Assembly: GCA_013426805.1 (NCBI GenBank)
Contig: JACDZG010000037.1
Coordinates: 1 to 57,832, forward strand
Origin: Chromatiaceae bacterium
GTDB lineage: Bacteria > Pseudomonadota > Gammaproteobacteria > Chromatiales > Chromatiaceae
Reading direction: 5' to 3'
DNA: 57,832 nucleotides
This document shows, one piece after another, positions 1 to 57,832 of this stretch. The notes under the pieces are model-generated. The model did no database searches, was not told where the DNA came from, and saw nothing but the letters and a program-made list of their open reading frames with translations. Position 1 is the stretch's first letter, and each line of letters begins with the position of its first letter. The translations under genes were made by a program, and so were the position numbers.

Positions 1-17
1 AAATCTTTTCTTGACCT

Positions 18-362
18 TTGTTTTTATTGATTTTTTCTAGGGGATACTTCAGGGTTCGACCCCATTTCTGCAGCAGCGTTGAATGTATAATCGCAGCCAT
101 CGACAGGCAAAGACCGGTGATTATGTTAAAGAACGAGCACGCGCTCTTGGTGACCGGAATTAGCTACTATCCTCCGGGCGCGTTTGCCAACAATCCAATT
201 GCTAGCAAGATTCACATAACCGTGGGCGGGAAAAGCATTTCCGAGACTAATATTCCGCTTATTAGATATATATATGTCCTTGATCCTAGCGCCGAGAACG
301 CGAAAGCTAAAAAACTATTCGCTCACGAAGTTTGCGTAGCGGACGCCTTTGTTGTTTTGTAG
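18..362 (+). CDS. Papain-like (C39/C70-like) peptidase fragment, probably broken
   Basis: An open frame of 114 codons begins with TTG just after an in-frame TGA at 12-14. Residues around 40-52 (NEHALLVTGI) and a later YVLDPSAEN stretch look like the His and Asp/Asn halves of a papain-fold cysteine peptidase of the C39/C70 kind. There, a strand with the active-site His follows a 'RPVI' strand. The Cys-bearing N-terminal half is not in this frame, so this is either the tail of a gene broken by a stop or frameshift, or a domain remnant. The DNA is AT-richer than the rest of the window, as is the next gene. The family assignment is tentative; an unrelated small protein is possible. Confidence 0.35.
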   Translation: MFLLIFSRGYFRVRPHFCSSVECIIAAIDRQRPVIMLKNEHALLVTGISYYPPGAFANNPIASKIHITVGGKSISETNIPLIRYIYVLDPSAENAKAKKLFAHEVCVADAFVVL

Positions 363-386
363 CCAACCAGTAAAGCGCAGCCTGAA

Positions 387-752
387 ATGAAAATTGGTAC
401 TTGCCTTGCTCTGGTTTCACTTTTTATTGGAGGTTGTGCGATCGGGGGTCGGTACGCGACGTGGGGCGGTACGGTTATATTGGAAAACGATAACATTGCG
501 GAGCAGATTTGGCTAGTGCCGAAGTATCCGCCAGAGAAAGAAAAGCGACTGCTGACGAATGGTAAGAATGACAGCATCCAGCAAAGGAGCTATGACATTT
601 ACGTTTCATGCGGCGCCGTGTCTAAATTTGCTGGGACTCTTGTATTAGAAAGCAAACCCGTTCACGTCCAAGTAAAGAGCTGTGCTCCACTCGTACAAGT
701 TACTGATTCAGAGTCGCCGTATAAGGCGGTCTTAAATGGCTATTATCGGTGA
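387..752 (+). CDS. Small hypothetical lipoprotein
   Basis: A 121-residue protein with a short hydrophobic signal and a lipobox ending in IGGC at about residues 14-17, so it is predicted to be a lipid-anchored envelope protein after signal peptidase II cleavage. The mature part is small, with three further cysteines, and has no domain I recognise. It starts 24 bases after the preceding open frame and in the same orientation, so the two may be co-transcribed. The low GC content sets it apart from the chromosomal genes downstream and suggests it arrived with the first 2.5 kb. Function unknown. Confidence 0.6.
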   Translation: MKIGTCLALVSLFIGGCAIGGRYATWGGTVILENDNIAEQIWLVPKYPPEKEKRLLTNGKNDSIQQRSYDIYVSCGAVSKFAGTLVLESKPVHVQVKSCAPLVQVTDSESPYKAVLNGYYR

Positions 753-1282
753 AGAGCTATAATCGAACACTGACCCGGACTTAGCGGTCGTCGCGAAAAA
801 TGATTGCGTTCTCCGGCCTTGATCATCGCTGGGGTCTTGAGAGAATTTCTCAGGAAAACACGAATGCATGGCGAAAATAACTAAGCATCCTTCGTGCTCC
901 CCTTGTCTTCGTGAGGAAAATAGTTTTCGGTCGTGCGTCGCAAATCGCAGATTGTGGCCTGAGCAATGATCAATACCCGTTTTCCCATGCTACATTGATG
1001 GGGCGATCACGGGTAATTTGAGTTTATAGTCAAACGCGGAAAAAATTCAATGCGAGCGCATTTCGTGATGGGCACTGATCGTTTTTCCGGCTATTGCGGC
1101 ACCCGTCGCGCAGAGCGCCAGACGCAAGCGCGACACCGCTGGGTCGCGAGTGCCAAACGCCGAGCCCGAAAGTTGATGGTGTCGTCGGGACTACGATCAA
1201 CCTCCACGGCTGATCGCCCACTCGGGAATCTAGCTGCCGGATCGAAGCGGCTGATCGTAAAGGCCAAGCTTGAGGGTCTGTC
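753..1282 (+). other. Intergenic region with no convincing gene
   Basis: About 530 bases without a supported gene. It contains one copy of the 12-mer GGCCTTGATCAT (815-826) that recurs in intergenic DNA later in the window. A 78-codon frame (1050-1286) ends with TGA overlapping the ATG of the next gene, but its composition is that of a shadow ORF and I do not call it a gene. AT-rich stretches around 1000-1050 could hold a promoter for the TIR gene, but no clear -35/-10 pair is visible. Confidence 0.4.
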
Positions 1283-2455
1283 ATGACCAAGAAGAAAGGA
1301 GAGAAGTGCGCTGTTCTTGAAACGAAGGGCCTCGATCATCGTTCCGGCCACCCGAGCATACCCGATTCCAAAACCATCGACTGTTTCTTGAGCCATAACA
1401 GCCGAGACAAGCCAGCGGTGCGCGCCCTTGCCGAAGGCTTGCGCGCCCAAGGGATTTCCGTTTGGCTGGACGAAGACAAGCTGCGCCCCGGCATCCCCTC
1501 GCAACCGCTGCTCGAATCCGGCATCCGCGCCTCCCGTAGCGTCGCCGTTCTGGTCGGCGCGGACGGATTGGGCCCCTGGGAAGACGTAGAGATGCAAGCC
1601 GCTCTGTCGCGCGCGGTCAAGGACGGACGCCCCGTGATCCCGGTGCTGTTGGCCGATGCCCCTGCCGAGCCTGAACTGCCGATGTTTCTGTCCGAACGTA
1701 CTTGGGTCGATCTGCGCCCGCAGGCAGATTCGGGCAACCTGACCCCCTTTGATCGGCTGATCTGGGGCATCACCGGCAAGGGTCCCGATGGAGCATCCAC
1801 GGATCGGCGCCCCAAGACTGATGGCAGGAACGATAATCAAGGCCGGACGGAACGCGCCGTTGAGTCGCTCAATTTTTTACGTCAATTCGTTGTTATAGTC
1901 GGGATTGTTAGTGTCGCTGCGTACTTCGTTTCTGAAAAATGGTTGCCGGACGAGAGAATAGGCTGGGCCCCATCAGTTGATTGCACGCCAAACTCGTTGT
2001 ATAAACTTTTCGGATGGATCGTGGGAGCAGTAGTAATAACATTTATTGCAAGAACGTTGCCCGCATGGTCAAGCGGGTATCGCCGCATCGGCTCCGTGCT
2101 GCTGCCTATTTTTCTGGTACTATCTCTTGCTCTTGCATATCGGTATGCGGACGACTACCAAGAGGCGATTTACGAGAATATTCTTGAGAGTCCGACGGGA
2201 CACGATCCCGGGTATGAGCATATTGTAATTCCCATGGAGATTGCGGCTGTTAACGACTGGTCGGGCGTCCCAGCGGTAGATGTAAAAGCAATAATAGAGA
2301 ATAATTTCAGAGATAGTTCGGTATCAGCCTGCCACAAATTACTGCATGTCTGGTCCTGGCGCGCTTTTTTTGTATGCGTCGCATTATCTTCACTGATATG
2401 TTACGCGGTCTACATGGCCTTCGATCTTGCGTGGAAGCCGAAGTCTCGTCCGTAA
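1283..2455 (+). CDS. TIR-domain protein with C-terminal transmembrane segments
   Basis: A 390-residue protein. Residues about 31-165 form a TIR domain of the bacterial TIR_2 type: DCFLSHNSRDK at the start, VWLDEDKLRPG, then GPWEDVEMQAAL, which carries the candidate NADase glutamate (Glu100 or Glu103), then PVIPVLL. Bacterial TIR domains often cleave or cyclise NAD+ in antiphage defence. A polar linker (166-195) leads to about four membrane segments (near 201-216, 241-256, 269-287, 361-382), with a loop of about 70 residues between the last two. The 5' half is GC-rich and the membrane half clearly AT-rich, so the gene may be a fusion of DNA of different origin. There is no recognisable partner (SIR2, STAND or Thoeris gene) next to it, so a role in defence is inference. 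Confidence 0.75.
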   Translation: MTKKKGEKCAVLETKGLDHRSGHPSIPDSKTIDCFLSHNSRDKPAVRALAEGLRAQGISVWLDEDKLRPGIPSQPLLESGIRASRSVAVLVGADGLGPWEDVEMQAALSRAVKDGRPVIPVLLADAPAEPELPMFLSERTWVDLRPQADSGNLTPFDRLIWGITGKGPDGASTDRRPKTDGRNDNQGRTERAVESLNFLRQFVVIVGIVSVAAYFVSEKWLPDERIGWAPSVDCTPNSLYKLFGWIVGAVVITFIARTLPAWSSGYRRIGSVLLPIFLVLSLALAYRYADDYQEAIYENILESPTGHDPGYEHIVIPMEIAAVNDWSGVPAVDVKAIIENNFRDSSVSACHKLLHVWSWRAFFVCVALSSLICYAVYMAFDLAWKPKSRP

Positions 2456-2824
2456 AGAGGATAAAGCGCAAAGAAAAGAGCGAAGGGGCCAGGCTCGAAT
2501 GGATCTGACTTAACTCGCAAGCCCAGCAGAAACAAGCGTTTGCTATATCGAAAAACGACCAAGAAGCGCCTGCGGACCAAACTGATGCAAGAAAGCACCG
2601 CTAGAGATGCCGCGCCCACTCAACTGACGCTTTACTGATAGACTTGTAAGTCTATAATTTTTAAAGACAGCGGCTAAAGTCAGTGCCATTCGACCGGGGC
2701 CTCTTATCTCGCGACCTGCACAGAGTGGGCACTGCGTCTCGCCGATCTTCGTTAGCAAGTGTCCATTTTTTGCTTCCTGTTGTTGGCCGATGTGGTGATT
2801 TCCGGGAAATGATCTACAGACGTG
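2456..2824 (+). other. Intergenic region, nothing assignable
   Basis: Between the TIR gene and the 3' end of the group II intron. Short frames on both strands show no domain or codon bias. On the minus strand this is the 3' exon side of the intron insertion. Confidence 0.4.
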
Positions 2825-3500
2825 ATCGGGTCGGGGCGACGGGATTGCGCCCGTCACCCTCCCACACCACCGGACATGCGGTTTTCCGCATCCGGCGGTT
2901 GAGCCCAGCGGGCTTAGCCCGCGAGCGTCCACGGTAACGTGATGTCTACCGTGTTGCTTATTGAACCTCTTCTAGCGTCTGTGCTCGGGGTCGCGGATGA
3001 CTTGGTGGGCGCGGGCCTCCCCCATGCGGGAATCCACCCGTTCGGTTTAGCTCGCCGTCCCGGTGGTTGCCGTAGTTGCAACGCCAGCAGCGTTTCGCCC
3101 GCCTGCTCGCCCTCTGGACCAGGTGCAGACTATGGTTCTCTCGTGACTCTTCGGCCCTTCGCTCGTCCCGGCTTTCACCGGACGTAACGCTACTACGGCC
3201 CCTGCTGACTTCTGGCTCGCTCTCGCGTGCCAGATCTCCCCGAGTAAGAACATGTACTTTCGACCCGTGCCACCAAGCTCTACCGGATACGTCTTTCGGT
3301 GACGGTTGGATTTCGCGTTCCCTAGCACGCTGATCGCCCGTACCCGGCCTCACTGCCTGTTCGTGTTCTGCGGTCGTGTCTTGACTACCCCTTCTTTCAG
3401 TTTGGCCTCGCGGCGTCCACCTTGGGGTTCACTACGCTTCTCGTCACTCTTTGCGGTTACCTCCTTTCAGGTAGCAAGTACATGCCCATGTCGGGCACAC
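2825..3500 (-). mobile_element. ORF-less group IIC intron
   Basis: Read on the minus strand, the element starts with GTGTGCCCGACATGGGCATG at 3500, the group IIC 5' end. Several blocks then resemble the Oceanobacillus iheyensis IIC intron as I remember it: GAACACGAAC, TTCTTACTCGGGGAGATCTGG and CCAGAAGTCAGCAG. Domain V (about 2867-2902) folds as ACCGCCGGATGCGG, loop AAAA, CCGCATGTCCGGTGGT. It has a CGC triad with a G-U wobble and a two-base bulge, which are IIC hallmarks. Domain VI follows, and the 3' end is placed at ...CCCGAT (2825). Only about 200 bases lie where the reverse transcriptase would sit in domain IV, and no RT domain is readable. Mobility would need a maturase supplied in trans. 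The exact 3' end is uncertain by a few bases. Confidence 0.85.
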
Positions 3501-3524
3501 TAGGGGCGACTGAAGTCGCCCCTA
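3501..3524. repeat. Palindromic repeat forming the intron 5' exon hairpin
   Basis: Two 10-base arms (TAGGGGCGAC / GTCGCCCCTA) around a TGAA loop, directly abutting the first base of the group IIC intron. Closely similar palindromes occur near 48.6 kb and 57.7 kb. Group IIC introns are known to insert just 3' of stem-loops, usually terminators, so this repeat probably served as the landing site. Confidence 0.8.
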
Positions 3525-4050
3525 CAGCCCCCTGCGGATCGTGCTGCACCAGCACAACAGACCGGAGGTTGAGGTTTCATGAGGACCGATGGCTTTCGCC
3601 CCTGGGGGCGGAGGTCATCACCATCCTGCCCTTCCTCACTCTGCCGACGCGCTTCACCAGGCACCACGGCACCGGCCGCAAGACCGCTAGCCTATCGGCC
3701 CGGCTGCTCTCGGCGCTGTTCTTCGGCTTGCTGTATCGGTTACCTGCGACTGGAATTTGATCCAATGCATCACTATTATCCCGACCGCCTGCCTGGTGCC
3801 GATCCGGCACAGGATCAGGGGCAACAACCGTTGGGGCAACACCGGGGCGCAGGGCGTGATCAGCGTTGCAGCCAGCGGGTCTCTTGTTGGGTGAGGCGAG
3901 CTTGCGAATCACCGCCTGGCCGCGGTGCGGTTCGTTCCTCACCGCACCCTACGTCGAGGATGGTGCCCCGCGGGAACTGTTCACGGCCGCGCTGCTGGTC
4001 CCATTCACTGCGCTGAATTCATCCAATCGCTCTGCACGAGGTCAAGACCC
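3525..4050 (+). other. Intergenic region, no assignable gene
   Basis: About 530 bases. Several overlapping frames are open on both strands, but none shows a recognisable domain or a convincing ribosome site. A short hydrophobic stretch is encoded around 3690-3740. It may be decayed coding DNA; I cannot name a parent gene. Confidence 0.35.
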
Positions 4051-4512
4051 ATGAAGACGCCATCACTCATCGTCGCCGGCGTTGCCCTGCTGGCAACTAC
4101 CGCCGTCCATGCCATCGACGCGGACTACCGTCGTCTGCTCGAACGCTCGGGCTGCACCCAGGTCTCCGAGATGCAGGGCTGCGACATCCACAAGACCAAG
4201 GCGGAAAACGCCAAGGCGGGTTTCGTTGCGGACGCCCCCGCGCATGAAAAGGGAGCCGCAAATCATACGCCTTATGCCGGACAATGGGTTGCCAAAGCCG
4301 GGTCCGGTGCCACCGTGGCCACCATCCGCATCGACGGCAAAGAACAGGTCTGGGTCAGCGGCAAGCGCGTGAATGCCAAACGCAGCGACGGCGCACTGGT
4401 ATTCCGGGATGGCAGCATCACCTATACTATTCAGGGTGATCGGCGCTTGAAAGGCGAGGATCACTGGTCTGATGCCGATGCCGGAACCAAGGGACACATC
4501 GTCCCTGAGTAA
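4051..4512 (+). CDS. Small secreted hypothetical protein
   Basis: A 153-residue protein. I place the start at the ATG at 4051 because residues 1-22 then form a clean Sec signal peptide (MKTPSLIVAGVALLATTAVHA) and a GAGGTC-like ribosome site lies just upstream. The mature protein should be periplasmic or secreted. It has two cysteines early (SGCTQV, QGCDIH) and a C-terminal half rich in beta-strand-like sequence (VATIRIDGKEQVWVSGKRV). I recognise no family. It is separate from the methyltransferase downstream (a 128-base gap with its own ribosome site). Confidence 0.6.
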   Translation: MKTPSLIVAGVALLATTAVHAIDADYRRLLERSGCTQVSEMQGCDIHKTKAENAKAGFVADAPAHEKGAANHTPYAGQWVAKAGSGATVATIRIDGKEQVWVSGKRVNAKRSDGALVFRDGSITYTIQGDRRLKGEDHWSDADAGTKGHIVPE

Positions 4513-4640
4513 TCAGCGGCGGCTATTCCGGCGAAATTCGGGCGAAATTCGGGCGTGGAACGCGTTCAACCCTTTCCGTCTCAAGGAGATAACGTGTATC
4601 GGTCGGAAGGTGTAACAGGACCGCATCGAAGGAGGCTGCC

Positions 4641-5510
4641 GTGCGCGAATCCAAGTGTGCCTGTGGCGGCGGTGTCTGGATGATCATCCCGACGCTGCCG
4701 GTGCGCTGGATGTATCGGTTCGCATCAACTAATGCGTTCTCCGAGCGCGGGTTGTACTTGAACCTCGGCTACTGGGCCGAGGCGCGGACGATCGACGAGG
4801 CCTGCGAAGCGATGGTCGAGTTGGTCGGCCGAACGGCCGGCCTCAGCAGTGCCGACGAGGTCGTGGATGTCGGCTTCGGGTTCGCGGAGCAGGATATTTA
4901 CTGGACCCGGCGCTTTGCCCCGCGGCGGATCGTCGGCATCAACATCGCGCCTGAACAAGTGCGCGAGGCGCGGGCCCGCGTCCGCAAACTCGGCCTGGAG
5001 GAGCGGATCGATCTGCGCGAAGGCTCGGCCACCGCGACCGGACTGCCCGACGCTTGCTGCGACGTGGTCACCGCCGTCGAGTGTGCCTTCCATTTCGATA
5101 CCCGCGAGCGCTTTTTCGCTGAGGCCGCCCGCCTGCTGCGGCCGGGCGGGCGCTTGGTGCTCGCCGACTCGATCCCGACCGGACCCGGTCCCGATCCATG
5201 GCGGCACCCGTTGCAGGCCTTGCTGGGCGACGTTGCCCGCGCCGCGCTCGCGGTGCCGCGCGCCAATATCTACCCGCGCGATATCTACGCCGCAAAACTC
5301 GCCGCCGCCGGGTTCGAGGCGGTGCAGGTGGAGTCGATCCGCGACCAGGTGTTCCCGGGCTGGCGTCGCGCCTTGGTTGAGGACGCCGGGTTGCGTCGGC
5401 GGCTTGGCATTGGGGGTTGGCTGCTTCGCAGCATTCCCGAGACGCTGTATGAACCGTTCGATTACGTCCTGGCCGCGGCGCGCCGGCAATCGACCGGGAC
5501 GGTCAAATAG
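4641..5510 (+). CDS. SAM-dependent methyltransferase
   Basis: A 289-residue class I methyltransferase. The GTG start at 4641 follows a strong AAGGAGG site. Motif I is VVDVGFGFAEQD (about residues 74-85), followed by GINIAPEQV (the acidic end of beta-2 is replaced by an NIAPEQ motif, as in EryG- and sterol/tocopherol-type small-molecule methyltransferases). Post-motif LLRPGGRLVLADSI (about 160-173) is also typical. The C-terminal half (YPRDIYAAKLAAAGF) resembles the same group. The substrate cannot be inferred; candidates are lipid or quinone-like small molecules. It is not part of the operon on the opposite strand. Confidence 0.75.
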   Translation: MRESKCACGGGVWMIIPTLPVRWMYRFASTNAFSERGLYLNLGYWAEARTIDEACEAMVELVGRTAGLSSADEVVDVGFGFAEQDIYWTRRFAPRRIVGINIAPEQVREARARVRKLGLEERIDLREGSATATGLPDACCDVVTAVECAFHFDTRERFFAEAARLLRPGGRLVLADSIPTGPGPDPWRHPLQALLGDVARAALAVPRANIYPRDIYAAKLAAAGFEAVQVESIRDQVFPGWRRALVEDAGLRRRLGIGGWLLRSIPETLYEPFDYVLAAARRQSTGTVK

Positions 5511-5640
5511 GCTCCGCGCCAATGCTTTACGATGGAGCGATTCGGCCGCGGCCGAACTCCCGATGGGATTCCTGTACCCGTCCATCAGGCTTGAATAAGA
5601 GTGTATGATTCCGGTTCCCGACACACCCTGAGGACCGGTC

Positions 5641-5961
5641 ATGCCTACCCGATTGCGTTTCGCCCTGCTCGCTGCCCTGCTTCCGTCCGCGCTGATGGTC
5701 GCAGTTGCCGATGTCATTCCGCGACCCAACAACTGCCCCAGGGGTTACTATCCCGACGGCAACTACTGTGTGAGTAACTCCGACGCCCGACCCCCTTCGC
5801 GCGGCTATTACGGCAATCCCCAGGAGCACCAGCCGGGGCTTCACTCCGGCTACCCGGCCTACCAGGCGCCGCCGATCATCGAGAAGCACGGCAACTGTCC
5901 CGCCGGCTACCATTCCAATCAAAAGGGCAAGAAGTGCATCCGCGACGGCTATGAAGACTGA
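5641..5961 (+). CDS. Small secreted protein with two Cys-Pro-x-Gly-Tyr repeats
   Basis: A 106-residue protein with a Sec signal peptide (residues about 1-24). The mature part has two matching cysteine motifs, NCPRGYYPDGNYCV (about 30-43) and NCPAGYHSNQKGKKCI (about 85-100). They are joined by a Pro/Gly/Tyr-rich linker. Each motif probably forms one disulfide in the periplasm. Similar short 'CPxGYxxxGxxC' proteins occur in many proteobacteria without known function. It converges on the minus-strand operon with a 25-base gap to the ferritin-like gene. Confidence 0.65.
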   Translation: MPTRLRFALLAALLPSALMVAVADVIPRPNNCPRGYYPDGNYCVSNSDARPPSRGYYGNPQEHQPGLHSGYPAYQAPPIIEKHGNCPAGYHSNQKGKKCIRDGYED

Positions 5962-5986
5962 GGGAAGCCGACTGCTATTCCCGGCC

Positions 5987-6490
5987 TCAAACCCCGCCGC
6001 TGTGCACCATCTCGTAGTAGAGTTTCTCGAGTTCGGCCTTGTGCTTGGTCTCCTCGTTGGCCAGATAGACGAACATGTCCCGAATGGGGCCGGGCTCGGT
6101 TCCCTCGGCCAGTGACTGGTAGTGCTCCATGGCGATGTGCTCGCGCCCCATGGCGTACTGCAGCACCGCCTGGTCGTCCGGCTGGGGTCCCAGGTCGGGC
6201 AGGTGAATGGCGTCGGAAAACCGGGTGTTGTTGGCAGGCGTCTGGACCTCGACCGCGACCTGCTCGACGCTGTCCGGATGGTCCACGAGACCACGCAGCA
6301 AATCGTAGTGGCACTGCTCCTCGGCGGCCAGATCCTCCGCCAGCCAACGGATGTTCTTGCTGACCTTGGGGGCCAGGTCGAGATAGAAATCACGGGCGCT
6401 GGCTTCGAACGAACAGGCAAGCTCCAAGACCTCTTTCAGCGAGGTCTTGGATTTGATCCGATCGTAGCTGCCCTGGTGACCCTCGATCAT
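5987..6490 (-). CDS. Ferritin-like (rubrerythrin-type) diiron protein
   Basis: A 167-residue helical protein with the four-helix carboxylate-bridged diiron pattern: EASARDFY in helix 1, AAEEQCHY in helix 2, GREHIAMEHY in helix 3 and NEETKHKAELE in helix 4. It has no C-terminal rubredoxin domain, so it belongs to the erythrin/ferritin-like group associated with peroxide or oxygen protection or iron handling. The ATG at 6490 overlaps the stop of the preceding gene as ATGA, so it is translationally coupled. It is the last gene of the Mbx-like operon. A protective role for the oxygen-sensitive Fe-S complex is inference from position. Confidence 0.8.
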   Translation of the reverse strand: MIEGHQGSYDRIKSKTSLKEVLELACSFEASARDFYLDLAPKVSKNIRWLAEDLAAEEQCHYDLLRGLVDHPDSVEQVAVEVQTPANNTRFSDAIHLPDLGPQPDDQAVLQYAMGREHIAMEHYQSLAEGTEPGPIRDMFVYLANEETKHKAELEKLYYEMVHSGGV

Positions 6491-8316
6491 GGTGCGTGCT
6501 CCTGAACGGATAGATAGGCATGAATGCTGTCCGCGACCCGGTGCCCGTCGGCAACGGCCGACACGACATCCGGACCGCGCACCATGTCGCCCGCGGCCCA
6601 CAGCCACTCCAGATTGGTGCGACCCTGACCGTCGACCTGGAGGCGCCCGCGGTGCCATTGCAGCACTTCAGTCAGGGCCTCACCCAGCAGGGCCACATCC
6701 GCCGCCTGACCGATGGCCTCGACCACCATGTCACCCGCGTGAATCTGCTCATCGGCGGGCTCATAACTGGGAGCAAACCGACCCGCCCCATCAAATATGG
6801 AGCGCACGCCCCAGGTCCGCAACCCCGCGACCTGCCCCTCGCGCATCAGGATTTCCTGGGGCCCGCGGGCCTCCAGAATCTGCACGCCCTCCTCCCGCGC
6901 TTCCCTGATTTCATCCGCATCGGCCAGAAAGTGGTCCAGGTCTTCGAGCGCCGTCAGGGTGATTCTGACCTCGCCATAGCGCTGCTGCTGGAGCCGCGCC
7001 AGGGTGCGGGCGCTATCCATGGCCACGTTGCCGCCGCCGATGATCACCGCGGACTGGGGGACCTCGATCGCTTCACCTGCCGCCACCGCCCGCAGCAGAT
7101 CCACGGCTCGTTTGACGCCGGCCTGATCGGCGCCCGGCACCCGGGTGGAACGGCCCATCCAGAGTCCGACGCCCAACACCACCGCGTCATACTCCGCCCG
7201 CAGCCGCTCCATGGTCAGGTCGACACCGACCCGGGTGTTGTACCGAATCTTCACACCCAGCGAGATGATGACATCCAGGTCGCGGTCAAGCCGGTCGGCC
7301 GGCATCCGATAGTCGGGGATGCCGTAGCGGACCATGCCGCCGCCTTGGGCCTGGGCTTCCAGCACGGTCACGTCATGCCCTTGCCGGACCAGGTCGAAGG
7401 CGGCGGTGAGTCCGGCCGGCCCGGCACCGACGATCGCGACCCGCTTGCCGGAGATGAAATCGGCCCGACCCTCGGCCGCGATCTGTTTGACCCGCGCGTG
7501 GTCCACCGCGTCCATGGCGTAACGCTTGAGCCAGCGAATGGCGATGGGGGCGCCGCGATGGCCCACCGAACAGGCGGTTTCGCAGCGATGGGTGCAGACC
7601 CGGCCGCAGGTGTGAGCGAAGGGATTGGTGCGGTAGATCTCACGCACCGCGCCTTCCAGATCGCCTTTCCAGATGGCGCGGATGTATTCGGGGGCATGCA
7701 TGTGGGTCGGACAGGCGTCGTGGCACATACCGCACTGGACACAGCGCGATGCCTCGATGAGCGCCTGATGGGCGTCGTACCCGGCCACGATCTCGGAAAA
7801 ATTGCCGATGCGCTCCGCCGGGGCCTGTTCGGTCATCGGCTGGCGATCGAGTGCGACCAAATCCGCGTCGGTCGACTTGGCCCAGCCCTTGGGATAGGGC
7901 GTGCCGTGGATTCCCCGGGCGTCGGGCAGAATGAAATAGCTGTCGAGTTCGCTGTCCAGACAGGTATGGACATATTCGCACGAGAGCGCGATCGACCCCG
8001 TGGGACACAGATCCACGCACAAAGCACACCAACAGCAACGGCCGTAGTCGATGGCCGGGCGCAGATTGCGGATGCCCTTGACCGGGTCCTCGGGCAGGCC
8101 GGGGACCTTGACCATGGTGATGGCGGCGTTGTCGCAGACCTTCTGGCAGGTGCTGCAACCGATGCACAGGTCCCAATCGTTCAGATGGAAGCCGCGGTAG
8201 TTCGCCGCGGCCGGGCGCGGCCCCAGGGGCTCGGTGATCGGCTGACGGGCAAAGAACGACAGGTTCTTGAGCGGACCGAGCAGACCGCCCCGGTCCTGGT
8301 GATCGATGTCGCGCAT
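6487..8316 (-). CDS. NuoI-like ferredoxin fused to GltD/NfnB-type NAD(P)H flavoprotein
   Basis: A 609-residue fusion. Residues about 40-115 are a NuoI-like two-cluster ferredoxin (CIGCSTCQKVC at 51-61 and CCWCALCVDLCP at 94-105). Residues about 185-290 are the Fe-S domain of the glutamate synthase small subunit/NfnB family (CVQCGMCHDACP; CGRVCTHRCETAC). Residues 291-609 form the two-dinucleotide-binding flavoprotein, with GAGPAG for FAD (297-302) and GGGNVAMD for NAD(P)H (427-434). The start was chosen at the ATG at 8316 (TGATG overlap with the NuoD-like stop, GGAGGTGG upstream), not the longer frame. It should sit on the cytoplasmic arm and pass electrons between NAD(P)H and the Fe-S chain. 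Confidence 0.85.
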   Translation of the reverse strand: MRDIDHQDRGGLLGPLKNLSFFARQPITEPLGPRPAAANYRGFHLNDWDLCIGCSTCQKVCDNAAITMVKVPGLPEDPVKGIRNLRPAIDYGRCCWCALCVDLCPTGSIALSCEYVHTCLDSELDSYFILPDARGIHGTPYPKGWAKSTDADLVALDRQPMTEQAPAERIGNFSEIVAGYDAHQALIEASRCVQCGMCHDACPTHMHAPEYIRAIWKGDLEGAVREIYRTNPFAHTCGRVCTHRCETACSVGHRGAPIAIRWLKRYAMDAVDHARVKQIAAEGRADFISGKRVAIVGAGPAGLTAAFDLVRQGHDVTVLEAQAQGGGMVRYGIPDYRMPADRLDRDLDVIISLGVKIRYNTRVGVDLTMERLRAEYDAVVLGVGLWMGRSTRVPGADQAGVKRAVDLLRAVAAGEAIEVPQSAVIIGGGNVAMDSARTLARLQQQRYGEVRITLTALEDLDHFLADADEIREAREEGVQILEARGPQEILMREGQVAGLRTWGVRSIFDGAGRFAPSYEPADEQIHAGDMVVEAIGQAADVALLGEALTEVLQWHRGRLQVDGQGRTNLEWLWAAGDMVRGPDVVSAVADGHRVADSIHAYLSVQEHAP

Positions 8317-9458
8317 CAGCGATCCACCTCCGGGGGGCAGGCGTCGAGTGAGAACATGATCTGGGCGACATCCTCGATCCGGCACCCGATCGCAAGCTGT
8401 TCCAGCACCTGCACCGCGTGCATCTGGGAGGGTCCGCGGACATGGGTGCGGTAGGGCCGCTCGCCGCCGTCGGAGACCACGTACCAGGCGAGCTCACCCT
8501 TGGACGACTCGACCCTGGTATAGGTGGAACCGGCGGGCACATTCCAGGCCAGCGGGTTGGGGATGGGGCAGCGGATGGGTCCGGCGAGCGTCGGCAGCCG
8601 CGCCACGACCTGGCGAATGATCCGGATGCTTTCCTTGATCTCCCGGCGCCGCACCAGCGCCCGCGCCCAAGCGTCGCCCGGTTCCTCGGTGGGGATCTCG
8701 AATTCGAGCTGGTCATAAACCAGATAGGGATCATCGCGGCGTACGTCGAACTTCAGTCCGGTTGCGCGCAGATTCGGCCCGGTCACCCCCCACTCCAGTG
8801 CCTGCTGTTGACTGATCGGCCCGCAGCCCTGGGCCCGGTGGACGAACACCTGGTTGGTAAACAGCAGATTGTCATAGTCCGGCAGACGCGATTCGAGATA
8901 ATCGAGCGTATTGGCGACCCGCTCGCCAAAACCGTCCGGCAGATCCCGGCGCACGCCGCCCGGAATGTTGTAGATGTGATAGACCCGCCCGCCGGTCATT
9001 TCCTCGAATAGATCCAGAATCAGATCGCGGTCGGCGATGCCCCAGAACATCGGGGTATACATGCCGGTAGTGGCCGCATGTCCGCCGAAGATAAAGAGAT
9101 GCGCGGCGATGCGTGAGAGTTCGAGCTGCATCACGCGCAGCCATTGCGCCCGCTCCGGGACCACCAGTCCGCACAGGTCCTCGACCGCCAGACAATAGCT
9201 GACTTCCATGGGCACCGGGTCCGGCACGCAGATGCGCGGCGTGATGGCCAGGTTCTGAATCCACAGCCGGCCCTCCATCAGCTTCTCAAACCCGCGGTGC
9301 AGATAGCCGGCATCCGCCCGCCCGGCGATGACCCTGTCTCCATTCAGACGGAGCTTGAAGGCGTAATTACCCTCGATGCCCGGATGATTGGGACCGATAT
9401 TGAGCTCATAGTCATAGCTCGGCGGCTGTCGCTGCGCTTCATAGTTTTCAGGTCTCAT
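8316..9458 (-). CDS. NuoD-like / group 4 [NiFe]-hydrogenase-like large subunit lacking a full metal site
   Basis: A 380-residue homologue of NuoD and of Ech/Mbh/Mbx large subunits: ELNIGPNHPGIEGN near the N-terminus, LELSRIAAHLFIFGG, LDLFEEMTGGRVYH, and ESSKGELAWYVVSDGG near the C-terminus. The L1 region reads PRICVPDPVP (Cys77, Asp80) and the C-terminal L2 region reads LDACPPEVDR (Cys374, Glu377). Only the first Cys of each CxxC pair is kept, so a normal NiFe centre is unlikely. The Tyr and His used by NuoD for quinone also seem absent (GIEGN in place of STHG). It ends as NuoD does, with no maturation peptide. It overlaps its neighbours on both sides. Confidence 0.85.
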   Translation of the reverse strand: MRPENYEAQRQPPSYDYELNIGPNHPGIEGNYAFKLRLNGDRVIAGRADAGYLHRGFEKLMEGRLWIQNLAITPRICVPDPVPMEVSYCLAVEDLCGLVVPERAQWLRVMQLELSRIAAHLFIFGGHAATTGMYTPMFWGIADRDLILDLFEEMTGGRVYHIYNIPGGVRRDLPDGFGERVANTLDYLESRLPDYDNLLFTNQVFVHRAQGCGPISQQQALEWGVTGPNLRATGLKFDVRRDDPYLVYDQLEFEIPTEEPGDAWARALVRRREIKESIRIIRQVVARLPTLAGPIRCPIPNPLAWNVPAGSTYTRVESSKGELAWYVVSDGGERPYRTHVRGPSQMHAVQVLEQLAIGCRIEDVAQIMFSLDACPPEVDR

Positions 9459-10026
9459 CGACAGTCCTCCGGCTGAAGCGCTGCTCGTCCGGCGGCACGG
9501 CGATGCCGCCGCCGCGCGCCTCCAGATCCTTGAGCCAGTCCGGATGATAGTCTTGCCAGTCGAAGTGTTGATTCACCCAGGCTTCCGAATCGAAATCCTT
9601 GCGCATGGGCGGCGGGCCGTCCCATTCGGTCAGGATGAATTTGCTCAGATCCGGACTGCCCTCGAACCAGACGCCGAACATCTCGTGGATATCCCGTTCG
9701 AAGAACGCGGCGGGCGTATAGATGTCATAGACGGAGATATAGACGCCCGGCTCGCGCGGGATGCGCGTATGCACCGAAACCAGGGACTGCGTCTCATAGG
9801 ACCAGCAGTGATACACCAACTCGAACTGGCCGGCGTCAATCCAGTCGACACAACTGATGGCGGACAGGTGCACAAACGACGCGCGCCCGCGCAGCAATTC
9901 CAGCAGCGCCGGCAAGGCGTCGGACGCCACCTCCACCCGCAGCCGCCGGCGCGACGTGCGCCGGACGCTGATCCCGTCCAGTTCGGCCAGCAGGTTGTCG
10001 AGCCAGGTCGTCAGGTCGTTCGTCAT
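9448..10026 (-). CDS. NuoC-like 30 kDa subunit (MbxK/MbhK-like)
   Basis: A 192-residue protein of the NuoC/30-kDa family, which sits next to the NuoD-like subunit in the peripheral arm and stabilises it. The signature region is FFERDIHEMFGVWFEGSPD (about 127-145), followed by FILTEWDGPPPMRKDF, matching the C-terminal part of NuoC. The start is an ATG overlapping the NuoB-like stop (ATGA at 10026-10023), and its end overlaps the NuoD-like start by 11 bases. It carries no cofactor itself. The identity is clear; whether to label it K-type (Mbx) or C-type (Nuo) depends on phylogeny. Confidence 0.85.
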   Translation of the reverse strand: MTNDLTTWLDNLLAELDGISVRRTSRRRLRVEVASDALPALLELLRGRASFVHLSAISCVDWIDAGQFELVYHCWSYETQSLVSVHTRIPREPGVYISVYDIYTPAAFFERDIHEMFGVWFEGSPDLSKFILTEWDGPPPMRKDFDSEAWVNQHFDWQDYHPDWLKDLEARGGGIAVPPDEQRFSRRTVDET

Positions 10027-10802
10027 TGCGCTGTTCCGCCCTGGTCCGCACGGCTCCGCCGCCGCATCAGCTCCGGAATCTCAATGCGCATCGCCAACGC
10101 CTCCAACGGACGCTGATGCTGTTCCAGCAGGGCGGTATGCGCACCCAGGGTCGCGGGTCCGAAGAGATCGTAATGACGTGCCTCGGCAATCACATCGGTC
10201 GGAGTCTGCCAGTCGGCACCGAACAGGCGCTGCTGATTGCCCAGATAATGGTCATAGCGTCGGTAGTAGTCCTTCCAGGCGTCGGCCCGACCGTTGCGGA
10301 TGTTTTCGATCAGACCGCGCAACCCTTCGATCACCGCCTCCGGACGCGGCATGCAGCCGGCGATGTAAATGTCCACCGGCATGTAGTCATTGAGCTTCTT
10401 CGCGGTCGCATAGCTCTGCCAATACATGCCGCCGTTGACCGTGCAGGAGCAGATCCCGATCACATACTTGGGTGAGTTCATCTGCTCATAGGTCAGTATC
10501 ACCCGCTTCAAGGTTTTCACCGAAACATAGCCGGTGATCAGCAGGATATCCGCCTGCCGCGGCGAGACCATCGGCTGAATACCCAGCCGCTCCATATCGA
10601 AGCGCGCGGTCATCGCCGGGGGCAGTTCGACCGCGCCGCAGCCGGTGCAGTAATGCAGCATGAACAGCGACCGGGACTGCGCAAAGCGCACCAGCTCGTC
10701 GAATACTTGGGCGAACGGGTTGGTGCGCTTCGCCCCCGGCGTCACGCCAATCTCAACCGGCAGCGGAGCGCCGGGTGTCGGAACCTGATCGATGTGGGTC
10801 AC
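10023..10802 (-). CDS. NuoB-like / hydrogenase small-subunit-like Fe-S protein (MbxJ-like)
   Basis: A 259-residue protein carrying the proximal [4Fe-4S] cluster. Ligand candidates are Cys52 and Cys55 (HYCTGCGAVEL), Cys120 (SCTVNGGMYW) and Cys150 (IAGCMPRPEA). The first pair is spaced CxxC, as in membrane-bound hydrogenases and Mbx, not the adjacent CC of true NuoB. This supports the hydrogenase-related branch. The start is GTG at 10802 (family start MTHIDQ). There is a C-terminal extension of about 70 residues beyond the core. It lies 71 bases after the NuoH-like gene, the largest gap in the operon. Confidence 0.85.
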   Translation of the reverse strand: MTHIDQVPTPGAPLPVEIGVTPGAKRTNPFAQVFDELVRFAQSRSLFMLHYCTGCGAVELPPAMTARFDMERLGIQPMVSPRQADILLITGYVSVKTLKRVILTYEQMNSPKYVIGICSCTVNGGMYWQSYATAKKLNDYMPVDIYIAGCMPRPEAVIEGLRGLIENIRNGRADAWKDYYRRYDHYLGNQQRLFGADWQTPTDVIAEARHYDLFGPATLGAHTALLEQHQRPLEALAMRIEIPELMRRRSRADQGGTAQ

Positions 10803-10873
10803 GCGTCACCTGCCAAGAAGGATGGGTCCGCAAATGAAGCCCATGAGCGGGACCTTCATCCACGGGGGAAACG

Positions 10874-11824
10874 TCAATTCATCACAAATGCGATGCCGAG
10901 CAGCCCGATCATCGTCGGCCACTTCCAGAACAGGCGCACCATGTCCTCGGTGCGATAGCGGGGAAACACCATGGCGATCGTCATGGGAATCGCCGTCACG
11001 ACGAAGACCTTGAACAGGAAGGTCAGCCAATGCTCCCCGCCGCCCAGAAACAACGTCACGTAGAGCACGCCCGCCGTATACAGTTGAAAGCACTGCATCA
11101 CGAAGAGCCCGCCCAGGAACTTGCCGCCCATCTCGACCATGGGACCGGTGGCGATCTCGGCCGGGGCGACATAGATCTCGAAGGGCTGCTTGCCCAACAT
11201 ACCCTGGAGCGCAAAGAGCCCGGCCAGGGCCAGCAGCGGCATCTGGACGATACCCCAGCTGGCGATACCGCCGGCCTGCTGAGCCGCGATCATGTGCACC
11301 AGATTCAGTGAGCCGAAGTGAAACGCCACGCCGAAGATCACGATGACCAGCGGCACATCATAAGCCAGCATCGCGGTGAGCGCCCGCGAGATACCAATAG
11401 AGCCGTTGGGGTTGGCGCACTGCCCGACCCCCAGGGCTAATCCCAGGGAGGGGATCATGGTCATGTACAGCAAGGCGATCAGGCCGCCCTGCTGCGCCAG
11501 ACCGTTCATCCCCGGCACCGGCAGCAGGGTCACCGCGGCCACATAGCCGCCGATCGCCATAACGATGCCGATCTCGTGGATCAGTCCATGCGAGGTCTGC
11601 GTTTCCTTGGCGTGCAGCTTGATGATATCCCACAGCGGCTGCGACAGCGGCGGACCCACCCGGCGCTGGAGTCGCGCCGCGATCTTGCGCAACATCAGCA
11701 CCAGGCCCAGGCCCACCACGAAAGCGATCAGGGGCATCAGGATCAGTTCCAGCACCAGGCCCAGCCAGCGGAAATCCACGGCCGCCAACCCATCCAGATT
11801 CACCGCACTCAACCAGTCCATCAT
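10874..11824 (-). CDS. NuoH-like membrane subunit (MbxM/HyfC-like)
   Basis: A 316-residue integral membrane protein with about eight hydrophobic segments. The family signature RRVGPPLSQPLWDIIKL (about residues 54-70) marks the loop facing the peripheral arm, and EIYVAPAEIATGPMVEMGG carries the conserved acidic residues of the NuoH/EchB family. In complex I and its relatives this subunit anchors the Fe-S module and starts the proton pathway. It begins with two consecutive Met codons. It lies 10 bases after the NuoL-like stop, so it is part of the same transcript. Confidence 0.85.
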   Translation of the reverse strand: MMDWLSAVNLDGLAAVDFRWLGLVLELILMPLIAFVVGLGLVLMLRKIAARLQRRVGPPLSQPLWDIIKLHAKETQTSHGLIHEIGIVMAIGGYVAAVTLLPVPGMNGLAQQGGLIALLYMTMIPSLGLALGVGQCANPNGSIGISRALTAMLAYDVPLVIVIFGVAFHFGSLNLVHMIAAQQAGGIASWGIVQMPLLALAGLFALQGMLGKQPFEIYVAPAEIATGPMVEMGGKFLGGLFVMQCFQLYTAGVLYVTLFLGGGEHWLTFLFKVFVVTAIPMTIAMVFPRYRTEDMVRLFWKWPTMIGLLGIAFVMN

Positions 11825-11834
11825 TCGCTCCGTA

Positions 11835-13871
11835 CTACAAGACCCAAGCCAGCATGGCCACCGCGGCAGCGAGCATCAACAGCGTCGGCTGCGCCAGCCG
11901 GTACAGCCCCTCGGCCCCGAAGGAGACCAGATCGAGGGTGGCGGCCAGGGAGCGCTCCAGCCACCGGAAGGCGCCGCGATACCAGGGGCCGATCAGATGC
12001 ATCAGACCGGCATAGAAATTGTCGCTGTACTGGTAATGCACATCGGCCGTCAGGAAATGGCCGCCCGCATAGTTGTCGAGTTGGTGGACGCGTCTGGAGC
12101 GGCCGCCGAAGCCGTAGAAGACCAAGGCGCCGACGCCAAAGCCGGCCATCAGGATACCGACCAGCCAGATCATATCCAGGCCGCCGCGGGGGTCGACGAT
12201 GCCGCCCAGCACCCAGGGCACGACCGGCAGACCGAGTTGCCCCTGGACCTGGGCGACCCAACTCAGCGCCGGCCCAGGGATGAACCCGGCCAGGAAGATG
12301 AGCGCCGACAACCCGAGCATGGGGATCAGCATCGACAGCGGCGCTTCCGCGACCTCCTGGTGCTCCACCCGCAACTGGCCCAAGAAGATATTGTGGATCA
12401 GCTTATAGACCGACAGGATGGTGCCCAGTGTGCCGACCACCGCGGTCACGAACAACAGCGGCATGCCCTCGGTGATCAACGAGCGGTAGACCATCCACTT
12501 GGAGACGAAGCCGGCCATGGGCGGCAGGCCCGCCAGGCTGATGATGCCGAACAGCAGCACCAGGAAGGTGAGCGGCATCCGGGTCACCAGACCGCCAAGC
12601 TGGTTGAGATCCGCCGTCCCGGTGCGGTGAACCACGGCAAAGACCGCCATCAGCAGGGCCGCCTGGGTGATCGCGTAATTGAAGCAATGCAGCAGACCCC
12701 CGGCGGAGCCGACCGCATCACCCACCATCAGACCGAGCAACATATAGCCGCCCTGCCCGATTCCGTGCCAGGCCAGCAGATAACGCGCATCATGCTGCTG
12801 CAAGGCCGTATAGGTGGGCACGATGATGGTGAGCGCCGCAATCCAGGCGATCAGCTCGCGGCTGCTCATAAAGGTGTAGGGAATCTCCAGGGTCATCAAA
12901 CGGCTGACCCCGATCATCCCGACGATAAAGACGATGATGCCGAAAAGCCCCATGCGCGCCGAGATCGCGCCCAGGAAGACCGATCCGGCGCCTGGTGCCT
13001 CGGCATAGGCGGCCGCCTGCCAGAGGTGGAACGGCAGGAGGGCCAGTTTCACCGCGAAACCCCCGCCAAGCAACAGGAGCAGGGTCCAGACCTGCGCATC
13101 GGTCATGCCCCGGATGGCGGCGACGACCGCATCGTATTCGAATGATCCGCCGACACTGTAGAGCAGAGCGATGGCCCCCAGGATCAGCATGGCCCCGCTG
13201 ATGGCATAGGCCAGATATTTCAGCGCGGCCTGAGCACCCAGCCCGCCGACCAGGGCCATCAGCAGAAAGCTGGCCCAACTCACCAGCTCCCAGCCCAGGA
13301 ACAAGGACAGCAGGTCCGCGCTGCCGATCAGCAGCAGCATGCCGAAACAATTCAGGGCCAGGGCGACATGGAAGGCACGCGCGCTCCGGCCCGCCTCGCG
13401 ATACCGGCGCATCCAGGACCCGGCGGCATACCAGGCGGTCACGAACCCGGCCCCGATGGTGAGCATGGCGAAGAACCAGGACAGGGCGTCGTAGGACCAG
13501 TGCAGCGACTGATCGGCGACCGTGATCCGGACCTCGGCGGCCAGCGGTGCACCGAACAGCGTGTCGGTCGACAGCAGGGCGGCGAACTGAGCCCCATAGA
13601 GCAGGACCGCCAGCACCCCGGCGCTGCGCAGCCGACCCAGGAGCAGCATCAGCAACAGGGTGAGCGCGCTCAGCATGAAGAGCCGATCCACCGGGTTCAT
13701 GCCGATCAGCCATTCCAGGGACTGCCGGCCGTAGCGCGTCCAGCTCGCGGAGTTGGTCACCTGGGCCAGGGACTCCCGAATCACACCCGCAAACGCATCC
13801 AGGCCGTCCGGCAGGTGCAGCCCGGTGAGGAGTTGATCCATCACGGTCGTCGGGCTCGTCGCCATGGTCAT
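11835..13871 (-). CDS. NuoL-like antiporter subunit (MbxH'-like)
   Basis: A 678-residue polytopic protein of the NuoL/M/N-MrpA/D family. Visible conserved parts are FLGWELVSWASFLLM, with the key membrane glutamate, and GGGFAVKLALLPFHLWQA, with the conserved lysine and the PFHLW turn. It ends in a final hydrophobic segment after a long amphipathic stretch, as in NuoL. Together with the MrpD-like gene upstream, the complex would hold two antiporter-type channels, as in the archaeal Mbx layout (H and H'). The start ATG overlaps the upstream stop (ATGA). Whether H+ or Na+ is moved cannot be read from sequence. Confidence 0.85.
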   Translation of the reverse strand: MTMATSPTTVMDQLLTGLHLPDGLDAFAGVIRESLAQVTNSASWTRYGRQSLEWLIGMNPVDRLFMLSALTLLLMLLLGRLRSAGVLAVLLYGAQFAALLSTDTLFGAPLAAEVRITVADQSLHWSYDALSWFFAMLTIGAGFVTAWYAAGSWMRRYREAGRSARAFHVALALNCFGMLLLIGSADLLSLFLGWELVSWASFLLMALVGGLGAQAALKYLAYAISGAMLILGAIALLYSVGGSFEYDAVVAAIRGMTDAQVWTLLLLLGGGFAVKLALLPFHLWQAAAYAEAPGAGSVFLGAISARMGLFGIIVFIVGMIGVSRLMTLEIPYTFMSSRELIAWIAALTIIVPTYTALQQHDARYLLAWHGIGQGGYMLLGLMVGDAVGSAGGLLHCFNYAITQAALLMAVFAVVHRTGTADLNQLGGLVTRMPLTFLVLLFGIISLAGLPPMAGFVSKWMVYRSLITEGMPLLFVTAVVGTLGTILSVYKLIHNIFLGQLRVEHQEVAEAPLSMLIPMLGLSALIFLAGFIPGPALSWVAQVQGQLGLPVVPWVLGGIVDPRGGLDMIWLVGILMAGFGVGALVFYGFGGRSRRVHQLDNYAGGHFLTADVHYQYSDNFYAGLMHLIGPWYRGAFRWLERSLAATLDLVSFGAEGLYRLAQPTLLMLAAAVAMLAWVL

Positions 13872-15445
13872 TCCTTGTCGGCCAAGGGTTGGGGAAAGAC
13901 GGTGTCGATATAGAGCAGCACGTCACCGGTCTGCTGTGCCAGCACGCGCAGGGCCTCGGTCGTCGGGGTGATCGCGACACTGATCACCACCAGACAGGCC
14001 CCCAGCAGATAGGCGACGCCGGTATCCCAGCGTGCCGGCGGGGCCAGGCGGAGCGCCCGATCCGGCACCGGCGGCTGATAGAGCCGCAGGGCGACGCGGA
14101 ACAGGTAATGGGCCTCCACCGCGGTCGCCAGGAGGATCGCACCCAGCGCCAGCAGATCCAGCGGCGCGCCGCCCTGCACCAGCCCCACCATGATCAGCAG
14201 CTTGATCCAGAAACCCCAGAGCGGCGGCACGCCGATCAGGGACAGCGCGAAGAGCACAAAGAGTCCGGCCGCGCGGGGCGCGCCTTTGGCCGCCCCCGCC
14301 AACGCATCCAGCCCGCCGCTCCAGCGGTTGGCCAGCCCGAAGAGCGCGGACTTGACGATCAGATGGTGCAAAGCGACCGCGGTCCCGGCCAGGAGACCGG
14401 TGGTCCCGTCGATCGAAAAAGCGATGGCAACCAGACCGAGCTGGCCGATCGAGGAGAAGGCGAGCAGGCGCGGGAAATCCTGCGCACGCCAGGCCGAGAA
14501 CTCGCCGGTGAGCACGCCGAGCACGCCCAGCACCAGCAGCAACTGGCTCGCCTCGGGTTGCTGGAAGACCAGGATCAGCAGCCGCACGATCACCAGGATG
14601 GCAAGTTTCGAGATCAGTCCGGCCAGCAGCGCGGAGACCCGTGCCGGCGCGGTGGCATAGACCTCGGGCACCCAGGCGTTGAGCGGAAAGAGCTCCGCCT
14701 TGACTCCGAAACCGATCAGCAACAGGGCGAAGGCAGCCAGACCGATAGGCCCCTGCAACGTCTCGGGGGCCACCTGCGCGAGCTGGGCCAAATTCAGAGT
14801 GCCGGTCTGCAAGTACAGGATCGCGATGCCGACCAGGGCCAGCACCGACCCGAAGGCGCTGATGAACAGATACCGCAGGGTGGCGATTCGGGCGCGTCCG
14901 CTGTCGTCGGCGCAGACCAAACCGAAAGAAGCCACCGCCGCCAATTCGTAGAAGACAAAAATATTGAACAGATCGCCGGAGAGTGCCAATCCGGTCGCGG
15001 CCGACGCCAACAGCAGCGCCAGCGCGTCGCGGCGCGGTGCCCGCTGCCGATCGGCCGCGGCCTCCGCCTTGGCGACAACACCCAGGCCGGGCCAGAACAG
15101 AAGCGTGAAGACCTGAACCGCCAGGGCGAACAGCAGCGCCAGTTGATCCGCGTAGAACACAATCCCCAGGGGCGCGGCGAAGCCGCCGATGGCCACGCTG
15201 AAGGGTGCCGGACCCACCTCCAGCCAGGTGTTGAGGATGATCCAGGCGCCCAGCGTCAACACCAGCGGCCCCAGCAGCCGGGCCAGCAGGCGCGACACCT
15301 GGGCCAGCGGCTGCATCAGAAAGGCGGCCAGCAGCGGCAGGACCACCGGCAGCACGATCGCGTTCGCGGTCATGACCCTGGTCAGATCAAGGTTCAGATC
15401 CAGGTTCAGACCAAAGAGCAGATCGACAGGCAGCTCAAGCGTCAT
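13868..15445 (-). CDS. MrpD/NuoN-like antiporter subunit (MbhH-like)
   Basis: A 525-residue membrane protein of the proton-conducting antiporter family. FVFYELAAVASFGLV carries the conserved glutamate, FGVKAELFPLNAWVPEVYATAP carries the lysine and the L-P-L-x-x-W-V-P segment of MrpD/NuoN proteins, and LALSLIGVPPLWGFWIKL follows further on. It is preceded by the MrpC-like gene with an ATGA overlap and followed by the NuoL-like gene with another. In Mrp systems C and D form the core of the Na+/H+ exchange unit. In this operon they are fused functionally to a redox arm. Confidence 0.85.
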   Translation of the reverse strand: MTLELPVDLLFGLNLDLNLDLTRVMTANAIVLPVVLPLLAAFLMQPLAQVSRLLARLLGPLVLTLGAWIILNTWLEVGPAPFSVAIGGFAAPLGIVFYADQLALLFALAVQVFTLLFWPGLGVVAKAEAAADRQRAPRRDALALLLASAATGLALSGDLFNIFVFYELAAVASFGLVCADDSGRARIATLRYLFISAFGSVLALVGIAILYLQTGTLNLAQLAQVAPETLQGPIGLAAFALLLIGFGVKAELFPLNAWVPEVYATAPARVSALLAGLISKLAILVIVRLLILVFQQPEASQLLLVLGVLGVLTGEFSAWRAQDFPRLLAFSSIGQLGLVAIAFSIDGTTGLLAGTAVALHHLIVKSALFGLANRWSGGLDALAGAAKGAPRAAGLFVLFALSLIGVPPLWGFWIKLLIMVGLVQGGAPLDLLALGAILLATAVEAHYLFRVALRLYQPPVPDRALRLAPPARWDTGVAYLLGACLVVISVAITPTTEALRVLAQQTGDVLLYIDTVFPQPLADKE

Positions 15446-15933
15446 GCGCCGCGCTCCCGAACGGGCGCGGAACGCCGCACCAATTCATAATCCGGAACCG
15501 GCGGCAGCGGGCGCTGACCGAGCGGCGCCTGGGCACTGCCGGGTGCCGCAATGCCCGCGGCGGCGGCGATCTCGCCCTCCATCCGCCGCCGCAAGTCGCG
15601 CATATCCAAGGTCCCATAAGACCGGTAGACCCGCACCAACACGGCGACCGCCAGCGCCTGCACGCCGACTCCGATGACGATGGCCGTCAGCACCAGCACC
15701 TGAGGCAGCGGGTCCACCAGCGGCGCCCCGGCCGGACCGTAGCCGATGATCGGCGCAATGGCCCCGTCGCGGAACCCTGTCAAGACCAGCAACAGATTTG
15801 CGCCCGACTCGGCCATCGCCAACGCCAGCAGCATACGGAACAGATGGTTGCAGATCACCAGCCCGAGGCCGCCGATGACCACCAGGCCAATGGCTCCCGC
15901 ATAGCTTACCGTTTCCAGAGACCAGGGAATCAT
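15442..15933 (-). CDS. MrpC/NuoK-like subunit (MbhG-like)
   Basis: A 163-residue protein with three hydrophobic segments. The diagnostic stretch DPLPQVLVLTAIVIGVGVQA near residues 88-107 is shared by MrpC and NuoK relatives. The C-terminal 50 residues form a polar tail longer than usual for MrpC. Its start overlaps the MnhB-like stop and its end overlaps the MrpD-like start, both as ATGA. This indicates stoichiometric coupled synthesis with the antiporter module. Confidence 0.85.
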   Translation of the reverse strand: MIPWSLETVSYAGAIGLVVIGGLGLVICNHLFRMLLALAMAESGANLLLVLTGFRDGAIAPIIGYGPAGAPLVDPLPQVLVLTAIVIGVGVQALAVAVLVRVYRSYGTLDMRDLRRRMEGEIAAAAGIAAPGSAQAPLGQRPLPPVPDYELVRRSAPVRERGA

Positions 15934-16619
15934 CGGTCGGGCGCCTCCGTATCGGCCAGGTGAGCCAGGAGCCCGGCCAGTTCGGCGCCGACCTTGAGCC
16001 CGATCGCCACCGAGAGCAGCGGCAAGGTTCCGGCCGAGACCAGTTCGCCCATGGTCCCGAGCGGCAGCAAGGGGGTCAGAAAGTGGCCATCCTCGACCAG
16101 GGTCCAGAGGCCGATCAGGATGAAGGCCGCACCCGCCAGCCCCTCGATCCAGCCAAGCAAGGCATGGTTGAGTGTGCGCGCCGGATTGGCCAGGAGCGCC
16201 ACGAAAAAGGCCGCGGCCAGAATGACGCCGCCCTGGAACCCACCGCCCGGCGTGAGATGGCCATGCACCACAACAAAGATCCCGACCACCAGCAGCAGCG
16301 GAAACAGCAGATCAGCCCCGGCGCTCAGCACCAGCCCGCCGGGCGGATCGCGGCGGGCGTCCGCGCGCCGATGCCCCAGCACCAGGCTGGCGGCGGTCGC
16401 CGCGGCGAACAGAATGGACAGCTCACCCAGCGTATCGAAACCGCGATAGCCGGCAAGGATAGCGGTGACGATGTTGGCGGCGCCAAGCTCGGGACCGGCG
16501 ATCCGCAGATACTCGGCCCCGACCCGCATATCCGGATAGCCGAGCGCCAGTTCGGCGCCGATCACCAGCAACAGGAAGAGCAGTCCGGCGCTGAAGACCA
16601 GGGAGGCGATGTTACGCAT
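15930..16619 (-). CDS. MbhE-MnhB fusion subunit (MrpA C-terminal/MrpB-like)
   Basis: A 229-residue protein that joins two short subunits. The N-terminal part has GYRGFDTLGELSILFAA, typical of MbhE or of the MrpA C-terminal region. The second half has HGHLTPGGGFQGGVILAAAF, the MnhB/MrpB signature. In many organisms these are separate genes or part of MrpA. In the archaeal Mbx cluster a comparable fused subunit is found, as far as I recall. It has about six membrane segments. The start overlaps the end of the DUF4040 gene by eight bases. Confidence 0.8.
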   Translation of the reverse strand: MRNIASLVFSAGLLFLLLVIGAELALGYPDMRVGAEYLRIAGPELGAANIVTAILAGYRGFDTLGELSILFAAATAASLVLGHRRADARRDPPGGLVLSAGADLLFPLLLVVGIFVVVHGHLTPGGGFQGGVILAAAFFVALLANPARTLNHALLGWIEGLAGAAFILIGLWTLVEDGHFLTPLLPLGTMGELVSAGTLPLLSVAIGLKVGAELAGLLAHLADTEAPDR

Positions 16620-16923
16620 CGGCGTCGCCCCCCGGCCCCGCGCGCCCTGAATGGGGCTTCAGTCCAACCCCTTCGCCGTCATCCAGTTGCCACAATCCCA
16701 GCCGACGCAGGGCCAGGGCGAGGATGACACCGCTCAGCCCGGCGCCGACCGCCGCCTCGGTCATGGCCACATCCGGCGCCTGCAGCAGCACATAGAGCAC
16801 GGACAACGCGAGCCCGACCACCGCGGTGGCCGCCACCGCGGCGACGAAACTGCGCAGCGTCAACACCAGCACCGCGGCGACCAGCATCACCACCACGATC
16901 ACCAACGCAATTGAGGTGAGCAT
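16612..16923 (-). CDS. MbhD-like DUF4040 membrane subunit (MrpB1-type)
   Basis: A 103-residue protein with three membrane segments. LLQAPDVAMTEAAVGAGLSG matches the DUF4040/MbhD signature, equivalent to a piece of the MrpA C-terminal region. The frame stays open further upstream into the MrpG gene, but I choose the ATG at 16923 because the protein then begins directly with its first hydrophobic helix (MLTSIALVIVVVML) and lies four bases after the MrpG stop. The Asp and Glu in the signature are thought to belong to the ion path. Confidence 0.8.
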   Translation of the reverse strand: MLTSIALVIVVVMLVAAVLVLTLRSFVAAVAATAVVGLALSVLYVLLQAPDVAMTEAAVGAGLSGVILALALRRLGLWQLDDGEGVGLKPHSGRAGPGGDADA

Positions 16924-16927
16924 CGCC

Positions 16928-17254
16928 TTACCCCCGTGCGGTGCGATCGGCGTCGGCCAGACCGGGCGCCGCCTGCCAGGGCCGCACACCGGAACGGTAG
17001 AGCGCGCGGGCGATGGTGGACGAGGACACCGGACTGGTAAACAGGATGAAACCGGCGATGCAGACCAGCTTGGCCCACCACTGGGGCTGCAACAGACCGA
17101 TCCCGATCAGCACGCCGATCGCCCCCAGGGTCGAGGCCTTGGTGCCGGCTTGGATGCGGTTGTAAACATCGGGCATGCGCAGAATGCCCAGCGCCCCGAG
17201 CAGGGTGAAGACAGCCCCGCCCAGCAACACCAGATCGGCGATGAACCGGATCAT
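16928..17254 (-). CDS. MrpG-like antiporter subunit (MbhC-like)
   Basis: A 108-residue protein with three membrane segments. GALGILRMPDVYNRIQAGTK is the MrpG/MnhG/PhaG signature, followed by a third helix near the TSPVSSSTIARAL segment typical of the family. The polar C-terminal tail is about 20 residues. Its ATG overlaps the MrpF stop (ATGA). In Mrp antiporters E, F and G are accessory subunits needed for assembly and ion exchange. Confidence 0.85.
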   Translation of the reverse strand: MIRFIADLVLLGGAVFTLLGALGILRMPDVYNRIQAGTKASTLGAIGVLIGIGLLQPQWWAKLVCIAGFILFTSPVSSSTIARALYRSGVRPWQAAPGLADADRTARG

Positions 17255-17571
17255 GAGCGATCTCCGTCGGCGCCGTCCCGGTCGTTGCGCGACCCACCGG
17301 TGCCGTCGATGGCGCGGGCGATCGCGACGATCGCGATGAATGACAGCACCCCGTAGACCAACGCTACATCCAGGAACAGCGGGTTGTCGAAAAGCAGCGC
17401 GAGCCCCGCAATGCCGGTGGTGGTGATCACCGTCAGGGTGTCGGAGGCCACCACCCGATCCGGCGCCCGCGGCCCCAGCACCAGCCGCACCAAGGCCAGC
17501 AGCAGCGCCAGCCCAAGCAGCACGAAGGCCGCCGTCTCCAGTGGATTCAGCGTGATGGCATACAGGGTCAT
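17251..17571 (-). CDS. MrpF-like antiporter subunit (MbhB-like)
   Basis: A 106-residue protein with three membrane segments. RLVLGPRAPDRVVASDTLTV is the MrpF/MnhF signature, with the conserved Gly-Pro and Pro-Asp-Arg. A polar, Asp/Arg-rich tail of about 17 residues ends the protein. It overlaps the MrpE stop upstream and the MrpG start downstream, both by ATGA. Confidence 0.85.
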   Translation of the reverse strand: MTLYAITLNPLETAAFVLLGLALLLALVRLVLGPRAPDRVVASDTLTVITTTGIAGLALLFDNPLFLDVALVYGVLSFIAIVAIARAIDGTGGSRNDRDGADGDRS

Positions 17572-18092
17572 TTCAGGAAACCGCGGATGTGCCGTTCAAA
17601 TGATTCGGAGATGGCCGCCGTCGCCGCGGCAAGATCGGTACCGGGCGAGCAATCGATCCAATGGACCAGCAGCCGATCGCCGAGCACGTCGATCGTCAGG
17701 GTGCCGGGGGTCAGGGTGATGCTGTTGGCAAGCAGCATGCGCCCGAGCGACGACCGCAGCCGCGTCTGCACCTCGACCACCCCGGGGCGGATCGGCAGCG
17801 ACGGCGACAGCACCCGGCGCGCAACATCCAGATTGGCATGGACCAAGGCCGCGAAGAACACCCAGAGATACCGGAGCAGATGCACCGGCGCGAGCGGCGC
17901 GAGGCGCACACCGCCGAGGATGGCGAGCCGCGGACCGGCGATCAGGGTCACCAGGAACGCCGTCACGCCGCCCGCGATCAGTTCATCCTGACGCAGGGTT
18001 CCCGCGAGCAGGACCCACAACAGAAAAAGCACGGCCATGGTAAAGAGATAATGGCCCAGTGTCGGACGCGGGTCGGCGCGGTGCTGTTCCAC
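17568..18092 (-). CDS. MrpE-like antiporter subunit (MbhA-like), first gene of the operon
   Basis: A 174-residue protein of the MrpE/MnhE family: two hydrophobic segments near the N-terminus, then a soluble domain with LLANSITLTPGTLTIDVLGD, the family signature. It ends in an amphipathic helix. It is the first gene of the 14-gene minus-strand operon; upstream (18093-18324) there is no further same-strand gene of the system. No clear sigma-70 promoter is visible in the GC-rich upstream sequence. Confidence 0.85.
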   Translation of the reverse strand: MEQHRADPRPTLGHYLFTMAVLFLLWVLLAGTLRQDELIAGGVTAFLVTLIAGPRLAILGGVRLAPLAPVHLLRYLWVFFAALVHANLDVARRVLSPSLPIRPGVVEVQTRLRSSLGRMLLANSITLTPGTLTIDVLGDRLLVHWIDCSPGTDLAAATAAISESFERHIRGFLK

Positions 18093-18324
18093 AGGGAGAC
18101 CTCACAAGACCGGGTGAACCCCGGATCGGGCCACAACCATGGGGCGCCGGCGACTGCCAGGACCCCGACATGGCGGGGAGTATACCCGCGTCGGCCTTGA
18201 TCGGCATCACGGCTACCGACGGTCCGGCCATCCTGTTATGGCGACTGCCGTTGCGCAGTTGCGTGAAGCACTTCGAGAGAAAAGTCGCTCACCAAGCCGA
18301 AGTGCTCGGTGAAAAGACCAGGGC

Positions 18325-18703
18325 TCAGCTTGGGCAGGTCCCAGCCCGGCAGGTAACAGTTAGTTGCCGATGAATCGTGTCGAGTTGTCTGGCCACCTCG
18401 GGGTTGCGCGCCTGCCCCTCCATCAACTCCTCCAGCACCTCGCCGCTGCTCAGCCCCAGCGCACGCGGTGCATGCCCCAGCAAGATGCCGTCGCGCGGCA
18501 ACATCACCGATTCCGGCGCGAGCTCGCCGACGACCTGGGGGGAATGCGTGGTGATGATGAATTGGCAGTGGGGGAAGGCTCGCTCCAACGAGGCCACGAC
18601 AGCCCGCTGCCATCTTGAACGCCGTCGTGCGCTGCGTGAAGTCAACGTCCAGCGTCTTGATACCACGGAAGTTCAGTAGATGAAGCGATTGGATCTTCAA
18701 CAC
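18325..18703 (-). pseudogene. Remnant of an AAA/OLD-like ATPase
   Basis: Two pieces of one ATPase are joined with the middle missing. The N-terminal piece starts at GTG 18703 and reads IQSLHLLNFRGIKTLDVDF, the typical opening of RecF/OLD-like ATPases before the Walker A loop. About 28 codons in, it runs into a C-terminal piece in another frame: ASLERAFPHCQFIITTHSPQ, the D-loop/H-loop region, then a tail ending DTIHRQL. Walker A and Walker B are gone, so the product is non-functional. Such ATPases are common in defence modules with nucleases or methylases, which fits the methyltransferase remnant beside it. Confidence 0.7.
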
Positions 18704-18816
18704 AGTTTGCCTCGCGCGGTCAGCTTTTCGGCCAGCGTCAGATGATGGTCGTTGATGCGCTCGCCCTTGAACGCCGCATACCAGAAGCAGGCTGGAAGAG
18801 AGTTGCATGGGGATCG
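18697..18816 (-). pseudogene. C-terminal stub of a DNA methyltransferase-like gene
   Basis: About 39 codons that continue in frame straight after the toxin gene's TAG stop. They read ...FWYAAFKGERINDHHLTLAE... and end at TGA 18697-18699, overlapping the ATPase GTG start. The NDHHLTLAEK part repeats the tail of the methyltransferase remnant at 19623 (DNDHHLTLAEK); at DNA level about 28 bases match with two differences. This is the leftover 3' end of a related gene that once preceded the ATPase. Confidence 0.55.
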
Positions 18817-19311
18817 CTACGGGGGGAGAGGTTCGTCCGCCGCGCGGAGCACTGCGCACCGAGTCGGATGGCTCAATCGAAAGCCCTGGCGTTGCAGCGC
18901 GTCGATCAAGGGCGTGACGGACGCAATAAATCCAGCACGTTTGGCATCCAGCAGAATTCCCAATGTGCCGGTGAGGCGAAGGCCCAGCAGGGTGGCGTGG
19001 CGACGGGCGAGCGCATCATCCAAGATCACCACCGGATCTCGACAGTCCAGCGCGAGTGCCAGAACCCCGGTTTCGCCGGAACCGAGGGCTGCAACCAGCC
19101 GGAGCACTCGCACATGGGGCGGCGGACGCAGGTCGATCCATCCCAGGGCTTCGGGTACCGGCCGATCGCAACCCAACCGTCGGCCTTCTTCCAACTCCTC
19201 AGCCACCGTGGTCGGGACGATGACCCGCCCCACCAGCCGCGGCAGCAGGTCCAGTTGCCCGATCTGATGCAGATATTGAAGCGGCGAGGTATTGCAGATG
19301 ACCTCAGACAA
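18817..19311 (-). CDS. PIN-like toxin of the DUF3368 family
   Basis: A 164-residue protein if started at the TTG at 19311. That start gives LSEVICNTSPLQYL, the usual DUF3368 opening (...NTSPL...), and overlaps the antitoxin stop. A longer ATG frame from 19338 is possible but adds residues the family lacks. Later conserved parts are VPTTVAEEL, GSGETGVLALAL, DPVVILDDALAR and GTLGILLDAKRAG, the PIN-like acidic positions. DUF3368 proteins are PIN-fold RNase-like toxins paired with UPF0175 antitoxins, and the partner lies directly upstream. It appears intact among decayed genes. Confidence 0.8.
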   Translation of the reverse strand: MSEVICNTSPLQYLHQIGQLDLLPRLVGRVIVPTTVAEELEEGRRLGCDRPVPEALGWIDLRPPPHVRVLRLVAALGSGETGVLALALDCRDPVVILDDALARRHATLLGLRLTGTLGILLDAKRAGFIASVTPLIDALQRQGFRLSHPTRCAVLRAADEPLPP

Positions 19312-19555
19312 GGGAAGCCTGCTCCGCGATCTCGGCATCAGAGAGCATGAAGGTATCGATTCCGTAATCCGCCAGGCGGTTCAAGAAGAGTGTGCGCGGG
19401 ACTCCTGCCAGCCGGGCAGCCCCGCCCGATGACAAACGTCCCAGTTCAAAAAGCTTCATGGCAGCGGCCAGGCGGATCTCCATTGCGGCAGCGGCATTGG
19501 ACAGCCGCAGCGACAGCAGCGTTTCGTCCGGGACATCCAGGATCAGTTGGCTCAT
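19304..19555 (-). CDS. UPF0175-family antitoxin
   Basis: An 83-residue protein. VPDETLLSLRLSNAAAAMEI near the start, then LAAAMKLFELGRLSSGGAARL and AGVPRTLFLNRLADYGID are the typical UPF0175 layout: a short strand, then a helix-turn-helix-like region (GAARLAGVPRTLF) and a C-terminal acidic tail that binds the toxin. It overlaps the toxin gene start by eight bases (TTG within the last codons), so the two are co-translated. It may autoregulate the pair through the HTH-like part. No operator was identified. Confidence 0.8.
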   Translation of the reverse strand: MSQLILDVPDETLLSLRLSNAAAAMEIRLAAAMKLFELGRLSSGGAARLAGVPRTLFLNRLADYGIDTFMLSDAEIAEQASLV

Positions 19556-19622
19556 GGTTGATGGTCCTATGTGAAGCAGGAGAAAACTCCAAGGTCATTG
19601 GACAGCGGCAGGGACAGGACGC

Positions 19623-20858
19623 TCATGCCGACTCGCCGCGGGCTGCGTCTTTTTCGGCCAGCGTCAGGTGGTGGTCGTTATCGAGCTTGTGGTAGTTCAC
19701 CAGGACGCCTAAGCCATCCTTGAGCCCATCCCAGACGCGCCAGATGAAGGGGCGGTGCTGGAAGCGCTTGGCGTGCCGCTCGAAGAACTTGTCGCGCAGC
19801 CAGAGGTCCAGGCCCTTGCCGGCGCAGTACGCGTCGGCGAGCAGCAAGTGAAATCCATCTGGTGCTGCCTCATGCGTCTGGATGAGCAAGACAACCTGCA
19901 CCACTTCGCCGCTGATAGTCTCGGAGGCACCCGGCCGCAAACGCGCCAACAGATTCCAATGCATCCGCCTGAGCAACGACTCCCGTTGCTTCCTGTAGCC
20001 GGTGAGCAACAGCCAGTTCTGCGGCATAACGATCTGCACGACGCCTTGCGCCTCCTCGCGACTGAGCTCCAGGCACCGCTCCAAGAAGACATTGGCCAAG
20101 CCGTTCTTGGCCTCGGGGCAATGCCTGGCGCAGTGGTCTTTGAGCGTATTATTCTGCTTGGGGCGCGCCAGATAAGGCACGTTCGTAATGACCACGTGGT
20201 AACGCCCATCCAGCAGGCGGGCGGCATCCAGCAGACCACGCGCGGTCACCGCCAAGTCCCGGGCATCGTCGCTCAACTCCAGCCCCGGCCCCGGCCCCGG
20301 CCCCCACAGCGTAGCCGGCATCTCGGTCGCCAAGGCAAGCTCCAGCAAATCCTTCAGATCGTCGAAACGAGACTTTAACAGGTCGTCCTTCAGGCCGCGA
20401 GCCGGGTCCGGCAGGCTGCCCAAAGGCGGCGTGCAGCAGGCGCAGTTTCTGCCGCAGCAGGGCGGCGTTGGGTTGCGAATCAGGGACCAGCGCCTCCCAG
20501 TCCTTGGCGCTGGCCGCCACCTTCAGACCGCAGCAGGCGATGTTGGGCACCGGCATGTCGGCCCGCACGCCCAGCGGGTCGCCGCGCTCGTCCGGGAAGC
20601 ACCAGGCGGCCAAGGCCAGGGCGAAGACCGCGATCTCGACACCGCGGGCGTCCAGTTCCAGGCCATGCAGGCTGTCGGCCGGCACCGCGTCCGCCGCTTC
20701 CCGCGCGCTCAAGCCCTCGGCCGCCATGCGCATGGGCGGCAGCAGGAAGGCGGCGACCAGGAAGTGGCCCGTGCCGCAGCAGGGGTCGAGCAGCTTGAAC
20801 TTGGTGAGGCCCAGTCGGGTCAGGAGTGCCTGTCGGTGGTCCGGCCCAGCGGCTGCTG
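19623..20858 (-). pseudogene. Broken DNA adenine methyltransferase (type IIG/PglX-like)
   Basis: Reading on the minus strand, the first part contains KLLDPCCGTGHFLVAAF, motif I of N6-adenine methyltransferases. It then shifts frame near 20425-20440 (after LRLLHAAFG) and continues as GSLPDPARGLKDDLL... The second part contains VVITNVPYLARPKQ, a variant of the NPPY catalytic motif, and runs to the stop at 19623. The N-terminal region before motif I is missing; the sequence runs directly into the bioA 3' end. A one-base frameshift and a 5' truncation mean no functional enzyme. The family is that of large single-chain restriction-modification or BREX-type methylases. Confidence 0.75.
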
Positions 20859-22157
20859 TCACTCCCCAGGCACCCAATCGCCTTCAGCCACCACGCGCAC
20901 GACTGCCGTGCAGAGCGTCTCCAGCTCGGCAGCGTCGATGACATAGGGCGGCATCAGATAGATGAGCCTGCCGAACGGCCGAATCCAGACGCCCAGCTCG
21001 ACGAAGCGCTGCTGGATCGATCGCATCGGCACCGGGCTTGCGAGTTCCACCACACCGATGGCGCCGAGCACCCGCACCTCAACGACGCCGGGGAGGTCCC
21101 GACAGGGGGCGAGGCCCGCCTGGAGTGCCCGTTCGATGTGCCGGATACGCGCCTGCCAATCCGACTGAAGCAGCAGTTCGATACTGGCGTTGGCCACGGC
21201 GCAGGCCAGCGGATTACCCATGAAGGTCGGGCCGTGCATGAAGACGCCGGGGTCACCGGCGCTGATTCCCTGCGCCACACGCGCCGTCGCGAGGGTGGCG
21301 GCCAGGGTCATATAGCCCCCGGTGAGGGCCTTGCCGACGGTCATGATGTCCGGGCTGATCCCGGCGTGTTCGCAGGCGAACAGGGTCCCGGTCCGGCCGA
21401 AGCCGGTCGCGATCTCGTCGGCAATCAGCAGTACATCATGGCGGTCACAGAGGGCGCGGACCGCGCGCAGGTAATCGGGCGCGTAAAAGCGCATGCCGCC
21501 GGCGCCCTGGCAGATGGGCTCCAGGATCACCGCCGCCAGCTCGTCCTGGTGCCGGGCGATGAGCGCGGCGAAGGCGTCGATGTGACGGGTCTCCCAGGGC
21601 TCATCGAATCGACAGGCCGGGGCCGGGGCGAAGATCTGCCGCGGCAGGATCGCGCTGAACAGGTGGTGCATCCCGGTGACCGGATCGCAGACCGCCATGG
21701 CGCCGCAGGTGTCGCCATGGTAGCCGGAGCGGATGGTCATCAGCCGGTAGCGTCGCGGTTGTCCCTGCGCCTGCCGGAACTGGATGGCCATCTTGATCGC
21801 CACCTCGACCGCGACCGACCCGGAGTCACACAGAAAGACATACTGGAGCGGGGCCGGGGTCAAGTCGACCAGGTGTTCGATCAGCCGCACCGCGGGCGCA
21901 TGGGTCAAGCCGCCGAACATGATGTGCGCCATGGCGGCGAGTTGATCGCGCACGGCCTGATTGAGTACCGGGTGGTTGTAGCCGTGAATCGCACACCACC
22001 AGGAGGACATGCCGTCGATCAGTTCGCGGCCGTCCGCCAGGCGGATGCGGCAGCCCTGCGCGGACTGGACCGGGTAGACCGGAGCGTCGGAGCCGGGCGC
22101 CGAATAGGGGTGCCAGGCGTGGTCCCGATCGATCGCAAGCAACTGCTCGGTGTCCAT
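20859..22157 (-). CDS. bioA: Adenosylmethionine-8-amino-7-oxononanoate aminotransferase
   Basis: A 432-residue class III PLP aminotransferase. It converts KAPA to DAPA in biotin synthesis using S-adenosylmethionine as amino donor. Family marks: HPYSAP near the N-terminus, DGMSSWWCAIHGYNHP (BioA-type substrate region), SGYHGDTCGAM, LLIADEIATGFGRTG with the PLP aspartate, and TVGKALTGGYM with the Schiff-base lysine. Length is normal. It lies 24 bases downstream of fur, in the same orientation. Other biotin genes are not in the window. Confidence 0.93.
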   Translation of the reverse strand: MDTEQLLAIDRDHAWHPYSAPGSDAPVYPVQSAQGCRIRLADGRELIDGMSSWWCAIHGYNHPVLNQAVRDQLAAMAHIMFGGLTHAPAVRLIEHLVDLTPAPLQYVFLCDSGSVAVEVAIKMAIQFRQAQGQPRRYRLMTIRSGYHGDTCGAMAVCDPVTGMHHLFSAILPRQIFAPAPACRFDEPWETRHIDAFAALIARHQDELAAVILEPICQGAGGMRFYAPDYLRAVRALCDRHDVLLIADEIATGFGRTGTLFACEHAGISPDIMTVGKALTGGYMTLAATLATARVAQGISAGDPGVFMHGPTFMGNPLACAVANASIELLLQSDWQARIRHIERALQAGLAPCRDLPGVVEVRVLGAIGVVELASPVPMRSIQQRFVELGVWIRPFGRLIYLMPPYVIDAAELETLCTAVVRVVAEGDWVPGE

Positions 22158-22181
22158 GGGCGTCGCGCTCGCCTCAGGTTC

Positions 22182-22598
22182 CTAAGCGTTGGCCGCGCAG
22201 TCGGTACAGACCCCGTAGATGACCAGCGAGTGATCCTCGATGTGGAATCCATGCTGGGCAGCGATGGCGCTCTGGCGCTCCTCGATCATCGGGTCCACGA
22301 ACTCCACGACCCGGTTACAGCGCACACAGACGAGGTGGTCATGATGATCGCCGCTGTTCAGTTCGAAAACCGACTGGCCGGTCTCGAAATGGCGGCGGCA
22401 CACCAGGCCCGCACCCTCGAACTGGGTCAGAACCCGATAGACCGTGGCCAGGCCGATGTCATCGCCGTTGGTCAGCAGTTCCTTGTAAACATCCTCGGCG
22501 CTCAGGTGTCGGCGCCCGCTGCGTTCGAGGATGCCCAGGATTTTCTCCCGTGGCCGGGTGACCTTCAGGCCCGCATCTTTGATCTGTTGATTATCCAT
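22182..22598 (-). CDS. fur: Ferric uptake regulator
   Basis: A 138-residue Fur protein, starting at the ATG at 22598 (MDNQQIKDAG), as in other gammaproteobacterial Fur. The DNA-binding winged helix covers about 10-82 (GLKVTRPREKIL, IGLATVYRVLTQFEGAGL). The metal-binding dimerisation domain has GDHHDHLVCVRCNRVVEF and a C-terminal CTDC pair for structural zinc. It represses iron-uptake genes when bound to Fe2+. It is divergent from bamE, the usual arrangement in gammaproteobacteria. Confidence 0.93.
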   Translation of the reverse strand: MDNQQIKDAGLKVTRPREKILGILERSGRRHLSAEDVYKELLTNGDDIGLATVYRVLTQFEGAGLVCRRHFETGQSVFELNSGDHHDHLVCVRCNRVVEFVDPMIEERQSAIAAQHGFHIEDHSLVIYGVCTDCAANA

Positions 22599-22702
22599 AG
22601 GTCTCCCGCGTGGTGAGCCGCGCCGCCACGGCGTTCGATGATTAGGGGGCGGGGCTGCTGTATCATGCACAGGATTTCCCGCTCTTCTTCTATCATAGCA
22701 AG

Positions 22703-23200
22703 ATGCGAAAGCTTCTCAGTTGTCTGTTTCTCTCCATGCTGTCACTCGGCACGCCGGTCTTGACCGGCTGTGCCGGTGAGACAAAACCAGACGTGTACCA
22801 GTCGTCACTGCTCGAAGACCTGCCGTTCGTGCATAAGATGACGGTTCAGCAGGGCAACATCATTACCAGCGAAGCGCTGGATCAGCTCCAACCCGGCATG
22901 AACAAACGTCAGGTGCGGTATCTGCTCGGCACCCCCTTGCTGACCGATTTCTTCAACAGCGACCGCTGGGACTATGTTTACACCATCCGGCGCGGCCATG
23001 AGCCCGAGGAGCAGCGCAAACTGACAGTGTTTTTCCAGGATGATGTCCTGGTCCGCACCGAGGGTAACCTGCAACCGAAACCAGGGGCGGCGACCGCTGA
23101 TGCACCCAAGGAAATCGTCGTCTCGGTGCCGGATTACCATGAACGCAAAGGCTGGATCGGACGCGGACTGGAAGCGGTGGGCATCGGGCGTAACAAATAA
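22703..23200 (+). CDS. bamE: Outer membrane assembly lipoprotein BamE
   Basis: A 165-residue lipoprotein with signal peptide and lipobox VLTGC at about 19-23. The BamE/OmlA domain follows: VQQGNIITSEALDQLQPGM, KRQVRYLLGTPLL and RWDYVYTIRRGH. It is a non-essential member of the Bam complex that inserts beta-barrel proteins into the outer membrane. It is longer than the enterobacterial protein because of a C-terminal extension of about 40 residues. It is transcribed divergently from fur. Confidence 0.92.
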   Translation: MRKLLSCLFLSMLSLGTPVLTGCAGETKPDVYQSSLLEDLPFVHKMTVQQGNIITSEALDQLQPGMNKRQVRYLLGTPLLTDFFNSDRWDYVYTIRRGHEPEEQRKLTVFFQDDVLVRTEGNLQPKPGAATADAPKEIVVSVPDYHERKGWIGRGLEAVGIGRNK

Positions 23201-23231
23201 GGCGTTTGCCGGCAATCGCCAAAGCTGCGCA

Positions 23232-23582
23232 TTACTCACCCGCTTGGCGGAGCCGCTTGCCCTCCTCGGCCCGCCGCTTCCTCGCCTGCCTGGGGTCGGC
23301 GATCAGCGGGCGGTAGATTTCCGCACGCTCCCCATCCGCCAGGATCTGGTCCAGATCCGTGACCCGGCCGAAGACCCCGACTTGGTAAACCTGCAGGTCG
23401 ATTTCCGGACACTTGGCCAGCACACCGGATTGCGTGATCGCCATGCGCAGCGTGGTTCCCTGCGTGACCTCCAGCGAACGCACGAACTGCTCAGTCGCCC
23501 CGACGTAGGCCACTGAGACCCGAATGCGCTCTCCAACCTGATGACCGCAACCCCTGGGCGGATGAGCCCCCGGTTCACCCAT
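23232..23582 (-). CDS. ratB: RnfH-family ubiquitin-like protein (RatB)
   Basis: A 116-residue protein of the UPF0125/RnfH family, a beta-grasp fold of unknown exact role. The start at ATG 23582 overlaps the ratA stop by eight bases. RVSVAYVGATEQFVRSLEV, GVFGRVTDLDQIL, GERAEIYRPLIADPRQARKRRA are the usual family segments. It is partnered with ratA in most gammaproteobacteria; a toxin-antitoxin role for the pair is debated. It converges on bamE. Confidence 0.88.
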   Translation of the reverse strand: MGEPGAHPPRGCGHQVGERIRVSVAYVGATEQFVRSLEVTQGTTLRMAITQSGVLAKCPEIDLQVYQVGVFGRVTDLDQILADGERAEIYRPLIADPRQARKRRAEEGKRLRQAGE

Positions 23583-24006
23583 ACAGGTCATCCGCGCGCT
23601 TGCAGAAGGCATCCACCAGCGTATTGGCGATTTGGTTGAAAACCGCGCCAAAAGCCTTGTCGATCAGCCGACCCGAGAATTCGAACTCCAATTCCAGCTC
23701 GACTTTGCAGGCATCCTCGCGCAGAGGCGTGAAGCGCCAGCCGCCGTGCAGCTTGCGGAAGGGCCCGTCGAGCAGCGAGATATCCATGCGCCGATCGCGC
23801 TCGAAGCGGTTGCAGGTGCTGAAAGTCTGGTGAATCCCCAGACGCGACACCTCGATCCGCCCGCAGATTTGCTCGGCCGTCTCGGAGATCACCGTCGTCC
23901 GTGCACACCAGGGTAAGAACTTTGGATAGGACCCGACGTCGTACACCAGATCGAACATACACTTAGCTGAGTGGGCGACCAATGCGCTTTTCTTGACGAT
24001 GGCCAC
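23575..24006 (-). CDS. ratA: START/polyketide-cyclase-like protein RatA
   Basis: A 143-residue protein of the RatA/COQ10 family. VYDVGSYPKFLPWC near residues 22-35 is the family hallmark, and the C-terminal FGAVFNQIANTLVDAF helix closes the hydrophobic pocket. Relatives bind lipids or ubiquinone (Coq10) and the E. coli protein was reported to interfere with ribosome subunit association. It is followed by ratB with overlap and lies three bases after the glmM stop. Confidence 0.9.
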   Translation of the reverse strand: MAIVKKSALVAHSAKCMFDLVYDVGSYPKFLPWCARTTVISETAEQICGRIEVSRLGIHQTFSTCNRFERDRRMDISLLDGPFRKLHGGWRFTPLREDACKVELELEFEFSGRLIDKAFGAVFNQIANTLVDAFCKRADDLYG

Positions 24007-24009
24007 GAT

Positions 24010-25353
24010 TCAGACCGACCCAGGTTGCTGGTCACGTACCACGGCCGCCAGACCCTCGGCGAGGCGCTGGACCTGGTCGCCGTCCGCACCTTCCACCATC
24101 ACCCGCACCAGTGGCTCGGTTCCGGAGGACCGCAGCAGGACCCGACCGTGCCCAGCCAACTCCCGTTCGGCGACGAACACAGCATCCTGGACAGCCGGCA
24201 GGTTCACCAGATCCCGCGGCGCGTGCACGCGGATGTTGATCAGCACCTGCGGGTACAGCACCACTTCGGCGCACAGATCATCCAGGCTGCCTTGCAACCG
24301 CTCCAAGGCGGCCAGCACCTGCAAAGCCGACACGATGCCGTCCCCGGTACTGGTACGGTCACGGCAGATAAGGTGCCCCGAGGGCTCGCCGCCCAGGATG
24401 GCGTCGGTCCGCTTCATGTATTCCATGATGTAGCGGTCGCCGACCGCGGTGCGGGCAAAACCGACACCGATCCGATGCAGTGCGTGCTCGAACCCGAGAT
24501 TACTCATCAGGGTCCCGACGACCTCCCCGCGCAGGGTTCCTTCATGCAGACGCGCACGCGCAATGATGTACAGGAGTTGGTCGCCGTCGACCAACGCGCC
24601 GCGGGAGTTGACCATCAGGACGCGATCACCGTCGCCGTCGAAGGCGATACCCAGGTCGGCACCTTCGCGGACCACGGCCTCGCACAGGGCCTGTGGCTTG
24701 GTGGATCCGACATTGTGGTTGATATTGAGTCCATCGGGCTCATTGCCCATGGAGACCACCGTAGCTCCCAACTCTTCAAAGACATAGGGGGCCGTGTTAT
24801 AGGTTGCACCATGGGCGCAGTCCACCACGATCTTGAGCCCGCGGAAATCCATAGCGGTCGGGATGGTGCTCTTGCAGAACTCGATATAACGGCCGTTAGC
24901 GTCCTCGATGCGCTTGACTTTGCCAAGCGCTCCCGCGTCCACCGTCCGCAAGGGCTGTTCGAGCTCCGCCTCAATGGCCAGTTCGACGGCGTCCGGCAGC
25001 TTGTCGCCGTCGGCGGAGAAGAACTTGATGCCATTATCCTGATATGGATTGTGTGACGCGGTGATGACGATCCCCGCACAGGCACGGAAGGTGCGGGTGA
25101 GATAGGCCACGCCCGGAGTGGACATCGGACCCAAGAGCCGGATATTGACACCGGACGCGACCAAACCGGCCTCCAAGGCAGACTCGAACATATAACCCGA
25201 GATCCGGGTGTCTTTACCGATCAGGATCTTGGAGCCGGCACCGTGGCCGAGTACCCGGCCTGCGGCCCAGCCCAGCTTGAGCACGAAGTCAGGACTGATG
25301 TTAGCCTCACCGACCCGACCGCGAATCCCATCGGTACCGAAATATTTCCGCAT
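24010..25353 (-). CDS. glmM: Phosphoglucosamine mutase
   Basis: A 447-residue enzyme that converts glucosamine-6-phosphate to glucosamine-1-phosphate for UDP-GlcNAc, peptidoglycan and [19 protein letters not shown] is the N-terminal signature. The active-site serine lies in [17 protein letters not shown] (about residues 98-114). The metal-binding loop is FDGDGDRV and the sugar-binding motif is GGEPSGHLI. Length is normal. It is downstream of ftsH and folP in conserved order. Confidence 0.95.
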
Positions 25354-25431
25354 GACTTCTCGCCTGAAGACAAATGGACAGGAGTGATACCCGTCGTTGT
25401 TGGTTGTTCGTTTAAACGAAAAAACGAAAAC

Positions 25432-26322
25432 TTAAGAGCGTTCGGTAGCGATCGGATCAGCAGCGGCGCGCGTCGTGTCGCTGGTCTGCAGCCCGCGGGT
25501 ACGTACGGCATCCCAAACCGCTACCGCGTCCCGAGTCTCGGCGACGTCATGCACCCGCAGGATCACGGCTCCGCGCTCCAGGGCCAGGACGGCGGCAGCG
25601 AGGCTCGCCGCCAGCCGTTCGCCCGGCGGGCGACCGGTCAGTGCACCAACCATGGATTTGCGCGACAAACCAACCAGAATCGGCACCCCCAGGTCGGCGA
25701 AGACCGCGAGGTGCGCCAGCAGGCTGAGATTATGTTCCAGTTTTTTGCCGAAACCGAAGCCCGGATCGATGATCAGGCGCTCCCGCGGGAGACCGGCGCG
25801 GACGCACTGATCGATGCGCTCGGCCAGAAAGCGGTAAACCTCGGCCACAACGTCGGCGTACGCAGGCGCCGCCTGCATCGACCGCGGCTCGCCAGCCATA
25901 TGCATCAAACAGACCGGCACGCCGAGTTGGACCGCGGCGGCGAGCGCCTCGGGGGTCCGCAAGGCATACACGTCATTGATCAGACCAGCGCCCACGGCGA
26001 CTGCCGCACGCATGACTTGCGGCTTGGAGGTATCCACTGAGATCGGCACCGGAAGCGACCCGGCCAAGGCCGTGATCACCGGGATCACCCGCTCCAGTTC
26101 CTCTTGGAGGCTCACCGGGTCGGCGCCGGGGCGAGTGGACTCACCACCCACGTCGATCAGATCCGCACCTGCCTCGACCATCGCCCAAGCGTGCGCGCAG
26201 GCGGCCCGGGGATCGGCAAAACACCCCCCATCCGAGAAGGAGTCAGGGGTCACATTGAGGATGCCCATAACCTGCGGCCGCGCAAGGTCGATCACCCGGC
26301 CGCCGCAATCGAGTTGGCGCAT
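25432..26322 (-). CDS. folP: Dihydropteroate synthase
   Basis: A 296-residue TIM-barrel enzyme joining p-aminobenzoate to the pterin diphosphate in folate synthesis. Signatures: VMGILNVTPDSFSDGGCF and DVGGESTRPGADPVSLQEE, with the second DHPS motif. SVDTSKPQVMRAAVAVGAGLINDV and DPGFGFGKKLEHNL follow in order. It starts 20 bases after the ftsH stop, consistent with the ftsH-folP-glmM operon. Confidence 0.94.
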   Translation of the reverse strand: MRQLDCGGRVIDLARPQVMGILNVTPDSFSDGGCFADPRAACAHAWAMVEAGADLIDVGGESTRPGADPVSLQEELERVIPVITALAGSLPVPISVDTSKPQVMRAAVAVGAGLINDVYALRTPEALAAAVQLGVPVCLMHMAGEPRSMQAAPAYADVVAEVYRFLAERIDQCVRAGLPRERLIIDPGFGFGKKLEHNLSLLAHLAVFADLGVPILVGLSRKSMVGALTGRPPGERLAASLAAAVLALERGAVILRVHDVAETRDAVAVWDAVRTRGLQTSDTTRAAADPIATERS

Positions 26323-26342
26323 GTGCTGCCCGGGACGCCCGC

Positions 26343-28274
26343 TCAGTGCTCGCTGGCCGGGCGGCCCAGATGGGTATCATCGACCGTTCGGGCCCGGCCA
26401 AGGTCGTCGTCCACGCGCGTCGTCTGCCCGGAGCGGGTCGGCTCCTCATCATTCCAATCCTTGGGCGGGCGCGGCGCGCGCCCGGCCATGATGTCGTCGA
26501 TCTGGTCCGCATCGATGGTCTCGAATTTGATCAGCGCGGCGGCCATGGCGTGGAGCTTATCGATGTTCTCGGTCAGCAGCGTCCGTGCCCGCTCATAATT
26601 GCGGTCGATGAAGCGGCGGATCTCGTCATCGATCAGATGCGTGGTCTCATCCGAGACGTTCTTGTGCTGGGTCACCGAATGGCCCAGGAAAACCTCCTGT
26701 TCCTCCTCACTGTAGGTCAGGGGTCCGAGACGATCCGACAGACCCCACTTGGTCACCATACTACGGGCGATATCGGTCGCCCGATGGATGTCATTTTGGG
26801 CACCAGTGGTCACACTGTCGGCCCCGAATACCAGTTCCTCCGCCACGCGCCCGCCGAACAGACTGGAGATACTGCTCTCCAAGCGTTGCTTGCTGTAGCT
26901 GAAACGGTCATCCTCGGGCAGGAACAGCGTCACGCCGAGCGCGCGCCCACGCGGGATGATGCTCACTTTGTGCACTGGATCGTGCTCCGGCACCAGCCGG
27001 CCAACGATCGCGTGACCGGACTCATGATAGGCAGTCAGGCGCTTCTCCTCATCGGACATGACCATCGAACGCCGTTCCGCGCCCATCATGATCTTATCCT
27101 TCGCCTTTTCCATATCCTCCATGTCGACCAGTTTCTTGTTGCCGCGGGCCGCGAACAGCGCGGCCTCGTTGATCAGATTCGCCAGATCGGCGCCCGAGAA
27201 CCCAGGGGTGCCACGCGCCAGCACGGACGCCTTCACGTCCTCCGCGGCCGGAATTTTTCGCATGTGGACCTTGAGGATCTGCTCGCGCCCGCGCACGTCA
27301 GGCAGCGGCACGACCACCTGGCGATCGAAGCGTCCCGGCCGCAGCAAGGCCGGATCCAATACATCCGGGCGATTGGTGGCAGCGATGACGATGACGCCCT
27401 CGTTGCCCTCGAATCCATCCATTTCAACCAACAATTGGTTGAGAGTCTGCTCGCGCTCATCATGACCGCCGCCCAGGCCGGCTCCACGGTGCCGCCCGAC
27501 CGCATCGATCTCATCAATGAAGATGATGCAGGGGGCGTGTTTCTTGGCTTGCTCGAACATGTCGCGCACGCGCGAGGCACCGACACCGACGAACATCTCG
27601 ACGAAATCGGAGCCGGAGATGGTGAAGAAGGGCACCTTAGCCTCACCGGCAATGGCCCGGGCCAGCAGCGTCTTGCCGGTACCCGGCGGACCGACCATCA
27701 GGACGCCCTTGGGGATCTTGCCGCCGAGTTTCTGGAATTTGGACGGGTCGCGCAGGAAATCGACCATCTCCGAGACCTCGTCCTTGGCCTCCTCGGCACC
27801 GGCGACGTCCTGAAAGGTGACCTTGACCTGATCCTCGGAGAGCATCCGCGCCCGGCTCTTGCCGAACGACATGGCACCGCGCCCGCCGGCTCCGCCCTGC
27901 ATCTGACGCATGAAAAAAATCCAGAGCCCGATGAGGATCACGAGCGGTAGCCAGTTGACCATCAGTTGCATCAGGATCGATGGCTTCTCAGGTGGCGCCG
28001 CTTTGATGATGACGTTGTTGTTCAGCAGATCGCCCACCAAACCGGCATCGCCCGGACTGTAGGTCGTGAACGACTGGCCCGCACCGTTGACGCCCTGAAT
28101 GGTACGTCCCTGGATCGTGACCTCTTTCACCTCACCCTGCTTGACCTGTTCGATAAAATCGGAGTAGGTCAGACCGCGCGGCGCGGACCGGGTCGTCGTG
28201 AAATTGTTGAAGACGGACATCAGCACGACGGCGATGACCACCCACAGAATCAGATTCTTCGCCATATCGCTCAC
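26343..28274 (-). CDS. ftsH: ATP-dependent zinc metalloprotease FtsH
   Basis: A 643-residue membrane AAA+ protease. Two membrane segments flank a periplasmic domain (residues about 8-22 and 103-120). Walker A is GPPGTGKT, Walker B is [11 protein letters not shown], the second region of homology includes [19 protein letters not shown], and the zinc site is HESGHAIVG with a later glutamate. It degrades membrane proteins and regulatory proteins such as LpxC. The frame starts with GTG at 28274; an ATG three codons later (28265, MAKNLILW) matches the E. coli start and may be the true one. Confidence 0.95.
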
Positions 28275-28411
28275 GGCATCTGGCCTCTAGTCAATAGGTG
28301 CCTGGGCAGCGGCACTCGGCTCGATTAAAGAAAAGTAACACCGTTGGGGTGTCGAAGAAAGGTGCCTGCCACCCGGCGGATTCTCAACTGACAGGCGCCT
28401 GGGGATTTCAC

Positions 28412-29032
28412 CTAGACTTTGAAGCCCTTCCCAACCAGGTACAGCTCCCGGCTCGCGGGCCGCGAGGACTTGGGCTTGCGACTCGCAACCTGCCGAAAAA
28501 TGACGCGAAAACGTCGCATCACCGCGTCGAAACCTTCACCCTGAAAGGCTTTGACCACCAAGCTCCCGCCCGGTTTCAGGCACTCCCGGGCGAACTCCAG
28601 GGCGAGCTCCACCAGATAGATCGTGCGGGGCTGATCGACAGCGGACGTCCCGGAAATGTTCGGCGACATGTCCGACAACACCAGGTCGACCGACGCGTCG
28701 CCCAAGCTGAGGCGCAGTTGCTCCAGCACTGCCGGCTCACGGAAATCTCCTTGGAGGAATTGCACGCCCGTCAGCGGCTCGATGTCGAGCAGATCGAGCG
28801 CGAACACCGTCCCGCGCCCACCCACCAGACGGGCCGCAATCTGCGACCAGCTCCCCGGTGCCGCGCCCAGATCGACAACGCGCATCCCAGCCGCCAGCAC
28901 CCGATCCTTCTCCTGAATTTCCAGAAGCTTGTAGGCCGCGCGCGAACGGTAACCCTCCTGCTGGGCGCGCTTGACAAAGGGATCACTGAACTGGCGGTCG
29001 AGCCAGCGACGGCTGGATTTAGTGCGGGCCAT
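28412..29032 (-). CDS. rlmE: 23S rRNA (uridine-2'-O)-methyltransferase RlmE
   Basis: A 206-residue FtsJ/RrmJ methyltransferase that modifies U2552 in the 23S A loop. The start at ATG 29032 (MARTKSSRRWL) matches the family. RSRAAYKLLEIQEKD contains the catalytic lysine, VVDLGAAPGSWSQ is motif I, DLVLSDMSPNISG contains the second catalytic position, and GSLVVKAFQGEGF the third lysine. It precedes ftsH, as in most gammaproteobacteria. Confidence 0.94.
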   Translation of the reverse strand: MARTKSSRRWLDRQFSDPFVKRAQQEGYRSRAAYKLLEIQEKDRVLAAGMRVVDLGAAPGSWSQIAARLVGGRGTVFALDLLDIEPLTGVQFLQGDFREPAVLEQLRLSLGDASVDLVLSDMSPNISGTSAVDQPRTIYLVELALEFARECLKPGGSLVVKAFQGEGFDAVMRRFRVIFRQVASRKPKSSRPASRELYLVGKGFKV

Positions 29033-29077
29033 GGGCGGCTGGAGCATCCTGTTGACAACAATTTGCGATGCCGCGGT

Positions 29078-29938
29078 TCAAATGTCGTGCACCCAGGAAA
29101 ACCCGAAAACTTCAAGCAGCGTGCCCGCCACGGCACCGCCAAATAGACCGCCGAGCATAGCAAGCTGCAGATCGGGGTAGACCGCATTGCTGACCTCGAC
29201 GGCCAGACCGGCGGACTCACCAAGCAGCGGGCCAGCCATGATCCAAATGCTGCCGGAGGCGATTCCGGCCAGGGTCGCCAATGCCAGCGACGCAACCAGT
29301 CTACAGGGTCCGCCCGTGCCGCCCAGCCGACGACTCAGCATGATCCACCAGCGCACGCCCGCCACGTACAAGATGCCATTCGCACTCACCAGGACAGCCA
29401 GGAGCGCGAATGGCGAAAACGCGGAGGGATGGAGCGGCTCCGCCCCCGCGAGCACGGCCCCGCAGAACGCACCCGTCGCCAGTCCGGCCATGACCTTGCC
29501 GGGAACCCGCCGGGTGCAGTGTTGCGGAACGGCCATCAGCAGCCCCAGCACGGTGGCCGCACCGGCAGCGACCAGGATGGAGGCTTCAAACGAGATCAGG
29601 TGCGACGCCGTGGTCAGTAACAGCAAACCGACAATGACGCCAACACCAGTGCCCACCAACGCGAGTTCGCGCGCTCCATACAGCGCCGCACCGGCCGCAC
29701 CGGCCAAGGCCGCGGCCCCGACATAGGTCATGGGACCGGCACCGAGCCGTTCAAGGATCGCCACCAGGGCGAGGAACAGGGGCGCGTTGATCAGCCCGAT
29801 GATGCCCCATACGATCCCGCGCACCAGGATCAAATTTCGCGTTTTCGTGTGCGCCTGCTGTCGGGTGTCGGGGTGATGAAGGTCCACGAGCGTGGGAGGT
29901 GGTGAACGCAGGACCGCTGCCTGCTGTGCGACGGTCAT
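29078..29938 (-). CDS. Multi-pass membrane protein of unknown function
   Basis: A 286-residue protein with about eight membrane segments after a polar N-terminus of some 35 residues. The sequence is rich in Gly and Ala in the helices, with no cofactor-binding motif visible. I do not recognise the family. It lies downstream of the HiPIP gene but is separated from it by an intrinsic terminator, and ends 45 bases before rlmE. It may be expressed from read-through or its own promoter. A transport or scaffold role is possible; nothing in the sequence decides. Confidence 0.7.
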   Translation of the reverse strand: MTVAQQAAVLRSPPPTLVDLHHPDTRQQAHTKTRNLILVRGIVWGIIGLINAPLFLALVAILERLGAGPMTYVGAAALAGAAGAALYGARELALVGTGVGVIVGLLLLTTASHLISFEASILVAAGAATVLGLLMAVPQHCTRRVPGKVMAGLATGAFCGAVLAGAEPLHPSAFSPFALLAVLVSANGILYVAGVRWWIMLSRRLGGTGGPCRLVASLALATLAGIASGSIWIMAGPLLGESAGLAVEVSNAVYPDLQLAMLGGLFGGAVAGTLLEVFGFSWVHDI

Positions 29939-29949
29939 TGATAAGCCTC

Positions 29950-29985
29950 AAAAAAATAGGAAGCGGGGCGCGCGGGCCCCGCTTC
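29950..29985 (-). terminator. Intrinsic terminator after the HiPIP gene
   Basis: On the minus strand a 9-bp GAAGCGGGG/CCCCGCTTC stem with a GC-rich loop is followed within a few bases by a run of seven T (TATTTTTTTG). It lies about 35 bases downstream of the HiPIP stop. Confidence 0.85.
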
Positions 29986-30018
29986 GCGATCCTAGATAGT
30001 GGATCGCGGGATGCGTAT

Positions 30019-30384
30019 TCAGCCGGCCTTCAAGGTCCAGGAAGAGCACCAGCCGTTGACATTGATCAGCTTGCCGGGGAACAGGCTGCAACCCTTCCAG
30101 TCACCCGAACCCTGATCGGCCTGCATGAACTGGCAGTTGCCACAGCGCTGCTCGGCCGCGGCCATACCGGGACGGGCGGCACCGGCACGGTCCGCCTTGG
30201 TGGCGTCCGCGCTGTACTTCAGGGCAACGGCGGTCGGATCATCAGCGGCGACGGCATTCGCCGGGGCATCAGCGGCGCGGACGCTGCCGACACCGATCAG
30301 GTTGATCACCGGGATGGCGACGGCAGTGCCGAGCATCATCTTGACGGCGTCGCGACGGCTCTTGCTCAGTGGCGTATCGGACAT
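30019..30384 (-). CDS. hip: High-potential iron-sulfur protein (HiPIP)
   Basis: A 121-residue precursor starting at ATG 30384. The N-terminus has a twin-arginine signal ([10 protein letters not shown], then a hydrophobic stretch ending VRAADAP), so the folded Fe-S protein is exported by Tat. The mature domain holds four cysteines in the HiPIP pattern: [30 protein letters not shown]. It is a soluble periplasmic carrier that in purple bacteria can reduce the photosynthetic reaction centre. The gene is monocistronic, bounded by its own terminator. It is the best pointer to Chromatiaceae in this window. Confidence 0.93.
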
Positions 30385-30522
30385 GTCTACAAGCTCCAGA
30401 TGTTTTCGCGATAGGACTCGCGATGGCGTTGGGACTCTGCCCCGAGACAACCCCGGGACCGATGCCCATTCTGCAACATAGGATCGAAAAAGGCGAGCCA
30501 TTCGGCTGGTCGGCCGGATCAT

Positions 30523-30987
30523 TCACTCAAGATAAGTACCGGCGCCGAGATAACGCGCCTTCCAGTAGGGCGCACCCAGGCGGGCGTAGCCGACCTTGTG
30601 CTGGGATACCGACGCGTGCACGAAACGGTCCCCATCCACCATCAGCCCCACATGGTGCGAGCCCGGGCCGGTCTTGAAGAACACCATATCACCGGGACGC
30701 AGGGCCTTGGGGTTGACAGGCTTGGCGCCGCGCCGCTGGGCGAGCGACATGCGCGGAATGCGCAGTCCCGCGACGCCATGGGCGTAGTGGGTCAGGCCGC
30801 TGCAATCGAGCGCGCGTCCGGGCTCGTTACCGCCATAACGGTAGGGTGTACCCAACTGCGAGAGCGCGGCCGACACCACCTCGGCCCGCTTGCTGTCCGG
30901 TCCTGAACTGAGCCCCGCGCAGCCGCCCAGCAGGAACACAGCAAAACCTAAACCGAGCCCCACGGACAGCTCACGCCACTTCTTCAT
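30523..30987 (-). CDS. NlpC/P60-family lipoprotein (peptidoglycan endopeptidase)
   Basis: A 154-residue protein with a lipobox LLGGC at about 19-23 and one NlpC/P60 domain. The catalytic Cys is in RALDCSGLTHYAH, the catalytic His in GSHHVGLMVDGD, and the third polar residue in RFVHASVSQHKV. Such enzymes cut gamma-D-glutamyl-diaminopimelate bonds in peptide stems. It resembles the NlpC/Spr type in size. It is upstream of HiPIP in the same orientation with a 138-base gap. Confidence 0.88.
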   Translation of the reverse strand: MKKWRELSVGLGLGFAVFLLGGCAGLSSGPDSKRAEVVSAALSQLGTPYRYGGNEPGRALDCSGLTHYAHGVAGLRIPRMSLAQRRGAKPVNPKALRPGDMVFFKTGPGSHHVGLMVDGDRFVHASVSQHKVGYARLGAPYWKARYLGAGTYLE

Positions 30988-31132
30988 AAACTACCCCCGA
31001 TTGACGCTTCAAGGCGCTGTTTTGGATAGTTCTAGACTGAAGACGTGCCGCTGTCAACCCGAGTATCGTCGTCGTTGGCACCGGAACGCTTTACGGGATT
31101 GTGCATAACCCTTACATTTGCGGATCGACTGA

Positions 31133-32221
<1,089 letters not shown>

Positions 32222-32369
32222 AGACGCACCGGCCGGCGCCGGGCGTTCCCAGGGGGCCGACCTGCCGGACCTGGCGCTAGGTCGTTGCGGCCCTTGAGCA
32301 CACCAGGTTTTTCTCGGCACCGGCCGCCCGCATCTCTCCCGGTCATCGAGACGCCGAGCACCCGGGCCC

Positions 32370-33572
32370 ATGTATACCCTCAGCACCCACGACGCCATCC
32401 GTGAAATTCCGGCAACCGACTGGAACCGGCTGGCGGGCAACGATTCACCCTTCCTGCGTCACGAGTTCCTGGCCGCCATGGAACGTCATGGCTGCGTCGG
32501 CGAGGCGCTCGGCTGGATCCCGCATCACCTGGCGTTGCGCGACGCCGCGGGTACCTTGGTTGCGGCGGCGCCCTGCTACATCAAGTTCAACTCTTACGGC
32601 GAACTGGTCTTCGATTGGGCCTGGGCCGACGCCTACCAACGCCAGGGACTCGCCTACTACCCCAAACTGGTCGTCGCCTCACCCTACACCCCCGCCACCG
32701 GCCCGCGACTGCTGACCGGCGAGACCCCCAAGCGGGAGGCGTACGCCCGCGCCCTGGCCGATGGCGCGGTACGGGTCGCCGAACGGCTGGGCGTGTCGTC
32801 GCTGCACTGGCTCTTCACCACCCGCCCGGAAACTGATTTACTGGAAACCCGCGGCCTGCTGCGCCGGGTCGGCTGCCAGTTTCACTGGACCAACCCGGGC
32901 TACCACACATTCGATGACTTCCTCGCGACCTTCACCGCCGAGAAACGCAAGAAAGTGAAACGGGAACGACGCCGGGTGCAGGAGGCTGGGGTCAGGATCG
33001 TGCGGCGGCGCGGGGACGCGGTCAGCGAGGCCGAATGGGTCAGATTCCACTGGTTGTACCGCGACACCTTCGACAAACGCGGCGGACTCCCGACCCTGAC
33101 CTTGCCCTTCTTTCAGGAGATCGGCGAGACCATGGGTTCCGACCTGCTGCTGGTCTTCGCCTACCATGGTCAGACCCAGGGCAAGGACGCCATCGTCGCC
33201 GCCGCCTTCAACCTGATCGGCGCGCACGCGCTCTTCGGACGCCACTGGGGCTGCTCCAAGGAATTCCACAGCCTGCACTTCGAGGCTTGCTATTATCAGG
33301 GCCTCGACTATTGCATCGAGAACGGGCTGACACGCTTCGAGCCAGGCGCCCAGGGAGAACACAAGGTCAGCCGCGGCTTCCTGCCGACCCCCACCTGGTC
33401 GGCCCATTGGATTGCCGACCCGCGCTTTCGCGCGGCCATCGCCCGCTTTCTCACCAATGAAACCGCGGGAATGACCGAGTACCACGAGGAAATGCACGGC
33501 CACAGTCCCTACCGCGCGCCGCCTGCCCCGCCCGACCCGTCGGCGCTCGGAAAGCTGAATCCACGCCCATGA
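32370..33572 (+). CDS. COG3146-type GNAT/FemAB-like acyltransferase
   Basis: A 400-residue protein of the DUF482/COG3146 group, distantly related to peptidoglycan FemAB aminoacyltransferases (two GNAT-like halves). Recognisable features are [16 protein letters not shown] near the start, [22 protein letters not shown], and [18 protein letters not shown] at the end. The substrate is unknown. It overlaps aat by four bases (ATGA), so it is translated with the two N-degron transferases; that association is common in proteobacteria, but the meaning is unclear. Confidence 0.8.
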
Positions 33573-34324
33573 TCCCGCTGCTCGCGCCCAACGATCCCCG
33601 CCCCTTTCCGGATGTGCGCCAGGCCCTGCGTGAGCCCAACGGTTTGCTGGCCGTCGGCGCGGACCTGAGCCCGGAGCGTCTGACCAGCGCCTACCGCCAC
33701 GGCATCTTCCCCTGGTTCAATCCCGGCGATCCCATCCTTTGGTGGTCACCCGACCCACGCACCGTGCTCCTGCCGGACCAACTCCATCTCTCCCGCAGCC
33801 TGCGCAAGCGGTTACGAAGCCGGCAACTGGCGGTCACCATGGATCGGGACTTCAGCAGCGTCATTCGGGCCTGCGCGGCCCCGCGCGACGGTGCCGATGG
33901 CACCTGGATCGCACCGGAGATGATCGCCGCTTACACGGCGCTACATCGCCTTGGAATGGGCCACTCGGTGGAAGTCTGGGCTGGTGACCAACTCGTCGGC
34001 GGGCTCTATGGGGTCGCCCTCGGTCGGGCGTTCTTCGGCGAGTCCATGTTCAGCCGCACGGCCGACGCCTCCAAGGTCGCACTCGTCGCGCTCTGTCAAC
34101 GACTTGCTGCTTGGGGCTTCGGGATGATCGATTGCCAGATGCGCACCGCGCACCTGATGCGGCTTGGCGCGGTGGAACTGCCGCGCAGTCGCTTCGTCGC
34201 CGCGCTCGCGCGCTACCGCGACGCCCCTGGGGTCACGGGAAGCTGGGATGACGGCACCCGCCATTACCCCGCGGCCCAACCCACTGACCCGTCACCCACC
34301 GGAACCGGCGGAGACCCCTCATGA
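33569..34324 (+). CDS. aat: Leucyl/phenylalanyl-tRNA--protein transferase
   Basis: A 251-residue enzyme that adds Leu or Phe to proteins with N-terminal Arg or Lys, creating a primary N-degron. Family marks: [60 protein letters not shown] and [20 protein letters not shown]. It overlaps both neighbours by four bases (ATGA), so it forms one coupled unit with bpt. The C-terminal Pro/Thr-rich tail is slightly longer than usual. Confidence 0.94.
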
Positions 34325-35097
34325 ACCCGGACGATGAGGCCAGCCGCGCGCGTCAACTCGCGCTCTATCTGACCGCCGAACACCCTTGTGCTTACCTGGA
34401 GGGGCGTAACGCCAGGACGCTCTTCGTCGACCCACTGGCACGCATGGACTCGAACACCTATCAGGCCCTGGTGAGTCAGGGCTTTCGACGCAGCGGCGCC
34501 CATGTCTACCGGCCAGCCTGCCGGAGCTGCGCCCGCTGCGTACCGGTGCGAATCCCGGTCGCTGCCTTCCGCCCGAACCGCTCCCAACGGCGCAATTGGG
34601 CACGCAATGTCGGGCAGGTGCAGGTCATCGATACGCCCGCAGCCTTCAATCCCGGCCATTTTACGCTCTACCTGCGTTATCTGGCGCGCCGTCATCCCGA
34701 CGGAGCCATGGCGGGCGATACCAGCCTGGAAAGCTATCGACGCTTCCTGGTCGAACCCTGGGGCGGCGTGACACGCTTTCTGGAGCTGCGCCTGGACGGC
34801 CACTTGGCGGGAGTCGCGGTCACCGACCTGCTCCCTGACGGACTGTCCGCGGTCTACACCTTTTTTGACCCCGACCTATCCGGCCGCGGGCTGGGCACCT
34901 TCGCGGTGCTCACCCAGATTGAATGCGCCCGACGCCTGCGACAGCCCTATCTCTATCTGGGCTACTGGATCGAAGCATCGCGCAAAATGGCCTATAAGGC
35001 GCACTTCGCTCCGCTGGAGGCCTGGGATGGACGGCACTGGTCGAACCTGATGCCACAGATCGCGTCGACAGTCGACGAGACAGATGGGGAAAACTGA
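34321..35097 (+). CDS. bpt: Aspartate/glutamate leucyltransferase
   Basis: A 258-residue Bpt/ATE-family transferase that adds leucine to N-terminal Asp or Glu. The N-terminal Cys region ([18 protein letters not shown]) and the CRSCARC motif (about 63-69) are typical, as is the C-terminal domain with [13 protein letters not shown]-like sequence and [18 protein letters not shown]. With aat it supplies both routes of the Leu/N-degron pathway, read by ClpS and ClpAP encoded just downstream. Confidence 0.93.
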
Positions 35098-35218
35098 ACC
35101 AGAGAGACTGACTGCCGTTTGACTCCGCAGCACGCTCTCTGCGGGATCGCCTGCCAATCCTGTGTTATACTTCCGGCGCTTCACGAGCCCCGGAGCTGTT
35201 TTTTTATATCTATGAACC

Positions 35219-35437
35219 ATGTCTAAAGACGACGTTATCCAGATGGAAGGGACGGTCACGGAGACCTTGCCCAACACCGTGTTTCGAGTACAACTGGAGA
35301 ATGGTCACACCGTGACCGCTCACATCTCCGGTAAGATGCGCAAGCACTACATCCGTATTTTGACCGGCGACAAAGTCACAGTTGAGCTGACCCCGTACGA
35401 CCTGACGAAAGGACGTATCGTTTACCGCGCCCGCTAA
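35219..35437 (+). CDS. infA: Translation initiation factor IF-1
   Basis: A 72-residue S1-like OB-fold protein binding the ribosomal A site during initiation. [39 protein letters not shown] and a C-terminal KGRIVYRAR are nearly universal. An AT-rich TATACT hexamer at 35166-35171 could be its -10 box, but no good -35 is visible at the right distance. Confidence 0.96.
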
Positions 35438-35665
35438 TGCCCAGGCCACGGCTTACGCCAACATGAGGTAACGCGCGCAATCGGTGTGCTTCGCTCAGTC
35501 TTAGCGAGACATCGGGATCACTGTCATGGAACCCCAAACCGGCAAGAGCCGGACCCCAGGCATTGGAGTTCGGTGTCGTGCCGGACGGTGTGCAAGCCCG
35601 TGCCGTTCAACCGGTCGCCACGCCCCGCTCAGGCGACTTCGGTTAAATCCTGTTCCGGCAATCAC

Positions 35666-37927
35666 CTAATGGGGTGCCTTGGCCGCGTCGATCTCGAACG
35701 CCAGGGCGTCAGCCTCTACGTAAACGCGGACGCCCCCTCCTCCGGCCAGTGATCCGAACAGCAATTCGTTCGCCAGCGGCTTCTTGATGTGATCCTGAAT
35801 GACCCGCGCCATGGGTCGTGCGCCCATCTTGGGATCGTAACCCTTCTCGGCGATCCAGGCGCGTGCCGCGGCTTCCACGGAAAGTGAAACTTTCTTATCC
35901 AACAGTTGCTGTTCGAGTTCAAAAATGAACTTGTCGACCACGCTCTTGATCGTTTCCGGCCCCAATGGACTGAACTGCACCACTGCATCCAGCCGGTTAC
36001 GGAACTCGGGTGTAAAATAGCGCTTGAGCGCCTCCAACCCGTCTGTTGCGTGATCCTGCTCGGAAAAGCCCATGGAACGGCGTGCGGTCTCTGCCGCCCC
36101 CGCGTTCGTCGTCATCACCAGCACCACGCTGCGGAAGTCCGCCTTGCGGCCGTTGTTGTCGGTCAGAGTACCGTGATCCATTACTTGAAGCAGCAGGTTG
36201 AACACATCCGGATGGGCTTTCTCGACCTCGTCGAGCAGCAGCACGGCATGAGGATGCTTGTTGATCTCTTCGGTCAACAGACCGCCTTGATCGAAACCGA
36301 CATAGCCCGGGGGCGCGCCGATCAGACGGGACACCGTGTGGCGCTCCATGTATTCGGACATGTCGAAGCGGATCAGTTCCATGCCCAGAACCCGGGCGAG
36401 CTGCCTGGTGACCTCGGTCTTGCCGACCCCGGTCGGACCGGTAAAGAGGAAGGAGCCGATCGGCTTTTCCTCGTGACCCAGACCCGAACGGTTCATGCGA
36501 ATTGCGGCAGTCAGCGCGTCGATGGACGCATCCTGACCGAATACCACCATCTTCAGGTCGCGATCCAGGTTGCGCAAGGATTCGGTGTCGGACACCGAAA
36601 CCTTTTTCGGCGGAATGCGCGCCATTTTGGCGACGATCGACTCCACGTCCGCCACGTCGATGCGCTTCTTGCGCTTGGACGGGCTCATGAGCTGCACATT
36701 GGCGCCGGCCTCGTCGATCACGTCGATCGCCTTGTCCGGCAGGTGCCGATCGTTGATGTAGCGGTTGGAGAGTTCCGCGGCCGCCCGCAACGCCGGATTG
36801 GTGTAGGTCACCTGATGGTGGGCTTCGAACCGTGATTTCAGTCCCTTGAGAATCTCGATGGTCTCCTCGACACTCGGCGCGTCGATGTCGATCTTTTGAA
36901 AGCGCCGGGCGAGCGCCCGGTCCTTCTCGAAAATACCGCGATACTCCTGATAGGTGGTTGAGCCGATGCAGCGCAAATCACCCGAGGCCAACACCGGTTT
37001 GATCAGGTTGGAAGCGTCCATCACCCCACCCGAGGCCGAACCGGCGCCGATGATGGTATGGATCTCGTCGATGAACAGGATCGCGTGAGGCTGACGCTTG
37101 AGCTGCGCAAGCACTGCCTTGAGTCGCTTCTCGAAATCACCGCGATACTTGGTGCCGGCCACCAGCCCGCCCAGATCGAGCGCATAGATCACCGCGTCGT
37201 TCAGCACCTCCGGGACCTCACGATCCACGATCTTCTTGGCCAGACCCTCGGCGATCGCGGTCTTGCCAACGCCGGCCTCACCCACGAACAGCGGGTTGTT
37301 CTTGCGCCGACGACACAGAATCTGAATTGTCCGCTCGACTTCCGCCGCGCGCCCGATCAACGGATCGATGCGCCCTTGGCGGGCCATCTCATTGAGGTTA
37401 GTCGCGAAACTCTCCAGCGGGCTGGCCCCCTCCCGCTCCTCCCCGCGCGCCTCCTCGACCTCGCCCTGACTCTCGTCCTCGGCAGTTTCACCCGGGACCT
37501 TCGAGATCCCGTGTGAGATGTAGTTGACGACATCCAGACGGCTGATGTCCTGCTGATTCAGCAGGTAGACCGCCTGGGAGTCCTGCTCACTGAACAGCGC
37601 CACCAGCACATTGGCGCCGGTGACTTCTTTCTTCCCGGCGGACTGCACGTGGAAGACCGCGCGTTGCAGCACCCGCTGGAAACCCAGGGTCGGCTGGGTA
37701 TCGCGCTCCTCGTGGGCCGGGATCAGGGGCGTGGTCTCGTCGATAAAGGCCGTGATCTCACGGCGCAGGCGTTCGGCATCGGCTCCGCACGCGCGCAGCA
37801 CCTTGACGGCCGCTGGATTGTCCAGAAGCGACAAGAGCATATGCTCCACGGTCATGTACTCGTGGTGCTTCTCGCGCGCCTCTTTGAAGGCGCGATTCAA
37901 CGTGAACTCAAGCTCTTTACTCAGCAT
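35666..37927 (-). CDS. clpA: ATP-dependent Clp protease ATP-binding subunit ClpA
   Basis: A 753-residue AAA+ unfoldase. The N-domain (residues 1-145) binds ClpS. The first ATPase has GEAGVGKT and the second GPTGVGKTE, both with arginine-finger regions. An acidic stretch rich in Glu ([14 protein letters not shown] type) lies between N-domain and D1. An IGL/IGF-like ClpP contact loop is expected in D2, but I did not place it firmly. It unfolds substrates into ClpP, which is not in the window. It lies about 110 bases after clpS in the same direction. Confidence 0.95.
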
Positions 37928-38036
37928 CGGACTTGTCCAAGCGGGGTTAGGGAAACCAAATGTATCTGCCTCGGCGCCGTCCGGCGCCGCGGTTGGGTCT
38001 CGCCCGAGCGAGGCGCGCTCAGTCTGACTCTCTGCA

Positions 38037-38360
38037 TCACGCCTCCTCCATGGTACACATCAGGGGGTGCTGATGACTGCGGGCGAAATCGTTGACCTGT
38101 ACCACCTTGGTCTCGGCAATGTCTTTCGTATAGACGCCGCAGACCCCCACACCCCGCGTATGCACATGAAGCATGATCTGTGTCGCCTTTTCCCGGTTCA
38201 TCGCGAAAAAAGTCTCCAACACTTGGACCACGAACTCCATCGGGGTGTAGTCGTCGTTCAGCAACAACACCTTGAACATCGGAGGGCGGCGCAATTTCGG
38301 TCGCGCCTCCTGCACCGTCAGCCCGGATTCACGTTCCTCGTTGGGATTTGCGTTGCTCAT
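38037..38360 (-). CDS. clpS: ATP-dependent Clp protease adapter ClpS
   Basis: A 107-residue N-degron adapter. [20 protein letters not shown] carries the conserved Asn-Asp-Asp residues that bind the substrate alpha-amino group, and [14 protein letters not shown] carries the His-containing ClpA-binding and pocket residues. An N-terminal extension of about 25 residues passes into the ClpA pore. With aat and bpt upstream, it supplies the reader of the N-degron pathway. Confidence 0.95.
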
Positions 38361-38522
38361 GATTCGGAATTCTAGACAAATTTTGCCTGGGTGCGACGTG
38401 CATTATTGCTACGGTCACGCGCCGTGAAATCCGGGAAGCGCCCGGGCCCCGACCCGGACCGCGCGTCGACCCGCCTGCCGGACGCGCCATACTGGTGCAG
38501 GACGACTGGATGCGCATCCTGT

Positions 38523-38550
38523 TTGACCAACCAAATCAACTCACTATACT
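38523..38550 (+). promoter_or_regulatory. Sigma-70 type promoter of the cold-shock gene
   Basis: TTGACC (38523-38528), a 16-base spacer, and TATACT (38545-38550). Transcription from about 38557 would give a 5' leader of about 95 bases before the preferred start at 38653, which fits the long leaders known for cold-shock mRNAs. Confidence 0.65.
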
Positions 38551-38652
38551 AGGGACGTATGGTGCCGCTCGCCGGATTCAAGGTATGGCGCCATGCCAAA
38601 CAACAAAGATCACACCGAGCGAACCTCGGAAACCCCGGAGGAGTACGTTTCA

Positions 38653-38859
38653 ATGATCACCGGTATTGTTAAGTGGTTCAACAATGCAAAGGGTTATGGG
38701 TTCGTCAAGCCCGACGGCCGCGAGGAAGACGTGTTCGTACACTTCTCCTCGATCGACATGGATGGTTACAAGACGCTGAGAGAAGGCCAAAAGGTCGAGT
38801 TCGAGGTCAGTCAAGGGCCAAAAGGTCTGCACGCTGCCGCGGTCCATCGCGTGAGCTGA
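38653..38859 (+). CDS. Cold-shock domain protein (CspD/CspA family)
   Basis: A 68-residue cold-shock protein. [19 protein letters not shown] contains RNP1 and VFVHF is RNP2. It binds single-stranded nucleic acid and acts as an RNA chaperone. I choose the ATG at 38653 because GGAGGAG lies at proper distance and the protein then starts as the family does. An upstream in-frame ATG at 38593 would add 20 polar residues. Position between clpS and icd matches cspD of Pseudomonas. Confidence 0.92.
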
Positions 38860-38910
38860 TCACCCGCACCCCGTCGGCTGTCTGACGACGCGGGGCCGCC
38901 GGACCAACGG

Positions 38911-38936
38911 GCGTGCCGCCTTTGCGGCACGCCCAT
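38911..38936. terminator. Bidirectional hairpin between csp and icd
   Basis: A perfect 11-bp stem (GGGCGTGCCGC / GCGGCACGCCC) with a four-base loop in the space between two convergent genes. It has no strong T-run on either side, so termination may be partly factor-dependent. Confidence 0.6.
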
Positions 38937-38959
38937 TCTTCGCCAAGCGGTTCCTGCCC

Positions 38960-40216
<1,257 letters not shown>

Positions 40217-40458
40217 CGTCGGTACTCTCTCTGGGTCGCCGTAAACCTCAATCCTACCATCCCGGCGCGGTCAGCGGTGTTCGTCCGCACCCTACTTCTG
40301 TGAAGCACTCCTCAGCAGCCCGCCGGTACCCCGTGTCATAGTGCTACTGAGCCTGAGTATGGCGCCGCCCGCATCGCACCAACCAGGACGACGGCGCCCG
40401 CCATGGTCAAGTCGCTGTACGCGGACATCCAAGAAACCCCCTCTAAGAGTAGACGCGC

Positions 40459-40566
40459 ATGATCTGGACCTTGTTCGCACTTTTCGCCGCTGTCGTCATC
40501 GGCGGCCTCCTGGCGATCCTCTGGTGGACCAGGGACGGTTTCGCGGCCACTTGGGACGAACCCTAA
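40459..40566 (+). CDS. Possible 35-residue single-span membrane protein
   Basis: A short frame, ATG at 40459 to TAA at 40564-40566. It encodes a hydrophobic segment of about 22 residues (TLFALFAAVVIGGLLAILWW) followed by an acidic tail ending WDEP. A purine-rich AAGAG lies about 9 bases before the ATG. It sits alone in the 500-base space between icd and the next lipoprotein. Small one-span proteins of this kind often attach to respiratory or transport complexes, but I cannot name a partner. It could be chance. Confidence 0.45.
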   Translation: MIWTLFALFAAVVIGGLLAILWWTRDGFAATWDEP

Positions 40567-40734
40567 ACCAACAACCGGGGCACCAACAACCGGACCTTCG
40601 CGACCTCCTGCGTCGATCGGCGGCCTGCTGGGGGCCACACGGCGCCGCGACACGGGCACTGCTGCCGCACCCACTGTGCTAGCATCCTGTGCTTGCGCGC
40701 GCCCGCGGTCGCGGCTGTTCATCCGGAGGATCGA

Positions 40735-41769
40735 GTGAAAATGCGTTCGTTCGCGACTATCAGCGTATTGGCACTCGGCGCCTGGTTATTGGCCGGGTGC
40801 GCCGGGACCATGGTTGCGGATGGCTTCGACACCAGCCATCGCCCGCAACTACTGATCTCCGGAGCCAGTCGTGACGAAGTCAAGGGGCTGGCCATGGGTT
40901 CCGCGCGCGCGAAAGGCTGGACCATCGTCAAATCCACGAATGACCTCCTGGTCGTTCAGCGGCCGGTGGACCCCGCCTCACCGACCGCCGCCGCATTCGG
41001 CGCGGCCGGCAGCGCAACCCCGCCCGTCATAGAGGTCAGCTCGGCCTTTACCGAACAGTCGGACGGGGTCAATGTCGCCCTGCGCGCCACCCTGGTCAGT
41101 CAGCCGCCGGGCGAGCGATCACCCCAACGCCTTGACTATACAGACAATTATCGGGATGCCTTGAAGCAATCGCTCGAGTCGCTGCGTGCGAACTGGGACG
41201 CCAACGGGCAACGCGTCACCAACGCCATCCCGCCGCACACGGCCGGCGCCAACAACCTCGCCGCCGATCCGGCCTCCACGCCCGCCGACAACCCGTTGGT
41301 CAAAGTTTGGGGCGAAACCCTAGCCGAAGAACCCGCGGCCGGACCGGGCACCGCTGGCGATACGGTCGCCACCCCGGCAGCGCCGCGCCCACTGGTCACC
41401 CCGACGCCGCCCGTGGCGAGCCCCGCCCCGCAATCGACCGAGACCACCCGCTCACCCGCCCCGGTGATTGACGGCAGCAGCGCGCTCACGGCCACCCGCC
41501 CGCTCACCCTGTCGGTGCCCATACCGGCGCCGACGCCCGCACCGCTCGCCCCCCAGGACAACATGCTGACGCTGAGCCAGGCCGGCGGCACCGGAACCTG
41601 GGCCTACTATGCCGAGCAGTACGCGCGCTTGCGCGGATGCACCGTCACGGATAGCGGGTCGCAATTGATCGAGACCCGCGCTGACGGTGAAATCCACAAG
41701 GTGTCCTGTGTCGACGCCGAGAGTTACCTGCTGAAATGCGAGAACGGGGTCTGCCGCGCATTGGAATGA
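40735..41769 (+). CDS. Lipoprotein with Pro/Ala/Thr-rich linker
   Basis: A 344-residue protein. I start at GTG 40735, five bases after GGAGG; ATG 40741 is a close alternative. The signal ends in the lipobox LLAGC (Cys22 from the GTG). Residues about 35-160 form one folded domain (LISGASRDEVKGLAMGSARA, a BamC-like opening), then a low-complexity Pro/Ala/Thr linker (about 165-285), then a small C-terminal domain with two Cys pairs (GCTVTDSGSQLIETRADGE; SCVD, KCENGVC). I do not recognise the family with confidence. It is probably an outer-membrane anchored protein facing the periplasm. Confidence 0.65.
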   Translation: MKMRSFATISVLALGAWLLAGCAGTMVADGFDTSHRPQLLISGASRDEVKGLAMGSARAKGWTIVKSTNDLLVVQRPVDPASPTAAAFGAAGSATPPVIEVSSAFTEQSDGVNVALRATLVSQPPGERSPQRLDYTDNYRDALKQSLESLRANWDANGQRVTNAIPPHTAGANNLAADPASTPADNPLVKVWGETLAEEPAAGPGTAGDTVATPAAPRPLVTPTPPVASPAPQSTETTRSPAPVIDGSSALTATRPLTLSVPIPAPTPAPLAPQDNMLTLSQAGGTGTWAYYAEQYARLRGCTVTDSGSQLIETRADGEIHKVSCVDAESYLLKCENGVCRALE

Positions 41770-41809
41770 ACCCCAGACTGAACAGGCGTTCGCCGCACGG
41801 TCCCCGGCC

Positions 41810-42406
41810 ATGACCCACCGCCCTCGCGTGGGCACCGGGCAACGCGCCCGGCAGCAGCGACTGTCGCGAACTGTGTCGACCGCAGCGTTGCGAGCAAGAC
41901 CACGCCGCTTATCCTTACTCAGCGGGATACTGGCGCTCGGCGCCGTCACCCTGACCCAGGGTGCCGCACCCGAAGCGGGCATCGCCAAGGTCACCATTCG
42001 CACCGACGGCGGCACCGTCCGGGTGGAACTGACCGCCCCGGCCTTGACGCTCGTGGGGTTCGCCGGGGACCCCGGCAACGCGGCCCAACGCGATGACCTC
42101 ACACTCGCGGCGGAGAACCTCCAGTCCGGAGACGCACTCGTGCGCTTCAACACCCAGGCGCGGTGCCTGCTGGAAAGCGCCAAGGTCGACGCCGATCCAC
42201 GGGTGCGTCAAGGCACGGCCGACCTGGGGGCAAGTTACCGCTTCGGCTGCGCCGTGCCGGGCGAACTGCACTCCGCCGCCATCGGACTCTTTGTCGGCTT
42301 TCCGGCCCTGCGGCAGGTCCATGTCCACTACACGACGGCCCAAGGGCAAGGCGCGGCCATCGCGACCCCGAGCAACCCGACCGTCAACTTCATTCCCCTG
42401 CATTAA
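41810..42406 (+). CDS. DUF2796/ZrgA-like periplasmic protein
   Basis: A 198-residue protein. The N-terminus is unusually long and basic, so the true start may be later (a GTG at 41873 lies just before the signal-like LSLLSGILALGAVTL). The mature part matches DUF2796 as I know it: RVELTAPALTLVGFAGDPGN, then AASLELRF-type strands, ASYRFGCAVPGELHSAAIGL and LFVGFPALRQVHVHY. The family includes ZrgA, a periplasmic zinc-binding protein. The His-rich middle segment of ZrgA is missing here, so zinc binding is uncertain. Confidence 0.65.
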   Translation: MTHRPRVGTGQRARQQRLSRTVSTAALRARPRRLSLLSGILALGAVTLTQGAAPEAGIAKVTIRTDGGTVRVELTAPALTLVGFAGDPGNAAQRDDLTLAAENLQSGDALVRFNTQARCLLESAKVDADPRVRQGTADLGASYRFGCAVPGELHSAAIGLFVGFPALRQVHVHYTTAQGQGAAIATPSNPTVNFIPLH

Positions 42407-42555
42407 ACCGCGCCCGGCGCGCTTTGTGATGTTTTTGGATGAGATCGACCCCGGCAGACGCGACGATTGCTGGAGCCGGCGCGGTTTAGTTTGCGGCGCT
42501 TGACCGCCACGCCTCCCGGACCTAGCGTGCCCGGAGTAAACATCAGGAGCAAACC

Positions 42556-42795
42556 ATGGCCGCAGTCACCTTTGACACCTTACGCTTTGCCAAGAAACTG
42601 GAAGCGGCGGGGTTGCCGACACCCCAGGCCGAAGCGATTGCCGACGCCTTCCGCGAGGCCACCAGCGAGGAACTGGTGACCCGAGACTACCTGGATGCGC
42701 GTTTATCCGCCACTCAGGCCGATCTCGTGAAGTGGATGGCCGGGTTGCTGATCGCCCAGGCGGCGCTGATCGCGGCGCTGGTGAAGCTGCTGTGA
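42556..42795 (+). CDS. DUF1640-type small coiled-coil membrane protein
   Basis: A 79-residue protein with a CAGGAGC ribosome site. The layout is FDTLRFAKKLEAAGLPTPQAEAIADAF, a coiled-coil helix with an 'LxTRDYLDARL' segment, then a C-terminal membrane helix (WMAGLLIAQAALIAALVKLL). This is the common bacterial DUF1640 (CCDC90-like) pattern. Function unknown; often found next to small coiled-coil proteins like the next gene. Confidence 0.75.
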   Translation: MAAVTFDTLRFAKKLEAAGLPTPQAEAIADAFREATSEELVTRDYLDARLSATQADLVKWMAGLLIAQAALIAALVKLL

Positions 42796-42854
42796 GTTGA
42801 CAACCCACCGCTGCGGGCCTAGGTTCCCGACGAGGACCACCTGGAGATACCGAG

Positions 42855-43160
42855 ATGACCGCTGATGTTGACAACCTCGTGCTTGAGCACCTGCGCCTGC
42901 TGCGTTCCGACATCAAGGAGATGCGCACCGAGATGCAAAGCGGCTTTCACGATCTGAAAGACCGCATGGCGCGGCTGGAAACGGCCATGTTGCGCGTCAA
43001 GCGCGATGCGCTCGGCGCGGAGGAGAGTGTGCCTTCTGATCGACTCCACCGACCAGACGGATTATCCGCTCGGCATCGCTCTCGACTCGAAACAAGCAGG
43101 GAACCCCAAACGAAAAACCCCGGTTACGGGGTCCGTAACCGGGGTCTATTTCGCGTCTGA
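42855..43160 (+). CDS. Small coiled-coil hypothetical protein
   Basis: A 101-residue frame. The first 55 residues (NLVLEHLRLLRSDIKEMRT, then DLKDRMARLETAMLRVKRD) look like the short coiled-coil proteins that accompany DUF1640 genes. The last 45 residues lose the helical pattern and run into the tRNA terminator hairpin, so the gene is probably frameshifted after about codon 55. It follows the DUF1640 gene by 59 bases. Confidence 0.5.
   Translation: MTADVDNLVLEHLRLLRSDIKEMRTEMQSGFHDLKDRMARLETAMLRVKRDALGAEESVPSDRLHRPDGLSARHRSRLETSREPQTKNPGYGVRNRGLFRV
43113..43145 (-). terminator. Intrinsic terminator of the tRNA cluster
   Basis: On the minus strand a perfect 12-bp stem (CCCCGGTTACGG / CCGTAACCGGGG) with a three-base loop is followed by TTTTTCG. 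It lies about 25 bases after the last tRNA. Confidence 0.85.
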
Positions 43161-43170
43161 GTCATCGATT

Positions 43171-43246
43171 TGGTGGGTCGTGTAGGATTCGAACCTACGA
43201 CCGATGGATTAAGAGTCCACTGCTCTACCAACTGAGCTAACGACCC
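43171..43246 (-). tRNA. tRNA-Lys (CTT)
   Basis: 76 bases with a full cloverleaf, encoded CCA, TTCGAATC T-arm and anticodon loop CTCTTAA (anticodon CTT). The acceptor GGGTCGT/ACGACCC equals that of E. coli tRNA-Lys. Confidence 0.95.
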
Positions 43247-43325
43247 GAATCATGCGAGCCACGCAGTTTACTGATTGAAATCAGGTTGTCAACCTGATTT
43301 GCCGACTGCGCGACACCTTGAATGG

Positions 43326-43402
43326 TGGGGTGGACGATGGGGATCGAACCCACGACCACAGGAGCCACAACCCTGCGCTCTACCAACTGAGCTACGTCCA
43401 CC
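43326..43402 (-). tRNA. tRNA-His (GTG)
   Basis: 77 bases with the extra G at position -1 opposite C73, encoded CCA, and anticodon loop TTGTGGC (anticodon GTG). Confidence 0.94.
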
Positions 43403-43460
43403 ATTGACTGACCGACATCGGACTGAACGATCAGGGCACGCCCCTCGCCAGTCATCGAAT

Positions 43461-43537
<77 letters not shown>

Positions 43538-43562
43538 CTGCGAGACGTGGAAATCAGGCGTT

Positions 43563-43639
43563 TGGTCGGGGTAGAGGGATTCGAACCCCCGACATCCTGC
43601 TCCCAAAGCAGGCGCGCTACCAGACTGCGCTATACCCCG
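43563..43639 (-). tRNA. tRNA-Pro (TGG)
   Basis: 77 bases with encoded CCA, GCGCAG D-arm and anticodon loop TTTGGGA (anticodon TGG). It is the first gene of the Pro-Arg-His-Lys cluster. Confidence 0.95.
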
Positions 43640-43750
43640 GATTTGGATACAGTTCCAAAAACGAAGACCCGGAAGAGTACGCGTTTTTTCCGGATCGGTC
43701 AACAGATATAGCCTTCGGACGTGACAACCGGACGTAGGGGCGGGCTTTCT

Positions 43751-43860
43751 CGTTCCCACGCTCCGCGTGGGAATGCCGGGCGGGCGCTCCGCGTCCGGTC
43801 TTGGCGCCGGACGCGGAGCGCCCGCACGTGCTCCCACGCGGGAGCGCAGGAGCGTGGGAG
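43751..43860. repeat. Nested palindromic repeat block
   Basis: Contains CCCACGCTCCGCGTGGG (about 43755-43771), a perfect 18-bp inverted repeat (43781-43798 with 43807-43824), and CTCCCACGC/GCGTGGGAG (43831-43860). This type of 'CGTTCCCACGCTCCGCGTGGG' element is common in intergenic DNA of environmental gammaproteobacteria. Confidence 0.75.
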
Positions 43861-43878
43861 CCAGAATGAAAGCCTCGG

Positions 43879-45069
43879 TCATACCCCGGCCAGCGCCCGA
43901 GTGAGATCGGCGGCCAGATCGGCACAGGTCTCCAGTCCGACCGACAGCCGCACCAGGCCCTCGCTGATGCCGTGCCGGGCGCGCTCCTCCGGGGCGTAAG
44001 TGGCGTGGGTCATCGAGGCCGGGTGCTGCGCCAGGGTTTCGCAGTCGCCCAGGCTCACCGCCCGCGTCACCAGGTGCAGGCGGTCCATGAAACGCACGCC
44101 GGCCTCATAGCCGCCGCGCAGTTCCAGGGCGATCATGCCGCCAGCGCGCGACATCTGGCGGCGCGCCAGCTCACCCTGAGAAAAGGACGCAAGTCCCGGA
44201 TACCAGACCTGGGTCACCGCCGGGTGCGCTTCCAGCAGTTCCGCGAGCGTCTGGGCCGAGGCGCAATGGCGCTCCATCCGCAGCTCCAGGGTCTTGAGCC
44301 CGCGCAGGACCAGATAGGCGTCCAGCGCCGAGATGCAGGCGCCGGTCATCTCCTTGACACCAAAGAAGCGAATCTGGTCGATCAGCTCACGCGTCCCGAT
44401 CACCGCCCCGGCCAGCAAATCGCCATGGCCGCCCAGATACTTGGTCGCCGAGTGCACCACCAGATCCGCCCCCAGTTCCAGCGGGCGCTGCAGGCAAGGC
44501 GTGCAATAGGTGTTGTCGACGATGGTCAGTGCCCCGTGCCGCCGGGCGATGGCGCTGACCGCGGCAATATCCACCAGGCGCATGTTCGGGTTGGCGGGAG
44601 TCTCGAAAAAGACCACCCGGGTCTGCGCATCCAGCGCCGCGGACAACTCGGTTGGCCGGGTCAGGTCGGCGAAACGCACCGCGATGCCCAGTCGCGCGAG
44701 CCCGTGCTCGAGATAGCCGAAGGTGCAGCCGTACAGGGTCTGATCCGCGACGATGGTATCGCCTGCCTTCAGCAGGGTCCACAAGGCGGACGTGATGGCG
44801 CCCATCCCGGAGGCCGTGGCAAGCCCCGCCTCGCCCCCTTCCAGACTCGCCAGGCGGGTCTCCAGCACCGTGGCCGTGGGATTGCCGACCCTGGAATAAA
44901 CATAGCCGGACGACTCACCGCGAAAGCGCCGCTGACCCTCGGCGATATCCGGGAAGGCAAAGGTGGAGTTGAGATAGACCGGGGGGTTCAGCGCCCCCTC
45001 GTGTTCCAGCGGGTCATAGCCCTGATGGATCGCGCGGGTGGCGAAGCCCAGCGTCTGTTCGTCGTTCAT
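43879..45069 (-). CDS. megL: Methionine gamma-lyase (Cys/Met metabolism PLP enzyme)
   Basis: A 396-residue Cys/Met metabolism PLP enzyme; start at ATG 45069 ([15 protein letters not shown]), as in the family. Marks are [25 protein letters not shown] with the Cys typical of methionine gamma-lyase, [32 protein letters not shown] with the PLP lysine, and [19 protein letters not shown] at the C-terminus. It would split methionine into methanethiol, ammonia and 2-oxobutyrate. A cystathionine lyase or sulfhydrylase role cannot be fully excluded from sequence alone. Confidence 0.85.
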
Positions 45070-45237
45070 TGCTTGCTCGTCGTTCGTGAAGCCGGCACCC
45101 CGGCCTCTGGTGGCGTTCAACGAGGCTAAACGCAGTGGTGGACCGAGTTCAAGCTCAGGCTTCGGGTTCTCGGCGACAAACAGAACGGTTCGCGCTCGTC
45201 CGCCTGCGGGTGTTCTGCGACACAAGGACGTACCGCC

Positions 45238-46452
45238 TCATTCGGTGCCCTTTCCGAATAGCGTGTCATAACGGCGGTTGTCGCCGGGTTTGACCTCGTA
45301 GCATTCATCGACCAGATGCGGAGTGCCGGCGGCGATCAGCTCGCTGACGGTGACGAACCGGTAGCCGCGCTTGCGGATGGCGGGGATCAGCGTCGTGAGC
45401 GCCTCGGCGGTGTGCCGGCCGCGCCCGTTGCCGTGGGCGATGACGATGGCACCCGGCTTGAGGCTCGCCAGGACCCCCTTGACGATCTGCGCCGCGGACT
45501 GGCCGGCCGCGGGGTCGCCGGTGACGATGCTCCATTGCACCGGATAGAGACCGGCGGCGGCCACCGCATCGAGTGCGGCGGCACTGCAGGTCCCGTAGGG
45601 AAAGCGCAAGGTCCGCGGCAGAACAGGGATGCTGCCGTGCCCCTCGGCGGCGAACGGCTGGGCGCAGGGACGGGCGAGCAGGTCCTCGCGCAGCAATTCA
45701 TATTGAGCCTGGGTCCACTGGATCTGGTCCTCCAGTTCCCGGCCCCCGAGCACGCGCAGATTGCCATGGGTCCAGGCGTGGTTGCCGAGTTCGAACAGGG
45801 GGTCCGCCATCAATTGCCGGGTGCGCTCGGGGTGCGAGCGCATCCATTTGCCCCCGGCGTAAAAGGTCGCCTTGACCTGCTCGGCGCGCAGGAGATCCAC
45901 CAGTTCGCCGTCATAGCCGGTGACCTCGTCGGCCTGTTCGCACAGGTCGAAGGTCAGGGCGACCAACTGCTCGCCGTTGAAAGGTGCGACCGAGCGCAAT
46001 GACCGGGCGAACGCAGGACCCAGCGCGCCATCGGGATGCTGAGGGATCAGCCGCTCCGGCGGGCGGTGGTCAGCGGGCCGCTGTTGCCGGATCTTACGCT
46101 CGCCGGGGCGCCCCTTGAGCTGCTCCGGCGTCCAGCAAGCACCGAGGAGTGCCGCCGACCCCGGTCCGGAGACGGGCTCAGCGGCAAAAGCGCTGTCCCC
46201 CGCGCCGTGCGGCAGCGGATCGGCCGGCGGCGCGGCCGGGGCCTCGACCGGGAGCATGGGCGCGGCGGGCTGGATGGTCAGGTCCAAGGACCGACCCGCA
46301 CGCGGGGGCGGCGCCTCAATGAGCGGCGGTTCCAGCGCCGCAGGCATGGGCGCGACGGGCTCAGCCGCGACGCTCGGGACATCCGCCGCCGGAACGCTCC
46401 CCCACCCGAGGGCCAGGAACAGGATCAGCGTCCGCGTCAATGTGCTTGCCAT
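45238..46452 (-). CDS. Secreted polysaccharide deacetylase (NodB domain)
   Basis: A 404-residue protein with a signal peptide (start at ATG 46452, MASTLTRTLILFLALGWG), a Pro/Ala-rich stretch of about 100 residues, then a NodB homology domain. The metal and catalytic motifs are LTFDLCEQA (MT1), NHAWTHGN (MT2, the H-x-x-x-H ligands) and RFPYGTC (MT3). It removes acetyl groups from a polymer such as PNAG or peptidoglycan in the periplasm or outside; the substrate is not evident. MT1 has LTFDLC where many have TFDD, so one of the metal aspartates may be replaced. Confidence 0.82.
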   Translation of the reverse strand: MASTLTRTLILFLALGWGSVPAADVPSVAAEPVAPMPAALEPPLIEAPPPRAGRSLDLTIQPAAPMLPVEAPAAPPADPLPHGAGDSAFAAEPVSGPGSAALLGACWTPEQLKGRPGERKIRQQRPADHRPPERLIPQHPDGALGPAFARSLRSVAPFNGEQLVALTFDLCEQADEVTGYDGELVDLLRAEQVKATFYAGGKWMRSHPERTRQLMADPLFELGNHAWTHGNLRVLGGRELEDQIQWTQAQYELLREDLLARPCAQPFAAEGHGSIPVLPRTLRFPYGTCSAAALDAVAAAGLYPVQWSIVTGDPAAGQSAAQIVKGVLASLKPGAIVIAHGNGRGRHTAEALTTLIPAIRKRGYRFVTVSELIAAGTPHLVDECYEVKPGDNRRYDTLFGKGTE

Positions 46453-46472
46453 GCTGATTGTTTCTCTCCTCA

Positions 46473-46880
46473 TTGACGCTTCAGCCCGGCAAAACGCTCG
46501 ATAGGCCAGACCCCGTCGCGCAGCACCATGGACACCAGACCACGATAGCGCTCGCGCTTGCCGTCTCTGGCGGTACCGGTCCAGTCGATCAGCAGTTGAG
46601 CCGTGCCGACCCTGTCGGCTCCAGTCGCGCCTCCTGCACGTCATTGAAGTCCAGAGCGTCGCGCTCGGCACGCACGCGCAACGTCTGGCCTGCTCCGCCT
46701 CGGCGCGATGGCCGCAGCCGGCGGCGGCACAGGTGTCGAGTTGCGATGGGGCAACAGCAACGGCGACCGTGCCGCCCGCTCGTGATAGCCGCAGTGCGGA
46801 CAGAGGTGCACCCCGCCCTGATCCGCGAAACAACCCGGACAGAGTGCGTCGGGGATCGGACCCGCCGCGCCTATCCTCTT
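46473..46880 (-). pseudogene. Remnant of a zinc-ribbon Ser/Thr kinase-type gene
   Basis: The upstream part encodes a double zinc-ribbon, ALCPGCFADQGGVHLCPHCGY followed by RSPLLLPHR, the N-terminus of a group of bacterial Ser/Thr kinases as I remember them. It then jumps, with frameshifts, to a C-terminal piece ending LVSMVLRDGVWPIERFAGLKRQ and TGA at 46473. The kinase core is absent. The gene is therefore an internally deleted, frameshifted relic upstream of the deacetylase. Confidence 0.5.
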
Positions 46881-47100
46881 TTCTATTCGAGTCCGCGGGT
46901 GATTGTCGCTTGGTCCGTTTGTCGCCCGATCCTCGCGGGGCGTCGGCAGCAATTCTAAATGTCGGCGGCATCGCGTGGTCCCTGATCTCCAGTCTACCTG
47001 CGGCCGGAACCATGCCCAAGGCCCGCCCGCTGATGACCAGGCTCGGCTAAATGGTGTACCCTCTGCGGCCTGCTGGCAACCACGTTTCGGAGGAATTTGA

Positions 47101-47991
47101 ATGACAGGCAACGGTAGCGCCCCGGTGCTCGGGATCATCGGCGGCAGCGGTGTCTATGACATCGAAGGGCTGACCAACAAACGCTGGGAGCGCATCGACT
47201 CGCCCTTCGGCGCACCCTCCGACGCATTGCTGTGCGGCGAACTGCACGGGCAGCCCATGGTGTTTCTGCCGCGCCATGGCCGCGGCCACCGGATTCCGCC
47301 GTCCGACATCAACTTCCGCGCCAACATCGACGCCCTCAAGCGCGCCGGGGCCACCGATGTGATCTCGGTCAGCGCCGTGGGTTCGTTGCGCGAGCATCTG
47401 CGGCCCGGCATGTTCGTCATCGTCGATCAGTTCATCGATCGCACCTTCGACCGCGTCAAGAGCTTTTTCGGCACCGGTCTGGTGGCCCATGTGTCGATGG
47501 CGCATCCCGTCTGCCACCGACTCGGTGACCATCTCGAGGCCGCGGCGCGTGAATCCGGCATCGAGGTAGCGCGCGGCGGCACCTATCTGGTGATGGAGGG
47601 GCCGCAGTTTTCCAGTCTGGCCGAGTCCGAACTCTACCGCAGTTGGAACTGCGACGTGATCGGCATGACCAACATGCCCGAGGCCAAACTGGCACGGGAG
47701 GCCGAACTCTGCTACGCCACGGTGGCCATGGTCACTGATTTCGATTGCTGGCATCCAAACCACGACGACGTCACCGTCGATGCCATCGTCAAGGTGCTGC
47801 TGGCCAATGCCGACAATGCCCGCGGCCTGGTGAAGAAGGTCGCGCCGCGCCTGCACGACGATGCCGACGCCGCCGCCTGCGGTTGCCGCCGCGCGCTCGA
47901 ACATGCCCTGATCACACCGCCCGAGGCGCGCGATCCCGAGGTCGTCCGGCACCTGGATGCGGTGGCCGGCCGCGTGCTGAACCCCCGCTAA
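47101..47991 (+). CDS. mtnP: S-methyl-5'-thioadenosine phosphorylase
   Basis: A 296-residue enzyme of the PNP/MTAP family. It cleaves methylthioadenosine (from polyamine or autoinducer synthesis) to adenine and methylthioribose-1-phosphate. [52 protein letters not shown] and [17 protein letters not shown] are typical, with the D-x-D substrate region near the C-terminus (MVTDFDCWH). It is followed 20 bases later by apt, which salvages the adenine it makes. Confidence 0.94.
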
Positions 47992-48011
47992 CTGTTTTTC
48001 GGAAAAGATCC

Positions 48012-48539
48012 ATGCCCATCAAGTCGCGTATTCGCACCGTTCCCCATTATCCCAAGCCGGGCGTGATGTTCCGCGACATCACGACGCTGCTCAAAGACCC
48101 GGTCGGCTTCCGCATCACCATCAATGAGCTGGTCAATCGCTACACCGCGGAGAAGATCGACCGGGTGGCCGGCATCGAGGCACGCGGCTTCATCATCGGC
48201 GCGGCGCTGGCGTACCAACTGGGTGTCGGCTTCGTGCCGATTCGCAAGAAGGGCAAACTGCCGGCGGAAACCGTCGGCCACGATTACGACCTCGAATACG
48301 GCACCGATCGCATCGAGATGCATGTCGACTCCGTGTCCCAAGGCGAGCGGGTACTGCTGGTCGATGACCTGATCGCCACCGGCGGCACCGCCACGGCGGC
48401 CTGCAAGTTGATCGAGAGCATGGGCGGCACCATCGTCGAATGTTGCTTCGTCATCGACCTGCCCGATCTGGGCGGGCGCAAGCGGCTCGAAAAGCATGGG
48501 CAGAAAGTGTTCGCGTTGTGCGAGTTTGAAGGCGATTGA
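48012..48539 (+). CDS. apt: Adenine phosphoribosyltransferase
   Basis: A 175-residue type I phosphoribosyltransferase converting adenine and PRPP to AMP. The PRPP loop is [35 protein letters not shown] and [16 protein letters not shown] mark the adenine enzyme. I start at ATG 48012 because the frame upstream of it only shadows mtnP. It works directly on the mtnP product. Confidence 0.95.
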
Positions 48540-48625
48540 ACCGCCGGCCTTGGTCATCGTTCCGGCCCCTGAAGACCAGAGGCGGAGGCTTTAGGCGATT
48601 TCCGACAATTTGGATACCGGTGAGT

Positions 48626-48683
48626 GTAGGTGCGACTTCAGTCGCACCTGCGTCCGAGTCGCTGCGACTGAAGTCGCACCTAC
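48626..48683. repeat. Inverted pair of palindromic repeats
   Basis: GTAGGTGCGACTTCAGTCGCA (48626-48646) and its exact reverse complement (48663-48683). Each arm is itself a palindrome around TTCA/TGAA, so the region can form a cruciform or two hairpins. It is related to the palindrome next to the group IIC intron. Confidence 0.85.
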
Positions 48684-48701
48684 ATCCGAGCTTCGTAGCC
48701 T

Positions 48702-48782
48702 CGTAGGGTGGACAAGCGTAGCGCAGTCCACCAGCGGCGACGCGGGATTCGGTGGACTGCGCTAACGCTTGTCCACCCTACG
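48702..48782. repeat. Long interrupted palindrome
   Basis: Arms CGTAGGGTGGACAAGCG... and ...CGCTTGTCCACCCTACG of about 31 bases, with small mismatches around a TA, separated by an 18-base loop. This 'GTAGGGTGGACAAGCGTAGCG' element is a familiar repeat of environmental proteobacteria. It lies 14 bases before the 3' end of the glycosyltransferase gene. Confidence 0.8.
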
Positions 48783-48795
48783 GCCGATACGACGA

Positions 48796-50241
48796 TCACG
48801 GCCGCAACCGCGCCAACTTCGGCAAATCCCGCCCGTCGAGAAGCTGCATGACCCCGACGGCGATGAGGCCGCCGATGACGAGGGTGAGATAGAGGGCCGC
48901 CGCGGGCTGTTCCAGCAGGGCAAAGCCGAGCAGGCCGAGGCCGGCTGCGGCCTCGCTCACGCCATAGCGTCGGCGTTTGGCGGTTGCCACACCGGGAGCG
49001 GCGGATTTTGGCGTGCGCACGAACTCGCTGCGATACCCCACCAGGGCTTCCACACCGGCCCGGGCGTTCGAGATCAGGAGCCCGGTCGACAGGAACAGGG
49101 CGGCGACAATCTCCAGGGGCGCACCCGGGCGGTTCTCACGGGTGGTCCCCAGCAACAAAAATCCCACGGTCCCGAGGATGCCGACCAGGGAGGTCCACAC
49201 CGCCGCCGCCGCCAGTGTCGGCCCGGCCACCACCGCGCCGGCGATATAGGGGAGTCCCAGCAGGGTGCAGGAGGCGCCGATGAGATAGGCCAGGGGTTGA
49301 CCCATCTCCAGGGTCAGCATGAACTTATGCCGGAATGACAGGGCCCTGCTGCGCCAGACGCGGGGCGTCAGCTTGAGCGCGCACTGCACGAATCCTTTGG
49401 TCCAGCGAAACTGCTGCGCCCGCCAGGCCGGCGCGGAGGCCGGCAGGGCGCCGGGGACGGTCAGATCAACCAGGAAGGCCGAGCGCCACCCGCGCAGCCG
49501 CGCGCGCACGCTGAGGTCCAAATCCTCGGTCAGGGTGTCGCCCTGCCAGCCGCCGGCATCGTCGATGGCGGCCCGCCGCCACACCCCGCAGGTGCCGTTG
49601 AACGGCAGGAACAGGCCGAGCCGCCAGCGCGCCTCCTGCTCGACCCGGAAATGGGCATCCAGGAGCCGTGCCTGGATGCGGGTCAACAGATTCTCGGGCG
49701 CATTGAGGTGAGTCCAGCGGGCCTGGACGTAGGCCATCGCCGGGTTCGCCTCCAACACCGCCAGGGTACGCCGCAAAAAATCCGGCGGCGGGATGAAATC
49801 CGCATCGAAGATGGCGACATAGGGCGCGCCGCAGCGCTTCAGGCCAGCGGCGAGGGCGCCCGCCTTGAACGCCGTGCGGTGCGTCCGTTGCAGCAACTCA
49901 ATGCGGAAACCCTGCCGCTTGAGGTCAGCGACCGCCTGACGACTCAGGGCGCAAGAACCGTCGGTGCTGTCATCAAGCACCTGAATCCGCAAGCGGTCGC
50001 GCGGCCAGTCGAAGGCGGCCACGGCGCCCAGGATGCGCCGGACCAGGGCTCCTTCGTTATAGAGCGGCACCTGCACCAGAACCTGCGGGAGCTCGGCACC
50101 GTCCAATCGGGCGTGCACGCTGCGCCGTTCGCCGGCCAGCAGCCGGGCGGCGGCGAGCACGACGAGGTTCAGTGACAGCGCGCTCAAGATGATCAGACCA
50201 ACCGTAACCAGGTGATCCAAGGCAGGGACGGATACGAGCAT
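48796..50241 (-). CDS. Membrane glycosyltransferase, family 2 (processive type)
   Basis: A 481-residue membrane protein. One helix near residues 10-35, then a GT-A domain with VQVPLYNEGALVRRIL, LDDSTDG, FDADFIPPPDFL (DxD), TEDLDLSVRARLRGW (TED) and QQFRWTKGFVQ (QxxRW). These are the motifs of cellulose/chitin/PNAG-synthase-like processive enzymes. Four to five membrane segments follow. Product unknown; the nearby secreted 1911-residue protein and the deacetylase at 45-46 kb suggest an exopolysaccharide context, but there is no linked export operon. Confidence 0.85.
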   Translation of the reverse strand: MLVSVPALDHLVTVGLIILSALSLNLVVLAAARLLAGERRSVHARLDGAELPQVLVQVPLYNEGALVRRILGAVAAFDWPRDRLRIQVLDDSTDGSCALSRQAVADLKRQGFRIELLQRTHRTAFKAGALAAGLKRCGAPYVAIFDADFIPPPDFLRRTLAVLEANPAMAYVQARWTHLNAPENLLTRIQARLLDAHFRVEQEARWRLGLFLPFNGTCGVWRRAAIDDAGGWQGDTLTEDLDLSVRARLRGWRSAFLVDLTVPGALPASAPAWRAQQFRWTKGFVQCALKLTPRVWRSRALSFRHKFMLTLEMGQPLAYLIGASCTLLGLPYIAGAVVAGPTLAAAAVWTSLVGILGTVGFLLLGTTRENRPGAPLEIVAALFLSTGLLISNARAGVEALVGYRSEFVRTPKSAAPGVATAKRRRYGVSEAAAGLGLLGFALLEQPAAALYLTLVIGGLIAVGVMQLLDGRDLPKLARLRP

Positions 50242-50393
50242 GAAGAAACCCTTTGATTAACGACCAAGCGTCGAGCGGTGAACACGTTCGCGCCGGACGA
50301 AGACGATAAGAAGCGGCCGGAGCGACCAGCATATTCGCGTCAATCACTGGGCGGCCTTGGTCATAGTTGCGGCCAGCCGAGGGGCCGACCAAC

Positions 50394-50452
50394 TGGAGTC
50401 CAAGGCTTCAGCCTTGGATCGGCATAGGCCAAGGCTGAAGCCTTGGACTCCA
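50394..50452. repeat. Palindromic repeat with 20-plus-base arms
   Basis: TGGAGTCCAAGGCTTCAGCC... is followed by its reverse complement across a short loop (...GGCTGAAGCCTTGGACTCCA). It is flanked by GGCCTTGGTCAT (50353-50364) and the inverted GATCAAGGCC (50478-50487), so the whole 50353-50487 stretch looks like one composite element. Confidence 0.75.
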
Positions 50453-50510
50453 AATGCGCATCGCTGGGCGAAAAGAGGATCAAGGCCCTCGATCGATAGC
50501 CGGCAATCGC

Positions 50511-51299
50511 CTAACCCTCCCGGGACTCGGCGCCGGCAGCCGGGACGTCAGAAAACCGCATGGACGCGCTGACGAGCCGGGCACGCAGGGTATCCATCGC
50601 GGTCTCCAAGTCGATCCGGCCGCGAAAGCCTAACAGGATGCAGGCGTCGGCGCCAAGATGGGGCAGGCTGAACATCTTGAGGTGCGGGAACGCCTCCCCC
50701 AGGTCACGCATCAGCGGGATCAAAGCGCTTTCCGGCACTCCCAGCACCTGCACGGCCGACTCGCGCACCAGATCCGCGGTCCCGTAATGCGTTTCCAGCA
50801 CCCATTCGGCCATGGGCCAGGCCATTTGCGGAAAACCCGGCAGAAACCAGTGTCCGGACATGGAGAATCCGGGGATCTGATTGAATGGATTAGGAACCAG
50901 CGCAGCGCCCGCCGGCAAATCAGCCATCAGGATGCGATGGGGGTAGGCCGCGTCTCCAAAGCGTGCTTCGATCAGGTCCCGCGCGCCCGGGTGGCGCACC
51001 AAAGGCACGCCGGCCGCCGCGGCGGCACAGGCGCGCGTGCGATCGTCCGGCGTAGCGCCGATCCCGCCGCAGACGAACACCGGGTCAGCCCGCCCCATGG
51101 ACCAGCGCAAATGCGCTTCCAGCACTGCCGGGTCATCGGGCAGCAGCCAATGCCAGGCCAGTGCGTGTCCGCGCTGGCCCACCAGCGTCTTGAATGTCCG
51201 CAGATGCTGGTCCGTGCGCGCGCCGTTCAATACTTCGTCACCAATGACGATGAGACCGAAACCAACGGGCCCGAGGCTGGACCGATTTGTAATATCCAT
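50511..51299 (-). CDS. CinA/MoaB-like molybdopterin-binding domain protein
   Basis: A 262-residue protein starting at ATG 51299. GFGLIVIGDEVLNGARTDQH is the MoCF_biosynth (CinA N-terminal) opening, and VFVCGGIGATPDDRTRACAA is the nucleotide/pterin loop (GGxGxTxDD). The nicotinamide-nucleotide amidase domain of full CinA is absent, so this is the N-terminal-domain-only type found in many proteobacteria. Its exact substrate is unknown. Confidence 0.82.
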   Translation of the reverse strand: MDITNRSSLGPVGFGLIVIGDEVLNGARTDQHLRTFKTLVGQRGHALAWHWLLPDDPAVLEAHLRWSMGRADPVFVCGGIGATPDDRTRACAAAAAGVPLVRHPGARDLIEARFGDAAYPHRILMADLPAGAALVPNPFNQIPGFSMSGHWFLPGFPQMAWPMAEWVLETHYGTADLVRESAVQVLGVPESALIPLMRDLGEAFPHLKMFSLPHLGADACILLGFRGRIDLETAMDTLRARLVSASMRFSDVPAAGAESREG

Positions 51300-51502
51300 G
51301 GTTGAGGTGACCGCCAAGACGAAACTCCAGCACTTCCTTTCAGGTTCGATCGCGAAGATCGGATTGTCAGGTAATTCCAATTCTGTGAACTAGACCACAA
51401 CTCCGACCTGGCCGCCGCACCATACTCTCCTGAGGTGTGCCAGGAGTTGGGACGCGACGCACCACAAACAAGCCCCAAGGCCCTTCGGGCGGGACGGCAA
51501 CC

Positions 51503-54500
51503 GTGAACGACGCGCATCGCCAAGCCCTGTGTTTGCTCATCTCCCTGACCCTGTTGTGCGGGACCACCCAAGCCGCGACCCTGACCGTTGGCGCCGCGGC
51601 GCCGTATCAGACGCTTGCCGCGGCCTATGCGGCGGCCCAGCCGGGCGACGTGCTGGAGATCGCCGACGGGCGCACCTATAACGAGAGCCTCTCGATCTTC
51701 AAGGAGAATCTGACCCTGCGCGCCGCACCGGGCGCCGCACCCACCATCCGCGGCAAAGCGGCCAGCCATGGCGCGGCCATCTTCATCGCCGCCGATGGGG
51801 TCACCATCGAGGGGCTGACCCTTGACGGCATCGACCGCAGCGGCCGGGTGCTGTCCACCCTGGCGCCCACGCGGCTGATCATCCGCGACAACGTGATCCG
51901 CAACGGCGCCTACGGCATCTTCACACTCTACACCGCGGGGGACTCCCAGGGTTTCCGGATCGAGCGCAACGACCTCTATGACAACGCCTCGGACCTCTGG
52001 CTGCACAATGTCAGCGGCGCCTGGGTGGCGGACAACAGCGTTCATTCCAATTCCGGCTCCGGAATCGGCATCGGCGGCTACTCCTCGCACATCCAAGTGG
52101 TCGCCAATCAGGCTTACGCGGACCTGCCGCCCACGCAACTGCGCTCCCGTTACGGCATCCTGGTCTCCGGCGATGACAATCTGGTGTCACATAATGAGGT
52201 CCATGGCACGGTGCAGGGCATCTGTTTGAGCTGGAGCGCCGGCAATCAGGTGCTCCGCAACGTCGTGTACGACAATCTCCAACAGAACTTCGCGCTGATC
52301 GGCGCACTCGACAACCGGCTCGAGGGCAACCTCGACTTCTTCACCGGGACCCAATTCGCGGGTGGCATGTCGATTTATCTGGCCAACGCCAGCCACAACA
52401 GCATCAGCCAGCACTCCTCGATCGGCGCCGGGCGCGGCATCTGGTTCACGCAGAATTCCGGGGCCAGCCTCGACAACAGCGTGCTCGACTCGGTGTTCGT
52501 CGGCGACCCGGCCGTCGGCCGTTACGGCCTGGATGCCACCGCGGCTTCAGTGACCCAGGCGCAACTGAGCCATCTGGCGATCCACGGGTTTCGCGCGGCC
52601 TTGGGCGGGGGCCTGGCGGTCGCCAGTCTCTACCCGACCGACCCCCGCCTGACCACCGATTACCGGCTGAGCACCGACAGTTGGGCCTTGAGTGCCGGCA
52701 GCCTGGGGCAGCATCTGGGGGTCCATGGCGCCGGGCTGGACCGCATCGACCACGATCTGGACACGGTTGCGGACCTGGCCGCATTCACCCGCTTCAACAC
52801 CCCGACCGCGGCCCTGGCCGCCGGCGGTCTGGAGATCGCCGATCCGCAAGACGGGGTGCAGCGCGACGCCGGTCTGCTGAGCCTTGCCGCGCTGTCCGGC
52901 AATTTGGACGTGATCGTGGAGTACCGCGACCATGCGCTCCTGAACACCGGCTATCAGGCCAAGCTGGCGCTGCTGCTCGCGGGACCGGACTACGACTGGG
53001 CGACCGACCAGCCGCTGGCCCGTCTCACCCATACGCTTCACGACAGCAGCAACTGGTCCTGGCACAGCTTCACGCAACCCGGCGGCCCCGGCTATAACTA
53101 CAACCACAGCGGACGGCTGCAAAGCGGCTACCTGCGGCTCACCCGGCAGGAGGGGCTGATCCGCGCCTTCGTCTGGAACATGGATCACTGGCAGGCCCTG
53201 GCCGGCGAAGGATTGGGCGTGACCAGCGCGGCCCCGCTGCGGGTTGGCGTGCGCATGCTCAGCAATTGGAATGATGACTATTCGGTCCGGATCGAGCGCA
53301 TCCAGATTCAGTCGGATACCGACGGCGACGGGCTCCTGGATGCCGAGGAAGAGGTGCTCGGCACCTTCCCGGACCTCGCCGACAGCGACGCGGACGGCGT
53401 CCCGGACGGCGCCGAGCTCGCCCCGCGCGACGCCAGTACCCAGTCCCCGACGCCGGCGCAACTGGCCGGCGACGCGGCCGTCCGGCTGCGCTGGTTCAGT
53501 GGCGCGCAACAACGACGCTTCATCCTGGCCCACAACCTGACCGGCGTCGAGGCCGCGGTCGCGTTCCCGGTGACGGGTCTCGCGGCCGTGCAAGTCCCGC
53601 TGGAGGGGATCGCGGTGCCGCCGAGCAACGGTCAGCTCAGCGACACGCTGCCGGCGTTCGCCCGTCGACTCTATCGGATCGCCGAGGATGCCTCCCTTCT
53701 CCTCCCGGCACCACCCGCGGCGCCCCTGGTGCAACCGCGCGACGGCCCCTGGACCCTGGATCTCAGCGCTTACGTGCTCGACCTCCACGGGGCTTCGCCG
53801 TTGACCTTCAGCCTGGTGTCGCTCGATCCGACCGCCCTCACCGGCACCCTGACCGGCGCCAGCCTCCAACTCACCCCGACCGCTGCCGCTTGCGGTCCGA
53901 GCAGCATCCGCTTCAAAGTCGCCAACGAGTTGGGCGATGAGGTTCTGGTGGACTTCGCCGTCCAGAGCCTGGGCAACGCCGGTCCCAACCTGCTGGCCAA
54001 CGGCAACTTCGAACAGGTCGGCCCGGCCGGCGGACAGATTCCCGGGTGGATCTACAACATCTGGAGTGGGACCGCCGAGTTGGCGCAGGACGTCAACGCG
54101 CAGGAAGGTCAGCACGCCGCCCGCATCCAGGGCCTCGGCACCAGCAAGAGCGCGATCCGCCAAACCCTGACACTGAGCCCCGGGCGCTATCGGTTGAGCG
54201 CGCGGGTCGCCTCCTGGGACCTGCGGCCCGGCGAATTCAATCGCACCAGCGTGCTCTATGTGAGTGGAACCGGCGGCGCCGACCTGTGGCTGCCGCTGGT
54301 CGGCGGCGACAGTGACTGGACCGCCGCGGAGCTGATTCTCACGCTGACCGAAACCCGTAGCGTCACGTTCTATTTCTTCAATTACGGCTCGGGCTACCTG
54401 TGGGTGGACGACGTGCGACTGCAGACCCTCGAACCCTGTGCCGCCGATGCCGATAGCGCCCGGCTGACCGGCCCGACCGGCGACCCGCTCGGCTTCGTGC

Positions 54501-57238
54501 CGCCGGTCACCGCCGCCGACCTGCTGCTTGCCGGCTATTGCCCCGACCCGGGGATGGCCGACACCCTGATCTGCCGACGCCTGGCCGGGGTCGACCCGAC
54601 GACGCTGACCACACCGCGCGCCGCCGGTCCACTCACCATCGCCGGCTTCGATCCCTGGCGCGCGGTCGGAGACACGGCCGGTTACCTCAACCTGGGCGCC
54701 GCGGTCACACTGCCGACCGACTGGAGCGGCCACGACTACCTGGAAATCCGTCTCACCAATCCGGGCCCCGCCACCCTGGACGGCATTGTAGAGATCCGCG
54801 ACCGGGACACCAAAGACTACTGGTCGCGGGTCAACTGGTACACCCAGTTCGTCCCCGGCGAGCAGGTCATCCGCATCCCGCTCCAGGTCTTCGTCGGCGA
54901 AAAATCGGTGATACAGCAACGCCGCCGACTCGATCTGACGGCCATCACCCATCTGTTCGTCGACGTGCTGGAGCCTGGTCAGGTGTTCGTCCAGGACGCG
55001 CGGCTCACCCTGGAACCGCCCTATCAGCACGACTTCGCGCGCCTGATCAAGCTCGATCCGGGCACCGATACCAGCCCGATCATGCACGGCTTCACCGCGC
55101 TCACCCCGGCCTCGACCTATCGGCCGGAGTTCGGCTTCGGTTTGACCTCGGCCACCGGGTTACGCGCCGAGGATCGCCGACACCCGGACGAGTTGCTGCG
55201 CGACTGGGTCTCCATCCCGTTCGGCGACCTCAGCATCGCGCTGCCCAACGGCCGCTATCACGTCTGGATGATGCTGGAAGACCCCGGTTACTGGGAATAC
55301 GTGCAGAGTTACAGCTGGCGCGCGGTCGCCGCCGAGGGCTTGCTCGAGTACAGCGACACCATGACCGCGGACCGTCTCTGGTCGCGTATCTTCGCGCACG
55401 CCGCCGCGGAAGACCTGCCGGGCGACGCGATCTGGCAGCGCTATATTCCGGACCGCTACCAGCCGGTGGAATTCACCGTCGACGTCGGAGACGGCAAATT
55501 GGATCTGAGCTTTACCTCGGGCAGCTATTACACCTATGCCAACACACTCTCCGCACTCCTGATCTGGCCTACCGCCGACGAGACCCGCGGCCAGGCCTTT
55601 GTCGCCGAGCTATGGCAGCGGCTGCACGCCCATTTCGACACCGAGTACGTTCAGACCCTGCCCGCGGCCAGCCCGCACCCGGTGCCTGCCGCAACCGCGG
55701 TACCCGGTCTCCTGATCTTCCAGCGTAACCCCGACGACGACATCCAGGCGCACGATTGGCCGACGGAAACCGAACTGGTCGAGGCACTCGACCTGAATCT
55801 CGCCCGCGATGAGTTTGAACCCCTAACGCTGGGACTCTTTGCCAAAACCAAACTGACCCTGACCCGGGCCGAGCTGACCCTGCCGGGGCTCGCCACCCAG
55901 GCGCTGAGCGTCCGCAACAAGATCCGCCGCACCGCGCCGGGCGGCGTGCGCTACAGCGCCCTGCCCCATCTGCTCGACGACCTGGAACTGCCGCTCGAAC
56001 TCCCGGCCAATGCCGCGCGACGCTTGTGGTTCGTGGTCCAGGCACCCGCGGACACGCCCTTGACCCAGGTCGAGGGCACCCTGGCGTTGGGCTTCGCCAA
56101 CGGCGCGTCGGTCACCCTGCCGGTCAGCGTGCGGATCAGCCCCTTCGTGCTGCCCGCGGCCGATATCCCCTTCGGCTACCTGGGAGTGCTTCCGAACTAC
56201 CCGTCCAGCGCCTTCCCAAGCGCCGTGGACGCACGCGTCCTGGCCGACCTGGGACCCGCGGTCCAGTTGGTGAGCGACCATGCCATGACCTCATTCAGTG
56301 GCGGACGCGGCGGCCCGGCCTTCAGCGGCTACGGGGTCGGCGGCGTCCAGATCGACTGGGCGCGGTTCGACTCGGTGATGAGCGCGGCGACCGACGCCCT
56401 CCCCTTCGCCCCGCTGACCTATGGCGGACTGGCACCGAGCGGCGGACTCGGGTTCGAAACCTACGCGGTCACCGATACCCTGACCCGGTACGGCAAGCCC
56501 CACACTCAGGTGCTCACCGACGTCCTGGGCGCCGTGCGTACCCGCTGTGCGGCCCAGGGGTGGCCGGAGCCCATCTACACCGTCGGTGATGAACCCGGCG
56601 AGACCAGCCTGCCCCAGGTCACCGCCTTCGCGGACGCCATCCATGCCGCCGGGTCACGCACCGCGGTCTTCACCAGCTTCACCGCCGCCGACGCGCCTCG
56701 GGCGATCCTGGCGAACCATGTGGACCAGGTCTATCTCAGCCATCACAACGCGGCAGCCATGCAGCATATCCTGGCGCGCGGCCATGCCTGCGGAACCTAC
56801 AACCTGGGCGGACGCTATGCCCGCGGGATTTACCAGTTCAAGCTGCGTCAACTGGGCTGCCGCGCCGGGTTCTACCAATTCGCCTTCGGCTCCAGTCACG
56901 GTGATATGTACTACGCCCTGGACGGCCGCGAGGACGATCTGGTCGCGGCCCTGCCGAGCACCGAGGCCGGCAAACTCATCCCCACCCTGGAGGTGGAGCG
57001 CTTCCGCGAGGCGGTCGACGACTACCGCTACCTGCTGGCCCTGGAACAGGCCATCGCGGCGCCGGTGAATCCGCAAGCCGCGGCAGCCGCCCGCGCCTGG
57101 CTGGACAACCTGATGGCGGACCTCACCGTCGACCACACTGAACTCGCGGACCCGCCGTTCGGCGCCGCGGATCTCGACGCCATTCGCGCTGTTGCGCGGC
57201 AGTTCATCGTTGAGGTTCTGGGGCTGGGGACGGAATAG
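51503..57238 (+). CDS. Secreted multidomain protein: beta-helix, Ca-binding, carbohydrate-binding and GH123/DUF4091-like domains
   Basis: A 1911-residue protein from GTG 51503 (a frame start at 51437 adds 22 residues). Signal peptide 1-26. Residues about 27-380 are a right-handed beta-helix (PYQTLAAAYAAAQPGDVLEI opening, then repeated RIERNDLYDN/HNEVHGT-type turns). A thrombospondin-3-like Ca-binding stretch lies near 605-640 (DTDGDGLLDAEEE, DSDADGVPDGAE). A galactose-binding/CBM-like domain starts near 827 (NLLANGNFEQ), and another sugar-binding-like domain lies near 1040-1170. The C-terminal 500 residues resemble DUF4091/GH123-type enzymes, with VGDEPGE (Asp1696, Glu1697) as likely catalytic pair and a final DDYRYLLALE. 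Probably an extracellular polysaccharide-acting enzyme. Confidence 0.75.
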   Translation: MNDAHRQALCLLISLTLLCGTTQAATLTVGAAAPYQTLAAAYAAAQPGDVLEIADGRTYNESLSIFKENLTLRAAPGAAPTIRGKAASHGAAIFIAADGVTIEGLTLDGIDRSGRVLSTLAPTRLIIRDNVIRNGAYGIFTLYTAGDSQGFRIERNDLYDNASDLWLHNVSGAWVADNSVHSNSGSGIGIGGYSSHIQVVANQAYADLPPTQLRSRYGILVSGDDNLVSHNEVHGTVQGICLSWSAGNQVLRNVVYDNLQQNFALIGALDNRLEGNLDFFTGTQFAGGMSIYLANASHNSISQHSSIGAGRGIWFTQNSGASLDNSVLDSVFVGDPAVGRYGLDATAASVTQAQLSHLAIHGFRAALGGGLAVASLYPTDPRLTTDYRLSTDSWALSAGSLGQHLGVHGAGLDRIDHDLDTVADLAAFTRFNTPTAALAAGGLEIADPQDGVQRDAGLLSLAALSGNLDVIVEYRDHALLNTGYQAKLALLLAGPDYDWATDQPLARLTHTLHDSSNWSWHSFTQPGGPGYNYNHSGRLQSGYLRLTRQEGLIRAFVWNMDHWQALAGEGLGVTSAAPLRVGVRMLSNWNDDYSVRIERIQIQSDTDGDGLLDAEEEVLGTFPDLADSDADGVPDGAELAPRDASTQSPTPAQLAGDAAVRLRWFSGAQQRRFILAHNLTGVEAAVAFPVTGLAAVQVPLEGIAVPPSNGQLSDTLPAFARRLYRIAEDASLLLPAPPAAPLVQPRDGPWTLDLSAYVLDLHGASPLTFSLVSLDPTALTGTLTGASLQLTPTAAACGPSSIRFKVANELGDEVLVDFAVQSLGNAGPNLLANGNFEQVGPAGGQIPGWIYNIWSGTAELAQDVNAQEGQHAARIQGLGTSKSAIRQTLTLSPGRYRLSARVASWDLRPGEFNRTSVLYVSGTGGADLWLPLVGGDSDWTAAELILTLTETRSVTFYFFNYGSGYLWVDDVRLQTLEPCAADADSARLTGPTGDPLGFVPPVTAADLLLAGYCPDPGMADTLICRRLAGVDPTTLTTPRAAGPLTIAGFDPWRAVGDTAGYLNLGAAVTLPTDWSGHDYLEIRLTNPGPATLDGIVEIRDRDTKDYWSRVNWYTQFVPGEQVIRIPLQVFVGEKSVIQQRRRLDLTAITHLFVDVLEPGQVFVQDARLTLEPPYQHDFARLIKLDPGTDTSPIMHGFTALTPASTYRPEFGFGLTSATGLRAEDRRHPDELLRDWVSIPFGDLSIALPNGRYHVWMMLEDPGYWEYVQSYSWRAVAAEGLLEYSDTMTADRLWSRIFAHAAAEDLPGDAIWQRYIPDRYQPVEFTVDVGDGKLDLSFTSGSYYTYANTLSALLIWPTADETRGQAFVAELWQRLHAHFDTEYVQTLPAASPHPVPAATAVPGLLIFQRNPDDDIQAHDWPTETELVEALDLNLARDEFEPLTLGLFAKTKLTLTRAELTLPGLATQALSVRNKIRRTAPGGVRYSALPHLLDDLELPLELPANAARRLWFVVQAPADTPLTQVEGTLALGFANGASVTLPVSVRISPFVLPAADIPFGYLGVLPNYPSSAFPSAVDARVLADLGPAVQLVSDHAMTSFSGGRGGPAFSGYGVGGVQIDWARFDSVMSAATDALPFAPLTYGGLAPSGGLGFETYAVTDTLTRYGKPHTQVLTDVLGAVRTRCAAQGWPEPIYTVGDEPGETSLPQVTAFADAIHAAGSRTAVFTSFTAADAPRAILANHVDQVYLSHHNAAAMQHILARGHACGTYNLGGRYARGIYQFKLRQLGCRAGFYQFAFGSSHGDMYYALDGREDDLVAALPSTEAGKLIPTLEVERFREAVDDYRYLLALEQAIAAPVNPQAAAAARAWLDNLMADLTVDHTELADPPFGAADLDAIRAVARQFIVEVLGLGTE

Positions 57239-57500
57239 AATAGACGGACGATGAACGCGCGCCGTAACCCGACATTCCGGCGCGGAACATCGGGTTACGC
57301 TGCGCGGTCTTGATCAATAGTCCGCCCGCCCCACGCCCGCGTGACACCGCTCCCGCGGTGTCACGCATGTCTTAGGCGCTCTGCGCCCCGGGTCGGCGGG
57401 CCGTATTATGATCAAGGCCCGCCGATCCAATCCTGAAAAGGCAGCGCCCCATGGGGTAGTTCGTCCGGCTAAGTGTAAGTAATGTGCCGAAATTTACGAG
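57239..57500 (+). other. Intergenic region with one copy of the inverted 12-mer
   Basis: It holds short palindromic stretches (ACCGCTCCCGCGGTGTCACG region near 57345-57365) and the ATGATCAAGGCC copy at 57408-57419. No gene is supported. Confidence 0.45.
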
Positions 57501-57683
57501 ATGACTTCACACCACATTTTGATTGAAGAAGCCGGTGCAGCATTGCGGGCACCAGGCGCCCTCAATGACTGGGATGGCCTCTTGTCATGGTTTATGAAAT
57601 ACACAGAAAAACAGCCTTACTCACTTACAGATCCGTATGTCTTGTCTTGGTACAGAGCCGCTCACGATGCATATGGAAAGTAA
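57501..57683 (+). CDS. Possible short hypothetical protein
   Basis: A 60-residue frame, AT-richer than its surroundings, with plausible amino-acid composition (HHILIEEAGAALRAPGALND, then an aromatic-rich second half). The upstream GAG is a weak ribosome site. No family recognised. It may be a real small gene acquired with AT-rich DNA, or a fragment of a longer one. Confidence 0.35.
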   Translation: MTSHHILIEEAGAALRAPGALNDWDGLLSWFMKYTEKQPYSLTDPYVLSWYRAAHDAYGK

Positions 57684-57725
57684 AGATCCCGAGGGCGCAT
57701 GCCTGCAAGATCCGTAGGAGGCAAC

Positions 57726-57753
57726 TGTAGGGGCGAATTAATTCGCCCCTACA
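57726..57753. repeat. Perfect 28-base palindrome
   Basis: TGTAGGGGCGAATT followed by its exact complement AATTCGCCCCTACA. Related to the palindromes at 3501 and 48626 (same GTAGG-GCGA outer part with a different centre). A GGCCTTGGTCAT copy follows at 57758-57769. Confidence 0.85.
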
Positions 57754-57802
57754 CGCCGGCCTTGGTCATGAACCCGGCCACCGCGCGATCTGCACGGTCG
57801 TC

Positions 57803-57819
57803 GGTCCGCACAGCGGACC
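57803..57819. repeat. Short palindromic repeat at window end
   Basis: GGTCCGC-ACA-GCGGACC followed by CTACAGG. It is the start of the common 'GTAGGGTCCGCTGTGCGGACC' type element read on the other strand. Confidence 0.6.
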
Positions 57820-57832
57820 CTACAGGTCACGG

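Follow-up and report, generated by a model that had tools for sequence, protein, structure and literature searches.

The window, that is, the whole stretch of DNA that was analysed (57,832 nt), carries 14 intact open reading frames at 5987-18092, all on the minus strand. Pfam assigned the expected family to each, and the cluster runs from MrpE to ferritin as the initial annotation had described it. Its features are as follows.

17568..18092, minus strand: MrpE-like subunit (MbxA position); MNHE PF01899, 1e-38; start GTG 18092 or ATG 18038
17251..17571, minus strand: MrpF-like subunit (MbxB); PF04066; 4-bp overlap
16928..17254, minus strand: MrpG-like subunit (MbxC); PF03334; top solved structure 6u8y_C (MBS)
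16612..16923, minus strand: MbhD-like subunit (MbxD); PF13244; ATG 16923 used as start
15930..16619, minus strand: MbhE/MnhB fusion subunit; PF20501 and PF04039
15442..15933, minus strand: MnhC-like subunit (MbxG); PF00420
13868..15445, minus strand: MrpD-like antiporter subunit (MbxH); top solved structure 6u8y_H
11835..13871, minus strand: second antiporter subunit (MbxH'); top solved structure 6u8y_X
10874..11824, minus strand: NuoH-like membrane anchor (MbxM); PF00146
10023..10802, minus strand: NuoB-like small subunit (MbxJ); CTGCG motif, three-Cys cluster signature; 6u8y_J, 221 bits
9448..10026, minus strand: NuoC-like subunit (MbxK); PF00329
8316..9458, minus strand: NuoD-like large subunit (MbxL); C-terminal end DACPPEVDR; 6u8y_L, 388 bits
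6487..8316, minus strand: NuoI-GltD fusion (MbxN and Fe-S flavoprotein); NF010590/PRK13984 top model; ALE at the YRR position; ATG 8316 used as start
5987..6490, minus strand: ferritin-like di-iron protein, probable 14th subunit; PF02915

Using starts picked from the candidates (MbhD ATG 16923, N ATG 8316, ferritin-like ATG 6490), the spacing at 12 of the 13 gene junctions falls within -11 to +10 bp, and the NuoH-NuoB junction is the lone outlier at +71 bp; the near-continuous packing noted earlier holds except at this point. NuoI and GltD are fused in a single gene. A collinear 13-subunit Mbx/Mbs cluster with two antiporter subunits is present, and the proposed collinearity with archaeal mbx, including the second antiporter subunit H', holds against the archaeal gene order. 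Conservation of gene order across relatives, suggested earlier as a check, was also seen: all 14 genes are kept in the same order in the seven complete relatives first examined (L013-L018, L020). This order was matched in 20 of 80 loci (one being the same contig as L013), and the other 60 showed contig-end cuts, no ferritin-like gene, or partial matches. Eight Thiotrichaceae-like loci (L059-L064, L066, L067) hold parts of the cluster only, which may reflect fragmentation or dispersal, and the flavoprotein was not found in these eight. The complex type is already known and widespread, and the NuoI-GltD flavoprotein fusion is frequent among bacterial Mbx loci (78 of 98) rather than peculiar to the window.

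Among solved structures, MBS was the top match for the L, J, H, H' and MrpG subunits (we take 6u8y_X to be MbsH'). The NuoD-like subunit scored 388 bits against 6u8y_L, 275 against T. thermophilus Nqo4 and 123 against MBH, and the NuoB-like subunit 221 bits against 6u8y_J versus 112 for the next chain. In a tree of the large-subunit set, which omits L021 (not MBX), L068 (the contig of L013 again) and rows <350 aa, the MBX/MBS clade was split from NuoD with support of 100/99, its basal branching order not being settled, and the window sequence fell inside a 42-row Pseudomonadota clade (100/100). A position inside Nuo, named in advance as the decisive objection, was thus not found. The alignment to 6u8y_H, read by eye, showed positions E138, K250, H330 and K393 conserved in MbxH, with Lys at the E219 position; that to 6u8y_X, read likewise, showed E128, K217, H336 and K399 conserved in MbxH', with Arg at the K248 position.

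None of the 88 MBX/MBS large subunits has H38 or Y87 of complex I, and each lacks two of the four NiFe cysteines; C85 is retained in 88/88 and C385 in 86/88. The window large subunit has Cys at C85 and C385, E at H38 and V at Y87. With two of the four Cys ligands it differs from group 4 [NiFe] hydrogenases (Mbh, Hyf, Ech), and the NiFe site is incomplete, as first reported. A special role for the Glu at the H38 position was considered and dropped: one alignment places a Glu of MbsL from P. furiosus there and another does not. The CTGCG of the NuoB-like subunit aligns gap-free with the MbsJ motif and is therefore an MBS motif, replacing the hydrogenase-type CxxC spacing originally read there. 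Once rows <=140 aa were dropped, the alignment comprised 89 small subunits, of which 86 retain C28, C93 and C123 and lack an adjacent second Cys; of the other three, two are of complex I type and one is truncated. Gly replaces C25 in 36 of those 86, and these natural proteins are consistent with the three-ligand cluster that was proposed on the basis of the P. furiosus structure, where the three-Cys cluster is reported as catalytic (PMC7684303). MBS is also reported to lose its activity with ferricyanide and to regain it with Fe(II).

Because its gene order, its position in the tree and its active-site residues all match those of P. furiosus MBS (6u8y), the window complex is, judged by its sequence, a member of the Mbx/Mbs family and neither complex I nor a hydrogenase; the distinction drawn in the initial annotation is upheld by residues, tree and structure matches. 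It shares with MBS the subunit set, two antiporter subunits, the Mrp module, the CTGCG small subunit, and a C85/C385 large subunit without a quinone site or full NiFe site. The core subunits have common ancestry with those of complex I and group 4 [NiFe] hydrogenases, but the window lacks the quinone residues and two of the four NiFe cysteines, and the canonical forms of both were ruled out by the large-subunit residues and the tree. A divergent complex I (NADH:quinone oxidoreductase) is extremely improbable: although the NCBIfam models for NuoD (440 bits, cut-off 360) and NuoB (183 bits, cut-off 116) were both passed, H38 and Y87 are absent, the clade is separate from NuoD, none of the 14 genes matches the NuoE, F or G families, and the host genome encodes its Nuo cluster separately (L114).

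The electron-input subunit is where the window departs from MBS. MBS uses ferredoxin and its N subunit (208 aa) has no GltD, whereas the window N is a NuoI-GltD fusion with a non-YRR motif and a ferritin-like neighbour, outside the archaeal subtype defined by an N subunit without flavoprotein. The top model for the fusion, NF010590/PRK13984, scored 755 bits, under its curated cut-off of 946; the top solved-structure matches were soluble flavoproteins, and the MBS chain 6u8y_N covered the NuoI part only (68.5 bits). Thermotogota-type bacterial Mbx (L095, L104) has the same fusion and a collinear cluster but its motif is YRR, the NADPH type, and the search downstream found no ferritin-like gene. 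The window GltD domain has ALE in place of YRR and so does not carry the NADPH-type signature. In the flavoprotein tree (rows <560 aa dropped, then L068 and the reference removed and six rows added), 36 rows are non-YRR versus 31 YRR, and YRR was lost once, as one change supported at 100/100, in the branch of Pseudomonadota and Spirochaetota.

The Fe-S flavoprotein fold is shared with DsrL-1, NfnB and GltD, and YRR was lost as in DsrL-1. DsrL differs in being a partner of rDsrAB, not part of a membrane complex; in this homologue, kinetics of three enzymes associate YRR with NADP(H) use and a missing YRR with NAD(H) use, and DsrL-1, which lacks YRR, occurs with oxidative-type DsrAB (PMC7596348). 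Based on the YRR loss and this cofactor pattern, NAD(H) is predicted for the non-YRR branch as more likely than NADP(H), which would narrow the NAD(P)H input first proposed to NAD(H). The host's own DsrL-like protein has SLF at the YRR position. As Spirochaetota are also non-YRR, the motif is not a mark of sulfur oxidation. Chromatiales also hold an Mbx type without GltD (L121, L122, L125), and three input types occur in one order (no flavoprotein, NADPH-type, and NADH-type with a ferritin-like partner), where "types" are score tiers by our own reading and not a tree (56 of 210 genomes at >=697 bits).

The window's ferritin-like protein was predicted to fold as such (pLDDT 74; Foldseek probability 1.0, best E 0.011, none <0.001), and the predicted structure has a four-helix bundle with putative Glu/His di-iron ligands; the likely ligand residues are invariant (33/33). 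Leaving out the 12 of 67 loci with <700 bases downstream, a ferritin-like gene follows the flavoprotein in 31/31 readable non-YRR Pseudomonadota loci versus 2/21 readable YRR loci, and in 4/4 readable Spirochaetota loci a ferritin-like domain is fused to the flavoprotein. These neighbours and fusions suggest that the protein is probably a subunit of the complex. That it is an unrelated stress gene trailing the operon by chance would fit its occurrence <=1.8 kb downstream in the YRR-type L078 and L127, the 1.1 kb gap in L018, and the missing di-iron residues in the fused Spirochaetota domain. We regard this as improbable given the 31/31 versus 2/21 distribution and the fusions, and given that the gene also accompanies a non-YRR flavoprotein on another core (L020, L123, L128).

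The host genome contains dsrA and reaction-centre genes, and the host, at first a "probable purple sulfur bacterium", is therefore firmly a phototrophic (purple) sulfur bacterium; an uncultured Lamprocystis is the closest relative that bears a name. Among 369 genomes sampled across the class, a dsrA match was present in 17/17 carriers versus 117/369 overall (Fisher p 1.4e-9), and dsrA over the curated cut-off in 16/17 versus 112/369 (p 3.0e-8), values that overstate independence, as the genomes are related (15 families among 17 carriers). Four of the 17 carriers score like other Mbx types. Within the order the link is weak and adds little (96/104 carriers versus 89/106 non-carriers, p 0.048), and one carrier of the complex, G009 (98% complete), shows no dsrA match. 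Among loci with annotated flanks, POR genes adjoin the cluster in G037 and G009 only. The 194 flank genes gave no guide to function: one cluster recurs in 8/34 Pseudomonadota loci at varying distances and orientations, and every other recurring cluster is found in at most 4 of the 34. Records named Thiomargarita or Parabeggiatoa (L061-L064, L066) include large subunits of the Mbx Pseudomonadota clade.

With slightly better than even confidence, we propose that the window complex is a reversible, ion-translocating NAD(H):sulfane oxidoreductase, whose substrate and direction we infer. Hydride would be transferred between NAD(H) and the FAD in the GltD domain, and electrons would travel singly along the Fe-S clusters, those in GltD and those in NuoI, as far as the proximal [4Fe-4S] cluster in the NuoB-like subunit. 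This cluster would have three Cys ligands and one open iron, at which polysulfide or an organic persulfide may have its S-S bond cleaved or formed, coupled to H+/Na+ movement via both antiporter subunits and the Mrp module; the ferritin-like protein would probably protect or re-supply the open iron. The redox potentials of NADH and polysulfide are close, and which way the complex runs should therefore depend on the ion gradient. Under illumination, the gradient would drive electrons taken from sulfide-derived sulfane onto NAD+, and in dark, anoxic conditions NADH from stored carbon would reduce stored sulfur. Several observations count against the NAD(H):sulfane assignment: the small energy yield of forward NADH to polysulfide transfer for a two-antiporter arm, the restriction of the 6u8y_N match to the NuoI part, the weak dsrA link inside the order together with G009, and the four carriers scoring like other Mbx types. 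The same holds for the tubeworm symbiont, in which the complex has neighbours in common with the rTCA cycle and hydrogenases, unlike most sulfur-oxidation genes (PMC11636981).

Dark sulfur reduction is known from Chromatium. It is possible, if only tentatively so, that the complex serves a purely reductive dark sulfur respiration, in which ferredoxin at NuoI (with NADH via GltD) reduces globule polysulfide in the manner of P. furiosus MBS, the gradient supplying ATP synthase. A reductase function has been characterised for MBS (PMC7684303), T. maritima mbxA rose 4.36-fold after S0 (PMC9431562), and anoxic Beggiatoaceae are reported to respire stored sulfur with polyhydroxyalkanoates (PMC4959497); the Thiomargarita and Parabeggiatoa large subunits in the window's clade and the POR genes that adjoin the cluster in G037 and G009 would also suit it. 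However, NADH as sole donor leaves little driving force, the GltD-free Chromatiales type is the one that suits ferredoxin, and the non-YRR motif parallels DsrL-1, found with oxidative-type DsrAB (PMC7596348). We consider it unlikely that the substrate is not sulfane but a hydrophobic disulfide or redox partner, the complex being chiefly an ion-coupled balancer of NAD(H) against ferredoxin or carbon metabolism (rTCA, PFOR). The agreement of cluster and pocket residues with MBS throughout and the dsrA matches of all class-sample carriers argue against this, whereas the two POR-flanked genomes and co-expression with rTCA and hydrogenase genes (PMC11636981) favour it. Also in its favour, the Spirochaetota and Bacteroidota carriers are not known to oxidise sulfur.

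A "putative Mrp-Mbx complex" has been published for the tubeworm symbiont Endoriftia, with function and direction given as unknown, and the accessible portion of that account makes no mention of the motif or the ferritin-like gene (PMC11636981). The window's type, non-YRR and with the ferritin-like gene, is present in further tubeworm symbionts (L039, L041, L044) and is presumably the same as the Endoriftia complex. A cultured carrier of this type is Parasulfuritortus cantonensis LSR1 (L036). A literature search found no publication on Mbx in Chromatiaceae or Thiodiazotropha, and neither the non-YRR motif nor the ferritin-like gene of Mbx was described in the titles and abstract openings searched; the single YRR loss, the ferritin-like association and the dsrA match in 17/17 class-sample carriers were likewise not found in print. 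Relative to known complexes, the predicted novelty of the window's branch is an NADH-type input combined with a ferritin-like partner.

In its fullest form, which we hold to be speculative and on balance doubtful, the preferred NAD(H):sulfane reading describes a 14-subunit machine in which a light-made gradient would drive electrons from sulfane to NAD+ past the quinone pool, with an on-board ferritin-like guard or refill of the labile iron, and which would run in reverse in the dark, reducing stored sulfur. The three input types within one order suggest the exchange of one module as a route by which such complexes may be re-wired. If the proposed function is true, sulfur-oxidising Pseudomonadota (purple sulfur bacteria, tubeworm and clam symbionts, Sedimenticola and kin) would have an ion-coupled link between sulfane and NADH, one not known from the standard schemes of their electron flow. 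The cluster would then be a candidate gene set both for the route of sulfide electrons to NAD(P)+ in purple bacteria and for the enzyme behind the reduction of stored sulfur under dark, anoxic conditions.

Fourteen minus-strand genes, all intact, run from 18092 down to 5987 in the window. They match the Pfam families MNHE, MrpF, MrpG and MbhD, then MbhE with MnhB, Oxidored_q2, two Proton_antipo_M subunits, NADHdh and Oxidored_q6, and finally Complex1_30kDa, Complex1_49kDa, an Fe-S flavoprotein with a ferredoxin domain, and Rubrerythrin. With starts picked from candidate start codons, on which these distances depend, 12 of 13 junctions measure -11 to +10 bp and the remaining one +71 bp. The same order, with all 14 genes matched, was found in seven relatives and in 20/80 loci of a wider set (one of the 20 lies on the same contig as the related locus L013). 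A separate family match for every gene, together with the order kept in these loci, puts the cluster beyond chance. Just upstream, DUF3368 and UPF0175 genes (18817-19555), perhaps a toxin-antitoxin pair, adjoin an Eco57I-type methylase match (19623-20423), and DNA similarity to congeners largely ends near 18245. Short stretches at about 3501-3580 and 3857-3953 are dispersed repeats with many copies in the two nearest congeners; the wider interval 3500-5980 gives 49 and 52 matches there.

Among solved structures, the large subunit scored highest against MBS of Pyrococcus furiosus (388 bits; T. thermophilus Nqo4, 275; MBH, 123), as did the small subunit (221 bits; next best 112), and an MBS chain was the top match for MrpG and for both antiporter subunits, H and H'. 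The fused NuoI-GltD protein best matched soluble flavoproteins, with the MBS chain 6u8y_N covering the NuoI part alone (68.5 bits). Large-subunit identity was 49.0% to P. furiosus MbsL over 363 columns, 42.6% to Nqo4 and 28.4% to MbhL. The initial annotation had proposed an Mbx/Mbs-type complex distinct from complex I, and the large-subunit tree (95 rows) agrees: 88 MBX/MBS rows, including the window, split from NuoD (support 100/99). The window falls within a 42-row Pseudomonadota clade (100/100), with Spirochaetota joining it (100/97). Because long outgroup branches meet in this tree, its hydrogenase side is uncertain. On these sequence comparisons we assign the complex to Mbx/Mbs. Eight Thiotrichaceae-like loci (L059-L064, L066, L067; 4.7-20.6 kb) have the large subunit, five of them with the small and NuoC-like subunits, and no H', NuoH-like or flavoprotein matches near it.

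Diagnostic residues were taken from excerpts of the MBS paper (PMC7684303). Complex I residues H38 and Y87 are missing in 88/88 MBX/MBS large subunits, as are two of the four NiFe cysteines; C85 is kept in 88/88 and C385 in 86/88, with Tyr in the related loci L019 and L020. C28 (followed by Gly), C93 and C123 are present in 86/89 small-subunit rows, the exceptions being two complex I-type rows with a CC pair and one truncated row. At the C25 position, 50 of these 86 rows have Cys and 36 have Gly. According to the same excerpts, C25 is a non-ligand in the MBS structure and dispensable for activity, so its natural replacement by Gly fits a cluster with three Cys ligands. Most of the antiporter residues that the paper names are conserved in the window H and H'.

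NuoI is followed by GltD in 78/98 loci. Four, with at least 1.4 kb after NuoI, lack GltD (archaeal L105 and Chromatiales L121, L122 and L125), four end too soon after NuoI, and in 12, including L021, which is not MBX, NuoI was not matched near the large subunit. Within GltD, the NAD(P)-binding region carries YRR in 31/67 rows and a non-YRR motif in 36/67. On a flavoprotein tree built without the motif columns, the YRR change is single (100/100; 0/500 shuffles as low), and the non-YRR clade comprises Pseudomonadota and Spirochaetota. For DsrL, a homologue, excerpts of PMC7596348 report that the tested YRR enzyme uses NADP(H), whereas one non-YRR enzyme uses NAD(H) alone and another strongly prefers it. 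The window flavoprotein reads ALE, where the host's DsrL-like protein has SLF, and by analogy its predicted cofactor is NAD(H). In two related genomes (G037 and G009), the Mbx cluster has beside it POR alpha and beta genes and, following them, a GltD-like protein whose C-terminal stretch resembles ferredoxin:
L015 17090-19843 with L023 5507-7722, POR alpha/beta and GltD-like protein
L025 2812-7278, POR alpha/beta and GltD-like protein

Downstream of the flavoprotein, and no more than 1.8 kb away, there is a ferritin-like gene in 31/31 readable non-YRR Pseudomonadota loci versus 2/21 readable YRR loci; in the related locus L018 the distance is 1.1 kb. E29, E58, H61, E117, E147 and H150, common to 33 proteins, are by motif likely di-iron ligands. 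The structure model (pLDDT 74) folds as a helical bundle and is closest to ferritin-like di-iron proteins (prob 1.0, TM near 0.6, lowest E 0.011). Spirochaetota flavoproteins carry a C-terminal extension of about 160 residues (4/4 readable cases) that matches the ferritin-like family in profile comparison (prob 85, E 6.6e-7, 148 columns), and a model of one of them (pLDDT 85.5) resembles ferritin-like folds (TM 0.66 to TM1526), every E being 0.001 or above. As the extension lacks the di-iron residues, it may be structural. We infer that the ferritin-like protein is a subunit of the complex. The open iron of the MBS cluster is lost on oxidation (excerpts of PMC7684303), hence our guess that this protein might guard the open iron of the cluster here.

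The window type occurs in 56/210 Chromatiales genomes at ≥697 bits, the score tiers being our reading. Elsewhere in the order the core bears Tyr at the C385 position; L020, L123 and L128 pair it with a non-YRR flavoprotein plus a ferritin-like gene, L126 and L127 with a YRR flavoprotein. A further type (L121, L122, L125) has NuoI, lacks GltD and places MrpE at the opposite end. Two Mbx clusters, L127 with its YRR and L128 with its non-YRR flavoprotein, occur in a single genome (G094). The Tyr rows L019 and L020 group with Fermentibacterota in the large-subunit tree (99/97), away from the window type, whereas by flavoprotein L020, L123 and L128 belong to the non-YRR clade (100/100); among these loci only L020 is in both trees. 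Because of this discordance, the flavoprotein seems to have been transferred to another core in company with the ferritin-like gene.

The Mbx/Mbs family is already known. The bacterial Mbx flavoprotein has an NCBIfam model (PRK13984), although the window protein is below its cut-off; excerpts describe T. maritima MBX at the transcript level (PMC9431562) and name the complex in Endoriftia (PMC11636981). Titles and abstract openings of the literature searched held no account of the motif or the ferritin-like gene, and as far as these searches show, the single YRR change, the ferritin-like partner with its fused counterpart, and the module exchange are new.

The window is an entire contig of a 7.6 Mb genome with dsrA, two reaction-centre genes and a gene we read as DsrL-like, which shares the dsrA contig at a distance of about 5.5 kb. 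The nearest named locus is from an uncultured Lamprocystis MAG (large subunit 99%). Given dsrA, the reaction-centre genes and this relative, the host is a phototrophic purple sulfur bacterium, as had been guessed. Two of seven other genomes of the genus carry the cluster (DNA identity 93.7 and 95.5% over 12.3 kb); five, one of them in 3 contigs, gave no match at E 1e-100. The host also holds a second group 4-like cluster (L115, contig G000:C109, 1671-17121), an odd Ehr-type complex. None of the four NiFe cysteines is present in its large subunit, which reads SSSG at these positions, and next to the cluster are encoded a protein of 1030 aa that has a match of CbiA/ParA type and one of 1099 aa that matches AAA weakly.

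In a class-level sample, an Mbx-type large subunit occurred in 17/369 genomes (15 families), 13/17 at ≥709 bits like the window's. All 17 carriers had a dsrA match versus 117/369 overall (p 1.4e-9), or 16/17 versus 112/369 over the curated cut-off (p 3.0e-8). Within the order, the contrast is weak (96/104 carriers versus 89/106 non-carriers, p 0.048), and 38/77 genomes with reaction-centre genes have some Mbx type. In a tubeworm symbiont, excerpts of PMC11636981 report co-expression of the complex with rTCA and hydrogenases, not with most sulfur-oxidation genes, a pattern that speaks against a simple role in sulfide oxidation and leaves space for alternative explanations.

From its sequence, we lean slightly towards a reversible NAD(H):sulfane oxidoreductase, in which NADH would react at the flavin and an S-S substrate on the membrane side. 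Because these two couples lie near equilibrium in redox potential, the ion gradient would set the direction of electron flow. A phototroph in the light would have gradient to spare and need NADH, and in the dark it would have spare NADH and stored sulfur; either direction is about equally likely to be the main role.
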